DNA of 64,000 nucleotides from Aquilaria yunnanensis (taxonomy: Eukaryota > Streptophyta > Magnoliopsida > Malvales > Thymelaeaceae). Made by a program: the position numbers and the translations under genes. The DNA lies in the NCBI GenBank assembly GCA_039654915.1, contig CM077600.1, positions 72,115,992-72,179,991 on the forward strand, given 5' to 3'. Below are positions 1 through 64,000 of the stretch, piece after piece. Within the stretch, counting starts at the first letter, position 1; each line of letters begins with the position of its first letter. The notes beneath the pieces are model-generated. The model saw only the letters and a list, made by a program, of their open reading frames with translations, did no database searches and had not been told where the DNA came from.

Positions 1-532
1 CAAACCTTGGTCAAATCTTGTTTATTTGGGTTAAGTTTGGGTTTAAAGTAAAGGTTAAGTTTCCAAAACTCATTTTTAACTCTTGAGACACGGCCCGAGA
101 CTTCAAGATGCAAAAATTACAATTTTTCCCCCGAACATTATTTGGTGCCTTAAACTTCTCGAAACTTATAGAGCTTTGCTTAACATACTAATTCTTGCTA
201 TGTGAACTTGAAATATGGTTCCAAACTAGGTTTTAACTACTTTACCTTCTTCCTTAATCAAGCTTCCGGCTATGAGAGTCACAATAGTTTAATAGTTGAA
301 TAGGTTAAACTGCAGCTTGGAGTCCTCAACAGTTTGAAGAATGCTCTAGGCTTTAACATTGGCCAAAGTAAAATAGCTAAATTAGATGAAATTTTGGTTT
401 AAGAGCTATTGTCTCCAGATCCTATTGTTGTAACCTTAAACTATCTTTGGATGGTTGTTTATGAACAAAAACTGGAGTGTTTGTGTTTAAATTGCCTCAG
501 CGTTCATTTCTGATGAAGGGCTTGATTTTATT
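1..532. other. No gene seen; AT-rich intergenic DNA
   Basis: No open frame or splice-supported coding segment is convincing here. The first 150 bases read like decayed retrotransposon sequence, but no end or duplication can be placed inside the window. Confidence 0.5.
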
Positions 533-1056
533 CGAGTAAATTATTTAAATAGTCCATAACTTTAATTATCATTTCCTTTTAGTCCTTAACCTATTGAATG
601 TTCTATTTTGCTTCATTTTTGTCATTCATTAGATGAAATTCATTACTTGATAATAACTATTTAACATAAACTTTTGAAATTCTAATTTAAATAGTTGGTA
701 ACTATCTTCCAATAAATTTAAACAATGACAGTAAGTAGATAGTTTAAAATAGTATTTTTTTTTCTTCTTGAATGAAATGAGTTCAATTTACAAAGAGTAA
801 AAAATGTAATTTGAATTTTCCATTAATTATAAAAAGTTATTATATAGATTAAATTTATCATAAGGTAGTTACTGGATATTTTAAATTATGATCTAAAAAG
901 TTGATATCAAACAAATATTTTGAGTTAACAAATTTCATCCAATGGGGAATAAAATGAAATGTTTTTAATATGTTTAAGACCAAAATAGAACATTCAATAT
1001 GTTAGGGACTAAAATAAAACAATAATTAAAGGTTAAGGACCATTCACACAATTTAC
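533..1056. mobile_element. MITE with long inverted ends (Mutator-like type)
   Basis: The first and last roughly 110 bases are imperfect inverted repeats of one another; both contain a shared block around TTGAATGTTCTATTTTG. The element is flanked by the direct repeat TTGATTTTATT at 522-532 and 1057-1067. An 11-bp duplication fits a Mutator-like non-autonomous element better than other superfamilies. There is no coding capacity. The left end has three extra bases (CGA) before the matched terminus, so that edge may be off by a few bases. Confidence 0.7.
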
Positions 1057-1067
1057 TTGATTTTATT

Positions 1068-2757
1068 AAGATGTAAGTGGGCCGGACTCATAAGGCTCTA
1101 GCTCAGCCCCTTAGCTAAACGGCATGAGGTTGTTCAAGCTCAACCCAATGGTTCACCAGGCTCAAATGGCACATATAAATATTTAGTATCAGAATTATGA
1201 CTTAGATGAAAGATGGAAATTGAATGTGTAATTTTCTACATAAATAACCATAGAAGAGAAATTATAAAAGCCTATCCCAAACTTTATAATCCTTTTTCTG
1301 CTCTACCCTGATTTTGTAAACTTCATAAAAGAGCCACCATCTTCCTCTATAAGCTATCACATCAATCTTGGATGCAAAGTTTGCAGAAATTGTGATCAAA
1401 GGATCCAACTCACGGGGGAATCTTACAAAGGTGCTTGTATCAAACACAAGATCAAGGTGAGGCTAAGATGAAGTTGAGACGAGGTCACCCATGGTGAGGT
1501 GGGATGAGGTTGAGGCGAGGTTCAACGCTGAGGTTAAGCCGTTAAGGTGAGGTCGAGGCTATGACGGCACTGCACCGGAGGGGGGGGGGGGTTGTCACTC
1601 TATTGTTCATGGACTCATGGGAATTGGACTTGGAGAGATAATATGTGAAGGCTCGACTGGGCTAGATAAGAATTAGAGCCGGGTATAACTGGATCAAGGC
1701 TCAGTTCATTTAAGTACTAAGCTTGAAAATATGGTCGAACTCGAGCCAAGCTCAAGCTCGGGAAGCCCCATAAAAGCTCGATATGTTTACAACTCTAGAT
1801 TTTATGCAGTTACTTGGTGCAAGATGCACTAAGTCCACACGCTAGGGCCTTTGACACTACATTAGAATGTGTTATAGTCCAGCAAGTTTAATTTTTTTCC
1901 CATGCCATATTGGTTTTTCTTGCATAAACTTCCCTAATTTAAACTAGACTTGCTACCAGCATTTGCATCAAAACACAAGTTTTTGCTGGAATATGCATTT
2001 CAGTCCCATTTCTGCAGGTTCATGTGCTAGCATTTTGGGGTTTGAGGCTATAATTTGGATTCAAGTCTTGAAAGTCTGGTTTTTCACTTCAAACAACTTT
2101 ACTTTGGTAAGATGAACATGTTCCCAATATTTGTTTAAAAAATTTTAACCATAATTCAATTTTACTATTTAAACCAGAATTTACAAGTTCATTTTTCTGC
2201 AGAACCGTTCCTGTAGTCAGTTCCTTACCCGCACTTTGACCTAATCTTTGACTTCCAGTTTAGAGACCTTAACTGAGTCTCAGACCTTCCATGCGACCTT
2301 TAAATCACGATTGAAACTTGTTTGAACTTTCAAACCTGGATTTAGGGTTTTGTCCTGTGCCTTGATTAGAGTAACTTCACAAATGCTGTTTGAAAACCTA
2401 GAAATCAGCTTTGGGATTCTTCTAAGTGCATTGAAATAATACCCCAGGCACGGCATAATTGATCTTTGTCATGTGTCAAGGCTTTAGCAACATGATTTAG
2501 TGGACCTGCTATAGAACTTAAGTTCCAATAACTTCTATTTGGGACCATCCATCACAGCATCAAACATCGAATAGTAGCATCAATTGTAACCACAATGTTG
2601 AAAAAAGTTTGACAAAGTTAGGATACATGGGCAGAGCTTATTTAAAACGCAGTCACATTCAAATTATACAAGCCAACACTAGCTTGCTCAAAAACTAACC
2701 CACATTACGGCTGAGATAAGACTACAGAAATGCTAAACGTAATTCTGAGCAAAGATT
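1068..2757. other. Intergenic DNA, probably including the B12D 3' UTR
   Basis: No supported gene. At 1080-1800 there is a degenerate stretch with repeated GCTC/GAGC-type words and a run of 11-12 G residues near 1578. A 61-codon open frame at 1262-1447 on the minus strand has no recognisable domain. The last 150-200 bases before 2758 are the likely 3' UTR of the neighbouring minus-strand B12D gene. Confidence 0.5.
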
Positions 2758-4628
2758 TCACTTGGGGTCGGTGAAGAAGCTGTTCAGGGACGGCATGATT
2801 TCAGGAGCTCTATTGCGGACATATTTCCTCAGAACATGCTCCGCATACTTCTCTCCTTCAGCAAAGTTATCCAACACCCCAGCAGCCCTGTTCTCCTTGC
2901 TCACCCTGCTTGTTTCAGCCACAGATATTTAACAGGTTATAACTTAACAAGAGGCATCCAAAACACTAGTTTTGCATAAATCTTGATCTAGTGTAGACGT
3001 TTCCACACTTCATCCTATTTAAAAGATTATAATCTTCAATACATATCCATAAACCTTTCAACTAACAGTAGTTTTTCCTTATGATAACTAAATATAAGCA
3101 TTTGCGTGTGTCATACAGACAGAAAAAAAAAATTGTGAATCTCATGTAAGTGCTATATGATAAAATGTTTCAAAATCTATATAAGAAACAGAGACACTAG
3201 ATTGAGTTTAACAAACAAGCACAGGAAAAAGCCAACACAAGAACATGTGACAGTCAGTTGGGTACATGAAATTGACAATTAGGTCAACTCCTAAGCTACA
3301 AATTGCATTGTTCCTGTGCAAGCGCGCATGTAAAAAATATGTAAAATGAAGTATAGGTCAGAAACAATACAAAACCATCTAGGAGTATCCTGCACATACC
3401 TTTTATTATCTTACTTTAATTATATTTCACATTGTTACTATATTTCCACACAAGATTTTTACATAACTCAAAAGTTTTATGAAGACTTGCCCCCAACAAG
3501 AAAATTTCCTAGGTCAACCACAGATGAGAAAAGTAGTCCCACTGAGGGGAGAAACAATAAAATTCTTTATGGGTATTTCATATTTTAAAGGGCATCCCTT
3601 ACAATGGGAACAAAAATCACTAACTTAAACAAGTATAAAGCACATTACAATAACAAAACCATCAACAACAAAAGATGATACAGTTGCACTGTACGGAACA
3701 CTTGAATTATTTTTTGAGATACAAAAGAAAAGTTCTAGTCTTCAATATACTGGGAATATAAGTACAAAAGAATTTCAAATCTAACTCTCATATTGATATC
3801 TTGATTCACCTCACTAATATTACTTTTCATAGCGGCACACTGCTCACAATACTCGTGACTCAACATTATAACAATTAAGCCCATGAATCTTTGTGATTGT
3901 AGACCCTCTTGTCAGACTAGTTAACTTGAGCTTCCCTAGGAAACCCTTAAAAATTAGTAGCAAAAACCATCAACCCCAACACCTCTGGTTCAACAAAACC
4001 AAACAAAGAGTACAAAGACATTAGCTATGCTGGAACCTAAGGCCATGGCAAACTGAACTAACTGAGAAAACACGTTTTAAGGCTTTGACAGAATAACCTC
4101 TTATGAACAGTAACCGGTATACTAGCACACAGATGTTCTGAATCTGATATTAGTAGGAGAAATAAGATACTCGTGAGACCTAAAAATTTGCTTTCGATGA
4201 ATAGAGAGCTCCGGTAGACAAGATTTTTACTTGAAGATAAAAATCAAAAGATCCATCAAGCACTCCCAAAACCTAAGATTTGCTTCAGATGAATCAAGAT
4301 TTCCAATAACGCCCTCACTATTTCTTCCTAGAGAGACATTGAAAATGAGATATAGAGACCTGACTTCAGGATTGATGCAAATATTCCGAACCAACTGCAG
4401 ACCGCAAATCCCTACGGCGACACTAACAGCTGCGAACAGCGGATAAACCTGCAGATTCGTCACCATTAATAATCCAATCAACAAGTTAACGATCAGAAAT
4501 GGACTGAACAAAAAGTCAACTCAATCCGGGATCCCAAAGTTCTGATCCGAGGGAAAAAAAACAAAGAGGCCGATCCAGAAACACCAGATCGAACCTCGTA
4601 CCTCGGGCCTCAACCACCGGTTTGCCAT
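2758..4628 (-). CDS. B12D: B12D protein (NADH-ubiquinone reductase complex I MLRQ-type subunit), three exons
   Basis: The gene codes for a small mitochondrial inner-membrane protein of the B12D/MLRQ family, associated with respiratory complex I and linked in plants to seed development and germination. Exon 1 is 4602-4628 (MANRWLRPE), exon 2 is 4360-4448 and exon 3 is 2758-2905. Both introns (4449-4601 and 2906-4359) have GT and AG borders, and the phases agree. The product is 87 residues, the usual family length. Exon 2 supplies the single hydrophobic membrane segment (VYPLFAAVSVAVGICG) and the family signature LVRNICINPEV. Exon 3 gives KENRAAGVLDNFAEGEKY and ends in FFTDPK. No disabling change is seen. 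The start is the only ATG that yields the family N-terminus. A Mutator-like insertion sits 107 bp upstream and could affect expression. Confidence 0.95.
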
Positions 4629-4735
4629 TAGAATTTCAGAGGTTCGCAGGGACGGAGCAGGCGGAGGAAACCGAGACATAGAATTCGAGGAGACTGAAGT
4701 AAAAAATAAGGAGGATGAGGGCAGTAAGTTATCTT
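4629..4735 (-). promoter_or_regulatory. Residual 5' UTR / proximal promoter of B12D, cut by a transposon
   Basis: Only 107 bases separate the B12D start codon from the end of a Mutator-like element. The last ten (4726-4735, AAGTTATCTT) are the target-site duplication. The insertion therefore lies in the 5' UTR or core promoter. No clear TATA box is visible in the remaining stretch, so the original promoter was probably displaced to beyond 8324. Confidence 0.55.
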
Positions 4736-7700
4736 GGGTAAATTGCACCTGTGGCTTCTAACGTTTTATTATTGTCTTATTTTGAACCCTAATCACAAAA
4801 TTTCTCATGGGACGTACTCAATCTCAATTTTTTGTTTTATTTCAGACCTTTGGAAGACGGAATGTGTTAAAAATAACGGAAATGACCATGTGGCATGCCG
4901 ACTTGGGATAGATGCCCAAAATTGGCTAAATCAGACATTTTGGGCCTATGTTACAAAAAAATGAAAAAATTCAAGGCCTGTACAAGGTTAGTCCACACCT
5001 ATCCTTCCTCTTTCCTTTCCCGCTATCTCCAGCCCTCCTTTGCCTCCTCCGCCCTCAACTGATTGTTGCCCGATTTTCTCCGATTCCAACCCCAGATGTT
5101 GTCCAATTCCAATCCTCGATTTTGGCCACAGATGCAATTTACCCAAATGCTTCGCTGAGTCGACGGTGGGAGATAGGTCGGGTTGCGGGTCCGACTTCAA
5201 TTTGCTGGCCAGAGGACTAAACGGAGGATGACGGTTACTCGGCCTTCAGTGGCAATGTCGCGAAATGGGTATGACCAGGAGTAGTGGAGGCAGTCGGCAA
5301 ACCAGAAGCAGCCGAGATGGATGTGAATTATCCTTCCCTTCTTCTCCCTCGGCTTGGCACGGACGGTGGAGGGGCAACATCTAGGATGTGTGGTGCAGCA
5401 TTGGGCAGACCAAGGGCGGCCAACTAGGAAGGATGATGGCTGGGGATGGAGGCTAGAAGGCATCGAAATATCGTGCAACAAGAGAAGACAAGGAAAGGCT
5501 GGAGTGGTGGAGGATGGAGGAGGAAAGAGAGATGTGGGCTAATCCTATATAGGCCCTAATTTTCTTCATTTTTTGAAACATAATGTTACCCACTCCGGGG
5601 TAGTCCAGTTATGGTATCAAAACTGTGCATTTAGACTCCCAGGATTGGTAATGTTCTGTAGGCCATCAAAACACTACCCTTAATGTGCATACCCAAGTGG
5701 CCCTCTTGGGCACTATGTAAACACATGCATATTGGTCTAACCATCACACACATATTCACATTTCATGCACACCATGGCAACTAAGAAGGAAAACACTAGC
5801 ACAAGTCTTAGTTTTGGCTTCCACACATTAGGCAATCTTGTTAAGTTCTAGTGGCTAGCTACTGCACCTGTAACTTCTACTAATAAACTGTATCATTCTA
5901 GCCTCATACCCCCCCTATTTTATTTTATTCATTACCAAGTAGAGACTTAGAGCAAACCAAGGAATTTTGTTTTACATCAATAGCCCACCTACGGACCAAG
6001 TTATGGATTTTTTAAATTGGTTACAAAATTCTGACCAAATGAACAGTAACTCAGCCAAATTTGCAACGTCATATCTTTGGTTACAAGGATCCAAATCCAG
6101 AAATTCGAAATTCCAGTTCAACCTCTAGATGTTCTCTAGGTGTGGTCAAAATTTCATACCAAGATTGATTCTACATAGAGAGATATTAAACTTTAGGTAC
6201 ATGGTCAAAATTCTGGCAACTTTTGGACCATTTTACCCATACAATTTTTCAAACCATGCAAACACTTCATTCACAAAGGGAAAGCCCACCAAGGCTATCC
6301 CATACATGTCCAATACACATATTAATTACATTCTCTTGCATCTAGCAACTTTATGTGGCCAAAACAGAATTTACAAGCAAGCAGCCTATCATTCACACTT
6401 AAGCAGCTTTGCACCACATCACTTACATAGCCAAAACATTACTCAAATGTTTACATACTTGTCTCATCTTACATACACTACATGTAAATGCATACATGCA
6501 CTACAATATGGTATTAACTCAGCTAAATACACACCCTAGGTTACAGGAGGTCCTGAGACACAATGGACTCCAAAAACAGGATGCTGGACAGCTGCTGCAC
6601 AACACAGTAAGTACCATCATTAAAAATACCAAATGTGCTCCTAAAATCACCAAAATTTCCAGATCACAACTAGACATATGGAAGTTCATGTACCTGAAAT
6701 TTCAGATCAAAAATCAAACCACAAAGGTTAGTTTGAAGGTAATCTTTCAGTTGGACCTAAAATGACAGAATTAAGGGGAGTAAGTTTCATTGAGAAACTT
6801 AGTAAGGGTAACACTTGGTTTCTTAAGGTAATGTGATCCTCATTAAAACCTGCATCCAAAGACACTAAAACACAAAAACCACAATGCATATATACAAGAT
6901 ATAGCAACCAAATGCAGCAGCCAAACACAAACAACAAACACATGAAATGTGGCAGCAGCATATACCATAGGTTAGTCCATAAAACACATAATAAACATAA
7001 CCAAATCACTATGGCAGCCCTCCTCAAGCTAATGCTTGGTCTTAGGAGGATTTTAACACTATTTAGTACTAACTTTGGGCTCTAGAAACCCTCACTTTAC
7101 TGCCATCATTGTGCACTTCACACTAGGTCACAAAACCTTCAATAAGTGCACTCCCCTCACTAAGCTTGGTTCATCAAGCTCATGGCTCTCTTCCAACCTT
7201 AGCCCTAGCTCCATGGATGTTTCAAAATTTCAGAAAACAGTCCATGAGAGCAAGAGAACCCTTACCTTGATGGGTATGCTAAAATTGGAGCTTGATCTTA
7301 GGTGCACTCAAGCAATAGCACCAAATAGCTTCCAATTGTGCTTCCTTGACTTCAATTGCAAGTAGTTTTGAGTTTGAAGATATGGTGGCTACGGAGGAAG
7401 TGTGGAGGAGAGGGATGGCTTTATTTTTGCTGGTGGAGGCCGAAATTTAGAGAGCAAAGGTGGTCTTGACTACTTAAATAGTCAAAAGTACACTAAACAC
7501 ACTTAAGTAGTCTTAACCTTGTCTTATGTCATTTTCTTTGCTACAAGACTATGGTTTCTTAGTCTTAATCTCTTGGCCCACATTTGACCATCCTTATCTT
7601 CCTTTAGCGACCCTCCTTATGTGGGATAACCCCACAAAACTTCCATTTGACTTAAGTCATAGACATACACATCTTAAGGCCTACATTAGAACACTTAGGT

Positions 7701-8314
7701 CCTTTATACCTTTTTGTGTTTTCTTTGTCCTTAGTTGTCTTCCATAAGCAATTTGGTCCTCCAATAGCACTTTCATACCATTCATATCCTTCCCATAACT
7801 TTCCAAATCTCTTTTGTGAAAGTTTTTGCAATTGAGTATCCGAATTTCCAAAACCTTACAAAAAAGTTCATAGGTTGCTTGAAAAACAAGCAATCCTTAA
7901 GGCTTTTCTTGGGGGCTAAGTTACCAACTTAGAACACTTTTAAGGAGGTGTTGATCATGCCTTTTACCCCCCATACTTCAAACACTATGGTGAGAATTAC
8001 ACAATATAATGGTTTTTAGCCATTATGACACAATTGTAATTCTCCCATTTTATGAGGTGGTAACACATAAGCCCTAAATGTCTGATGTAGCTAATTGTGG
8101 GCACCTATAGCTGATGGTTTATTGTGCCACATGGGCAACTACCCCAAGTTAGCATGCCACATAGCCATTTTCGTTATTTTTAACACTTTCTGTCATTTAA
8201 AGGTCTAAAATGAAATAAAAAATTGAGATTGAGGACGTTCTATGCGAAGTTTTGAGGTTAGGGCCCAAAATAGGACAATAATAAAAGGTTAGAGGCCACA
8301 GGTGCAATTTCCCC
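4736..8314. mobile_element. Non-autonomous Mutator-like element (MULE) with about 185-bp inverted ends
   Basis: The left end (about 4736-4920) and the right end (about 8130-8314) are long inverted repeats, starting GGGTAAATTGCACC and, on the complement, GGGGAAATTGCACC. The flanks carry the perfect 10-bp duplication AAGTTATCTT (4726-4735 and 8315-8324), in the size range typical of Mutator-like elements. Without its nested 2.48-kb solo LTR the element would be only about 1.1 kb. The interior (4930-5583) is more GC-rich than the surroundings and open in several frames, so it may be captured host sequence (Pack-MULE-like). I recognise no protein in it and no transposase. Confidence 0.85.
5584..8065. 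mobile_element. Solo LTR, 2.48 kb, nested in the MULE
   Basis: The segment begins TGTTACC, ends GGTAACA and is flanked by the 5-bp duplication CATAA (5579-5583 and 8066-8070). That is the signature of an LTR left after recombination between two LTRs. Its length is typical of long-LTR Ty3 lineages such as Tekay. It has no coding domain; the open frames inside (for example 6129-6539 and 6728-7027) are not recognisable proteins. Orientation is not determined. Confidence 0.85.
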
Positions 8315-8338
8315 AAGTTATCTTACATTTATAAAAGA

Positions 8339-8786
8339 GGAAAAATTACAAAAACACCCTTGTGGTTTAGTCTAACTCACACTTTATCCTATTTTTAAAA
8401 ACTTACACTTTACCCCTTGTTTGCTTTACTGTGTCCGACATTAACTTCTGAAACCCTAATTTAAACTGTCTGATAATAATGTTCCAATAACTTTAAGATT
8501 TTAGATATTTTTTTCATAGCTAATTGATACTTAAAAAATACTAATATGTATTTACAATGAGAAAAATGCATTTACAAAAAAGAAAAGCTGATAATTTAAA
8601 ATGTATATTAACTATAAAAAAATGTTGAAGAGAGTAAAATTACTGGAAGATAACTATCGTGTAGTTTAAATACAGTTTCAGAAGTTATTATCAGACAATG
8701 TAAAAAATACAAGGGACAAAGTGTAAGTTTCTAGAAATAAATTGGGCAAATTATAAGTTAGGGCATGAGTATAATTATAAGTTTCC
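8339..8786. mobile_element. MITE, 448 bp, with long inverted ends and 9-bp duplication
   Basis: About 150 bases at each end are imperfect inverted repeats; both arms contain AAACTTACACTTT-like and TGTCTGATAATAA-like blocks. The flanks carry TATAAAAGA at 8330-8338 and 8787-8795. The 9-bp duplication and long ends point to a Mutator-type MITE. It lies only 14 bases beyond the larger MULE's duplication, so the two inserted almost side by side. Confidence 0.8.
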
Positions 8787-8835
8787 TATAAAAGAACCCT
8801 TAAGAAAAAGTACTAATAACAAGAATTATTTAAAA

Positions 8836-9308
8836 GGTAAATGGCATAGATCACCCATAAACTATCACTTATGCTGCATATTCGCTCATACAGTAAAATG
8901 TTATACCATCGCCATGAATTTATTAATAACATTATAATATTCACTTTATATGACTAAACTAAACATTTAAAAACAATTGAATGTCTAATATTTAAACCAC
9001 GTACTAATTGTCTTTCAATAAATTCAAATTGTTAATAATTTTTTTTAACAACTAATAAAAAATTTGATTTGTTAATTGTTTCTCTCTGTGAATGGAAGAC
9101 AGTCATTATTCTTGGAAGAAATCATGTAATTTTTGTCATCTTAGTTTAATATTTATGGTTGAATTATTTTCTAGGATCTTGAATTTGGTTTTGAATGTTC
9201 AATTTAGTCATTATCAATAGTTGCAAGATGATGGTGCAACAATTTATAATTTAAAGATACATATGTAACATAGGTGACAGTTTTTGGGATGTTTCTTTTC
9301 ATTTATCC
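8836..9308. mobile_element. Probable MITE, about 470 bp
   Basis: The left end (GGTAAATGGCATAGATCACC) and the complement of the right end (GGATAAATGAAAAG) are similar. Both lead into a shared block of the type CCATAAACTATCACTTATG versus CCAAAAACTGTCACCTATG. The direct repeat ATTATTTA is present at 8825-8832 and 9309-9316. The interior is AT-rich and non-coding. Exact edges are uncertain by a few bases. Confidence 0.6.
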
Positions 9309-9316
9309 ATTATTTA

Positions 9317-11327
9317 GATATAGAATATTAGTCTCTTCAAAGATTCTTTGGTTAGCTTAAGTTGAATTTAAAATACTTCTGCTAATTTTTGCAGCTTTTT
9401 TTATTTGTGTGAAATTGATATTTTTTTTAAGGTTAATTCCATATAAGTGCAATAATAGGTTAAAAAACATTTTTTTGTTATATTGTAGTTTCCCCTTGAA
9501 CAATGGCCAATACTGCGCTTAGCTTCCTAACATTTAGAATATACATTTTCCCCCAGCATTTTAAATGTAGCCAACCAAACCATTGGTTAAAGTTATGGTT
9601 ATACTCCTTGAATTTGTGTTGATATTGCAATTACACATTGAGTTTTGGAAAATATACACTTTTCCTCATGCTTCTTTTGCATTGATTGGCGATAACTTTT
9701 AAAATCTTAATAGTTTTCCAAATCATTTGATATTTTTGACAATAAATTAACATTTAAAAATATTTTTTGTTTAAAAAAAATGATAGTTTAAATTATTCAT
9801 TAACTGCAAAAATATTTGCATAGATTGATAAAATAGTCCAGTAAATGTTCATTTTTATAATTTTTTTAATGCATTAAACTAGACAAAATTCATAAAAATT
9901 TAGTAAAATTACAAAAATTATATTTTCAATGGATTATTGCAACTACGTAATATCATATTTTAATTAAAATTAGTTTTAGAAAAAAAAGATGTAAGAATAA
10001 AAATAAACCATTTTAAAATTAATTGACTTAAATTAAAATAAATTAGATGTAAATTTCCAAAACTTACTGTAGGACACTGAAGAAAAAATAAATAAAAGGA
10101 AAAAGTGTAGAACTTCAAATCTCAAGAATTTAAATATATTATCAATAACTCTAACGAACGGTTGACTGACGATATTTAAAAAGTTGGGAGAAGGTGTTTG
10201 TTTACAAATCTAAAGCGGGTAAGCGTAGAAGCGACCATGGTTCAGGCAAAACTGTAATATACCTTTTTATAATGTGAAGAAATCATTAACTTTATTAAAA
10301 TATTTTATTCAGTGATTTGTTATACCTGTATAGCATCAGTTTCAAATAACACTGCTTAGGAACAAAAAATCTGTAAGTTTGAAAATCAGCCATCTTGGCA
10401 TAATCTGACTTAATAGAAAATGACCATGACCTAAGATTGTGAAAGGGTAAAATCTTGAAAAGTAATAATCCATGACTTTTAAAACATAAAAATGATTAAA
10501 TCACAATTATAAGGAAAAAATCAGAACCTGTGTTAGGTTAGATTGATATAATGATTTCTTGGATGCATTGACAAATTTTGAAAAGTAACTTTTCAGACTT
10601 ACAAATAGGAAATGATTGCGAAAAAAACTACGAATACAACATCTTTTTGAAAATAAGAGTCCAACAAATTGTTTTACGAATTCAATAAAATGCAACATTA
10701 TTTAATTTTTTTATCCTAATATTGATAATCAATTATTTTTATATTTTAAAAGTTGTGGAATATTTATTTTTAAAATGTTTCTCTCCGACAACAGTATATG
10801 AATTAATATTGAGCATATTCTTCTTTTCTTTTTTCTTTTTTTTTTTCTATTCAGTCTTTTATTCTTTTTTAAATTAGGGAATCTCCTACCAAGAAAATGA
10901 CGTGGTTGAACCTGACTGGAGTCCCAAGTTTACTTAAAACTGAGAAGAGGGATTGCAGTGATGGCTTCAAGCCTCCAACACATTCCTGGCAGCGGAGAAA
11001 CAAGTTTATTTCCTTGGCCAATTTTTATGGACACCCGATGTATGCCATATAACCACACCAAACTTTTAAGTTTTGAGCATTCTAGTTTATAAAGTTTATT
11101 TTCTATTTTGTTTTTTTTTATTATTTAAGAATTAATCAAACTTCCAAAGCTTTTCTCCTACTAGTAGTTAAAGATTATTATTAAGATTTTTTCAAACTAT
11201 CACCAAAGTTATGTAACAACCATAAAACCCATTGTTGAAGTAAAGGAGCAGTAAGATTATGTAAAACATTGACAAATAGCTGATAAAAATATTAATACTA
11301 ATTGATAAAATCTTTAAAAATTTGACT
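9317..11327. other. AT-rich DNA without a recognisable gene; includes upstream flank of the viral ORF
   Basis: No gene supported. Short segments near 9430-9680 and 10030-10260 look like degenerate transposon sequence, but no matching ends were found. The 63-codon open frame at 10507-10698 is not a known protein. The last 100-150 bases may be the leader of the pararetroviral polyprotein. Confidence 0.45.
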
Positions 11328-12134
11328 ATGTCTACTTCAAAGAGACAAGAAGAAGAAGAAACTGTGGGGAATAGAAAAATGAAGAAATCACAAGCTATAT
11401 TAATTAGGGATGTTGAAAAGAAATTAAAAAATTAGAATATTCTTAAAATGGATAAATGAGATAGTTATCAAAAAGGAACTTTTAATTTTAGAATGACTTA
11501 TGCCATTAAAACGGTAGGAAAAATTGTTCCAATAATGGAAGAAGATCATAAATTTGAATTGTTTTCAAAATATATGATCAAGGATCATCTAAAAAATTAT
11601 TTCAACCACTTGCATGTTGGACTAGTGGAAGTTGCTTTAAAACCTCTAACAATAAATGGTTTAAACACTTCTGTGATAATCGCCTTAAGGGATTGTAGGC
11701 ATAATAAATTCTCTGATTCTCTGTTAGGCGTTGTAGAATCAAGTCTTTGTGATGGACCAATTTATTTTAACTGTTATCCAAACTTTACCGTTTCTTTAAA
11801 ATATCCTCATATCATAAAAGTCTTAACTACAAATATCATGACATCTAGTTTTGATATGCTAAAAGGATCCCAAAATCTTTCTTTAGTTTATAAAATCTAT
11901 TACAAAGTAATGGCAACACAAATTGAGCCTAAGGCTCTAGAATTTGATACACGAAGAGAAATTTTATTATTAAAAGCTAATATAGAAAAAAGTCATGTTG
12001 TCATTCCAAAAGGAATCAAATGGAGAGACATCAAGCTTCCAGAAAAATGGATTTTCCAAAATGAGAAACCCATGAAACCTTTGAGGCCTCAAGAATTAAA
12101 AAGAATAATTGACTATGAAAATGGAGAAATTTAA
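11328..12134 (+). pseudogene. Pararetroviral movement protein domain (30K superfamily), decayed
   Basis: The frame begins with ATG at 11328 and a lysine/glutamate-rich N-terminus. Two stops interrupt it before the long open part that starts at 11493 (213 codons). This part has the layout of 30K movement proteins of plant pararetroviruses: a predicted beta-rich core with the conserved aspartate region (IIALRDCRHNKF) followed by a short GPIYFNCYPNF-like strand. Such proteins widen plasmodesmata for cell-to-cell spread. Here it is an inherited remnant of a larger polyprotein and carries stops, so it cannot be made intact. Confidence 0.75.
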
Positions 12135-13694
12135 ATAAGATTTAGCAAAGAAATAATTATAAAAAATTATTTTTTAGAATTAGAACAAAAAAGGCTTCTT
12201 TCAAGAATTGCTTACAAACCTTCTAGAGCTTCATGCTCTTATATTCCAGAATTTAAACATGAGAAACTTGTAGGAGGAATTAAAGAATCAATAGAACAAG
12301 TTTCACATTCTGTCTATAAAATTGATCAAGTTGTCATAGAAAAAGGTCACAATTTTGTACAACAAGAAGAAGAAATAAAATCTGTATTCATAGGCTCTCC
12401 TAATCCTAGTTTTTCATATTTTCAACTAAACATTTTAGCAAAACCATTTAGGTTTGAATCTCAGACTCTAAATGAAGATTCCTAGTCAGAGAAAAATAAG
12501 ATTAAAAGAAAATTATGTTTTGATACTTATACCAAAGAAGACAGAAAAGAGATTAAACACCTTTGGCATAAAGGAATAATGAAAACTAAGAAGAGTTTAA
12601 AGTTCTTTGAACGGTTTATCCTAGCCATAGTGTTGGATGAAGAAACTACATTAGATGTATTGAAAGAAACTTGGTCTACATATAAGACTAAAGATGGAAA
12701 AAAAGATTACATCTCTACATCCACCTAATACTATGGTCATAATGGGAGAATAAACTAAAACATCTGCTTTACCCTTTAAAGCTTTTGATGCAGAAAATCC
12801 TGAAACTACTTAAAAACTTGTTCATAAGAAAGATCTCCAAAATATCATAGAATAGAATAATTATACAAACCTTTACCTACAATCTATAGGAAAACAAATG
12901 AATAAAATTGAAACATCTTTAGATAAACATCAATTTGGTCTCACAAAAGCTTTAGTTTTTAAACTAGAACTTTTGGCAGAAACAACAAAATCTCTAATAA
13001 GTTTTCCTAAGAAACTTCTAGAATCTCAAATTTAAATCAAATGATAGAGTTACTAATTCAGTTGAACAAATAGCTAAATTAATAATCAGATTTGAAGAAC
13101 CCAAAGAGACTATAGATAAAAAACAAAAAGGGCTTTAGATAAATGTTATTGGAAAAAGTCCAAATATCCAAAAATTAGTTAATTCCCATAACTCAGAACA
13201 TGAAACTTTAGAATTAAACCACCTTTATTTTGAAGGGGGGAGATTAGGCCAATTAGAAATGTTTCAAGAGTTTGGAATGTACCACATCCTTATGCTCCAA
13301 CAAATCATCACCAGTAGATATAAGATTAAACAATTATTCTAAACCATATGCTTTGGAATGGAATATAGATGGTTTGTCAAAATACCAAATAAATACTATC
13401 CAACATATGATTATATTTGGAATAGTGGCTAGAAAAGGAATTGATAATTTAGACTTAGATATAGTTAAAATGATCATAATTGATTTTACAAGTCAGTTAA
13501 GAAATTGGTGGGAAAAGTATCTATTTGAACAATGTAGACAAGAAATAAAAAATGCAAGAAAAATGCTCACAGTACAACATAAAAATCAATTAATCTAAAC
13601 AAGTGAACCTGATGTTGTAAATATTTTGCTATGTATAATTTATTCTCATTTTCTTGGTGATGTAGCAAGTAAAGAAAGTAAGAATGGTGAGTTA
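12135..13694 (+). pseudogene. Pararetroviral polyprotein linker and coat-protein N-terminal part, decayed
   Basis: Broken frames continue from the movement protein. A coiled-coil-like stretch falls around 12880-12990. A 108-codon open frame at 13272-13598 shows the coat-protein/gag-like pattern ending in FTSQLRNWWEKYL, typical of caulimovirid capsid domains. The frame is interrupted by a solo LTR at 13695 and resumes at 15129. Several in-frame stops are visible. Confidence 0.65.
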
Positions 13695-15123
13695 TGTTAG
13701 TGTTGTGCCCAAAAGCCAATCATGAGATGATTGTATCTTGGATATTGAGGCATGATATTTTATTGAGGCATTAATCCAGTAATTATGTTTGTTGTTCTGT
13801 TTCTATGTAGCATAATAAACATAATTATAACCCTAGAATAATGATATTTTTAAATGTCCCTGGTCTAGTATTATCATGGAGTGGGTTGCAATAATACGTA
13901 AAGACTAGTATATATGGAGACTAATATAAAATATGTAGTCTACATATGGGTACAAGTTGGAGAACTTTTGTACTGGACCGACCCATCATGAGAATGCTAC
14001 ATGGATCGTTATATGAGTGTCATAAGTCTTATAATGATCATGTATATGCAGTCCTTTGACCTAAGGTCATCAAGGTTTCTTACATATGAGTCACATACTT
14101 TAATACTTCCCTTTGTTGCTCGTACCTGAGTGAACTTGAAGGAGGTCATTCGGTATGTCACATATCATGTAGAGGGTTTTGTATGATCAAGATGGGATTT
14201 GTCCCTCCTATGTAACAGGAGTGATATCTTTGGGCCCCTTGATAGAGTAAGACTAAGAAAATACATGGCCATGCTTGGATGAGTTGATATACAATATCAA
14301 TGTCATTAGTTTAACGTAGTCTACTCGGTAATCAAGAAACTGTAGATCAGGCTATACAAGAGTGACACATTCCATATCTCGTGCTTGGTCTTAATATCTT
14401 GGACAAAAGGACAATGACATATTAATGATCATAAAGGTTTAGTCAAATCATCGACAATCTTGTCACTTGGGAAGCAATGATGTGTTCCTAGACACCACTC
14501 ATTGTTTATGATCATAAATGTGATTTATGGTCATTGCCAATGTGATAGGAGCCTATTGGGTTGCACACATAGAGCCAATTGGATTATTTGAGTGCATGGG
14601 CTGAATTGTTTGGTCTTAGTTTCATGATAATTTCATATTAATGATTGGACCACAGGTTGAGCCATTATTAGGCTCAAAATTAAAGCCTAATTGGATTAGG
14701 GCTTTGAAACTCATTAGACTTGGGAGTTGAGTCTCACTATAAAGACATCATATAGTGAAAATTTTGTAACTCTTGCTTTAGCCTCCTTAAGGACGAAATC
14801 ATAAGAGTTCTGAAAGTTCCAACCGTACTCTTCTCTTGCCATTCCTTGGAGGACGTAAGCTAACAGTGCAAGCGCAAGCGCAAGAGGAACGTATCTACTG
14901 GGATGTGGTGGAGATGTGGTGATCCCGAGAGGCTTATGTGGATACCATAGAAAGCTTGAATACATCAATTATTCAAGTTTTGTGATTCGACTCAACAGTT
15001 GGGTGAAAGATCTCAACTAAGCTAGGTATAAAATTTTGAGCACCCAATTTATCCTGTTTCACTTAGATCCTAGAGGATTTCTGTTACATTCCGCGGTGCT
15101 TGCTTGGCTCTTGAAACCCAACA
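13695..15123 (+). mobile_element. Solo LTR, 1.43 kb, inserted in the viral coat-protein region
   Basis: It begins TGTTAGTGTTGTG and ends AACCCAACA. The target-site duplication is AGTTA (13690-13694 and 15124-15128). A TATA-like box (TATAAAG, 14738-14744) suggests plus-strand transcription. It has no coding domain. The viral coat-protein reading resumes directly after the right duplication, which confirms both edges. Confidence 0.88.
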
Positions 15124-15128
15124 AGTTA

Positions 15129-15730
15129 CTATTAAATTTGAGATGTAGAACTCTATTAGATTTAGAATGGTATAAGGATACTTTCCTAACTAGAGTTTAT
15201 GAGCGAGAAGATTGTAGATCCTTTATCTGGAAAGAAAAATTCATTTAAGGATTACCTAAAAATTTTGGTCAATTAGTCATGGATCACATCAAAGAGAAAA
15301 ACCAAGGTCATTCCAAATTAGAAAATTATACTTATGGCCAAATTATTACAGAAATTAGGGAAGTTGGTTTAAAAATGTGTCATGACATGAAGTGACAAAA
15401 ACATGTAAAAAGAGAAAAATTAGCAGGAAGAAAAGAAATAGGTAGATTCTGCTGTCAATTTAGTTATGATATTCTAAGGCCATACTCTGAATATGAGCCC
15501 AAAAAATAAAATAAGCATAAATTCTATAGAAAATATAGGAGAAGAAAGTTTGAAAGATTAGAAGAAAAGCTAGGACCTTCTAAAAGGTTTGGGAGGAGAA
15601 AATCTTAAAAAAAAACAAAAGGTTTGTTGGAAATGTGGTAAACCAGGACATTTTACTAATAAATGCAAAACAAAACAAAAAATAAACTCTTTAGAACTAG
15701 ATGAAGGTTTAAAAATATTTTAATGCAAAT
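15129..15730 (+). pseudogene. Pararetroviral coat protein, C-terminal part with CCHC zinc knuckle
   Basis: The coat-protein pattern continues (a 70-codon frame to 15248, then broken frames). It reaches a CCHC knuckle of the form C-x2-C-x4-H-x4-C at 15625-15666 (CWKCGKPGHFTNKC), the RNA-binding finger found at the end of caulimovirid and retroviral capsid proteins. A stop at 15246-15248 and later shifts disable it. Confidence 0.75.
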
Positions 15731-16441
15731 CTTGTTAAATAGTGATAGTGAAACCAAAGAGGTCCAAGAAGAAATAACTTCTAAAAATTATGAAGAAGTA
15801 AATGTAATTGGTCTTTCTGATAATTCAAAATCTAAGATAGAAAGTTAAATCTTAAATTGTGGTTGTGATTCTTGCAAGCTACATAATACATTTGAAAGTC
15901 TACAATTAAATGTTATTCAAGTCAATACCATTACTGAAGAAGATGAGAGAATCCTAAAAATTGCTAAACAAATTGATGAAACAGAATTGAGAAAAGAAAC
16001 TTTGTTTAAATACCTTGATAAATTTGGTAAGCAAGAAAATCAAACAAACCAAGGTAGAAGAAATTAAAAAAAAAAGGTTGATATACAAGAGTTAACTAAG
16101 CCTCTTATCTATAGTTTAAATGAAATTCTTAAAAGAGTAGATGAGGCACAGAAGAGTCATAAGGAACCTACACTAGCAGAATTAAAAAGAGAAATTTTAG
16201 AAATAAAGGTAGAAATAAAATCTCTCAGAAATAAAATTAAGATTTAGAACTTCAAAATCTTGAAGGATACTCTCAAGATTTCCAGAAGATGAGTTAGTAA
16301 TGGAAGATATGAGAAGAATTTAGATTTAGGGCAAAACAGAAAGAAATAGGGAAAAATATTTCAAACATAAGTCAAGAAAATAAAGATTTGGAAATAGAAT
16401 ATTCATAAGAAAAACCTTTACAAATTAATGAAGTCTATTCT
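15731..16441 (+). pseudogene. Pararetroviral polyprotein spacer, decayed
   Basis: This is Lys/Glu-rich, coil-like broken coding sequence linking capsid and protease. There is no known domain. Several in-frame stops (for example around 15847 and 16066) are present. Confidence 0.5.
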
Positions 16442-16671
16442 ATGCCAAATCAAAGATTTACCAGTAGAATGACTTTATTAATAGAAAATCAATTTAAACT
16501 AAAAGCAGTAGTCTTAGTAGATTTAGGAGTTGATAGAAACTGTATTAAAGAAGGTATTGTTCCCTACCAATACCTCAATAAGTCCTTCAGATCTATTACT
16601 GCTGCCAATAAGGAAACCATGTTGGAATTCTTGGCGCACCAAGATCCTTTTAAGATAGGATTTGAGCTCAT

Positions 16672-17060
16672 TGAGCTAACTCTAGCTTGAATAGCTATCT
16701 AAGGCAGCTAGAAGTAGCTCCTTGTAGCTCAAGTCAGCTCACTTCAGCTATAAGTAGCTCAAAGTAGCTGGACTTCAGCTCAAGTTAGCTCAAGTCAGCT
16801 CAAGTCAGCTCACTTCAGCATCTGGTAGCTGAATGTAGCTAGACTTCAGCTCAAGTCAGCTTACTTCAGCTATAAGTAGCTCAAAGTAGCAGGACTTCAG
16901 CTCAAGTTAGCTTAAGTTAGCTCAAGTCAGCTTAAGTTAGCTCAAGTCAGCTCACTTCAGCTTTCGGTAGCTGAGTGTAGCTGGACTTCAGTTCACTTCA
17001 GCTGAGAGCAGCTAACTCCAGCTCTAGGTCAGCTCTAGGAGCTGGACCTCAGTTCATGGT
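16672..17060 (+). repeat. AGCT-centred short tandem repeats inside the solo LTR
   Basis: The tetramer AGCT recurs about every ten bases in phrases such as AGCTCAAGTCAGCTCACTTC, giving a dense degenerate array of roughly 390 bases. AGCT is self-complementary, so both strands read alike. It lies upstream of the TATA box, in what would be the U3 enhancer region. Confidence 0.85.
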
Positions 17061-17329
17061 GCTTGGTTGGAGCTCAAAGGAGCTCAATGGTGTATAAGTA
17101 GTATAGTGAGCTAGCTTTGTGCCAGCTCATCTTGCTTTTAGCTCAAAACCACCAAGAGACACATCTTTTGTGTAAAGGTATGTCTCTTCATCAAAAGAGA
17201 TGACTATTGGCTAAAAGAACATGTCCTTTCATCCAAAGGAAGTGTTCCTTGAGTGAATAGACATGTATATTCGCCCATGAGGTGGTTGGGGTGGTTATTG
17301 CACCAAAAATGATGTCTTTTGACATCAAG

Positions 17330-17490
17330 AGACATGTATTTTCGCTCATAAGGTAGTTATGGGGTGGTTATAGGCCAAAGGAAGTGTTCCTTGGCTAAAA
17401 GACATGTATTTTTGCCATAAGGTAGTTATGGGGTGGTTATAGGCCAAAGGAAGTGTTCCTTGGCTAAAAGACATGTATTTTCGCCACCAT
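17330..17490 (+). repeat. About 72-bp direct repeat in the U3 part of the solo LTR
   Basis: A unit containing GGTAGTTATGGGGTGGTTAT and GGCCAAAGGAAGTGTTCC is present twice in a row, with further partial copies on either side (17225-17530). Each unit includes the small dyad AAGGAA-GTG-TTCCTT. Confidence 0.8.
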
Positions 17491-17569
17491 ACATGACCCT
17501 TAGCCAAAGGAAGTGTTCTTTGGCTTAAAAGACACCTTTCTTGGTGTAAAGGTGTGCCTTTTGGTCATC

Positions 17570-17577
17570 TATAAATA
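17570..17577 (+). promoter_or_regulatory. TATA box of the solo LTR
   Basis: TATAAATA sits downstream of the repeat-rich U3 region and about 490 bases before the LTR end, a normal position for an LTR promoter. Confidence 0.6.
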
Positions 17578-18480
17578 GCCTTTAGTGGTTGGTCATTTGA
17601 AGCATGAATTTGGCACTCCATTTGCTCCATTTTCTTGAGAGAAAATTATTCTCCTCCTATTTCCTTTAGAGGCCGAAATATTAAACATTTTTTGAGAGCA
17701 TTGTTGGTGGATTTACATTGAGATTGTTCATCTCAATTCAAGCCTCAAGGTGCTCCTCCAAGATCAAGTTCTTCCTCTTTTCTTCACACATAACCAAGAA
17801 GGAAGGTACACATTCTTTCTTGATTTAGTAGCATGCTAGGATTCATTCATTATTTACATGAATGTTCTTAGTAGCATGCTAGGATTTGTTCACCATAATA
17901 TGTATGTAAAACTAACATGCTATATCAAATGCACAAAATATGTTAAAAAAATTAGAATGATGCATGCTTGTATTCATGTTAAACTCAAATGATCAAAATG
18001 CATGTGGCATGTACATGAGTAGATAACATAAAGATATGTTATCATGAGATCCTGAAATTTTCAAACCATACCAATAAGGTTTAAACTGACAAATGTTCAT
18101 GTGTGCAATGAAGACATATGTATTAGACAACATTTCATAGTTTTAAACATGAACCAAGAAATGATTTTAGGAACTCCATTCTTAGCTGCAATCATGCATT
18201 TTTAGGTAAGTATGTGTGGCAACGTCGGGTTTTCTGGAGTCGCCACCAATCTGTTTTTTTCTTAGGTCGATTGGATACCTAAAATATGGTCTGCGAGAGT
18301 TCGGGGATCGGGAGTACGGTTACGTTAAAACAACTTTGTTAAAACGCCCAAAAATTGGCACCTTAGTTGATTTTAATTTTGTTTTACTTTGCTTTTAAAA
18401 CTTTTCAGTTAATTTAGATATTTTAGCTGAATTAGTCGAAAATGTGGATTTTGGTAATTAATTCGGATAAAATTTTATAC

Positions 18481-18698
18481 TTCCGAACCATGGACTCTGC
18501 CGAGTCATTTGGACACGGAAGATTTTGATTCCGAACCATGGACTCTGCCGAGTCATTTGGACACGGAATTTGGTGAAATTTTAAACAATCAATCCATATC
18601 GTAAAAATATGGATTTTTATCTTTTTATTTAATTTATTTATTTTAAAAGTTTGATATTTTCCAAACCGTAGATCCTGCCGGATCATCCGGATATGGAA
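18481..18698. repeat. Three copies of a 40-bp palindromic motif in the LTR (fourth at 20094-20133)
   Basis: Copies lie at 18481-18520, 18529-18568 and 18659-18698, with a fourth at 20094-20133. Each has an outer pair of the TTCC...GGAA kind, a middle pair (CCA/TGG or CCG/CGG) and an inner stem closing a four-base loop (GACTC-TGCC-GAGTC in copies 1 and 2, GATCC-TGCC-GGATC in copy 3, GATCC-TGGC-GGATC in copy 4). The partner bases change together. Confidence 0.85.
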
Positions 18699-19030
18699 AT
18701 TGATTTAATTTATCGTAATTATTTAATTCTTATTATTAATTTTTAGTTTAATTACTAAATTTATCTTTATATTTTTACTTTTTCTTTCTTTCTTTTTCTT
18801 CTTATTTTTACTTTTTAATTTTCTTTTCTTTTCTTTCTTTTGTTTTCTTTTTCTTATCTTTCTTTTCTTTTTCTTATCTTTTCTTTTTTTGATTTTTTTC
18901 TTGTTTAATGAAGGATATTTATTATTTAAAGAATTACTCAATTTATAAAAGAATTAAAAAATATTAATTTTTTTATTTAATAAGAAGTTAATTTAAAGGA
19001 ATCAAAGAATTTAAAAATAAAAATTTTGAT

Positions 19031-19124
19031 CATGGTACAGGGCGTTGTTACTCAGCCAGACCCTCTTCACCAGGTGAAGCAGCTCAAAAGCGGGCACGAG
19101 ACAGTTTCCAGCCAATATACCATG
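19031..19124. other. 94-bp non-AT-rich island with nested dyads inside the LTR
   Basis: A stretch of balanced base composition sits in very AT-rich DNA and is bounded by CATGGTA and TACCATG. Inside is the near-perfect palindrome CTTCACC-A-GGTGAAG. It is present in both full LTRs (second copy about 41863-41956) but not in the shorter solo LTR at 54859-57320. Function unknown. Confidence 0.6.
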
Positions 19125-20889
19125 AACTAAAATTTTTTATTTTTTTTTATTATTTTTTTATTTTTTTTTATTATTTTTTTTTATAAAAGATTAACCAAAA
19201 GTAATTGTTTTATTAAGAGAATCAAAAATTTATATGTATATTTTAAACAAAAGAAGAAAAGTTTTGATATTTATTTAATTTATTTTGGAATAAAATATTA
19301 TTTAACTGAAAACTTATATGTATTTTAAAACAAAAGTCTTGATATTTTTATTTTTTATATTCTTCTTTGTTTGATGAAAGATTTTTTTTTTAATTTTAAT
19401 TTATATTTCTGAAAATATATCTAATCAATAAGTCAAAAATATTTAAGAGAAAATTCAATTATTTTTGTTTTATTTTGTATTATTTTGAAATTATTTGATT
19501 AAGATTTTTATAAAGGAAACAAAAAGTTATATCTTTTAATAAGTAAAATATTACTGAATAAAATATTAACCCAAAATTTTTATTCTTTTCATTCTTTTTA
19601 TTAATAAAGAAAACTAAAAAAAATTATATTTTAAAAGAAATAAATAAAATATTATTGAAAAATATTAACTCAAAATTTACTCTTTTTATTCTTTTTATTA
19701 ATAAAGAAAACTAAAAAAAAGTTATATTTTAAAATAAATAAATAAAATATTACTGAAAAATATTAACCCAAAATTTACTCTTTTTATTCTTTTTAATAAA
19801 GAAAACTAAAAAAAATTATATTTTATTATTTTAAAAGAAATAAATTTTACTGAAAAATATTAACCCAAAAAAATTACCTTTTTTATTCTTTTTACTAAAA
19901 AATTTATATTTTATTATTTTAAATAAAATATTACTGAAAAATATTAACCCAAAAATTTTACGCTTTTTATTCTTTTTATTAATAAATAAAACTAAAAAAA
20001 TTATATATTAATAGATAATTAATATATTAGTCTAAAGTTTTTTTTTATTTTTTATAAAGAAAAAATTTATTTATATATTTTATTTAAAAATATTTCCGAG
20101 CCATGGATCCTGGCGGATCATTTGGTCATGGAGTTTTAATTTTTTTTTATTTCATTAATTATTAATTTTAAAGATGTATTAAAATAATGATTTTATGTTT
20201 ATTTATTTATTTATTTTATTTTTGAATTATTTCATTATGTTTGTTTATTAAAAGGAATAAAAACTTTGTTTCAAAATAAAAAAAAGTAATTTTTATTAGC
20301 CTTTAGAAAATTATTCACATAAAATTCCTTTTTTTATCTTTTAATCATAAAAAAATTCAATTAATAAAGTGGGGCTTTTTGGCCATCCACTTTAATAACA
20401 CAATAATAATAAAAGTTAGCACAATTAATATAGTTAGATTAGTTGGATTAGTTAGTTAATAACAATAAAAAAAGGTTAGTAAAAGCTAGATTAAATTAAT
20501 TAACAACAATAATAAAAATTAGCCAAGTTTAATTAAATTAATTGTTAACAACAATAATAAAAGTTAGCCAAGTTTAATTAAGTTAATTAATTAACAACAA
20601 TAATAAAAGAGTTAGCCAAGTTAATTAAGTTAATTAACCAAGTTAATTAAATTAATTAATTAACAACAATAAAAAAGTTAGTAAGTTAGTTGTTAGTTGT
20701 TATTTGTTAATAACAACAATAAAAGAAGGGTTAGTAATAAACAAATAATAAACAAACAAGTAAAAATTAAAAAGGTTAGTAATTAATTCTGCAAGAACAA
20801 AATAAAAAAGTTAGTGACTCAATAGAAAGAAATTGAAAAGTTGAACGATTAAATGAGAGTTTACCCTTTTAAAATCAATTTTTTGAATT

Positions 20890-21200
20890 TTATGGAAACA
20901 GGGAAACGACGACGAACGCAGGCGTGGCTGGGCGTGCAGGGGAGCAAGGGAGGAGGGGAGGGAGGCTGACGCGAGGGCGGCGTGCCAGGCGAGGCGGTAC
21001 GGCGGCAGGACGGCTACGGGCGAGGCGGCACGGTGGCGGGACGGCAACAGGCGAGGCAGCAAGGCGGCGGGACGACGCGGCGAGGGTAGGGTGACGCGGC
21101 GAGGGCGGCGCGGCGAGGCGGTATGGTGGCAGGACGGCGATGGGCGAGGCGGCACGGCGGCGGGACGGCAACGGGCGAGGAAGCACGGCGGCAGGAGGAG
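20890..21200. repeat. GC-rich minisatellite in the LTR leader
   Basis: Imperfect repeats of units such as GGCGAGGCGGCACGGCGG give a roughly 300-bp island of very high GC. On the coding strand it lies 200-500 bases downstream of the LTR TATA box, so it would be transcribed. It creates Arg/Pro/Ala-rich open frames (20811-21251 on the minus strand) that are better explained as repeat by-products, though a leader peptide cannot be excluded. It is absent from the solo LTR at 54859-57320. Confidence 0.8.
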
Positions 21201-21411
21201 AAAGAGAGAGAAAACGAGAGGAGAGAGAGAGAGAACAACGAAGGAGATCAAACGAAAGAGATGGTCAAATCGTAGAAAAATAAAATTTTGAGACTTTCTG
21301 GCAGAAGGAGGAGAGGCTAGGGAATAAGGCTGTAATTTTCTCTATTTTTAAAACGGAGCTCTGAACTTTTTTCTCTGATTTTCTGTGTGTTCAGCACTGA
21401 ATTTGGGGGGG

Positions 21412-21419
21412 TATTTATA
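21412..21419 (-). promoter_or_regulatory. TATA box of the 3' LTR
   Basis: TATAAATA on the minus strand, followed by CCCCCCC. The same box occurs at the same place in the other LTR (44247-44254) and in the solo LTR of this family (56818-56825). Confidence 0.65.
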
Positions 21420-21941
21420 GAAGGAGCTTAGCTGAACTGTGGACGGATAAATTAATAAAAAATATTAAACTTATCTTTTAAATTGGCAAAATGACAGTTT
21501 CAGTCCTTTACGTTACTCCAGCTCTGGATAAGCTCAGAAGCTTCTGATTTTGACAATTTTAACGTTTTCTGTCAATTTGGGCTAGAAACGTCCGTTTAGG
21601 CCCAAAATTGACGCGAAAAATTACCCAAAGCTCCTGAAACTTTCAGAATTTGTCAATTTTATCCGAAACTTCTCAATTTTGTCATTTTTACCTCAAACTT
21701 TTAATTTTTTTGTCATTTTTTTCTGAAATTTTATTTTTATTCCAAACACATACATATTCACACATATATTATTTTAAATCAAATCTTCTCAAAATAAAAA
21801 TATATTTTAAACTAATTAACATAATTAAAATTTTTTAGCAATAATAATAATAATAATAATAATTTTTTTAACTAGTTTTTTTTTTTTAAAAAATTTTTTT
21901 TTTTAAAAAAAAGGCCGGACGAAATTGGGTGTCAACAGCTG

Positions 21942-21950
21942 CCCCCCTTT
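21942..21950 (-). promoter_or_regulatory. Polypurine tract
   Basis: AAAGGGGGG on the minus strand lies five bases before the 3' LTR. This is the expected place for the primer of plus-strand DNA synthesis. Confidence 0.75.
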
Positions 21951-22064
21951 GCATGCTTCATGGGACATGATGTATGCAAAGTAGTAACCAAATTTCGTCC
22001 GTCTTAGCTAGCCATTGAGAACCTTCTCGCCGCCTAAACTATGTGGTTAAGGAAAATTTTTTTT

Positions 22065-25000
22065 AGAGCCTCTGCGATAAGAACTCTCCTATCGTTGAAG
22101 GGAAAATTTGATAATTTTGAGGTTAAGGGTCCTACCTTAGAACCTCGACGATAGGAACTCTCCTATCGTTTGAAGTAAAATTGATTGTTTTGAGGTTAAG
22201 GGTCCTACCTTAGAACTTCGACGATAGGAACTCTCCTATCGTTTGAAGGAAAATTAATGATTTTGAGGTTAAGGGTCCTACCTTAGAACCTCGACGATAG
22301 GAACTCTTCTATCGTTTGAAGTAAAATTGATTGTTTTGAGGTTAAGGGTCCTACCTTAGAACCTCGACGATAGGAACTCTCCTATCGTTTGAAGGAAAAT
22401 TGATGATTTTGAGGTTAAGGGTCCTACCTTAGAACCTCGACGATAGGAACTCTCCTATCGTTTGAAGGAAAATTGATGATTTTGAGGTTAAGGGTCTTAC
22501 CCTAGAACCTCGACGACAGGAACTCTCCTATCGTTTGAAGGAAAATTGTTTGAATGAGGTTAAGGGTCCTACCTTAGAACCTCGACGATAGGAACTCTCC
22601 TATCGTTTGAAGGAAAATTGATGATTTTGAGGTTAAGGGCCCTACCTTAGAACCTCGACGATAGGAACTCTCCTATCGTTTGAAGGAAAATTGATGATTT
22701 TGAGGTTAAGGGTCCTACCTTAGAACCTCGACAATAGGAACTCTCCTATCGTTTGAAGGAAAATTGTTTGAATGAGGTTAAGGGTCCTACCTTAGAACCT
22801 CGACGATAGGAACTCTCCTATCGTTTGAAGTAAAATTGATTGTTTTGAGGTTAAGGGTCCTACCTTAGAACCTCGACGATAGGAACTCTCCTATCGTTTG
22901 AAGGAAAATTGATGATTTTGAGGTTAAGGGTCCTACCTTAGAACCTCGACGATAGGAACTCTCCTATCGTTTGAAGGAAAATTGATGATTTTGAGGTTAA
23001 GGGTCCTACCTTAGAACCTCGACGATAGGAACTCTCCTATCACTTGAAGGAAAATTGTTTGAATGACGTTAAGGGTCCCACCTTAGAACCTCGACGATAG
23101 GAACTCTCCTATCGTTTGAAGGAAAATTGATGATTTTGAGGTTAAGGGTCCTACCTTAGAACCTCGACGACAGTAACTCTCCTATCGTTTGAAGGAAAAT
23201 TGATGATTTTGAGGTTAAGGGTCCTACCTTAGAACCTCGACGATAGGAACTCTCCTATCGTTTGAAGGAAAATTGATGATTTTGAGGTTAAGGGTCTTAC
23301 CTTAGAACCTCGACGACAGGAACTCTCCTATCGTTTGAAGGAAAATTGTTTGACTGAGGTTAAGGGTCCTACCTTAGAACCTCGACGATAGGAACTCTCC
23401 TATGGTTTGAAGGAAAATTGATGATTTTGAGGAGGTTAAGGGCCCTACCTTAGAACCTCGACAATAGGAACTCTCCTATCGTTTGAAGGAAAATTGATGA
23501 TTTTGAGGTTAAGGGCCCTACCTTAGAACCTCGACGATAGGAACTCTCCTATCGTTTGAAGGAAAATTGATTGTTTTGAGGTTAAGGGTCCTACCTTAGA
23601 ACCTCGACGATAGGAACTCTCCTATCGTTTGAAGGAAAATTGATGATTTTGAGGTTAAGGGTCCTACCTTAGAACCTCGACGATAGGAACTCTCCTCTCG
23701 TTTGAAGGAAAATTGATGATTTTGAGGTTAAGGGTCCTACCTTAGAACCTCAACGATAGGAACTCTCCTATCGTTTGAAGGAAAATTGTTTGAATGAGGT
23801 TAAGGGTCCCACCTTAGAACCTCGACGATAGGAACTCTCCTATCGTTTGAAGGAAAATTGATGATTTTGAGGTTAAGGGTCCTACCTTAGAACCTCGACG
23901 ACAGGAACTCTCCTATCGTTTGAAGGAAAATTGATGATTTTGAGGTTAAGGGTCCTACCTTAGAACCTCGACGATAGGAACTCTCCTATCGTTTGAAGGA
24001 AAATTGATGATTTTGAGGTTAAGGGCCCTACCTTAGAACCTCGACGATAGGAACTCTCCTATCGTTTGAAGGAAAATTGATGATTTTGAGGTTAAGGGTC
24101 CTACCTTAGAACCTCGACAATAGGAACTCTCCTATCGTTTGAAGGAAAATTGATGATTTTGAGGTTAAGGGCCCTACCTTAGAACCTCGACGATAGGAAC
24201 TGTCCTATCGTTTGAAGGAAAATTGATTGTTTTGAGGTTAAGGGTCCTACCTTAGAACCTCGACGATAGGAACTCTCCTATCGTTTGAAGGAAAATTAAT
24301 GATTTTGAGGTTAAGGGTCCTACCTTAGAACCTCGACGATAGGAACTCTCCTATCGTTTGAAGGAAAATTGATGATTTTGAGGTTAAGGGTCCTACCTTA
24401 GAACCTCGACGACAGGAACTCTCCTATCGTTTGAAGGAAAATTGTTTGAATGAGGTTAAGGGTCCTACCTTAGAACCTCGACGATAGGAACTCTCCTATC
24501 GTTTGAAGGAAAATTGATGATTTTGAGGTTAAGGGCCCTACCTTAGAACCTCGACGATAGGAACTCTCCTATCGTTTGAAGGAAAATTGATGATTTTGAG
24601 GTTAAGGGTCCTACCTTAGAACCTCGACAATAGGAACTCTCCTATCGTTTGAAGGAAAATTGATGATTTTGAGGTTAAGGGCCCTACCTTAGAACCTCGA
24701 CGATAGGAACTCTCCTATCGTTTGAAGGAAAATTGATTGTTTTGAGGTTAAGGGTCCTACCTTAGAACCTCGACGATAGGAACTCTCCTATCGTTTGAAG
24801 GAAAATTGATGATTTTGAGGTTAAAGGTCCTACCTTAGAACCTCGACGATAGGAACTCTTCTATCGTTTGAAGGAAAATTGATGATTTTGAGGTTAAGGG
24901 TCCTACCTTAGAACCTCGACGATAGGAACTCTCCTATCGTTTGAAGGAAAATTGTTTGAATGAGGTTAAGGGTCCCACCTTAGAACCTCGACGATAGGAA

Positions 25001-26290
25001 CTCTCCTATCGTTTGAAGGAAAATTGATGATTTTGAGGTTAAGGGTCCTACCTTAGAACCTCGACGACAGGAACTCTCCTATCGTTTGAAGGAAAATTGA
25101 TGATTTTGAGGTTAAGGGTCCTACCTTAGAACCTCGACGATAGGAACTCTCCTATCGTTTGAAGGAAAATTGATGATTTTGAGGTTAAGGGTCTTACCTT
25201 AGAACCTCGACGACAGGAACTCTCCTATCGTTTGAAGGAAAATTGTTTGAATGAGGTTAAGGGTCCTACCTTAGAACCTCGACGATAGGAACTCTCCTAT
25301 CGTTTGAAGGAAAATTGATGATTTTGAGGTTAAGGGCCCTACCTTAGAACCTCGACGATAGGAACTCTCCTATCGTTTGAAGGAAAATTGATGATTTTGA
25401 GGTTAAGGGTCCTACCTTAGAACCTCGACAACAGGAACTCTCCTATCGTTTGAAGGAAAATTGATGATTTTGAGGTTAAGGGCCCTACCTTAGAACCTCG
25501 ACGATAGGAACTCTCCTATCGTTTGAAGGAAAATTGATTGTTTTGAGATTAAGGGTCCTACCTTAGAACCTCGACGATAGGAACTCTCCTATCGTTTGAA
25601 GGAAAATTGATGATTTTGAGGTTAAGGGTCCTACCTTAGAACCTCGACGATAGGAACTCTCCTATCGTTTGAAGGAAAATTGATGATTTTGAGGTTAAGG
25701 GTCCTACCTTAGAACCTCGACGACAGGAACTCTCCTATCGTTTGAAGGAAAATTGTTTGAATGAGGTTAAGGGTCCCACCTTAGAACCTCGACGATAGGA
25801 ACTCTCCTATCGTTTGAAGGAAAATTGATGATTTTGAGGTTAAGGGTCCTACCTTAGAACCTCGACGACAGGAACTCTCCTATCGTTTGAAGGAAAATTG
25901 TTTGAATGAGGTTAAGGGTCCCACCTTAGAGCCTCGACGATAGGAACTCTCCTATCGTTTGAAGGAAAATTGATGATTTTGAGGTTAAGGGTCCTACCTT
26001 AGAACCTCGACGACAGGAACTCTCCTATCATTTGAAGGAAAATTGTTTGAATGAGGTTAAGGGTCCTACCTTAGAACCTCGACGATAGGAACTCTCCTAT
26101 CGTTTGAAGGAAAATTGATGATTTTGAGGTTAAGGGCCCTACCTTAGAACCTCGACGATAGGAACTCTCCTATCGTTTGAAGAAAAATTGATGATTTGAG
26201 GTTAAGGGCCCTTCCTTAGAACCTCGACGATAGGAACTCTCCTATCGTTTGATGGAAAATTGATGGAATGAGGTTAAGGAAATCTCCTTG
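22065..26290. repeat. 73-bp tandem repeat array, about 58 units, in the 3' region of the Ogre-like element
   Basis: The unit is 72-73 bases and contains CGATAGG-AACTCT-CCTATCG, a perfect 7-bp stem with a six-base loop. It also contains a second dyad, AGGTTAAGG...CCTTAGAACCT. Unit variants differ mainly in a short spacer (TGATGATTTT, TTGTTTGAAT or TTGATTGTTTT). These variants recur at multiples of the unit, for example every 10-16 units, which suggests higher-order duplication. Tandem arrays between integrase and 3' LTR are a known Ogre trait and can seed satellites. Confidence 0.95.
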
Positions 26291-26815
26291 AACCTCGAGC
26301 GAAATTTATATGAAAGCAATTAGAATTGGAATAATTTTCTTCGAAAGTGTGAATTTGCATAATAGGCGAGTGCGAAATTTTAGACTTCGATAAAATGAGT
26401 GAATCTTGATGATGACAATATCGCTAACAAATTATGTAAAGGGAACGGATGTTTGGAATCAATATCCAAGGTTCATCTAATATTTTCTTTAGTAAATATA
26501 GATTCGCTTGAGAGATATGTCGTCCAAATATGGTTGAAGCTTAACTATCCTAAAATGTTATGCCTAGTAGACCTAATAGGATGCGTCTCAAGAGCAATAA
26601 AAATTACTCTTTACTCAGCCATTCCAACCTAAAGGCATTGTCCTATGATTTTAATATCAGCATGGACGAGACTATCTTATAAGATAAAAAAAGAAATTCC
26701 CTGAAAGAAAAACTAAAACACGAAAGAAAATGCTGATAATAAAACTAAAGGACAAGCAAAACGGATCGGATCACTTCTTCTTCCACAATATTTCAACAGG
26801 GTTAGTAGAGGACTA
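26291..26815. other. Spacer between tandem array and LOG gene
   Basis: This is the 3' flank of the LOG gene within the retrotransposon. A 77-codon plus-strand open frame (26399-26632) is not recognisable, and no other gene was seen. Confidence 0.5.
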
Positions 26816-27445
26816 TTATGGGATCGAACTGTTCGGGAAAGACTGTCGCGTCCAGTCTATCTGAATCATTGCTGGATCTGGTTCAGGAACAAAAGCTTGT
26901 ATTTTATCTAGCAATTCTTCAGCAGTTGTTGCGGATATTATGATTCGCCGTGCCACTCTTGATATAAAATTCTTCTGCATAGCATAATCCATAAAAGCTA
27001 TCAGACCTGTAAAGAAATTGTTAACATTTAAAAGCCCAATGGGTTTCTTATGCAAATTAAGTTGGGCCATGGAAGCAATTTGAAAGACTTCTCCCAATGT
27101 GCCAAAACCACCTGGTAGAGCGATAAAAGCATCAGCATTTAAAAGCATTTGTAACACACGCTCTTGTAAATTTTTAACCACTAATTCTTCTCCAATCGTG
27201 CCCCCAGAAATAAATTTCAGAGGTCCAGGGATAATGCCCAGAACTTGACTTCCTCCTAGAGATGCTGCTGATGCTACACCTCCCATTAATCCGACACTAC
27301 CTCCTCCATAAACTAAATGTATTTTTCGCTCAGCTAATACTCTACCCAAATGGTTGGCTGCTTTTAAATACTCTTCATCTTTTCCAGGAAAAGCCCCAGA
27401 AAATACACAAATACTTCGGGATTTACGAGTTGGGGTTTTCTCCAT
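26816..27445 (-). CDS. LOG-like: LOG-type cytokinin riboside 5'-monophosphate phosphoribohydrolase, intronless, carried by the retrotransposon
   Basis: LOG enzymes cut the ribose phosphate from cytokinin nucleotides and so release active cytokinin in one step. The 209-residue product matches the family length. It has the Rossmann-type start (ICVFSGAFPGK, residues 12-22), LVYGGGSVGLMG (44-55), the Glu-Arg pair (95-96) and the hallmark PGGxGTxxE as PGGFGTLGE (111-119). The frame is intact. I chose the internal ATG at 27445 because it gives the family N-terminus and follows a TATA box by about 30 bases; an in-frame ATG at 27505 would lie upstream of that box. Host LOG genes have several introns, so the lack of introns suggests capture through RNA. 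It lies on the element's coding strand, downstream of integrase. Substrate and activity are untested. Confidence 0.88.
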   Translation of the reverse strand: MEKTPTRKSRSICVFSGAFPGKDEEYLKAANHLGRVLAERKIHLVYGGGSVGLMGGVASAASLGGSQVLGIIPGPLKFISGGTIGEELVVKNLQERVLQMLLNADAFIALPGGFGTLGEVFQIASMAQLNLHKKPIGLLNVNNFFTGLIAFMDYAMQKNFISRVARRIIISATTAEELLDKIQAFVPEPDPAMIQIDWTRQSFPNSSIP

Positions 27446-27475
27446 TCCTATCCTTACCCTTGTGAGAAAAGAGGA

Positions 27476-27485
27476 TATATTTATA
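27476..27485 (-). promoter_or_regulatory. TATA box ahead of the LOG-like gene
   Basis: TATAAATATA on the minus strand, 30 bases before the LOG start codon, in the context CATCTCTATAAATATATCC. The similar CATCACTATAAATG precedes cysteine-rich gene copy 3. This suggests that accessory genes have their own promoters rather than relying on the LTR. Confidence 0.6.
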
Positions 27486-27534
27486 GAGATGAAGAGATAA
27501 GGCAATAATTTTATTTTTCAAGAATGGATACATT

Positions 27535-27985
27535 ATTGCCAGCTATTCATAGTAGTCACGGGTATGACTCTGGTCAGGTATGGGTACACTATCGTTAAAA
27601 GAGGAGGAAAATTTTCAAAATAGCTGCTAGCATGTACAGTAGTCGCGACTGTAGCTTATGTCAGGAGTAGGTACATGATTGTCGGATGAGAAGGAAAATT
27701 TCAAAAGTGGCAGGTATATACAGTAGTCATAATTATAGCTCATGTCAGGAGTGGGTACATTATGGGAGGAAAATTTCAAAAGCGTCAGCTAGCATGTACA
27801 GTATCGTGACTATGGCTTATGTCAAGAGTGGATACATTATTGCTGAAAGAGGAGGAAAATTTCAAAAGCGACAGCTAGCACGTACAGTAATCGTGACTTT
27901 GGTTCATGTCAGGAGTGGATACATTATTACCAAAAGGGGAGGAAAATTTCAAAAGCGACAGCTAGCACGTACAGTAATCGTGACC
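27535..27985 (-). repeat. About 88-bp tandem repeats between LOG and the cysteine-rich genes
   Basis: Five or six imperfect units share GGAGGAAAATTTCAAAAGCG, GTACAGTAATCGTGAC and GTCAGGAGTGGATACATTAT. Related single units occur after the other two cysteine-rich genes (about 28736-28813 and 29564-29651). The array therefore looks like an expansion of the intergenic spacer of that gene cluster. Confidence 0.8.
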
Positions 27986-28034
27986 TTGTTCCGTCTTCTA
28001 CTGGCTTTGCGTCCAGTAACGGCTTCAATGCTTT

Positions 28035-28583
28035 CTATGAATCAGTGATTTGCATCTCATCTAGCTTTTTCACAAACTGGCAAACAGGGTCGTTTAGGGT
28101 CAGATTCCCAAGACTGTAACGTTCTCGTTCTTTTTGGAGAATTATCCATAATCCAACAACCTCAAATTGCACTATTCCGCAAGAATGCGCTTCAAGAACC
28201 TCTCGGATATCTTCCAGAGATTCCTTACGCAAGCCATTCTTGATGAATTTTATTCTATCATTACGATTTCTGGTGATCACTCCTGGAGAACGACATTTAT
28301 TGCCGCAAATCCACCATCCACAATTGTGACAGACGCCTAGCCTCTTTGCTCTTCTCTTTTTGGCATAAACGCTTTTACCAAAGCCGGGCATACGGGGAAA
28401 GAACGCATCTGGAACTTCACCAGCCGAACGAACTTTAGCTTCGATTAGCCATCGCACATTATCAGGAATGCCTTTGTGCATAAATAGTCGGAATCGTTCA
28501 CATCTAGCTTGATAAACCTTTTTAAGAACATTTATTGGGAAAGAAGGGAAATATTTTCGTAGAGCGGAAAGAGAAGGCTCCAT
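28035..28583 (-). CDS. Cysteine-rich nucleic-acid-binding-like protein, copy 3
   Basis: 182 residues, full-length homologue of the two neighbouring copies. The ATG at 28583 aligns with their starts; an in-frame ATG five codons upstream would add a short extension. A basic segment (YAKKRRAKRLGVC) runs into a finger C-x2-C-x4-C-x3-C at residues 85-97 (CHNCGWWICGNKC), then a conserved tail around FIKNGLRKESLEDIREVLE. Finger plus preceding arginine-rich stretch resembles the nucleic-acid-binding proteins of carlavirus-like RNA viruses, several of which suppress RNA silencing. That relationship is inferred from the motif only. The C-terminal half has no family I recognise. A TATA box lies at 28691-28698. 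The frame is intact although the sequence differs widely from copies 1 and 2, which suggests selection for the protein. Confidence 0.75.
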   Translation of the reverse strand: MEPSLSALRKYFPSFPINVLKKVYQARCERFRLFMHKGIPDNVRWLIEAKVRSAGEVPDAFFPRMPGFGKSVYAKKRRAKRLGVCHNCGWWICGNKCRSPGVITRNRNDRIKFIKNGLRKESLEDIREVLEAHSCGIVQFEVVGLWIILQKERERYSLGNLTLNDPVCQFVKKLDEMQITDS

Positions 28584-28690
28584 TGATGAAGGAGGCATTT
28601 AAGAGAAAAAGAAAGAAATTAGTGATTGTAGGAAATGGAAATAACTGAATTTGGGAGTTATGGAGTACCGTATCCAGAAGGAAGAACACG

Positions 28691-28698
28691 CATTTATA
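28691..28698 (-). promoter_or_regulatory. TATA-like box ahead of cysteine-rich gene copy 3
   Basis: TATAAATG on the minus strand, 108 bases before the start codon, followed by a pyrimidine-rich leader. The homologous position before copy 2 reads CTACAAATG (about 29517-29525), a weaker version. Confidence 0.45.
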
Positions 28699-28847
28699 GT
28701 GATGAAAGGATAATGCGTTTATTACACTTACGGAAGTAAGTACATTATTGCCAAAAGAAAAGACAAATGACAGCTTATATGTACAGCAATCATGACTGTG
28801 GCTCTCATCTTCCACTAATTCATGTCCAGTAATGGCTTCAATGCCTT

Positions 28848-29396
28848 CTATAAGTCGGGGATTTGCTTCCCATCTAGTTTTCTTACAAACTGACAAACGG
28901 GGTCGTTTAAAATCACATTCCCAAGACTGTAACGGTTTCGTTCTTTATGGTAAGTCCTCCATAAACCGATAATTTCACCTTGCACTTTTCCACAAGAATG
29001 CGTTTCAAGAGTCTCTCGGATATCTTTCAGAGACTCCTTACGCAGGCCATTCTTAATGAATTTTCTTTTATCTTCACGATTTATGGAGATGTATCCTAAA
29101 GAGCGACATTTAGTATTACAATTCCATCGCCCACATTTATAACACACGCCTAGTCTCTTTGCTCTTCGCCTTTTGGCATAACGGCTTTTACCTAAACCGG
29201 GCATGCGGGGCATAAATGCATCTGGAACTTCACCCGCCAAACGGACCTTAGCTTCAATTATCCACTGCACATTATTGGGAATGCCTTTGCGTGTAAAAAC
29301 TCTGATTCTTTCACATCTAGCAAGGTAGATCTTTTTAAGGACTTTTAGTGGGAGGGAAGGAAAGTATTTTCGCAGTACAGAAAGAGTAGAATCCAT
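28848..29396 (-). CDS. Cysteine-rich nucleic-acid-binding-like protein, copy 2
   Basis: 182 residues, starting MDSTLSVLRKYFPSLP. The zinc-finger-like core is at residues 85-97 (CYKCGRWNCNTKC), preceded by SRYAKRRRAKRLGV. The N-terminal 50 residues look helical (KKIYLARCERIRVF), and a conserved segment FIKNGLRKESLKDIRETLE follows the finger. Start codon, length and finger spacing are the same as in copies 1 and 3, with substitutions spread along the protein. The repeat unit of gene plus spacer is about 800-840 bases. The viral-type binding function is inferred from the finger and basic stretch. Confidence 0.75.
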   Translation of the reverse strand: MDSTLSVLRKYFPSLPLKVLKKIYLARCERIRVFTRKGIPNNVQWIIEAKVRLAGEVPDAFMPRMPGLGKSRYAKRRRAKRLGVCYKCGRWNCNTKCRSLGYISINREDKRKFIKNGLRKESLKDIRETLETHSCGKVQGEIIGLWRTYHKERNRYSLGNVILNDPVCQFVRKLDGKQIPDL

Positions 29397-29685
29397 TGAT
29401 GAGAGAAGAATTTGAGAGAAGAGGGAAATGAATCAGTTATTGCAGGAAACTGGAATAATCGACTTTAGAAGTCACGGGGTATCTTATCTGTTGTTTAATC
29501 AGAAGGAAGAACACGCATTTGTAGTGATGAAAAGGGATAACGTGTCGATTACACTTAGGGGAGCATGTACATCTGTCAAAAGAAAATGCAAATTTTTCCA
29601 AATATAACAAACTGTATGTACAGTAATTGTGACTGTGGCTCACATCTTCCATTGGTTTTACGTCCAGTAACGGCATTAACGGCTT

Positions 29686-30234
29686 CTATGAGTCGAGGAT
29701 CTGCTTCCCATCCAGCTTTCTTACAAACCGGCAAACAGGGTCGTTTAAAGTCAGATTCCCGGGACTGTAACGGTCTCGTTCTTCATGAAAAATACTCCAT
29801 AAATCAAGAATTTCACGTTGCACAGATCCACAAGAATGCGTCTCAAGAGTCAATTGGATATCATCCAATGAGTCCTTACTCAAGCCATTCTTGATGAACC
29901 GTATTTTATCTTCTCGATTATTGGAGATCATTCCTAAAGAACGACACCTAGTTTTACAAGTCCACCTACCACATTTATGGCAGACTTGTAATCTTTTCGC
30001 TCTTCTTTTTCTGGCATAAGAACTTTTGCCAACACCAGGCATGTAAGATGCAAATGTCTCTGGGATTTCACCTGCCAGACGAACCTTGGCTTCGATTAAC
30101 CACCGTACATCTTCAGGTATTCCTTTGTGCATCAGAGCTCTTAATCGTTCACAGCGAACTCGGTAGATCTTTTTTAGGATGTTCATTGGGAGAGAAGGGA
30201 AATACTTTCGCAAGGCAGAAAAAGTAGGATCCAT
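29686..30234 (-). CDS. Cysteine-rich nucleic-acid-binding-like protein, copy 1
   Basis: 182 residues and first of the three in transcription order, 1.36 kb downstream of the integrase stop. Basic stretch SSYARKRRAKRLQV, finger CHKCGRWTCKTRC (Cys85, Cys88, Cys93, Cys97), then FIKNGLSKDSLDDIQLTLE. The frame is intact, with no signal peptide or membrane segment. The upstream leader (30235-30340) is pyrimidine-rich near the ATG, like those of copies 2 and 3. It could be expressed from its own promoter or by splicing; the sequence does not decide. Alternatives are a plant zinc-finger protein of unknown family or a retrotransposon-specific regulator. Confidence 0.75.
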   Translation of the reverse strand: MDPTFSALRKYFPSLPMNILKKIYRVRCERLRALMHKGIPEDVRWLIEAKVRLAGEIPETFASYMPGVGKSSYARKRRAKRLQVCHKCGRWTCKTRCRSLGMISNNREDKIRFIKNGLSKDSLDDIQLTLETHSCGSVQREILDLWSIFHEERDRYSPGNLTLNDPVCRFVRKLDGKQILDS

Positions 30235-31596
30235 TTTCTAGGAGGAAGTAAAAGAAAGAAGGGGTGAAGGTATCAGTTATTATGAGCAACTGAGAGAACC
30301 GACTTGAGAATCACGGAGTACCGTATCCGCCGTTTAACCGGAAAAGTGGATCCTGCTTTATTTTAGTATCATAGATATTTCTTATCTTTGATATCTCATC
30401 AGGCATGACATTGATCCAGTCCTTGATTATTGAATCCATTGTCTGCTTTCGACGACAATATTTCTCGATATCCGCACTTATCTTTGACCATAGTTATTTC
30501 TTATCTTGGATACTGCTAAGCTGGCGTCAATTCTGTCCATCCCGGTGTAGCCTCGATTATTGAATTGATTACCAGGATTTTGACAATATTGTCTACTTTA
30601 TCCTTGAATTGCTGATGGGGCTGGGTCCACTATATCAGCTGTGCATCCAGCGGTAGATTGGTAAAAACGGATGTCACTGAGACGTCAGCTTATACTGCTG
30701 TGACTGTGCGGTGGATACGCTTCCCATTTGATCCTTGTTCTGTATGCCATGCATGCATGATGTGAAATGCATGAATGCAGAGCATGTGTAACTGATGGAT
30801 TTATTTTTTATATCTTTGCTTTACTGGATCCTCTTTGTAATTGCCTTCTATCGTTGAATCTCTTTATGCTTTCCAACTGTTGTCCATTGTTTCACTTTCC
30901 AGCTGTTGTTCATTGTCTTGCTTTCCAGCTGTTGTTCATTGTCTCGCTTTCCAACTATTGTCCATTGTCTCAAAAGCCTAACTCTTTTCAAAAATCTTCT
31001 TTCCTTGATTTGTTCTTAAATTTTGGCTTCAATTTCCTTAATGTCCGCCTCGTACTTTATGCCTCTCTGGATAATTGTCCCTGTTGAGATATTCGTGAGT
31101 ATGATTCTTTCTTGCTGACATGGACGTGTTAAGACTTCTGAAGCGATCATTCAGGCTACCACCAAGGCTATCTCCCAAAGATTTGTTACTCCTTCTTCTT
31201 TGTTAGCCTATGTTCTGTGCCGCTCGCAAAGCAGGACCTCAATCTTACCTGTTTTAATTCATAAAGCTTATCAAAGTAATCTACCGTCTTTGTTTTTTCT
31301 AAGTTTTAATTATTACTATTCTTCCTTCAAAAGTCATAATTTATTGCACACTTAAGGCTAGTAAGAATGTGAGATTTGAAGGAAAAGAACTGGATAGAAG
31401 CGACTTTAGCATTTTGAACGTGAGAATCTAAGGTAAGTTAAAGAAAATTGGCTTTTTATTTATGAGTAATATGAAAATCTTGGGTACAGATAGATAATGA
31501 AAGTGTAAGAGAAGAAAGCTCTCTTTGACAACTTTGATCAAATAAACTTTGGTAACCCTGTATCCACTTCTCCCCTTCTGTTTGAAAATTTCTTCA
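30235..31596 (-). other. Non-coding spacer between integrase and the accessory genes
   Basis: No coding domain was seen. It contains the leader of cysteine-rich copy 1 and a short 26-bp tandem repeat (30868-30971). It may hold signals that start or splice accessory transcripts. Confidence 0.5.
30868..30971. repeat. 26-bp tandem repeat, four units
   Basis: The unit GCTTTCCAACTGTTGTCCAT plus TGTTTC is repeated four times with a few substitutions. Confidence 0.85.
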
Positions 31597-34500
31597 TTAT
31601 GCAAAGTATTTCTTTACTGCATCCGAATTTACTGGCTTCGGTAATTCTCGTCCATCCATTTCTGTCAGAATTAGTGCCCCTCCTGAAAATGCTTTCTTCA
31701 CGACATATGGCCCGTCATAATTTGGTGTCCATTTTCCTCTTGAATCATGTTGCATGGGTAAAATTTTCTTGAGCACTATGTCACCCTCGTGAAATTGTCG
31801 TGGGCGAACCTTTTTGTTGTAAGAACGAATCATCCTTCTTTGATAAAGTTGTCCATGGCAGAGGGCTATCGTTCTTCTTTCATCAATTAGATTTAATTGC
31901 TCGTATCTAGCTTTGACCCATTCTGCTTCTCTTAATTGAGTATCCATTAGTACCCTTAATGAAGGTATTTCAACTTCGATGGGCAATACAGCCTCCATAC
32001 CGTATACCAGAGAAAAAGGTGTTGCTCCAGTAGAAGTACGAGTAGAAGTTCTATAAGCATGTAGTGCAAAAGGTAACATCTCATGCCAGTCCTTGTAAGT
32101 GACGATCATCTTTTCAACAATTCTCTTGATATTTTTATTGGCCGCTTCTACTGCACCATTCATCATTGGTCGATAAGGTGCCGAATTGAGATGTTTGATT
32201 TTGAACTGCCGGCACAAAGTCTGCATCATTGCATTGTTCAGGTTCGTGGCATTGTCTGAGATGATACATTCCGGCGGCCCATAACGACAAATGATTTCTT
32301 TCTTAATGAACCGGCATACCACCTTTTGAGTCACACTTGCATATGACATAGCTTCTACCCATTTAGTGAAGTAGTCAATTGCCACTAGGATGAATTTGTG
32401 ACCATTGGAAGCTTTAGGGGTAATGGCTCCAATGACGTCAATTCCCCACATGGCAAAAGGCCAAGGTATTGCTGTTACATTAAGAGGGGTGGGTGGAGCT
32501 TGGATCTTGTTGGCATATATTTGACATTTGTGACATTTTCTCACGTGATTAATACAATCACTTTCCAATGTGAGCCAATAGTAGCCAGCCCTCATTATTT
32601 GTCTTGCCATGGTATGACCACTAGTGTGTGCTCCACATATTCCAGAATGAACTTCTTCCATGATCTTTCGTGCTTCATGAGTATCTACACAGCGAAGTAG
32701 CATCGAGTCTGGGGTTTTCTTGTAGAGTATGTCTAGGTTTAAAAGAAAACCCATTGACAATCTTCGTAGAAATTTCTTGTCATTTTCTGATGCTTCTAGT
32801 GGATATGTTCGTTCTTGGAGGTATTTCTTGATATCATGATACCAAGGCTTTCCATCCAATTCTTCTTCGATGCTCATGCAATAAGCTGGAGAATCTATTA
32901 TTTTCATCTCGAACACAGGAGTATGCTCAGGGTCGCTTATCTTGTACATAGCAGCCAAAGTAGCTAAAGCGTCTGGGATTTGATTATCTTCCCTTGGAAG
33001 ATGATGGAAACTTATACTGTTAAATCTTCGAGTCATGTCTAGTATAAGCTTTTGGTAAGGGATTAATTTTGAATCTCTTGTCTCCCATTCTCCATTGATT
33101 TGATATATGACTAATGCGGAATCCCCATAGACTCGGAGATCTCGCACTTTCAAATCCAATGCCATTTGGAGTCCCATAGCACATGCTTCATACTCTACTA
33201 TATTGTTGGTACAAGGAAATGTAATTTTTGCTGTGAGGGGAAACTGCTCTCCGCTTGGAGAGATGAGTATAGCTCCGATCCCTTGTCCCAAAGCATTAGA
33301 TGCTCCATCGAATGCCATTTTCCATGTTTCATTTTCTTCATCGACTTCCTGTTCTATCGTCATTATATCTCCATCAGGAAAGTCCATTCTCATGGGCTCA
33401 TAATCCTCCAATGCTCTATCAGCCAGATATTCAGCGATCACACTTCCTTTTACGGCCTTTTGGGTGACATACTGTATGTCGTATTCAGATAACAGCATTT
33501 GCCATTTTGCAATCCTGCCTGATAAAGCGGGTTTCTCGAAAATGTACTTAATGGGGTCAGTCTTGGAGATCAGTAATGTTGTGTTGTTGAGCATGTAGTG
33601 TCGTAGTCGATGTGCTACCCATGCAAGGGCACAACAGGACTTTTCTACTATTGAGTATTTAGCTTCATATGTGGTAAGCTTTTTGCTCAAATAGTAAATT
33701 GCATGCTCCTTCTTGCTTGTCTCATCACGTTGACCCAATACGGATCCTAATGAAGAATCCTGTATGGATAAATATAGAATCAACGGTTCTCCGGATCGAG
33801 GTGGTATCAAGACTGGTGGATTTGATAGATATCGTTTGATTTTCTCGAACGCTTCTTGGCATTCGTTATTCCACTCAATCGGATTGTTCTTCTTTAGTGA
33901 TTTGAAAAGCGGTTCACACTTGGACGTCAATTGTGATATGAACCTTGCTATGAAGTTGATTCTACCCAGAAAACTTCTTACTTGTTTTGGAGTCTTCGGG
34001 GGTTGCATTTCTTGTATCGCTTTGACTTTACTCGGGTCAACTCGAATCCCGTCCTTGCTGACTATGAAACCCAATAACTTTCCTGAAGAGGCTCCAAAAG
34101 TACATTTGGCAGGATTCAACTTCAATTGATATTTGCGAAGTCTATCGAATAGTTTTCTTAGCACTTTTAGATGCCCCCCAGCAGTGAAAGTTTTGGCGAT
34201 CATGTCGTCCACATATACTTCAATTTCTTTATGCATCATGTCATGGAACAACGTGACCATGGCTCTTTGATATGTAGCACCAGCATTCTTTAACCCGAAA
34301 GGCATCACCTTATAGTAGAAGGTACCCCAAAGGGTAATAAAAGCAGTTTTTATCATGTCATCTGGATCAAGTTTGATTTGATTGTATCCAGAAAAACCAT
34401 CCATGAAGGAAAAGTAGGAGTTTCCTGCGGTATTATCCACCAGTGTATCAATATGAGGAAGTGGGAAGTTATCTTTAGGACTGGCTTCGTTCAAAGGCCG

Positions 34501-34995
34501 GTAGTCCTGACAAACTCTTAGTTTCCCACTTTCTTTCTTTTCGACTGGGACAATGTTAACCACCCATTCTGTATATTCAGCGACCCCAAGAAATCCTGCA
34601 TCCCACAGCTTTCGAATCTCGTCTTTTACTCTTAAGATTAACTCCGGCTTTAATCTTCGTAACTTCTGTCTGACAGGCTTCGCCCCAGGCTTCAAAGGTA
34701 TTTTGTGTAGTACTATGTCTGAGCTTAAGCCAGGCATATCTTGGTATGACCAAGCGAATACATCCACATATTCTTTCAATAAATGGACTAATTCTTCTTT
34801 TTCTTCAGGAGGGAATAAAGTGCCAATCTTGACTTCTTTTACATCCTGACTGTCTCCCAGGTTGAATACCTCAGTTGGTTCTTGACTTGTTGCTCTTTCT
34901 TTTTCATCTCGCTCAATCATTTTTAATAGCTCAGGAGATACTTGAAGATCTTCGTCATCCGAGTCGGTAGTGTTTACAGGATTATCAAAGTTCAT
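31597..34995 (-). CDS. pol: Ogre-type Pol: reverse transcriptase, two RNase H domains, integrase
   Basis: 1132 residues with the ATG at 34995, though splicing would join it to Gag from 35026. Reverse transcriptase spans about 110-310 with YVDD at 261-264. A first RNase H lies at about 395-520. A second, archaeal-type RNase H lies at about 560-690 (Asp563, Glu601, Asp625, Asp685), which is typical of the Tat lineage. Integrase has its HHCC finger ending at Cys821/Cys824 and the catalytic triad Asp853, Asp914 and Glu950 with 35-residue spacing. No chromodomain follows. All active-site residues are present and the frame is open, so the enzyme set looks functional. It copies the element's RNA and inserts the DNA. 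Confidence 0.95.
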   Translation of the reverse strand: MNFDNPVNTTDSDDEDLQVSPELLKMIERDEKERATSQEPTEVFNLGDSQDVKEVKIGTLFPPEEKEELVHLLKEYVDVFAWSYQDMPGLSSDIVLHKIPLKPGAKPVRQKLRRLKPELILRVKDEIRKLWDAGFLGVAEYTEWVVNIVPVEKKESGKLRVCQDYRPLNEASPKDNFPLPHIDTLVDNTAGNSYFSFMDGFSGYNQIKLDPDDMIKTAFITLWGTFYYKVMPFGLKNAGATYQRAMVTLFHDMMHKEIEVYVDDMIAKTFTAGGHLKVLRKLFDRLRKYQLKLNPAKCTFGASSGKLLGFIVSKDGIRVDPSKVKAIQEMQPPKTPKQVRSFLGRINFIARFISQLTSKCEPLFKSLKKNNPIEWNNECQEAFEKIKRYLSNPPVLIPPRSGEPLILYLSIQDSSLGSVLGQRDETSKKEHAIYYLSKKLTTYEAKYSIVEKSCCALAWVAHRLRHYMLNNTTLLISKTDPIKYIFEKPALSGRIAKWQMLLSEYDIQYVTQKAVKGSVIAEYLADRALEDYEPMRMDFPDGDIMTIEQEVDEENETWKMAFDGASNALGQGIGAILISPSGEQFPLTAKITFPCTNNIVEYEACAMGLQMALDLKVRDLRVYGDSALVIYQINGEWETRDSKLIPYQKLILDMTRRFNSISFHHLPREDNQIPDALATLAAMYKISDPEHTPVFEMKIIDSPAYCMSIEEELDGKPWYHDIKKYLQERTYPLEASENDKKFLRRLSMGFLLNLDILYKKTPDSMLLRCVDTHEARKIMEEVHSGICGAHTSGHTMARQIMRAGYYWLTLESDCINHVRKCHKCQIYANKIQAPPTPLNVTAIPWPFAMWGIDVIGAITPKASNGHKFILVAIDYFTKWVEAMSYASVTQKVVCRFIKKEIICRYGPPECIISDNATNLNNAMMQTLCRQFKIKHLNSAPYRPMMNGAVEAANKNIKRIVEKMIVTYKDWHEMLPFALHAYRTSTRTSTGATPFSLVYGMEAVLPIEVEIPSLRVLMDTQLREAEWVKARYEQLNLIDERRTIALCHGQLYQRRMIRSYNKKVRPRQFHEGDIVLKKILPMQHDSRGKWTPNYDGPYVVKKAFSGGALILTEMDGRELPKPVNSDAVKKYFA

Positions 34996-35026
34996 TCTTT
35001 CATTGTCATCAAAGAGAGTTTTGGGT

Positions 35027-35231
35027 CTGCATTATCCAGAGAGAAAAGAAAGAGAAGAGAGAAAAAAAAAAAATGGCACGAATGAGATGGATGCAAACTG
35101 GTACTTTATTTACAATGTGCATAAATCACAACTTTATTGGAATAAAAAGCAATAACTAAAAGGTTCACTTAAACAAAGACTACACCCTATTGATTGAACC
35201 TTTCTTTAGGAGGTTTTTACTATTAGATTAC
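35027..35231 (-). other. Predicted intron joining Gag-protease to Pol
   Basis: The donor AAA/GTAATC overlaps the last Gag codon and stop. The acceptor ATGCAG follows a long pyrimidine tract (35040-35080). Removing 205 bases deletes the Gag stop codon and places Pol in frame with Gag-protease. An intron at this point is established for Ogre elements and sets the ratio of Gag to Pol. Confidence 0.8.
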
Positions 35232-38200
35232 TTTGGAAAGCTTTCAATTATAACAGGCAGTTCTATCGCCTCCCAATTGTTCAGCACATCCCGTGGGCCA
35301 CAAGGTTGAATGAGCTCCTCCTCTTCAGGTGAATCGCTGATGATTGCCTGAATAGAAAGACTTTCAAAAGACTTGTTGATGTTGATAGTCAGCTTGCCTT
35401 CATTGTCATTTTTCGGAATGAGACCACCACTCACGAACGTTTCGGTGATTTCAGGGATATCCAGATTTCTTTCCTGGAGAGGATGCCCTGTTAATCGTGC
35501 AATCCTCTTTTCTCTTTTTTCAGCTATTGCCTTCATTTTATCATGTCTTGTCGGTGTGAAGCCTAGGCCGTATTTCCCTTCATTTGCGGATATTTTCAAT
35601 GGCTCTAGGATTCCTTGTAAATCTTGTCCCAAACCTAACCCCGGTGAGTATCCTCCTTTTATCATGAGTTTGGCGACCATGCGACTTGTTTTAGAGATGT
35701 TAGGAATGGGTTCTTCTCCATATTCACTGACATAAGCAGCATTGACAATCTCAAAAGACCTGAAGGAGCAATCAGGTATATTTTCATTGACCTCAACATA
35801 TTGAGCATCCGCAGGTCTAGATAGCAGAATGTCTTCTTCAGCAAAGACTGTGATTATCTTTCCTTCAATGATGAATTTCATTTTTTGATGTAATGAGGAA
35901 GGAATTGCTCCAGCCATATGGATCCATGGTCTTCCCAGTAGACAAGTATAAGATGGAGAAATGTCCATGACTTGGAGTGTGATATGGAAAAGACAGGGAC
36001 CAATCCCAATTGGTAGCTCTATTTCTCCAACCACATCTCTCTTTGTTCCGTCAAATGCTCGAACAACAATATGACTGTTGTTGAGGTGTGATGGGTCTAA
36101 ACCGATCTTATGTAAAGTTTCTAATGGCATTACATTTAGAGCTGATCCATTGTCGATCAGAACTCTAGCCATAATCCGATCTTTGTATTTAATCGAAATA
36201 TGTAGAGCCTTAGAGTGACCCCTTCCTTCTGCTGGTATCTCATCGTCAGTGAATGTGATGAGATTTTGTGCCGTGATGTTGTTGACAAGGTGGTCAAAGT
36301 TGTTCACGGAGATATCTTGTTCAACATAAGCCTTATTCAGGACTTTGAGAAGAGCTTCTCGATGGGCATCAGAACTTAAGAGCAATGAAAGTATGGAGAT
36401 CTTTGCTGGCAGACGGTTCAACTGCTCCACGATGCTGTATTCACTTTGCTTTATGAGTTTGAGAAACTCAGTAGCTTGTTCATCTGTTACTGCTCGAGGC
36501 ATCTCTTGCTCTTTAGATGTGTTAATAGGTCCATTTGCTGGATCCGTAACATTCTTCTCTTGTTGGAGCTTGTTCATTTGCTCGGGAGAATAACACCGAC
36601 CACTTCTAGTCATGCCCCCAACTTCTAACGGAGTTGATGTGATGTTAGAAGTATAGCCATAGTTCCATGGAACAGTTTTGTCTGATTTGTACGGGAATGG
36701 CTTTGGAACTTGAATTCTTAAAGGCTTGAGAGCAGATTTTGAGATTGGAATGACTAGTGGCCTTGGCATGATATTGACTTCTTGTTCTTTAATTATCACA
36801 TTCACGTCATCCTCTTTATCTGACATAAAAACGATGATTTGAGAGGAGTCCATGAGACTTTGTAGACTTTTACGGAATTCTGGGCATTCTTGGATAGAAT
36901 GACTCTTACTGTTATGAAAGTTGCACCATTCCTCATGCTCGACTTCTTTATTTCCAGAAGACTTTCCTATGATAATCCCTTCTTTCACAAGGCATGAATA
37001 TACATGCTTAAGAGGGGTTATGATATCATTGACTGTTTTCTTCATCGGCCAGTATTCTTCCATCATATTGACTGGTTTGGCTTGATGAGGAGGCAATGGA
37101 TTATGAGTGACGTTTGGTTCATCGGAAAAGTCCAACCACTTTGACTCAATTAATTGTTGGACTATACGCTTCAATGCTATGCAATTTTCGAGTCCGTGGC
37201 CCACGGCACCATCATGATATGGGCAATTTAGTTTAGGGTCATACCATGTTGGATATGGGGGTTCGAATGGCCTTGTGGGAATTGGGTGAATGAGTTGGCT
37301 CTGGATGAGTTTTGGATATAACTCAGTATAAGTCATGGGAATCGGTGCGAAAATTTCTCTTGGTCTTGGTGCAGGCATTGGAGGAGTCGGAACAGGTGGC
37401 CGTAACTGATTAGGCCTGTTGAGAGGATAATTGTTGGGTCTATTGGGAAGATAATCACTGGGCCTATTTGGAGGATAATCATTGGGCCTATTGGTAGGAT
37501 AATAATTGGGCCTGTTGGCAGAATAGGATAGGCGAGGTCCGGTAGCCACGGTACCCACGAGGGGAATCCCTCTTCCTCGTCCGATTTGTTGTATTTCTTC
37601 ATCTTTTCTTCTGGATGGTCCTCCTCTTTTCATAGGATCACTAAAGGACTCAGTAATCTTCCCGGTCCTGATACCATGCTCGATCCTTTCTCCAGACATG
37701 ACTACGTCGGAGAAGTTAGCTGCCGCATTGCCAATAAGTTTGTCATAATATGGGTATTTCAGTGTCTGGACAAACAAAGTGACCATTTCTCTTTCTGTCA
37801 TGGGTGGCTGTACTTGTGCAGCTAAGTCCCTCCATCGTTGGGCGTATTCCTTAAAAGTTTCTGTTTTTTTCTTCTCCATGTTTTGGAGAGTTTGGCGATC
37901 CGGAGCTAAGTCCATAACATGTTTATAGTTGCCGATGAAGGCCTGAGCAAGGTCATTCCAAGTTTTTATGTTTCTTGGACCTTGGCTTAGATACCACTGT
38001 AATGCTGATTTTGTGAGACTTTCCTGAAAAAGTGCGATCCACACCTTCTCATCTTTGGTAAGTGGTTGTAGTCTTCTGAGAAACAAAGTGATGTGAGTGA
38101 TGGGATCACTCGTTCCATCGTATTTTACGAAATCTGGCACCTTAAAATCTGAAGGGATTACGTCGTCTGGCACTAAGCAGAGGTCATCCACTGAAAGGGA

Positions 38201-38539
38201 TCCGAATATAGTGCCTCCTTCAATGGCTCTCAGTCTTTTCTCTATTGTCTCGATTTTTTGAGATTCTGCTTCATCTTTTGGTAATGTCTTCTTCTCTTCC
38301 TGTACAGTGTCTTGTTTCAGGTGAACACTAGCAGAGGGTCCTGATTCTTGAAACAGGTTTTCTTGGACTGAGACTCGTTGCGGGGTGAATCCCGGGGGAT
38401 AAGTGGGATCTTGTACTTCTTTGATGGGGACTTGAGTTGCTTTCCCTTTGATTAATTCCATCAATTGTTTCATCTGTTCTGACATACTTTCAATCTTGGA
38501 CTCCATCTCCATGAGACGTCCTTCGGCTTGTTCTGCCAT
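35228..38539 (-). CDS. gag-pro: Ogre-type Gag-protease with G-patch
   Basis: 1103 residues. A coiled-coil start (1-35) is followed by the retrotransposon gag domain (about 130-290). Next is a Pro/Asn repeat of NRPNDYPP-like units (342-376), then two Cys/His fingers of unusual C-x2-H...H-x4-C form (439-453 and 539-552). The aspartic protease is at about 780-895, with Asp796-Asn-Gly and LLGRPWI at 867-873. A G-patch (about 955-1000, GGYSPGLGLGQ) follows. Catalytic DNG in place of DTG or DSG is seen in some retrotransposon proteases. Gag forms the particle and the protease matures it. The final codon overlaps the intron donor. Confidence 0.93.
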   Translation of the reverse strand: MAEQAEGRLMEMESKIESMSEQMKQLMELIKGKATQVPIKEVQDPTYPPGFTPQRVSVQENLFQESGPSASVHLKQDTVQEEKKTLPKDEAESQKIETIEKRLRAIEGGTIFGSLSVDDLCLVPDDVIPSDFKVPDFVKYDGTSDPITHITLFLRRLQPLTKDEKVWIALFQESLTKSALQWYLSQGPRNIKTWNDLAQAFIGNYKHVMDLAPDRQTLQNMEKKKTETFKEYAQRWRDLAAQVQPPMTEREMVTLFVQTLKYPYYDKLIGNAAANFSDVVMSGERIEHGIRTGKITESFSDPMKRGGPSRRKDEEIQQIGRGRGIPLVGTVATGPRLSYSANRPNYYPTNRPNDYPPNRPSDYLPNRPNNYPLNRPNQLRPPVPTPPMPAPRPREIFAPIPMTYTELYPKLIQSQLIHPIPTRPFEPPYPTWYDPKLNCPYHDGAVGHGLENCIALKRIVQQLIESKWLDFSDEPNVTHNPLPPHQAKPVNMMEEYWPMKKTVNDIITPLKHVYSCLVKEGIIIGKSSGNKEVEHEEWCNFHNSKSHSIQECPEFRKSLQSLMDSSQIIVFMSDKEDDVNVIIKEQEVNIMPRPLVIPISKSALKPLRIQVPKPFPYKSDKTVPWNYGYTSNITSTPLEVGGMTRSGRCYSPEQMNKLQQEKNVTDPANGPINTSKEQEMPRAVTDEQATEFLKLIKQSEYSIVEQLNRLPAKISILSLLLSSDAHREALLKVLNKAYVEQDISVNNFDHLVNNITAQNLITFTDDEIPAEGRGHSKALHISIKYKDRIMARVLIDNGSALNVMPLETLHKIGLDPSHLNNSHIVVRAFDGTKRDVVGEIELPIGIGPCLFHITLQVMDISPSYTCLLGRPWIHMAGAIPSSLHQKMKFIIEGKIITVFAEEDILLSRPADAQYVEVNENIPDCSFRSFEIVNAAYVSEYGEEPIPNISKTSRMVAKLMIKGGYSPGLGLGQDLQGILEPLKISANEGKYGLGFTPTRHDKMKAIAEKREKRIARLTGHPLQERNLDIPEITETFVSGGLIPKNDNEGKLTININKSFESLSIQAIISDSPEEEELIQPCGPRDVLNNWEAIELPVIIESFPK

Positions 38540-38726
38540 TAATCTTGTTTGGAGTCGAGTTGAATATCGGTGTTGAGGTCCAATTTTACCCTTTTAAAGG
38601 AATATTTATTTTATTAGATTCTATGTGTGTATGATTGATGTGATGGATGCATGCATGAATATTGTAAATACTTGGTGAAAGAAGAACTATAATGGAGTTT
38701 CTCAATTACATTCAGCAAAGGTTTGT

Positions 38727-40421
38727 TTAAAAGAAACGACCCAAAGTACAATACTGCTTTCTGGCCTTAGATATGAACTCCATCATTCTTTGAACATTTA
38801 CTGATGGAGTAGGACAGCTCAGTTCTTCTAACTCCTTGGCTTCTTCGCCCATTAGTTGGGCTTGTTCTGTAACTTTTCTGACTTCTACCAAAAATGTTTG
38901 CAATTGATCTTGAGAAAATCTGTATTGATCTTCCCAGTATCTGACTCTCATCTCTTTTTGATCGGTTTCATCAACCAATTGGGAGATGACTTGTTTTTGG
39001 TATTCAACTTTCTCTTCGAGGAGTTGTGTTTTGTGACCGAGCTGTTGCATGTCAAGGAGCATCCTCTTGTTCTTCTCCTTTTCTTCCTCTAGTTCTTTCT
39101 CCAACTCTCTTTTCGCCAATTTTCTGATGACCTCTTCAGGTAGAACTATTCCTTCCTTCCGGTTATTTCTCCATTCATAATAAGCAGTGGGAGAAATAAT
39201 AGGCCCCGACTTCAATATGAAAATTCTTTTCCACGCAACTGAAATACCCATTGCGAGCTTATTTGAATTTGGATCTTCGTGTGAAAATTCCAACTTACTC
39301 AGATTATGCGTCATGGGTATAAATTGCATGGACCCAAATTGTTTTCGTACTTGAGCTGGGGCATAACTTGTTCCTCCCCATATACCTAAGAGAGGAACCC
39401 ACGGGCAATTGCCGCAACGGTAGACAGCGCGGGTGGAGGTAGACCAGGGGGCTCTCCATTCAATTTGGAATTCGGTGATGTTCTTGAAATAATCAACCCA
39501 TGCTTCCTTGCTGTCGTGATGAATGGTTTCACTTTTCAAAAAGGCTTCGATTGGGATGAAGTCCTTTGAAAAGCGATTTCCAAAATGTTGCTTCTCATAA
39601 GGAAGGTGGCTTTTGATCCAAATGTTGAGGAGATGTGAACATCCTATGAATTTGCCCCCTCTTTGACGACAAAAGTTTAATGCCCTGATAGTTTCACATA
39701 ATATTACTGAGGTCGGATTTATTTGAGCATTGCAGATTTGCTCAAATAGTGTAATGATGTCTCCTTCAATGAATCCGACAATTCTTGGGAAGACTACCAG
39801 GCCATATATCGCCAAGGCGAAAAGCTTGCGTCGTTGATTTTTCTGAGGGAGAACGTGACTTAATTGTTTTAAGTCGATCCAACTGATAAATTTTCGAGAT
39901 CCTTTTGTTGCAAACTTGGTTTGAAGACTGGAAGCTGGCATATCCAATAATTTTGCTAGGGCTCGATGAGGCTCCGTTCTTCTATCATGTTGATAAGTCT
40001 CGATTGGATAGTCGGAGGACCAACCCAAGAGGCTGTTGTATTCTTCAATGGTTGGAACCAGATCCATCTTATCGAAAGAAAAGCATCGATAAAATGGATC
40101 CCAAAATTGTATTAGAGCCCGGACAAGTGATGCATCAACGGTAACCTTTAGTAGGCAAGTGATGTGACCATATTTTGCCGTAAAAGCTTCCCGATCAGCA
40201 GAATTCCAACTATTCCAGACTTGCAATAATTCCGTGGTGTCGTTCTGATTTATCCGGACCAATACCTGGTCCTTAAGCTGTACGTGAGAGTGGGATGTCA
40301 GAGCATCTCCGTGAAGCTTTTGAGTCGTTTCGGAATATTCCATAGCTTCAGGCTGAGTTTCGATTACCGTGTCATTCCATGATCCAGTAACAGCCGTGGG
40401 AAGATAATCCAGAATATCCAT
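38727..40421 (-). CDS. Ogre ORF1 protein upstream of Gag, function unknown
   Basis: 564 residues, 187 bases before Gag. The central part (about 60-330) resembles the plant domain of unknown function found in Ogre ORF1 and mobile-domain-like proteins (WDPFYRCFSFDKMDLVPTIE, then an MDLV-type segment). The C-terminal third is Lys/Glu-rich and predicted coiled coil. An ORF before gag is a defining feature of Ogre elements, and its role is not known. The frame is intact. It is the first gene after the primer site and would be the first translated on the full transcript. Confidence 0.8.
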   Translation of the reverse strand: MDILDYLPTAVTGSWNDTVIETQPEAMEYSETTQKLHGDALTSHSHVQLKDQVLVRINQNDTTELLQVWNSWNSADREAFTAKYGHITCLLKVTVDASLVRALIQFWDPFYRCFSFDKMDLVPTIEEYNSLLGWSSDYPIETYQHDRRTEPHRALAKLLDMPASSLQTKFATKGSRKFISWIDLKQLSHVLPQKNQRRKLFALAIYGLVVFPRIVGFIEGDIITLFEQICNAQINPTSVILCETIRALNFCRQRGGKFIGCSHLLNIWIKSHLPYEKQHFGNRFSKDFIPIEAFLKSETIHHDSKEAWVDYFKNITEFQIEWRAPWSTSTRAVYRCGNCPWVPLLGIWGGTSYAPAQVRKQFGSMQFIPMTHNLSKLEFSHEDPNSNKLAMGISVAWKRIFILKSGPIISPTAYYEWRNNRKEGIVLPEEVIRKLAKRELEKELEEEKEKNKRMLLDMQQLGHKTQLLEEKVEYQKQVISQLVDETDQKEMRVRYWEDQYRFSQDQLQTFLVEVRKVTEQAQLMGEEAKELEELSCPTPSVNVQRMMEFISKARKQYCTLGRFF

Positions 40422-41025
40422 GATAATAGTTCTTTCACCAAATACTTATCTTTAATGATGAAATGTATATGCCAGAAAAATAAGGAAAAATAGAGTTAGT
40501 AAAAAAAATAACACATAGGATCATACAAACATATAGATAAAACAAAACCTATGGAAATGGGAACCGAGGTATGGGAAATTCTTAATGGCTGGTTCTAAGG
40601 TAGAGTAAGGAATTCTACATGCAGAAGGTGGTTTATCAAAAAGGCAAGGGATAGTTCCCGAATCCCGTCACTGAATCATAGTGATGGCCCGATTCCTTAC
40701 CCTCTAGGGTTTATGTAAGGAATGGATTAATTCGAGTCGTAGCTTTTCGTGGGCCCATGCAGAGACTAACCGTCTCAGAAGGCAATACACTACTTTGCTA
40801 CTTTGAAACCGGTGAAGGCTTGGAGACCGTGGCCTCACAAGGACAGCAACACCAATTCCGCTTAGAAAGAATCGTGTTTGATTTAAGGAAGCTCGGGTAT
40901 AGAGCTTCATTTTGTGAATGCATTATGCATGTTTACTTAAGTAAATATAATATATAAATCCACATAATAGTAAAGCAAAGTAAATAAAAACAAATCAACT
41001 TTAGGCTCGACTCACTAACGTCGAG
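40422..41025 (-). other. Untranslated leader between primer site and ORF1
   Basis: About 600 bases with no supported gene. It is expected to hold packaging signals; short open frames on the plus strand (40757-40957) are not recognisable. Confidence 0.5.
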
Positions 41026-41043
41026 TCCCCAGTGGAGTCGCCA
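41026..41043 (-). promoter_or_regulatory. Primer binding site
   Basis: On the coding strand TGGCGACTCCACTGGGGA begins three bases after the 5' LTR. The initial TGG pairs with the CCA end of a tRNA. Ogre elements are reported to use tRNA-Arg, and this sequence is of that kind, although the exact tRNA was not checked. Confidence 0.75.
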
Positions 41044-41046
41044 AGC

Positions 41047-44000
41047 TGTGGCAACGTCGGGTTTTCTGGAGTCGCCACCAATCTGTTTTTTTCTTAGGTC
41101 GATTGGATACCTAAAATATGGTCTGCGAGAGTTCGGGGATCGGGAGTACGGTTACGTTAAAACAACTTTGTTAAAACGCCCAAAAATTGGCACCTTAGTT
41201 GATTTTAATTTTGTTTTACTTTGCTTTTAAAACTTTTCAGTTAATTTAGATATTTTACCTGAATTAGTCGAAAATGTGGATTTTGGTAATTAATTCGGAT
41301 AAAATTTTATACTTCCGAACCATGGACTCTGCCGAGTCATTTGGACACGGAAGATTTTGATTCCGAACCATGGACTCTGCCGAGTCATTTGGACACGGAA
41401 TTTGGTGAAATTTTAAACAATCAATCCATATCGTAAAAATATGGATTTTTATCTTTTTATTTAATTTATTTATTTTAAAAGTTTGATATTTTCCAAACCG
41501 TAGATCCTGCCGGATCATCCGGATATGGAAATTGATTTAATTTATCGTAATTATTTAATTCTTATTATTAATTTTTAGTTTAATTACTAAATTTATCTTT
41601 ATATTTTTACTTTTTCTTTCTTTCTTTTTCTTCTTATTTTTACTTTTTAATTTTCTTTTCTTTTCTTTCTTTTGTTTTCTTTTTCTTATCTTTCTTTTCT
41701 TTTTCTTATCTTTTCTTTTTTTGATTTTTTTCTTGTTTAATGAAGGATATTTATTATTTAAAGAATTACTCAATTTATAAAAGAATTAAAAAATATTAAT
41801 TTTTTTATTTAATAAGAAGTTAATTTAAAGGAATCAAAGAATTTAAAAATAAAAATTTTGATCATGGTACATGGCGTTGTTACTCAGCCAGACCCTCTTC
41901 ACCAGGTGAAGCAGCTCAAAAGCGGGCACGAGACAGTTTCCAGCCAATATACCATGAACTAAAATTTTTTATTTTTTTTTATTATTTTTTTATTATTTTT
42001 TATTATTTTTTTTTATAAAAGATTAACCAAAAGTAATTGTTTTATTAAGAGAATCAAAAATTTATATGTATATTTTAAACAAAAGAAGAAAAGTTTTGAT
42101 ATTTATTTAATTTATTTTGGAATAAAAGATTATTTAACTGAAAACTTATATGTATTTTAAAACAAAAGTCTTGATATTTTTATTTTTTATATTCTTCTTT
42201 GTTTGATGAAAGATTTTTTTTTTAATTTTAATTTATATTTCTGAAAATATATCTAATCAATAAGTCAAAAATATTTAAGAGAAAATTCAATTATTTTTGT
42301 TTTATTTTGTATTATTTTGAAATTATTTGATTAAGATTTTTATAAAGGAAACAAAAAGTTATATCTTTTAATAAGTAAAATATTACTGAATAAAATATTA
42401 ACCCAAAATTTTTATTCTTTTCATTCTTTTTATTAATAAAGAAAACTAAAAAAAATTATATTTTAAAAGAAATAAATAAAATATTATTGAAAAATATTAA
42501 CTCAAAATTTACTCTTTTTATTCTTTTTATTAATAAAGAAAACTAAAAAAAAAGCTATATTTTAAAAGAAATAAATAAAATATTACTGAAAAATATTAAC
42601 CCAAAATTTACTCTTTTTATTCTTTTTAATAAAGAAAACTAAAAAAAATTATACTTTATTATTTTAAAAGAAATAAATTTTACTGAAAAATATTAACCCA
42701 AAAAAATTACCTTTTTTATTCTTTTTACTAAAAAATTTATATTTTATTATTTTAAATAAAATATTACTGAAAAATATTAACCCAAAAATTTTACGCTTTT
42801 TATTCTTTTTATTAATAAATAAAACTAAAAAAATTATATATTAATAGATAATTAATATATTAGTCTAAAGTTTTTTTTTTATTTTTTATAAAGAAAAAAT
42901 TTATTTATATATTTTATTTAAAAATATTTCCGAGCCATGGATCCTGGCGGATCATTTGGTCATGGAGTTTTAATTTTTTTTTATTTCATTAATTATTAAT
43001 TTTAAAGATGTATTAAAATAATGATTTTATGTTTATTTATTTATTTATTTTATTTTTGAATTATTTCATTATGTTTGTTTATTAAAAGGAATAAAAACTT
43101 TGTTTCAAAATAAAAAAAAAGTAATTTTTATTAGCCTTTAGAAAATTATTCACATAAAATTCCTTTTTTTATCTTTTAATCATAAAAAAATTCAATTAAT
43201 AAAGTGGGGCTTTTTGGCCATCCACTTTAATAACACAATAATAATAAAAGTTAGCACAATTAATATAGTTAGATTAGTTGGATTAGTTAGTTAATAACAA
43301 TAAAAAAAGGTTAGTAAAAGTTAGATTAAATTAATTAACAACAATAATAAAAATTAGCCAAGTTTAATTAAATTAATTGTTAACAACAATAATAAAAGTT
43401 AGCCAAGTTTAATTAAGTTAATTAATTAACAACAATAATAAAAGAGTTAGCCAAGTTAATTAAGTTAATTAACCAAGTTAATTAAATTAATTAATTAACA
43501 ACAATAAAAAAGTTAGTAAGTTAGTTGTTAGTTGTTAGTTGTTAATAACAACAATAAAAGAAGGGTTAGTAATAAACAAATAATAAACAAACAAGTAAAA
43601 ATTAAAAAGGTTAGTAATTAATTCTGCAAGAACAAAATAAAAAAGTTAGTGACTCAATAGAAAGAAATTGAAAAGTTGAATGATTAAATGAGAGTTTACC
43701 CTTTTAAAATCAATTTTTTGAATTTTATGGAAACAGGGAAACGACGACGAACGCAGGCGTGGCTGGGCGTGCAGGGGAGCAAGGGAGGAGGGGAGGGAGG
43801 CTGACGCGAGGGCGGCGTGCCAGGCGAGGCGGTACGGCGGCAGGACGGCTACGGGCGAGGCGGCACGGCGGCGGGACGGCAACGGGCGAGGCAGCAAGGC
43901 GGCGGGACGACGCGGCGAGGGTAGGGTGACGCGGCGAGGGCGGCGCGGCGAGGCGGTATGGTGGCAGGACGGCGACGGGCGAGGCGGCACGGCGGCGGGA

Positions 44001-44770
44001 CGGCAACGGGCGAGGCAGCACGGCGGCAGGAGGAGAAAGAGAGAGAAAACGAGAGGAGAGAGAGAGAGAACAACGAAGGAGATCAAACGAAAGAGATGGT
44101 CAAATCGTAGAAAAATAAAATTTTGAGACTTTCTGGCAGAAGGAGGAGAGGCTAGGGAATAAGGCTGTAATTTTCTCTATTTTTAAAACGGAGCTCTGAA
44201 CTTTTTTCTCTGATTTTCTGTGTGTTCAGTACTGAATTTGGGGGGGTATTTATAGAAGGAGCTTAGCTGAACTGTGGACGGATAAATTAATAAAAAATAT
44301 CAAACTTATCTTTTAAATTGGTAAAATGACAGTTTCAGTCCTTTACGTTACTCCAGCTCTGGATAAGCTCAGAAGCTTCTGATTTTGACAATTTTAACGT
44401 TTTCTGTCAATTTGGGCTAGAAACGTCCGTTTAGGCCCAAAATTGACGCGAAAAATTACCCAAAGCTCCTGAAACTTTCAGAATTTGTCAATTTTATCCG
44501 AAACTTCTCAATTTTGTCATTTTTACCTCAAACTTTTAATTTTTTTGTCATTTTTTTCTGAAATTTTATTTTTATTCCAAACACATACATATTCACACAT
44601 ATATTATTTTAAATCAAATCTTCTCAAAATAAAAATATATTTTAAACTAATTAACATAATTAAAATTTTTTAGCAATAATAATAATAATAATAATAATTT
44701 TTTTAATTAGTTTTTTTTTTTTTAATTTTTTTTTTTTAAAAAAAAGGCCGGACGAAATTGGGTGTCAACA
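41047..44770 (-). repeat. 5' LTR of the Ogre-like element
   Basis: Near-identical to the 3' LTR, with scattered single-base and short-indel differences (for example in the A/T runs near 42000 and 44700). It contains the TATA box at 44247-44254, the GC minisatellite (about 43725-44035), the 94-bp island (about 41863-41956) and the four palindromes (41313-41352, 41361-41400, 41491-41530, 42928-42967). This LTR drives the element's transcript toward lower coordinates. Confidence 0.95.
44247..44254 (-). promoter_or_regulatory. TATA box of the 5' LTR (element promoter)
   Basis: TATAAATA on the minus strand. Transcription would start about 30 bases further toward lower coordinates and cross the GC-rich minisatellite before the primer site. 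Confidence 0.65.
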
Positions 44771-44775
44771 GTATG

Positions 44776-46322
44776 AATGAAATTTCTAGCAAGAAATTTG
44801 GAAAGAAAAATACTTTCAAGTTTGCTGAACCACCTAGAAGATCATTACTAGAAGAACTCAGTATGGTTTTAGGAAAAAAACATAATGTTTTTATATGTTT
44901 ATAAGAAGAAGTAAAATACAAGAGTGTTGAAGAAAAATTAGAAGATCAAGAATTGAAATAAAAAATAGAACATTTCAAGGGAGTTTTAGCCACAAAGTCT
45001 GTACTGATATTCCCAATGCCTTTTGGCAAAGAAAGAAACATATTGCGAACCTTCCTTATGAACTAGACTTTAATAAGAAAAACAATCCTACAAGATCAAG
45101 AGCAATCTAAATGAATGAAGAATTAATGACTTACTGTAGAAAAGAAATCCAAGATTTATTAGATAAAAAATTAATTAGAAATAGTTCTTCACCATGGAGT
45201 TGTTCTACTTTCTATGTGATTAATAACTCAGAAATTGAAAGAGGGATGCCTAGATTGGTAATTAATTATAAACCTTTAAATAAAGTCATAAGCTGGATTA
45301 GGTATCCAATACCTAACAAGAAACATTTTCTATCTAAAGTTCATAATGCTATGATATTCTTAAAATATGATATGAAGTCAGGATACTGACAAATCTAAAT
45401 TATCAAAGAAGATAAATATAAAATAGGTTTTAATGTTCCATTTGGCCACTATGAGTAGAATGCATGCCTTTTGGTTTAAAGAATTCCTTATTAGAATTCC
45501 AGAAAATTATGAATGAAAATTTTAATCCTTATAATTCTTTTACCATTGTTTATATTGATGATGTGCTTCTCAATTAATTGATCAATATTAGAAGCACTTA
45601 AAAAAATTTATAAAAATAGTAAAATAAGATGGAATTGTTCCAAACTAGAATTAGATTTTTGGGCCATATAATTCATAAAAGAACAATTAAATCAATTGAT
45701 AGATCAATAAGTTTTGCTGATAAATTTTCTAATGAAATTAAGGACAAAAAACAATTATAGGGATTTATAGGAAGTTTAAATTATGTTGTAGATTTTTGTA
45801 AAGATCTTGCCAAAAATTGTAAACCTCTATTTGATAGATTAAAGAAGAATCCTCCTCACTGGAGCATAGAACAAACTAAAGCTGTCTAGCTAGTCAAAAG
45901 AAGAATAAAAAAAATTCTTTATGCTAATATTCCCAACCTAGAAGCCTTTAAAATTGCTGAAACAGATGCTAGTAATATTGGCTATGGTGGAATATTAAAA
46001 TAGAAAATTGATAATAATGAACAATTGGTAAGGTTTACTTTAGGAGTTTGGAACCAAGCTCAGAAGAATTATGCTATTATTAAAAAAGAAAATCTTGCAG
46101 TTGTTCTTTGTGTTACAAAATTTAAGGAAGATCTCCTCAATAAAAAAATTCTTAATTAGAATTGATTGTAAAGAAGTAAAAGATGTTTTACTTAAAGATG
46201 TTAAAAATTTAGTTTCTAAGCAAATTTTTGCTCACTGGCAAACCATTTTATCTGCTTTCGATTTTGATATTGAGTATATAACAGGAGAAACCAATTCTCT
46301 TCCTGATTTCTTGACCAAATAA
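44776..46322 (+). pseudogene. Pararetroviral reverse transcriptase and RNase H, decayed
   Basis: The region resumes after the Ogre-like insertion. The reverse transcriptase N-terminal part is open at 45111-45389 (pattern RKEIQDLLDKKLI, later LKYDMKSGY). The YxDD motif is YIDD at 45551-45562. RNase H begins around 45950 (ETDASNIGYGG) and ends near DFLTK at 46322. Stops at several places (for example 45387-45389) and shifts disable it. In a live virus this enzyme copies the RNA pregenome into DNA. Confidence 0.85.
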
Positions 46323-47850
46323 TTTTTGCAGGTGAGGGAAGATGCCAGAGAATTTGAACCAGAAAAACAAAGCTATCCTATATCAATAATTCAAGGAAGA
46401 CATGATGGAAATAGAAAATTGTTTAGAAATGGACACAGAATTAACTAGAGCTCTTTTTGCTTAGAATCATTTCCAGTTGGAAAATCCTAAAGAAGGAGGA
46501 AATTCCTCTTAAGAATTAATTCAAAAAAGATAAAATCTAAGGAACAAACCTTTAAGAAAAGAGATTTTTGGCTTGTCAATGATGAACCATTGCCTTCCTA
46601 AGAAAGAAGATCATATAGGAATTTCCAAAGAAATTCCCAAGAAATTAAGCAAAAGAATATTTCTCTAAGGCCACCAAAGCCCTAAAAAATTTCTATGCAC
46701 AATTTGAGCATAGTAATTGTATTCCAAGAAATAAAAAGGAAACGCTTAATTTCCCCAGAAGATAAAGATTTGAAATTTCTTTTAGTCATAGAATTGGCAG
46801 AAAAGTACTGGCCTGAACACCAGAATCCCCAGTGGCAATTCCAATCACTCAAGAAGCCTCCATTTTTTCAATTAATATTACAAGAAACTGGTTATGTTCA
46901 AATTTAACATAAATAAAAGAACTAAGATCATTATTAATCCTAAAAAGGGTGATGAAGAACCTTCAGAAAAATATATTTTAGAATTAGGAATTTCTTCATT
47001 TAAGATATTAAAAGTTTGGATTTTTGAAGAATGGGGAGTTCCATTTGGAAGAAGAAGAATCTTGACTTGAGGAAAATATGAGAGTATGTTATTCTCATAT
47101 TGAGGTTATATAAAGGCTTGGGAAGAAGTTTTCCATATCCAAAACAGAGACCATCAACATTCATGGATGGTTTTATTCAAGACCAAGCAAAGGAAATTCC
47201 CAAACTGGTTTTATAACTGGTACCAAAGGAAATCCCCAAATTGGTTTTATAACTAGTACTTTGGAAAGGGTTTATTCATAGATTTTTTCCCAGAACAAGT
47301 AATGAAGTCCTTTGAAGGATTTTGCATATTCCAAGAACAATTTCTAAAGAAAAAATTAAAATGTGCCATTCCCAGTTTTTTATTTTGTTGTCATGAACCA
47401 TATTCGTTGGATCCTCCAATGGCACTATGAAAAGCAAGAAGTGGATTATTACACCCACTTTACTCCTTGCCTGGAATGAATTTGGGAAATAAAATGGTGG
47501 GATAAATGTATCCTTAACCAGTATTTACCTGAAAATATCAGATTTGATAAAATTGATATAATTGATGAAGGGGAAAACTTAGACGAGGATTTCCTAGTTG
47601 TGATGCTTAATTGGTTCTACCAAGGAGGATAATTCAGGGATAGTCAAATTCCTATCTTTGTAATGAAGGAAATAATTCTAAAATTTGCCCAAAAACAATT
47701 GATTTAGAAAGGACAAGAGAGCATTGGATCCTCATCCAGCAAAAATGACTCAACAAGGACCCAGTAAAGGCATATATGATGAGGAGCCTTGATTTCCACT
47801 TGATTAAGTTAGTGTCAGCAAAAACTGAAAAAAAAAAAAGAAAGTAGGCA
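46323..47850 (+). pseudogene. Downstream region of the pararetrovirus, coding-like but broken
   Basis: Longer open stretches (46695-46907 and others) alternate with stops. The composition is coding-like, without a known domain. Florendovirus-type genomes carry a second ORF of unknown function here, so this is the likely identity. Confidence 0.45.
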
Positions 47851-47992
47851 ACAGTCTACCAACTGCTTAGAATAATGACCCTCACCAACATAATGGAGCA
47901 GCATTTGGCCACTAGCTATTGGTCCCAGATTCTCCCCGCCTCTAATTGGTGAAGAGTAGCTAAGCCTTATCATCAAGGCCAAGGGTTTTTGT

Positions 47993-48000
47993 CTATTTAA
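47993..48000 (+). promoter_or_regulatory. Pararetroviral TATA box and leader start
   Basis: CTATTTAAGGAGG lies about 380 bases before the primer site, the normal position of the caulimovirid transcript promoter. The following 370 bases are leader-like with no supported gene. Confidence 0.55.
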
Positions 48001-48371
48001 GGAGGCTTTCCTCTAGAGTCTGGGTATCCAAAAAATTTCATCTATTTCTCTCTTTTGTAGTCCATGTGCTGGAGGCCACTCTTATTTCCACCAAAGTTTG
48101 CATTTTATTGTTTAGTGTTTTAAGTTGTGTGCTTGTACTTGTACTAGAGTGGTGTTGGTATTGTTGAAGCTCAGTCTCCTTCTTCAATGCACAAAATTTG
48201 TAATCATCCCACTGTTCTTCATTATTGTGTGGTAAACTAGTTCTCACTAGTTCTCTGTAAGTTTGTATTTCAAGTTAATAAATTATGCATGTGTAATTTC
48301 TAGTTTATATGTGTGCATAACCTATGCTCTAATTTATGTTGTGTGTTGTGTTTCAAAATACCTGGGCGTTT

Positions 48372-48383
48372 TGGTATCAGAGC
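48372..48383 (+). promoter_or_regulatory. tRNA-Met primer binding site of the pararetrovirus
   Basis: TGGTATCAGAGC is the standard complement of the 3' end of initiator tRNA-Met used by caulimovirids. Confidence 0.85.
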
Positions 48384-48483
48384 CAAGAATTGTTGTTCAA
48401 TTAAATGTTTTAAAACTTTAGGTCATTCTTTGTAAAAACAAGAAAGCGAAAAGCCCCAGCATAGAATTTAATGCAAGTGTACT

Positions 48484-48856
48484 ACTTTATTTCCTTTTTT
48501 TTTTTAGGTAAATCCATGAGAGATTCCTTAACTTATTTTTGTATTCTAAATTGGTACCCTAAATTAAAGTTATCCTATAAAAGTCCCTTACCTCGTATTG
48601 TGAGTCTGAATTTGGTTATTTTCATCAATTTCACTGTTAAATCGAATGGAAATCACTGATATGAGATTTTTAATATTAGAAAATATTTAAAATAATAATT
48701 TTAATCCTCAAACTATTCCAATGAATAATTCTTATGTTTAAACCTGTAAATCTACTATTTATGCCACTTATCTCATCCAATAATTCTACCATTAAGTTAA
48801 TTGATTTCAATTCTTCAATATCCTTGGTTAAACATGAAATTGTGAGTAGACTTGCA
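48484..48856. other. No gene seen between the pararetrovirus and the foldback element
   Basis: AT-rich DNA; the open frames here (48471-48659, 48676-48903) have no recognisable domain. Confidence 0.5.
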
Positions 48857-49194
48857 TAGGGATGGGCATGGAGTGGGTCAACCTGCTCCATTAAGCGATC
48901 CACCCTTGCTCTAGAGAATGAATGGATGATCCATGATCCACTCCACTTCTTTGTGGATCAATCCACGACCTACCCCACCTAATTTATGGATATCCATAGA
49001 TATCCAATTCATGATATTTTGGTAGATATTTCAACAATTATTTTTATAGTGACCTAACCCAAGCTTAATATTTTTATGGTAGCCATTTGCTTGTATGTTA
49101 GCCATCGTCTTCCTAAATGCAAAAATTGAAAATGACATTTCATGAAAATCACACCCACTTAAAAGAATAATCAAAATAGTTATTGAGATTCAGG

Positions 49195-50000
49195 TAGGGT
49201 TTGCAGTGGATCGGGTAAAATCCGTTAACCATGGATACTCGCTTTTGGGTCATGGATATTTGGCTCAAAATTCACCCGTCTGGCAGGTAAGGGTGGGCAC
49301 AGATTTAGAGCTATCCACACTCATGTACTCATGACCCACAAGATTTCTTATTATTCAGGAGTAAGTGACTTGTTAAATTTCAATCTAGTGAGCATTTTTT
49401 GTAAAAGCTAATAAAACTAGAGGACTAAAAATACACTTAAACAACTAATATAACCCCAAACTAAAATTTCTTCCCCTACATGGCCACTACCGCCAATCTT
49501 GTTTTTTCATCTTTGTGTTGTCCTCCATCTTTGTGACCTCTTCCTCCATCACCATGATATTTAGGTTTGGCTTCTTAATCTTCACCTTGTTCCCTTCAAC
49601 TTTCCATTGGGTTTTTCTCTTCAATCCACTTGTCCATTACTTTGATAGTCTGCCGCCCAATCAACCAATGAACCCAATACCAATCTCTCCCCCACTGCTA
49701 GAAACCCGCCTAATGATGGACCTCCCCGACTCTACTTATCTTAGCTAGTTGGTGTTTTAGCTTCAGTCAGTAATGCTCTTTGATCTATGACTCACTTCTT
49801 TGGTTATTTTGGGAGGTGGGATTTTGGCTATTTTTGATGATTTTCCAAGAGTAGTGGGGGTTGTTGTCTTCGTGGGTTATTCATGGACACCTGTGACCCA
49901 TGAGTGGCAAAGTGTGGATGTCATTTTTTGCTCATCAATTTTGGTGGGCGGGTGATAGATGTGGCGAATTTCCACTCGATTCGTCCATTTGCCATCCCTA
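49195..50000. mobile_element. Non-autonomous hAT-like element, 806 bp, in the left arm
   Basis: It starts TAGGGTTTGCAG, ends TTTGCCATCCCTA, and is flanked by 8-bp near-duplications GATTCAGG (49187-49194) and GATTTAGG (50001-50008). The matching place in the right arm (about 52245-52255) has no insertion, which confirms the edges. Open frame 49515-49748 is not a known protein. Confidence 0.75.
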
Positions 50001-51671
50001 GATTTAGGGTTAATTGTATTAGTGACCCTTAATAGTTTGTTATTGTGCCATTTTTACCCTAACATCGATTTATTGTATAGAAAATCTCCAATCTCGTTAA
50101 AATGTTTTATTTAGATCATGTTGTTAATTGGCAGTCGTTAAGCTGGGCAAAAGAAATGGGGAAAAATTAACTCTAATCCCTAAAATTTTTGTCTTCATAT
50201 TAGAAACCTTAAAGTTTTTTCATTTAACAATCAAACCACCATTTCCACTACCCCACTGCACTTTTGTCTCTCTTTGAAATGTGTCATTTTCCAAATTAGT
50301 GCACCTTTAGCCATTTTTTGACCAATATGTAGAATATTATATATAATTTCTTCACGTTTTTCATCATCATCATGATTTTCTGAAACCCAAATGCACAAAA
50401 AAAAAAATGTTGAAGAAACAAAGTTGATGGGTTTCTCCTCCTATTTTATTGTGAATAATCTAGTAAAACAATGCTCTTTCAAAATCGAACAAATTACACC
50501 ACCATTTATTCTTTTTCTTAGGATAAACATAAGTAAACAGCAGGAACTTAATTGTCTAGACAGTTTTACTAATTATTAGGACAAAGATTTGGTATAACTA
50601 AAATTAAACCATGAAAAAAAAAAAGCAAAAAAGATATATATGGTGCAATACACTCGAAGATATGCATATGGACGAAACTACCGTTTTCTACTAGGGAAAA
50701 TATACCCTCTTTGCTTACTGTTGAAACGAATTAACAAAATAAAACCCTGACTAAAAACAAAACAAAATCTTAAGGAAAACTCTCACCAATTCAAAAATTA
50801 GACCAAAAAAACCACCAATGATTTCTTAGACACGAGAAATCCTAACAAACAAACCTCAAAAAAAGAATTAGAGAAACAAAAATAGGGCTCCATGGAGCTC
50901 ATAGTGGAGCTCCAAACCCGCCTTGTTTTTCAAAATATCATTGGATTATGACCCGCTTCACTCCAATGGAGCTCTAGTCTGACCTACTCCAGTGGAGTGG
51001 TTGTTTTTAATGATCAACCACTTTTGGAGTGGGGCAGGTCATAATCCACTAACAATATTTTGAAAAGTAGGGTGGGCTTAGAGCTCCACTAGGAACTTCA
51101 TAGAGCACCCGTTTTGTTTCTCTAATTCTTTTTTTTAGGGTTCATTTATTTGGAATTCTCCTGCCTAAGAAATCATTGGTGGTTGTTTTTGCCCAATTTT
51201 TGAATCAATGAGAGTTATCCTTAAGATTTTGTTTTGTTTTTAGTCGGGGTTTTTATTTTGTTAATTTGCTTCAACTGTAAGCAAATAGGCTTTATTTATC
51301 CTGGTAGAAAACGGTAGTCTCGTCCATATGTATATCTTCGTATGTGTTGCTCCATATATATCTTTTTTGTTTTTTTTTTGCCATGGTTTAATTTTAGAAG
51401 AATGGTTTAATTTTAGTTATACCAAACTTTGTCTGAATAATTTGTAAAACTGTTTAAACATTTAAGTTCCTGCTGTTTACTTATGTTTATCCTAAGAAAA
51501 AGAAAAAATGGTGGCGTAATTTGTTTGAATTTGAAAGAGTATTGTTTTACTAGATCATTCACAATAAAACAGGAGGAGGAACCCCATCAGTTTTGCTTCT
51601 TCAACACTTGTTACGTGCATTTGGGTTTTAGAAAATCATGATGATGATGAAAATCGTGAAGAAATTATATA

Positions 51672-51963
51672 CTCCCTCCGTCCCAATTTACTTGAAACGT
51701 ATTCCTTTTTGGGACATCTCAAAAGGTTGAAATGTTTCTTCTTTTAGGAAAGTTTAAACAATTAAATTATTATTTTACACAAAACCCAATAAAAACTCTT
51801 TTTTTAATCTCCACTCAATCTCTCACTGCACAAAACAAAAAAAAAAAACTTTTCTTTTTTAATCATTATTTAAACTTTCACTAGATAAAAAAATAACACA
51901 AATTACATATACCTTAATCTCCGTACCCAGAAAAACGTTTCAAGTAAATTGGGACGGAAGGAG
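51672..51963. mobile_element. Stowaway MITE, 292 bp, in the right arm
   Basis: Classic ends CTCCCTCCGTCCCAATTTAC and its complement, with TA duplications (51670-51671 and 51964-51965). Tc1/mariner-type MITE. The left arm has the empty site at about 50338. Confidence 0.93.
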
Positions 51964-52874
51964 TATAATACTCTACAAATTGGTCAAAAAATGTGTAAGG
52001 GTGTGCCAATTTGGAAAAAGGACACATTTTAGAGAGGGACAAAAGTGCTGCTGGGTGTGCCAAGTTGGATTGTTAAATGAAAAAGTTTTAAGATTTCTAA
52101 GTTTAGGGACTAGAGTTAGTTTTTCTCCATTTGTTTTGCGCAACTTAACAGCTGCCGTTAACAAAATGACCTAAATAAAATATTTTAATGAGATTGGGGA
52201 TTTTCTGCATAACAAATCGATGTTAGGGTAAAAACGGTACATTAACCTTGAATCTCAGTACCTATTTTGATTATTCTTTTAAGTGGAAGTGATTTTCATG
52301 AAATGTCATTTTCAGTTTTTGCATTTAGGAAGATGATGGCGAACATGCAAGAAAATGGCTACTATAAAAATATTAAGCTTGGGTTAGGCTACTATAAAAA
52401 TATTTGTTGAAATTTCTTCCAAAAGCAAAATAGGCAATTTTGCCGCTAAAGTATATGACTTAGAGTAGTTTTGTTACTAAAGTTCTTTTTTAAAGAAATT
52501 TTCTAGTAACTTTTTTAAAATAAGTATATTTGTCATTGCCGTTAGTGACATATCAAGCCATGCTGACAGTGTGATGATGTGGCAGTATTTTATCGACGTG
52601 GTGGCACAGGTAGAAATGGTGAAAAGGAAAATTTATTGTATAATCACTTAAATTATTTTTTTTTCCTATTTTTCACCTTAATCTTTTATCTCTAACACCT
52701 AAGCTACCATCTCCAACTTGTCTTCCTAATTTCATGGATATCCGTAAGTTAGGTGGGACATATCATAAATCAATCTATAAAAGAGTGAAGTGAATCATGG
52801 TTTATCTATTTATTCTGTGGAGCAAGGATGGATCGTTCAATGGAGCGGATCCCCCCCACTCCATGCCATCCCTA

Positions 52875-53440
52875 CTTGGGCCTCCATCTCCTTCACTGCC
52901 CATTCTCAACGCTTTCTTCTTCATTTTCCCCAGAATTTTCTCCCTATGGCGTTCCCAAAACGCTAACTCCCTCCTCCACAGCCACCTTCTTCTCGTCCTC
53001 CAGAACCAGTTTTCTAGTGCTCGCTTCGCTATCCACAATCAGACTCCTCTCCTTCAATACGTGCAGCAATTCGGAAGTATTGGATGGAACCAGCGGTGCT
53101 CCTCATGGAATTCGGAGATCTGAAGGAGAAGTGAGTTCTGTTCACGGAGCCAGCGGTGCTCCTCATGCAACCAACTTTGCTCTTGCCACTTCCAGCGTTG
53201 CTCCATTCGGAAGCCAGTGGAACTCCTCGCGGTCGAAGCTTTGGGGGCCAGCAGCGGAGGAGAAGGTTATGTTCTCGGCGTGACCGTCGAGCAAATCTGA
53301 ACACGCTTCTGCCGTTTCCTTGGTGTCAAAAATTGTGAATAGTGGAGTAAATGGAAAGCAGGACCACATGGAGAAATCGATGGAAAAACAAACCATAATT
53401 CCGTCCGATTTGACCCAGTATAGCAAATCGGGCAATGAGA
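52875..53440 (+). pseudogene. Possible broken gene fragment of unknown kind
   Basis: A 151-codon plus-strand frame (52828-53283) continues open past its TGA to about 53442. It is Ser-rich like an organelle transit peptide and contains a repeated phrase GCCAGCGGTGCTCCTCATG at about 53088 and 53144. GC content is higher than around it. No family is recognised. Overlapping minus-strand frames exist, so even the strand is uncertain. Confidence 0.3.
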
Positions 53441-53737
53441 GTTAACCGTTGGGGAAGAATTGCCCTTGGACTACAGTGATGAGGACGGAGCCGCCGTTGA
53501 GGATTCCGGAAGCGGCAGAGGAGTAGCAGATCTCCAATAGCTGGTCCATGGGCTGGATCAGAGCGAAATGAATCGGATTCACATTCTTCTTGTTCTTTTA
53601 TTCGTTTTCTTCTATGTTTTTTTTTTTATGTGTGTTGGTTGCTTTGTTACGAACAGATACAAATTTTCTCCTTTTTGCACTATTCATCTGAATCGGTCAC
53701 TGCTTTTTGCTTACCTAATTCGGTCATTCATTTGATT

Positions 53738-54040
53738 ACTACAAGAGGAAAGACATTTAGGACTGGTTTTAAGTAGCATTTAAGAATGATAACGGTTTTG
53801 ACTGCTCCTAAAAATTTAGGACCAATTTCCAATCAAACCATAAAACTGTTCCCATTGTACCCGTTCCCAATGGTTAGAGAACTGCTCTTTTTATTCTGGA
53901 CCACTTAACCGCCTCAAATTTTAAAAACTGGGAAGCTTCTGTCTAGCCCTCTTCGGAGCGGTTAACTGTTCCTAATTTCTGAAGGAGAACACTTTGCTTG
54001 GGAGCGGTTAACTGTCCCCAAGCAGCAAAAATAAAGATAA
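53738..54040. mobile_element. CACTA-like terminal remnant
   Basis: ACTACAAGAGG near 53739 resembles the CACTACAAGA end of CACTA elements. It is followed by inverted words typical of their subterminal regions (AACGGTTTTGACTGCTCC, GGAGCGGTTAACTGTTCC, GGGAGCGGTTAACTGTCCCC). Only one end is seen, the first base is changed, and no duplication was found. Confidence 0.4.
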
Positions 54041-54430
54041 AAAAAAGCGGCAACACCAATGAAAAAAATTCCCAAAGCCCATAAGTAAGACTCCAAAAAA
54101 AGAGCACAAGAATGTTGGTCATTATATTCCATAATAAAATAAATAAATACTAGGAGAGTTATCTCTCGACATATACATTGAATGATAGCAATCAAAATTA
54201 CACTGGATAATAAAAGCATAAAGCAACCTTCAAGCTAAAAGTCACCAATGAATTTGAGAGGAAAACTAGCGACTCTAGATGTATTGTGGGGCAACACCCA
54301 GCTCTACCCAGTGAATCTCCACTGGCCCTACGATCTCTCTCTTCATTCATTAAGAGGCGATGATTGCTCAGCACTTTCACCTGTTTGATCATAGACCTAG
54401 ACAGAGGCTCTGTTTGGATATTATCATTAA

Positions 54431-54468
54431 GGGAAGGGGAGGGGAGGGGAGGGGAGGGAAGGGGAAGG
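54431..54468. repeat. GGGGA-type short tandem repeat
   Basis: Consecutive GGGA and GGGGA units give eight G-runs within 38 bases, able in principle to form a G-quadruplex on the plus strand. It sits next to the candidate Harbinger end. Confidence 0.8.
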
Positions 54469-54858
54469 TGTCATGACCTTACCCTTGTTTGGATAGACTT
54501 AGTAAAGGAAAGAAAGGGAAGTTTACCCCTCCTTGTTTGGATACATTCATTAAAGGATGGGGAGGGAAAGAATTTAAATATGATTACAATTTTACCCTTT
54601 GTTTAGCTTATAAATTCATTTTATTCTTTTTTCTTAATAATGTGATAAATTGCTTGTACTAACAAAATTTTCATATATAGATCCAATAAAATTGGTTGAT
54701 TTGAAGAACATATTTATCCAATAAAAAGAAAAGTAAAACATTTTTGTGAAGCAAACTTGTTGAACTAAAAAAATAAGTGAAAGTTTGTAAAGTATGAGAA
54801 CTTTTCATAATTATTCTCCTAAGTACAATATAAGTATGAACTTATTGAAAAACATAAC

Positions 54859-57320
54859 TGTGGCAACGTCGGGTTTTCTGGAGTCGCCACCAATCAGTTT
54901 TTTTCTTAGGTCGATTGGTCACCTTAAAATTGGTCTGCGAGAGTTCGGGGATCGGGAGTACGGTTACGCTAAAACAATATTGTTATAGCGCCCAAAATTG
55001 GCACCTTAGTTGATTTTAATTTTGTTTTACTTTGCTTTTAAATAATTTTCAGTTAATTTAGAGATTTTAACTGAATTAGTCAAAATGTGGATTTTTAAGT
55101 TAATTTGTATAAAATTTTATACTTCCGAACCATGGACTCTGCCGAGTCATTTGGACATGGAAGATTTTGATTCCGAACCATGGACTCTGCCGAGTCATTT
55201 GGACACGGAATTTGGTGAAATTTTAAACAATTTTATCCATATTGTAAAAATATGGATTTTTTTATCTTTTTATTTAATTTATTTATTTTAAAAAAGTTTG
55301 ATATTTTCCAAACCGTAGATCCTGCCGGATCATCCGGATATGGAAATTAAATTTAATTTATTGTTAGTTATATAATTATTACTTTTATGGAATTAATTAT
55401 TAGTTCAATTACTAATTCGTAATTCTTTTTGTTATAGAATTTTTAGATAAAAAAATTTTATTTTTTATTTTCTTTCTTTTCTTTTCTCTCTTTTCTTTCT
55501 TATATTTTTCTTTTCTTTTTGATTTAATCTTTCCTTTCTTTTCTTTCTTTTCTTTCTTTTCTTTTTCTTATCTTTCTTTTCTTTTTTTTTTTCTTGTCTT
55601 TCTTATCTTTTTCTTATCTTGTTTTAGTTTTCTTTTTGTTTTCTTGTTTAATGAAAAATATTTATTATTTTAGTGGATTTAAAAGTTATATTTTAAATAA
55701 ATCAGTAAAATATAAAGTCTTAATTTTCATGTATTTTTTTTAAACAGGTTTTATTTTTATTTTTTTATTATTTTTACTGGATAAAAATAACTTTTAAAAT
55801 TAATTTTAACTTTTTGTTATCTTTAAAGAATTAAAAACATGTATATAAAAATAAAAATAATTGGCTTTTTTTAAAAATGATTTTTATTAGCCTTAATAAT
55901 TAATTACAAAATAATCTTCTTTTAATTTTCATTTATTTATTAATTAGTAAAGGGTAAAGGTGAATTAAATAAAAAAATTATATAAAGAAAAAAAAATTAA
56001 TAATAATAAAGTGGGGCTTTTTGGCCATCCACTTTAAAAATAATAATAAATGTTAGCAAAGTTAATTAAATTAATTGTTAAACAACAATAATAAAAAGTT
56101 AGTCAAGTTAATTAAATTAATTAATTAACAACAATAATAAAAAGTTAGCCAAGTTAATTAAATTAATTAGTAAAAAGTTAGCCAAGTTAATTAAATTAAT
56201 TAATTAACAACAATAATAAAAAGTTAGCCAAATTAATTAAATTAATTAATTAACAACAATAATAAAAAGCTAGCCAAGTTAATTAAATTAATTAATTAAC
56301 AACAATAATAAAAGTTAGCCAAGTTAATTAAATTAATTAATTAACAACAATAATAAAAGTTAATTAATTGTTAACAACAATTATAAAAGTTAGTAATAAT
56401 GCAAAAATTAAAAGGTTAGTAACAATAATAGTATTAAAAGTTAGTTGTTAGTAAGTTAATAACAACAATAAAAAAAGGGGTTAATAATAAACAAACAAGT
56501 AAAAATTAAAAGGGTTAGTAATTAATTCTGCAAGAATAAAATACAAAGTTAGTGACCAAAGTGAAAGAAATTGAAAAGATGAAGGATTAAATGAGAGTTG
56601 TACCCTTGATTTTAAATTCTGAATTCTGAGAAACGGAAACAGAGGACGCGCGACGGGGGGAAGAAGATGGCTTAATCGTCAAAATGAAAAGTTTTGAGAT
56701 TTTCTGAGGAAAGGAAGGAGAGCTAGGGACTAAGGCTGTAATTTTTTGTATTTTAAAAACGGAGCTCTAAGCTTTTCTTTCTATTTTTCTCTGTGTTCAG
56801 CACAAAATTTGGGGGGCTATTTATAAAGGAAGTTTGGCTGAACTATTGATGGATAAATTAATAAAAAATTTCAAACTTATCTTTTAAATTGGTAAAATGA
56901 CAATTTTAGTCCTTTACGTCTCTCAGCCTCTGGATAAGTTCCTGAAGCTTCTGATTTTGACAATTTTGTCGTTTTCTGTCAATTTGCGCCAAAAACGTCG
57001 GCAGGCCCAAAATTTTATGTAACAAACTACCAAATGCTCCTGGAACTTTCAGAATTTATCAATTTTTCCCGAAACTTCTTAATGTTGTCATTTTTACCTC
57101 AAACTTTTAAATTTTGCCATTTTTTTGGAGTTTTCTTTTTTCTTTCAAATACACACATATATCATTTTAAATCAAATCTTCACAAAAAAAAATGTATTTT
57201 AAACTAATTAAAATTTTTAGTAATAATAATAATAATAAAAATAATAATTTTTTTTATTTAATTTCTTTTATTTAATTTCTTTTAAAAATTTTTATGGTCG
57301 GACGAAATTGGGTGTCAACA
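54859..57320 (-). mobile_element. Solo LTR of the Ogre-like family, short subtype, 2.46 kb
   Basis: It starts TGTGGCAACGTCGGG and ends GGTGTCAACA, as the full LTRs do on the plus strand, and is flanked by ATAAC (54854-54858 and 57321-57325). It keeps the TATA box (56818-56825) and three palindromes (55123-55162, 55171-55210, 55306-55345). It lacks the 94-bp island, the fourth palindrome, a long AT tract and the GC-rich minisatellite. It represents a different or older subfamily. Confidence 0.93.
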
Positions 57321-57411
57321 ATAACCAACATAATTTCAGATGTTGAATCCATGTAATAATAAAAGTGTCTAACTTATTCCATCTAACTACGAAATAAACC
57401 ATTTCGGAATA

Positions 57412-58429
57412 TCATGGACCAAAATGTCCAAAGACTAATCGCATGACAATGTCCTTCCGCCTATGTTGAGGACATCCTAACAAAGCTCGTATTTTCTCGG
57501 GATGTGCAATTAAGTGAACATATGCGTCAGTTAGTACGTGCGGCTCAAGCGATATTTCTTCCAAAAGAGTCCACAGTTGTTCTTCAGGAATTGGAAGTCG
57601 TTGCATCACCTTCTCAAGTACTAGATTGCCTCGTTCCATCACTTGAGCAACATTATCAATTGCTTCTTTAATTAACATCCCATCATCGTTATCATTCTTT
57701 GTTCCCTTGGCCTTCTTAGTTTTACGAGCTTGTGCCTCAGAGAAATGTTGTTCTGCACCATCAGACGGATCACAACTTTCCAAATTCACTTCATTTTCTG
57801 AGACAAGATGATCAATCTCATCAATAGTCTCCACTTGCTCAAAAGCTTGACGATGCCTTACTTCTTTCGCAGTTCCACTTTCATCACCCGTAGCTCTATC
57901 ATTTCCATACAATATCAGCATCTTATCATAATGGGGAATAGGTTTTGTCATCCATTCACGAGCTGCAGGCTTATCCTAAGAAAACAAAAAACAAACACAA
58001 AAATATAAAACACCTCTCATATAAAAAAATAATAAATTAAAAATGATTTTTTGGTATTTGTTACTAGAAGATGCTAACCTTGATTAGACTCTCCCAAACT
58101 TCAGGTTCTGCACTCCAAAGCTTAGTGGTAGGATTTCAAGCAAATCCACTCATACCATTCCTCCAAAAATCATAGCACTTCGCAAAATTACTTTTCAAGG
58201 TCTTCCACCTATTTTTGACCTTGTCCTTGGTTATATCGTCTCCAATTTTTTCTTTCAGTTCTATGACAATATTTTCATACGCTTGTGAGATAAAACTTCC
58301 ATTCTGCTTGAAGCCTTTCTCCTGTTGCCACATTAATGCATCCAATAAAGCTTCATCCATCAAAGGTGTCCACACCACTGCATTTCTTCTGCCATAATTT
58401 TCAGCACCACTCGAACTTCCTCCCTCCAT
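57412..58429 (-). pseudogene. Myb/SANT-like Harbinger partner protein, one premature stop
   Basis: Exon 1 is 58079-58429 and exon 2 is 57412-57975, with GT-AG borders and phase 0; about 304 residues in total. The N-terminus holds the Myb/SANT-like trihelix domain of plant Harbinger ORF2 proteins (VVWTPLMDEALLDALMWQQE, then KNRWKTLKSNF), which helps the transposase bind DNA and enter the nucleus. A TGA at 58136-58138 falls where the family has tryptophan, so a single G-to-A change explains it. Everything downstream, including exon 2 (starting DKPAAREWMTKPIPHYDKM), is still open. It lies 309 bases downstream of the transposase gene on the same strand. Confidence 0.85.
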
Positions 58430-58738
58430 TCTAGTGACATGATCAAAACAATTAATTACAAAATTTATTAAATTAATCTATGTGATAATATTAAAGAACT
58501 TCAAGCAATTTTAAACAATAAATAAATTTTCATATGATGGCAAGCAATTCTGTACTTTATTCGACAATGTAGTCATAGAAATCAATCTCACAAATCAAAT
58601 CTAATGCTACATAGTTTAGGTACGACGGCTATAATCAATCCACATAGCACTAGCTAAAGAATCTCTGACCAACTCTCCCCTATGTTCGTCATCTTCATCT
58701 GTTGTAGGACAACGACGGCGACGTCGATTCCTAATTCG

Positions 58739-59996
58739 TTAGTCAACCTCTGCTAGAAGGCTCTCATCTGGATCAATACCCAACAAATAATTATGCAAGA
58801 TACAACATGCTAAAACAATTAACTTATGTGTTTTAACCTCATATGTTGGTTCATTGGCACTTGATATGATGGGAAATCTTTTTTTTAATAGCCCAAAAGC
58901 TCGTTCAATTGCATTTCGTAAAGATGCATGACGATGGTTAAATAACTCTCGTATGGTTCTCGGCGGATTACTCGAGAACTCATTCAAATGATATCGGACA
59001 CCTCTGTAAGGTGTGATAAATTCAGCTTTCAGCCCGAACCCAGCATCCGCAATATAATATTTTCCTAAAATAAAATAAAACCCTATTATAAATTGAAATA
59101 TTGGAAATAATAAATAATTAAATAATTAACAGTTTAATATTTGTAAATATGTTACCTTCCGGAACCTCAAGTTTATCTTCTCTAGATAGTGCATCTTTTA
59201 GAATTCGTGAGTCAGATGCAGTACCCTCCCACCCAGAGAGAACGTAAGTGAACTTCAAATCAAATGAACAAGCACATAGTACGTTCATTGTTGGGTAGTC
59301 TTTTCTTCCACGGTATCGTGGAGCAACTCGAGTAGGCACTTTAGCTCGAATATGTGTGCCATCAATCGCCCCTATGCAATCCTATTATGTTATAGTCAAG
59401 AAAGTTATATATCAGTCAACCGTTATTTATAAACATGTTATGACTACTGCAATTTTAACAAATTTTACCTTAAAATATGGAAAGAATTTACTGTTCTGCT
59501 CAATCTCTGGTGGGGTTACAGATCCATTAGGCTGCTTGATGAATCTTTCCTCTAACTTTATAATAGCTTTTAAAACCCGATGAAAGTGACGGCTTGTTGT
59601 TTCTCCTGAACGCTTGAACCAAAAGCTAACCGCACGATTTTTGGCATGATGGGTCAAAATGTATAAGGACTTAGCAACTTGTTCTTCAACACTAGCACGC
59701 CGTGTTGGTCGAAGACTACCCTCCGTTTTGAGTAATTCACATAATTGTATAAAAGCCGCAGGGCTCATTCTAACTATATCACGACCTGTCGGTCCCAATA
59801 TGTCATACATAACTTGAGCTCTAATTCTCTCTCTTCTTTCAAAGTTAATTCTATTATTACCTATTGATAACCTATGTTTTCGTTTCTTAGAGAAATACCA
59901 ATAAACAACAATCATTAACAAATATGACATTCCTATTCGGCGAGTGTGCATCCACCAAAATATTGCAAAGATTATATCTTTTCCCTCATTGTCCAT
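58739..59996 (-). CDS. PIF/Harbinger transposase (nuclease), three exons, intact
   Basis: Exons 59469-59996, 59156-59381 and 58739-59064 all have GT-AG introns and join in frame to 359 residues. The N-terminal half carries a helix-turn-helix-like region (about 60-140). The DDE nuclease has Asp183 (AIDGTHI), Asp258 (YYIADAGF) and Glu305 ([16 protein letters not shown]), the standard plant Harbinger triad. Every catalytic residue is present and no stop or shift is seen. ALP1-type host proteins derive from this family and usually lose the triad, so retention argues for a transposase rather than a domesticated gene. Exon 1 begins at the first ATG, after an apparent hydrophobic stretch ([13 protein letters not shown], residues 23-35). 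Confidence 0.9.
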
Positions 59997-59999
59997 CTA

Positions 60000-60695
60000 A
60001 ATAATAAAATACAATTAGTAACATGCATACAAAAGTAAACATAACCTCAAAGACATATATATGACTTTATCAATGAGCACTTTCCAATATAATTTTAGAT
60101 TTTTTTTTTCATTTAACTAACTATGACGTATCATAAGCAAAAAAAAAAAAAAAAACCACACATGCATACAAAACAGAACTTAATTACATACTTCCATACG
60201 TTATATTAAAATTAATAGTAAGTACCTTTTCCGCTTGTATCATTTTTTAGCAAACCCCAAAAATAAGTTAAAAAATGACAACCTAAACATTCACAAATAA
60301 AAGACAGTATTAGAAAAATTAAAGGAAGAAAACATTTTCCTTTTTAAGTTGATATCACCACAAGTAGCATTAATATATAAAGGGAGCAAACTCACACTTT
60401 CCAGAATAATATAATTACAACAAGAATTATTAGTGTATAATTTTTTTTTTCGTGAAGAGTTGCATAAAAAGGAGAAAAGCTTCATCCATCAAATGCATGC
60501 AGTTTTCTCTCTCGAACACAACAAGTATGTTGTTTCGTAGTACAATACAATACTTGTTTTAGCAGGTATCTCATCTAGATGACATAAGAAATTGGAATCC
60601 ATGGATTTGGTAAAGTGAACCAAAATGTCTGATGATGATTACCCATATAGGTTGCATTTTCACTAAACACCACAAGGTTTAATAAAATAGGTGCC
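60000..60695. other. No gene seen upstream of the Harbinger transposase
   Basis: AT-rich; probably the transposase promoter and 5' UTR. No other feature is supported. Confidence 0.45.
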
Positions 60696-61216
60696 TTGTC
60701 TCAAGTGACCTTCGCAACGTTTTTGAATGAAGATGAAGGCTGGAACGCAGATGCTAGAGCCTTAATGGGGTCAGAGGAAGAACCTGCTGGGAGACGCATT
60801 CAACATGTGTCTTACCGAGCCTATGGATTTGAAAGCTCCCTGTTTTATGGCAAGGTTGGCTGCAAAAAATGGCGAAGCATCGATGCATACATGCTTGGAT
60901 TACATTTAGAACTTGATTGGAGACAATTCAGCTGTTTAAGAAGGCTAGAACTGAAGGGCGGGGACTTTAAGGTGCTTCCAATGAGATAGGGAAGTTGGAA
61001 CTTCTAACGTACTTGGATTTGTCGGACTGCAAATCATTAAAGGCATTGCCCGAAAGCTTGTGTGATTTATGCAACTTGGAAATATTGAAAATAAGAGGTT
61101 GTTTCAGTTTAAGGTTGCCACAAAGAATTGGGGAACTAATCCAACTAAGCTATCTTCAAAATGAGTATACTCTAAGTTTCGAATGTATGCCGAAGGGAAT
61201 CAAAAGATTTAATTAA
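60696..61216 (+). pseudogene. NLR (disease-resistance type) fragment, frameshifted
   Basis: Two overlapping frames (60696-60989 and 60995-61216) together give the end of a linker (RIQHVSYRAYGFESS) and two or three leucine-rich repeats (LRRLELKGGDFKVLP, then LTYLDLSDCKSLKALPESL) as in CC-NB-LRR proteins. One base is missing near 60980-60985, between the repeat ending KVLP and the next, and this shifts the frame. The NB-ARC domain is absent. It is a partial copy, either a captured piece or the remains of a host gene broken by insertions. Confidence 0.75.
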
Positions 61217-62400
61217 TCTCCAGCTATATGATACCATCATCAGAAATAGGCAACAGCTCAGGTGATACCGTAGGGGGATCTCCAGCATATGGTATGAAAA
61301 ACTAGATGAATCCTTGTTGAATCAGGGGGCTGTAATTTATAGGCAACTGCAACTAGCCTCTCAAGAATAAAGAAGGGTCTTTAGCATCGACTAGAGAGCT
61401 TCTGATGAGCACATTTGAATACCGTTTACTGCCTATAAGGGTGAAGCTTGAGCAAGACCAAATGTCTGATGGCAAACTCAATGTCGCCCCTATGGTTATC
61501 TGCATATTGTTTCATTCAATTGACAGAGACTTCAAGATTGTGTTGCAGCAACTCAACTCGTGTTTTGAAAGCTCAATCAGCCTCATGTACTACCAAAGTG
61601 CCATCGGAATTGTGAGGAATCAATAGAAGGAGTCTGCCTTATAAAGGTTGGAATAGAATCATTTTAGTGGAGGCGTGGTAGCTGGTGTTGTACCAAAACT
61701 TAGCCCACGGAAGAAAGAGGCTCCATTGCTAGTGAGTGCAGTAAAGCGAGATTGGAAAAGACTTAATACTTGCTCTAACGCTTTTCCTCAATTAAAGAAA
61801 CATAAAAACTATTTAACTCCAAATAAATGTAAAAAAATTCTATATAAAACTGCTGTTTGAGGGCATAACATGTGTTGGTATTATGCAAGCAATAGTCTGT
61901 TATTCCTATCAGCAAGCAGGTCTCCAAGTGACTGTTGTGAGACTGCAACTTTAAACTAACGAGTGGTGACCTAGTCCCCCAAACTTGAATGGATTAAAAT
62001 GCATGTAAGAGACAGATTTCAACAATAACAGTATAAAAATTAATGCTGGCCAAGTTAAAGAAAACAGAACTCACTAGAGGAGGACTAGGGCAAATATGGT
62101 TCGCGGTATCAGTAGTAGTTGTCCAAATACTACAGCTCAGTCAAGCAGGAGGCTGATGATACGCATGTAATAAGGGTTTCTCAACTGAACTTAAAACAGC
62201 ATGAGTTGGACACATACATATGAAGAGAAATAGCTAAAAGAATAAAATAGTGAACAACTTAATAATAAAGTAAAATGTTGTTTGGGAGGCCATTCTTTCA
62301 ATTGATATTGCACAGGTGTCTCGGTAGCTTATTCCTTCAATTGTTGTTTACTGCCTAAGCTGTCTTAAAACTAAAAAGAGTAGTAGTTCCAGGAAGGCGA
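61217..62400. other. No recognisable gene; possible NLR 3' remains
   Basis: Short open frames (61405-61626 and 61675-61860) are not recognised. They may be eroded C-terminal NLR sequence, but no repeats could be followed. Confidence 0.4.
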
Positions 62401-62995
62401 AACTTCCAGGAAACATCTAATCGTCTCCAAGTTAGAATTCGGCCTCACCATCCAGCCTGCTGCCGCTTCTACGCCGCCCGACCTCACTGCATAACACCTC
62501 CCAATACCCATATTTTCCGGAATCAAAATCAACAGAGCAGAGAAAAGAAGATACAAAAAAATGGAATGAACAGAGCAACAAATCAAAGCCAAAAAAACAG
62601 AGAAACGGAAAGAGAAAATCACAGTGAATCAGATGAAATAGAAACAATAATTACAGCTTAGACCTGGAGAATGATGCACGCCACTGTCGCCGCCGTCGTG
62701 GCCGCCGCTTCTCACTATTGATGAACGAGATTGCTCTTGAATGCATGATTCGGCTAGAAGCGTTGGCTCAGATTTATAATAGTGTAAGAGGGCAATTTTG
62801 AGAACGAAAAACACTTGATAGATTCGGTCTCTTCCTCCCCTCCGATTCCCCCCGATTTGGAGGGATTGCCTGTTACATTAATAAAAGGGATAAGGGGGGA
62901 AGAGTCTGACCCCTTCTCAACCTCTCCCTCCTATTTCCTCTCGCCCAAACGCGCAAAGGAAGGGGCACGTCCTCCCCCTTCCACGCTCTCCCTCA
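62401..62995. other. GC-richer segment near the candidate Harbinger right end
   Basis: Minus-strand frames at 62371-62814 look like a first exon or 5' UTR rich in GCC and CGG but match no family. The last 180 bases are C-rich (plus strand), similar in style to the G-rich left end at 54431. Confidence 0.35.
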
Positions 62996-63242
62996 TATCC
63001 AAACAGACTGTTAGAGTAAGCTTATATTCCTTCCCTTCCACTTTTTTTGTTTCATTCGACATTTTTAGTTAATTTGACTTGAATTTGTTTATATTATTGT
63101 TTGTTAAAAAAATTAAAAAATATATATTTAGAAACTATAGGTCTTGATTCATCATTTATATATAAATTTTTTTCATTTATATGCTAAAATGTTGAAAATA
63201 AAAAAATCATAAATTAATTACTGAAAAGTTGAATGTTGCAAA

Positions 63243-63263
63243 GAATTTGGGACGAAGGAGTAT
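63243..63263. mobile_element. One end of a Stowaway-type MITE
   Basis: TTTGGGACGAAGGAGTATT resembles the right Stowaway end (compare 51950-51965). No partner end was found, so it is a fragment. Confidence 0.4.
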
Positions 63264-63300
63264 TATTCTAAAGTAGCAAGATCACACTTGATATGGATAC

Positions 63301-63426
63301 TCACATGTATTGATACATAAGCATGGCACCTGTCAGTCCTTCACCTGCAACTTTGAAATATGGAAGCTTTGCCTTGAAATTTTTATCCAAGAGCACATTG
63401 GGTGGGTTAAAGTCTCGGAAGATCAC
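63301..63426 (-). pseudogene. Protein kinase fragment (receptor-like cytoplasmic kinase type)
   Basis: The minus strand reads VIFRDFNPPNVLLDKNFKAK then LPYFKVAGEGLTG, closely similar to the catalytic loop and activation-segment start of plant receptor-like cytoplasmic kinases. The magnesium-binding DFG is replaced by YFK and the frame ends in TGA. An AG lies just before the fragment, so it could be one exon of a degenerate gene continuing elsewhere. Confidence 0.65.
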
Positions 63427-63429
63427 CTT

Positions 63430-64000
63430 TCATGAATAAAAGCAGGAACAAAAGTTTAATCACATGTCATGTAAAGGCACTCATGGAGTTTCCTCTACTT
63501 TGAATGTTGAGGTAAGTAAATCCCAATTTATATTTCCTCAAATAAGTTTTATTAAGCAAGGAAAACAAACTAAGTAAGGTTAAGTTGAGTTCCAAAGTGT
63601 AAATGGCACCTAAAGGGCGAAAAGGGCAAAATGATAATTTTGGCCCAACTTAGTGGCATGACCGTAATTTCAGTGAAATGAGGTTCATGCAAGTGTTTTG
63701 AGGTAAATAAGTTAAGACCAAATAAGTTAAGACCATAATTATTTCTAACCATTTGAACCAAAAGTGAGAGTTAAGGGTGAAAAATGCACTAAGTGAGAAA
63801 TTGAGCTGTTATGTCTTATAATGACTTAAGTGACTTAAAGGCAACATATTTGGGTAGGAAAAACCTTTCAATGGGACCAACGAGTGATGGTATAGGAAGA
63901 GTTTAAGTGGTCTAAGTGAACCAAAGTTAAGTTTGAGGGCTAAAATGTCAAGTAAAGGAGAATTGGACTTAGTTGGAGTGGTTGGCTTTATAATTTGAGG
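63430..64000. other. No gene seen; retrotransposon-like intergenic DNA
   Basis: Repeated TAAGTTAAGACC-type phrases and the lack of coding frames suggest an old LTR continuing beyond the window. No edge is visible. Confidence 0.4.

Follow-up and report, generated by a model that had tools for sequence, protein, structure and literature searches.

Probable relatives of a viral protein family and a LOG-type gene in the 3′ cassette of an Ogre-like retrotransposon of Aquilaria yunnanensis

The nucleic-acid-binding proteins (NABPs) of betaflexiviruses are encoded by plus-strand RNA viruses and are said to suppress RNA silencing, and some are also described as regulators of transcription. Extra open reading frames (ORFs) resembling LOG, the cytokinin riboside 5′-monophosphate phosphoribohydrolase, were reportedly found in Athila-like elements by Steinbauerova and co-workers. 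Transposon-encoded proteins known to act on host silencing are few. The VANC proteins of Arabidopsis VANDAL transposons, a different class of element from the one described here, induce loss of DNA methylation (PMC5735166); we compare them with the proteins below by role alone, the proposed role in common being that of a transposon-encoded protein directed against host silencing.

Ogre elements (OTA, Tat clade) are marked, according to a survey (PMC6317226), by a second RNase H between RNase H and integrase, an ORF with a plant mobile domain (PMD) and an intron-like spacer between gag-pro and pol, and further by large LTRs and a tandem array. The same survey gives the extra ORF with the plant mobile domain in 57% of Ogre elements and confined its prediction of extra ORFs to those with 250 codons or more. 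Here, we describe an element that shares the second RNase H, the PMD ORF, the spacer, the large LTRs and the tandem array, but differs by small same-strand genes at its 3′ end, namely three NABPs and a LOG. At 182 and 209 codons, these genes fall below the 250-codon limit of that survey. The element lies in a window of 64,000 nucleotides, by which we mean the whole stretch of A. yunnanensis DNA that was analysed; all positions refer to it.

Structure and age of the element

The element is complete and comprises 26,556 bases on the minus strand. Its 5′ LTR (41047..44770, minus strand) was paired by blastn with the 3′ LTR (18215..21937, minus strand) at 99.3% identity; the LTR ends are TG..CA, and the 5-bp target duplication GTATG is present at both outer sides. 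Read from the 5′ LTR, the minus-strand order is ORF1, gag-protease, an intron-like stretch and RT-RNaseH-RNaseH-integrase. ORF1 is an open frame (38727..40445) matching DUF7745 (2.5e-55) and the plant mobile domain (PMD, 6.6e-09) in Pfam, and the gag-protease open frame (35228..38593) includes a G-patch domain. The ORF for RT, RNase H, second RNase H and integrase (31597..34995) contains RVT_3 (residues 570–680) between RT_RNaseH (403–505) and Integrase_H2C2 (770–827). Between gag-pro and RT, an intron of 205 nt is predicted (35027..35231, minus strand), with GT..AG ends, and its removal joins the frames without a stop. Ahead of the 3′ LTR there is a tandem array of a 73-bp unit in 57.9 copies (22063..26279, no strand assigned). 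A search of the pol protein against IMG/VR and a search of the whole window against Rfam gave no match.

Across 3727 aligned columns, the two LTRs show 20 substitutions and 5 columns with gaps (K2P 0.0054), which at assumed substitution rates would place the insertion about 0.2–0.4 million years ago. Given that the second RNase H, the plant mobile domain ORF and the intron-like stretch match the criteria of PMC6317226, the element is classed as Ogre-like, which agrees with a preliminary description of this DNA that had called it an Ogre-like element of about 26 kb. Judged by these domains, its LTRs and its relatives in the genome, it belongs, as a young copy, to a high-copy Ogre family (Ty3/gypsy, Tat clade).

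Kinship of the NABPs and selection on them

The three NABP genes, identified from ORFs, Pfam matches and dN/dS, are all on the minus strand and have 182 codons each: copy C (29686..30234), copy B (28848..29396) and copy A (28035..28583). In copy A, another in-frame ATG lies 5 codons further upstream and would extend the protein to 187 aa (to 28598). Taken from the aligned ATG, the three proteins of 182 aa align free of gaps and stops, with 121–129 of 182 residues identical in pairwise comparison, and all three carry a basic stretch, YAxxRRAKRL, followed by a finger, C-x2-C-x4-C-x3-C. The preliminary description had reported three intact 182-codon genes 3′ of the integrase on the coding strand, of equal length, sharing the basic stretch and the finger, and separated by many substitutions without a stop; the ORF map, which places them on the minus strand inside the LTRs, and the alignment bear this out. 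When 18 copies from elsewhere in the genome were aligned with the three from the window (21 stop-free copies in total), three finger cysteines were invariant and C93 was kept in at least 90%.

With Viral_NABP (PF05515; Pfam cut-off 23 bits), copies A, B and C scored 26.6, 34.1 and 28.2 bits, and with Carla_C4 (PF01623; cut-off 20.9 bits) they scored 21.9, 24.7 and 27.9 bits. The affinity with the viral family that had been proposed from the letters alone was thus recovered above the curated cut-offs of both families in 3/3 copies, and all of the 21 stop-free aligned copies matched both families at E <= 0.01. Chance or composition as the cause of the profile match was rejected, given that none of nine reversed or shuffled controls matched Viral_NABP or Carla_C4; the best other match of these controls (E 0.0061) was below the cut-off of the family concerned. 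The gag-pro, pol and ORF1 proteins gave no Pfam match to either viral family. Two NABP structure models were poor (mean pLDDT 45 and 48), and Foldseek searches with them gave no significant match; in the viral library, the top named matches of these two models were betaflexivirus proteins, none with an E value below 0.23, that carry the label ‘NABP’ or ‘RNA silencing suppressor’. No NABP relatives were found in IMG/VR or in prokaryote contigs, and the alignments therefore consist of copies from this genome. A PDB sequence search with copy C returned no relative at E <= 1, the PDB search with NABP profiles gave a single match (E 0.6–0.66), and PHROGs likewise a single one (copy A, E 0.069); searches of the NABPs against NCBIfam and against phage records gave no match.

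Considering the profile matches, the NABPs are very probably homologous to the viral family, in the sense of kinship alone and with no direction of transfer implied. Since they are encoded inside an LTR retrotransposon, we regard them as relatives of Viral_NABP/Carla_C4 and not as viral members. A stretch rich in arginine and, after it, a finger of four cysteines are common to the betaflexivirus NABPs and the element copies, the cysteine spacing being that read in the element copies alone. The element proteins are longer than the profile-matched part, which lies within residues 33–122 of 182, and the residues outside it are also kept between copies, so that their ends are conserved as well. 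They differ further in being encoded by an LTR retrotransposon, usually in three to four copies, rather than by a plus-strand RNA virus.

Pairwise dN/dS was 0.30 for A–B, 0.25 for A–C and 0.26 for B–C, with bootstrap 95% limits within 0.14–0.47 (upper limits 0.39–0.47), and fell to 0.12–0.22 in residues 55–100. The lowest value in 2000 neutral simulations (130 substitutions) was 0.34, above those observed, and 1.2% of the simulations kept free of stops. Neutral decay was rejected on these grounds, and the constraint on which the preliminary reading depended was found between all three copies. Silent divergence between A, B and C amounts to 0.57–0.86, more than 100 times that of the LTRs, so the triplet is much older than the insertion and has passed through many successive rounds of transposition. 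It is lower in residues 101–182 (0.38–0.46) than in the preceding residues (at least 0.68), which may reflect conversion between copies.

We also compared changes common to at least two genome copies (inherited) with those of one copy (private). Inherited and private N/S were 0.21 and 0.82 for C, 0.48 and 0.54 for B, 0.25 and 0.78 for A, and 0.27 and 0.47 for LOG; this contrast also counters neutral decay, although for copy B the two values differ little. Given that inherited N/S is below private N/S, selection acts on the proteins during the spread of the family, and constraint is weaker after insertion. Closely similar pairs had pN/pS of 0.47–0.81. The fraction of genome copies free of indels and stops in the frame of the window was 8/25 for C, 13/28 for B, 15/26 for A and 11/19 for LOG. 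Such frequent breakage, together with private N/S near neutral for C and A, is what would be expected if the genes were passengers, captured without a role and riding on a successful element. The constrained inherited N/S (0.21–0.48), the low dN/dS maintained between the copies over a long divergence and the conserved TATA boxes described below speak against this, and the passenger reading, already disfavoured, is very improbable. The anatomy of the element and its cassette, and selection on the cassette proteins, are in our judgement close to certain.

The LOG gene and the cassette promoters

At 0.6 kb past copy A, on the same strand, lies an intronless gene of 209 codons for LOG (26816..27445, minus strand), recognised by Pfam, PDB and TIGR00730. 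It matches Lysine_decarbox in Pfam (1.6e-30) and scores 149.6 bits with TIGR00730 (cut-off 96.35); against the NCBI equivalog CtkRMPhLog, a model meant for prokaryote annotation, it reached 98.8 bits of a cut-off of 300. Its best PDB match is Arabidopsis At2g37210 (7.9e-52; 89/199 residues identical). A bacterial origin was rejected, the two best PDB matches being Arabidopsis proteins, and scans of prokaryote and viral contigs, which were word-based and insensitive, confirmed no LOG relative. The element LOG has in common with plant LOGs the family profile and the PGGxGTxxE motif, which reads PGGFGTLGE in 13 of 20 copies, that of the window among them, and is altered at one residue in the other 7. 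It differs from plant LOGs in being intronless, in residing in a retrotransposon and in the replacement, in the window copy, of the Arabidopsis lysine after the conserved arginine. As in the reported Athila-like ORFs, a LOG-type gene has been captured by a plant Ty3/gypsy element; here, the element is of Ogre type, LOG is joined to NABPs, and copies and selection were measured. The LOG gene, the promoter it shares and the pol-less derivatives treated below all go beyond the preliminary description.

The LOG gene is preceded, 41 bp before its ATG, by a TATA box, CTATAAAT (27479..27486, minus strand), kept in 23/25 other copies. Copy A has the same box (28692..28699, minus strand), kept in 27/28 other copies, and at the corresponding place before copy B (29517..29524, minus strand), the window has CTACAAAT and 24/28 other copies have CTATAAAT. 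Across the genome copies, a TATA box is conserved upstream of each of A, B and LOG. The LOG TATA region (27486) is homologous to the region upstream of copy A (28699), with a local score of 27, where 1000 dinucleotide shuffles reached at most 21. In the same test, homology of the LOG promoter with the region upstream of copy B was unsupported (97/1000 shuffles equally good), the aligner having used another part; the multiple alignment puts the copy B TATA site in register with those of LOG and A. Upstream of copy C, we found no homologue of the A/LOG promoter, but of the leader only. An 87-bp unit in 4.6 copies upstream of LOG (27598..27984, no strand assigned) shows homology with the spacers that separate the NABP genes. 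We infer that the cassette genes are probably transcribed apart from the genomic RNA.

Spread through the genome and proposed role

In the assembly containing the window (842 Mb, 345 contigs), the best 150 of 7051 first-look candidates for the NABP family were scored, and all 150 were above the cut-off, a few of them with one stop; the same search in 14 control genomes found none. With copy B as query, at least 150 places, window included (the best 150 of 8653 candidates), were stop-free and 99–100% identical over 182 residues, and with LOG, at least 150 places (the best 150 of 3660 candidates) were 100% identical over 208 residues, counts that set a minimum for close copies and favour intact ones. 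For 7 of the first 10 LOG places among the matches listed, a listed copy-B place lies ~2 kb upstream in the same orientation. From these copies, we infer a recent burst of cassette-bearing elements.

We then sampled 20 stretches of 10 kb, taken by eye at intervals down the NABP list together with one tandem pair, a choice that favours intact copies. Their gene order agrees with C-B-A-LOG. Four NABPs were present in 3 stretches, three in 14 and two in 3, and a LOG match, partial in some, was found in 19; in the exception, L013, an LTR piece adjoins the last NABP. A one-off insertion was rejected because the cluster recurs in many genome copies; its occurrence beyond this insertion, on which the preliminary description had made its reading turn, is seen both in the copy-B places and in the joint presence of NABPs and LOG in 19/20 sampled stretches.

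A pol gene was found upstream of the cassette in 7/20 stretches (L012, L013, L016, L019, L021, L022 and L023). In 12/20, no pol was found, yet the cassette was kept; L024 was left out of this count because of opposite-orientation LTR pieces upstream of its cassette. Five of the pol-less elements (L010, L014, L025, L026 and L028) have a common junction, from gag residues 1–38 to ~892. The 1.7-kb ORF1 would not fit into L009, L014 and L026, where LTR sequence is found less than 1 kb ahead of the beginning of gag. In L026, the cassette-strand ORFs of at least 110 codons comprise LOG, three NABPs, of which C is shortened to 168 codons, and a 127-codon ORF at the far end. For the open stretches that precede the NABPs in L018 and L026, Pfam gave nothing better than E 0.19. 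Cassette pN/pS was 0.24–0.42 in pol-bearing elements, 0.28–0.43 in 13 grouped pol-less elements (L024 included) and 0.33–0.47 within the five elements with the common gag junction. In the gene trees, which conflict with each other, pol-bearing and pol-less elements are intermingled; this points to recombination, and the constraint in the pol-less group may therefore predate the loss of pol. The joint retention of the genes, even without pol, suggests that they matter for spread. The NABPs could also be kept in the 12 pol-less elements as a nucleocapsid-like coat on the element RNA, since a preference for their own RNA would explain this retention; the basic stretch adjoins the finger, and gag-pro gave no Pfam match to zf-CCHC at E <= 0.01. 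RNA packaging would leave both LOG and the genes' own TATA boxes unexplained, and we consider it improbable.

The three NABP paralogues and LOG form a 3′ accessory cassette of this Ogre family, for which we propose another role. The NABPs, putative basic zinc-finger proteins predicted to bind nucleic acid, would most likely blunt host RNA silencing of the element, by analogy with their viral relatives, and LOG would release active cytokinin in the same cells, so that dividing cells, the presumed route of new insertions into the germ line, would be favoured. This explanation as a whole, with NABPs acting against silencing and LOG on cytokinin, seems to us evenly balanced between right and wrong; that silencing suppression is the main NABP role is put forward more tentatively, at a little short of even. 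The frequency of broken copies, the slight contrast between inherited and private changes in copy B, the pN/pS of closely similar pairs, the altered TATA box of the window's copy B and the lack of a homologous promoter before copy C weigh against it, as do the poor structure models and the lack of significant Foldseek matches.

The same genes might serve host-cell manipulation in another way, in which nuclear NABPs regulate transcription and thereby division, LOG raises cytokinin, the pool of cells leading to the germ line grows, and silencing suppression is secondary or absent. The association of NABPs with LOG in nearly all sampled stretches (19/20), a LOG promoter of the copy A type, the low inherited N/S of LOG (0.27) and its identical sequence at no fewer than 150 places are in line with this, as is the NABP of chrysanthemum virus B, which reportedly acts as a transcription factor and makes cells proliferate. 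The loss from LOG of the lysine that follows the arginine in Arabidopsis, and the altered motif in 7/20 copies, argue against it, and we regard it as possible but unlikely. A wider picture, read from the sequences and unlikely as a whole, would have the Ogre family as an intracellular pathogen: NABPs would counter silencing or reprogramme transcription, cytokinin from LOG would make cells divide and reach the germ line, and the cassette would be the unit of selection, with pol-less derivatives keeping the effectors, recombining and spreading on borrowed machinery.

Returning to the accessory cassette, a giant retrotransposon that has multiplied recently bears a protein family known from RNA viruses and a hormone-activation enzyme, both under selection. 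If the proposed function is true, it would link the counter-defences of viruses and transposons, offer one reason why Ogre-type elements fill plant genomes, and open the question whether retrotransposons manipulate their host cells to direct tests with genes that are small and intact. Copies that retain the cassette without pol provide a natural experiment on the set of genes required by such an element. Plant jumping genes may thus carry host-manipulating genes, as viruses do.

Cassette retention and silent divergence

Nucleic-acid-binding protein (NABP) genes and the adjacent cytokinin-activation gene LOG are retained in derivatives of the Ogre-type element that lack the RT/RNase H/integrase region (pol), sampled elsewhere in the same genome (L009, L010, L011, L014, L015, L017, L018, L020 and L025–L028). 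One internal-deletion junction in gag is common to five of these pol-less derivatives (L010, L014, L025, L026 and L028). Between the gag remnant and the NABP spacer, the pol-less derivatives carry approximately 2–3 kb without similarity to the window in blastn searches. Between the NABP copies, silent divergence in the last 82 codons (residues 101–182) is clearly below that of the preceding residues, a pattern that, judged from sequence, resembles the outcome of gene conversion.

Tandem arrays and direct repeats

A tandem array of 58 copies of a 73-bp unit, containing the inverted repeat ACGATAGGA/TCCTATCGT, occupies positions 22063–26279. The pol-less derivative L009 and the adjoining stretch L032 contain an array, longer than 11 kb, that is related to it. 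Separately, a direct repeat of 955 bp (98.6% identical) is present at L029:4893–5847 and L026:1–955; its copies are separated by approximately 4 kb, with arrays at their outer sides.

Other mobile and virus-like sequences in the window

A solo LTR akin to the Ogre-type element family lies at 54859–57320, in pieces 82–87% identical, with ATAAC on either side. Part of a DDE_Tnp_4 transposase was detected on the minus strand (58742–59125; 1.8e-13). On the plus strand, a viral movement-protein domain (PF01107) was identified at 11460–12131 (9.5e-16), and other open pieces continue in the frame of this stretch up to approximately 15 kb. From its sequence, the plus-strand stretch from 11460 to approximately 15 kb looks like an integrated remnant of caulimovirus type.
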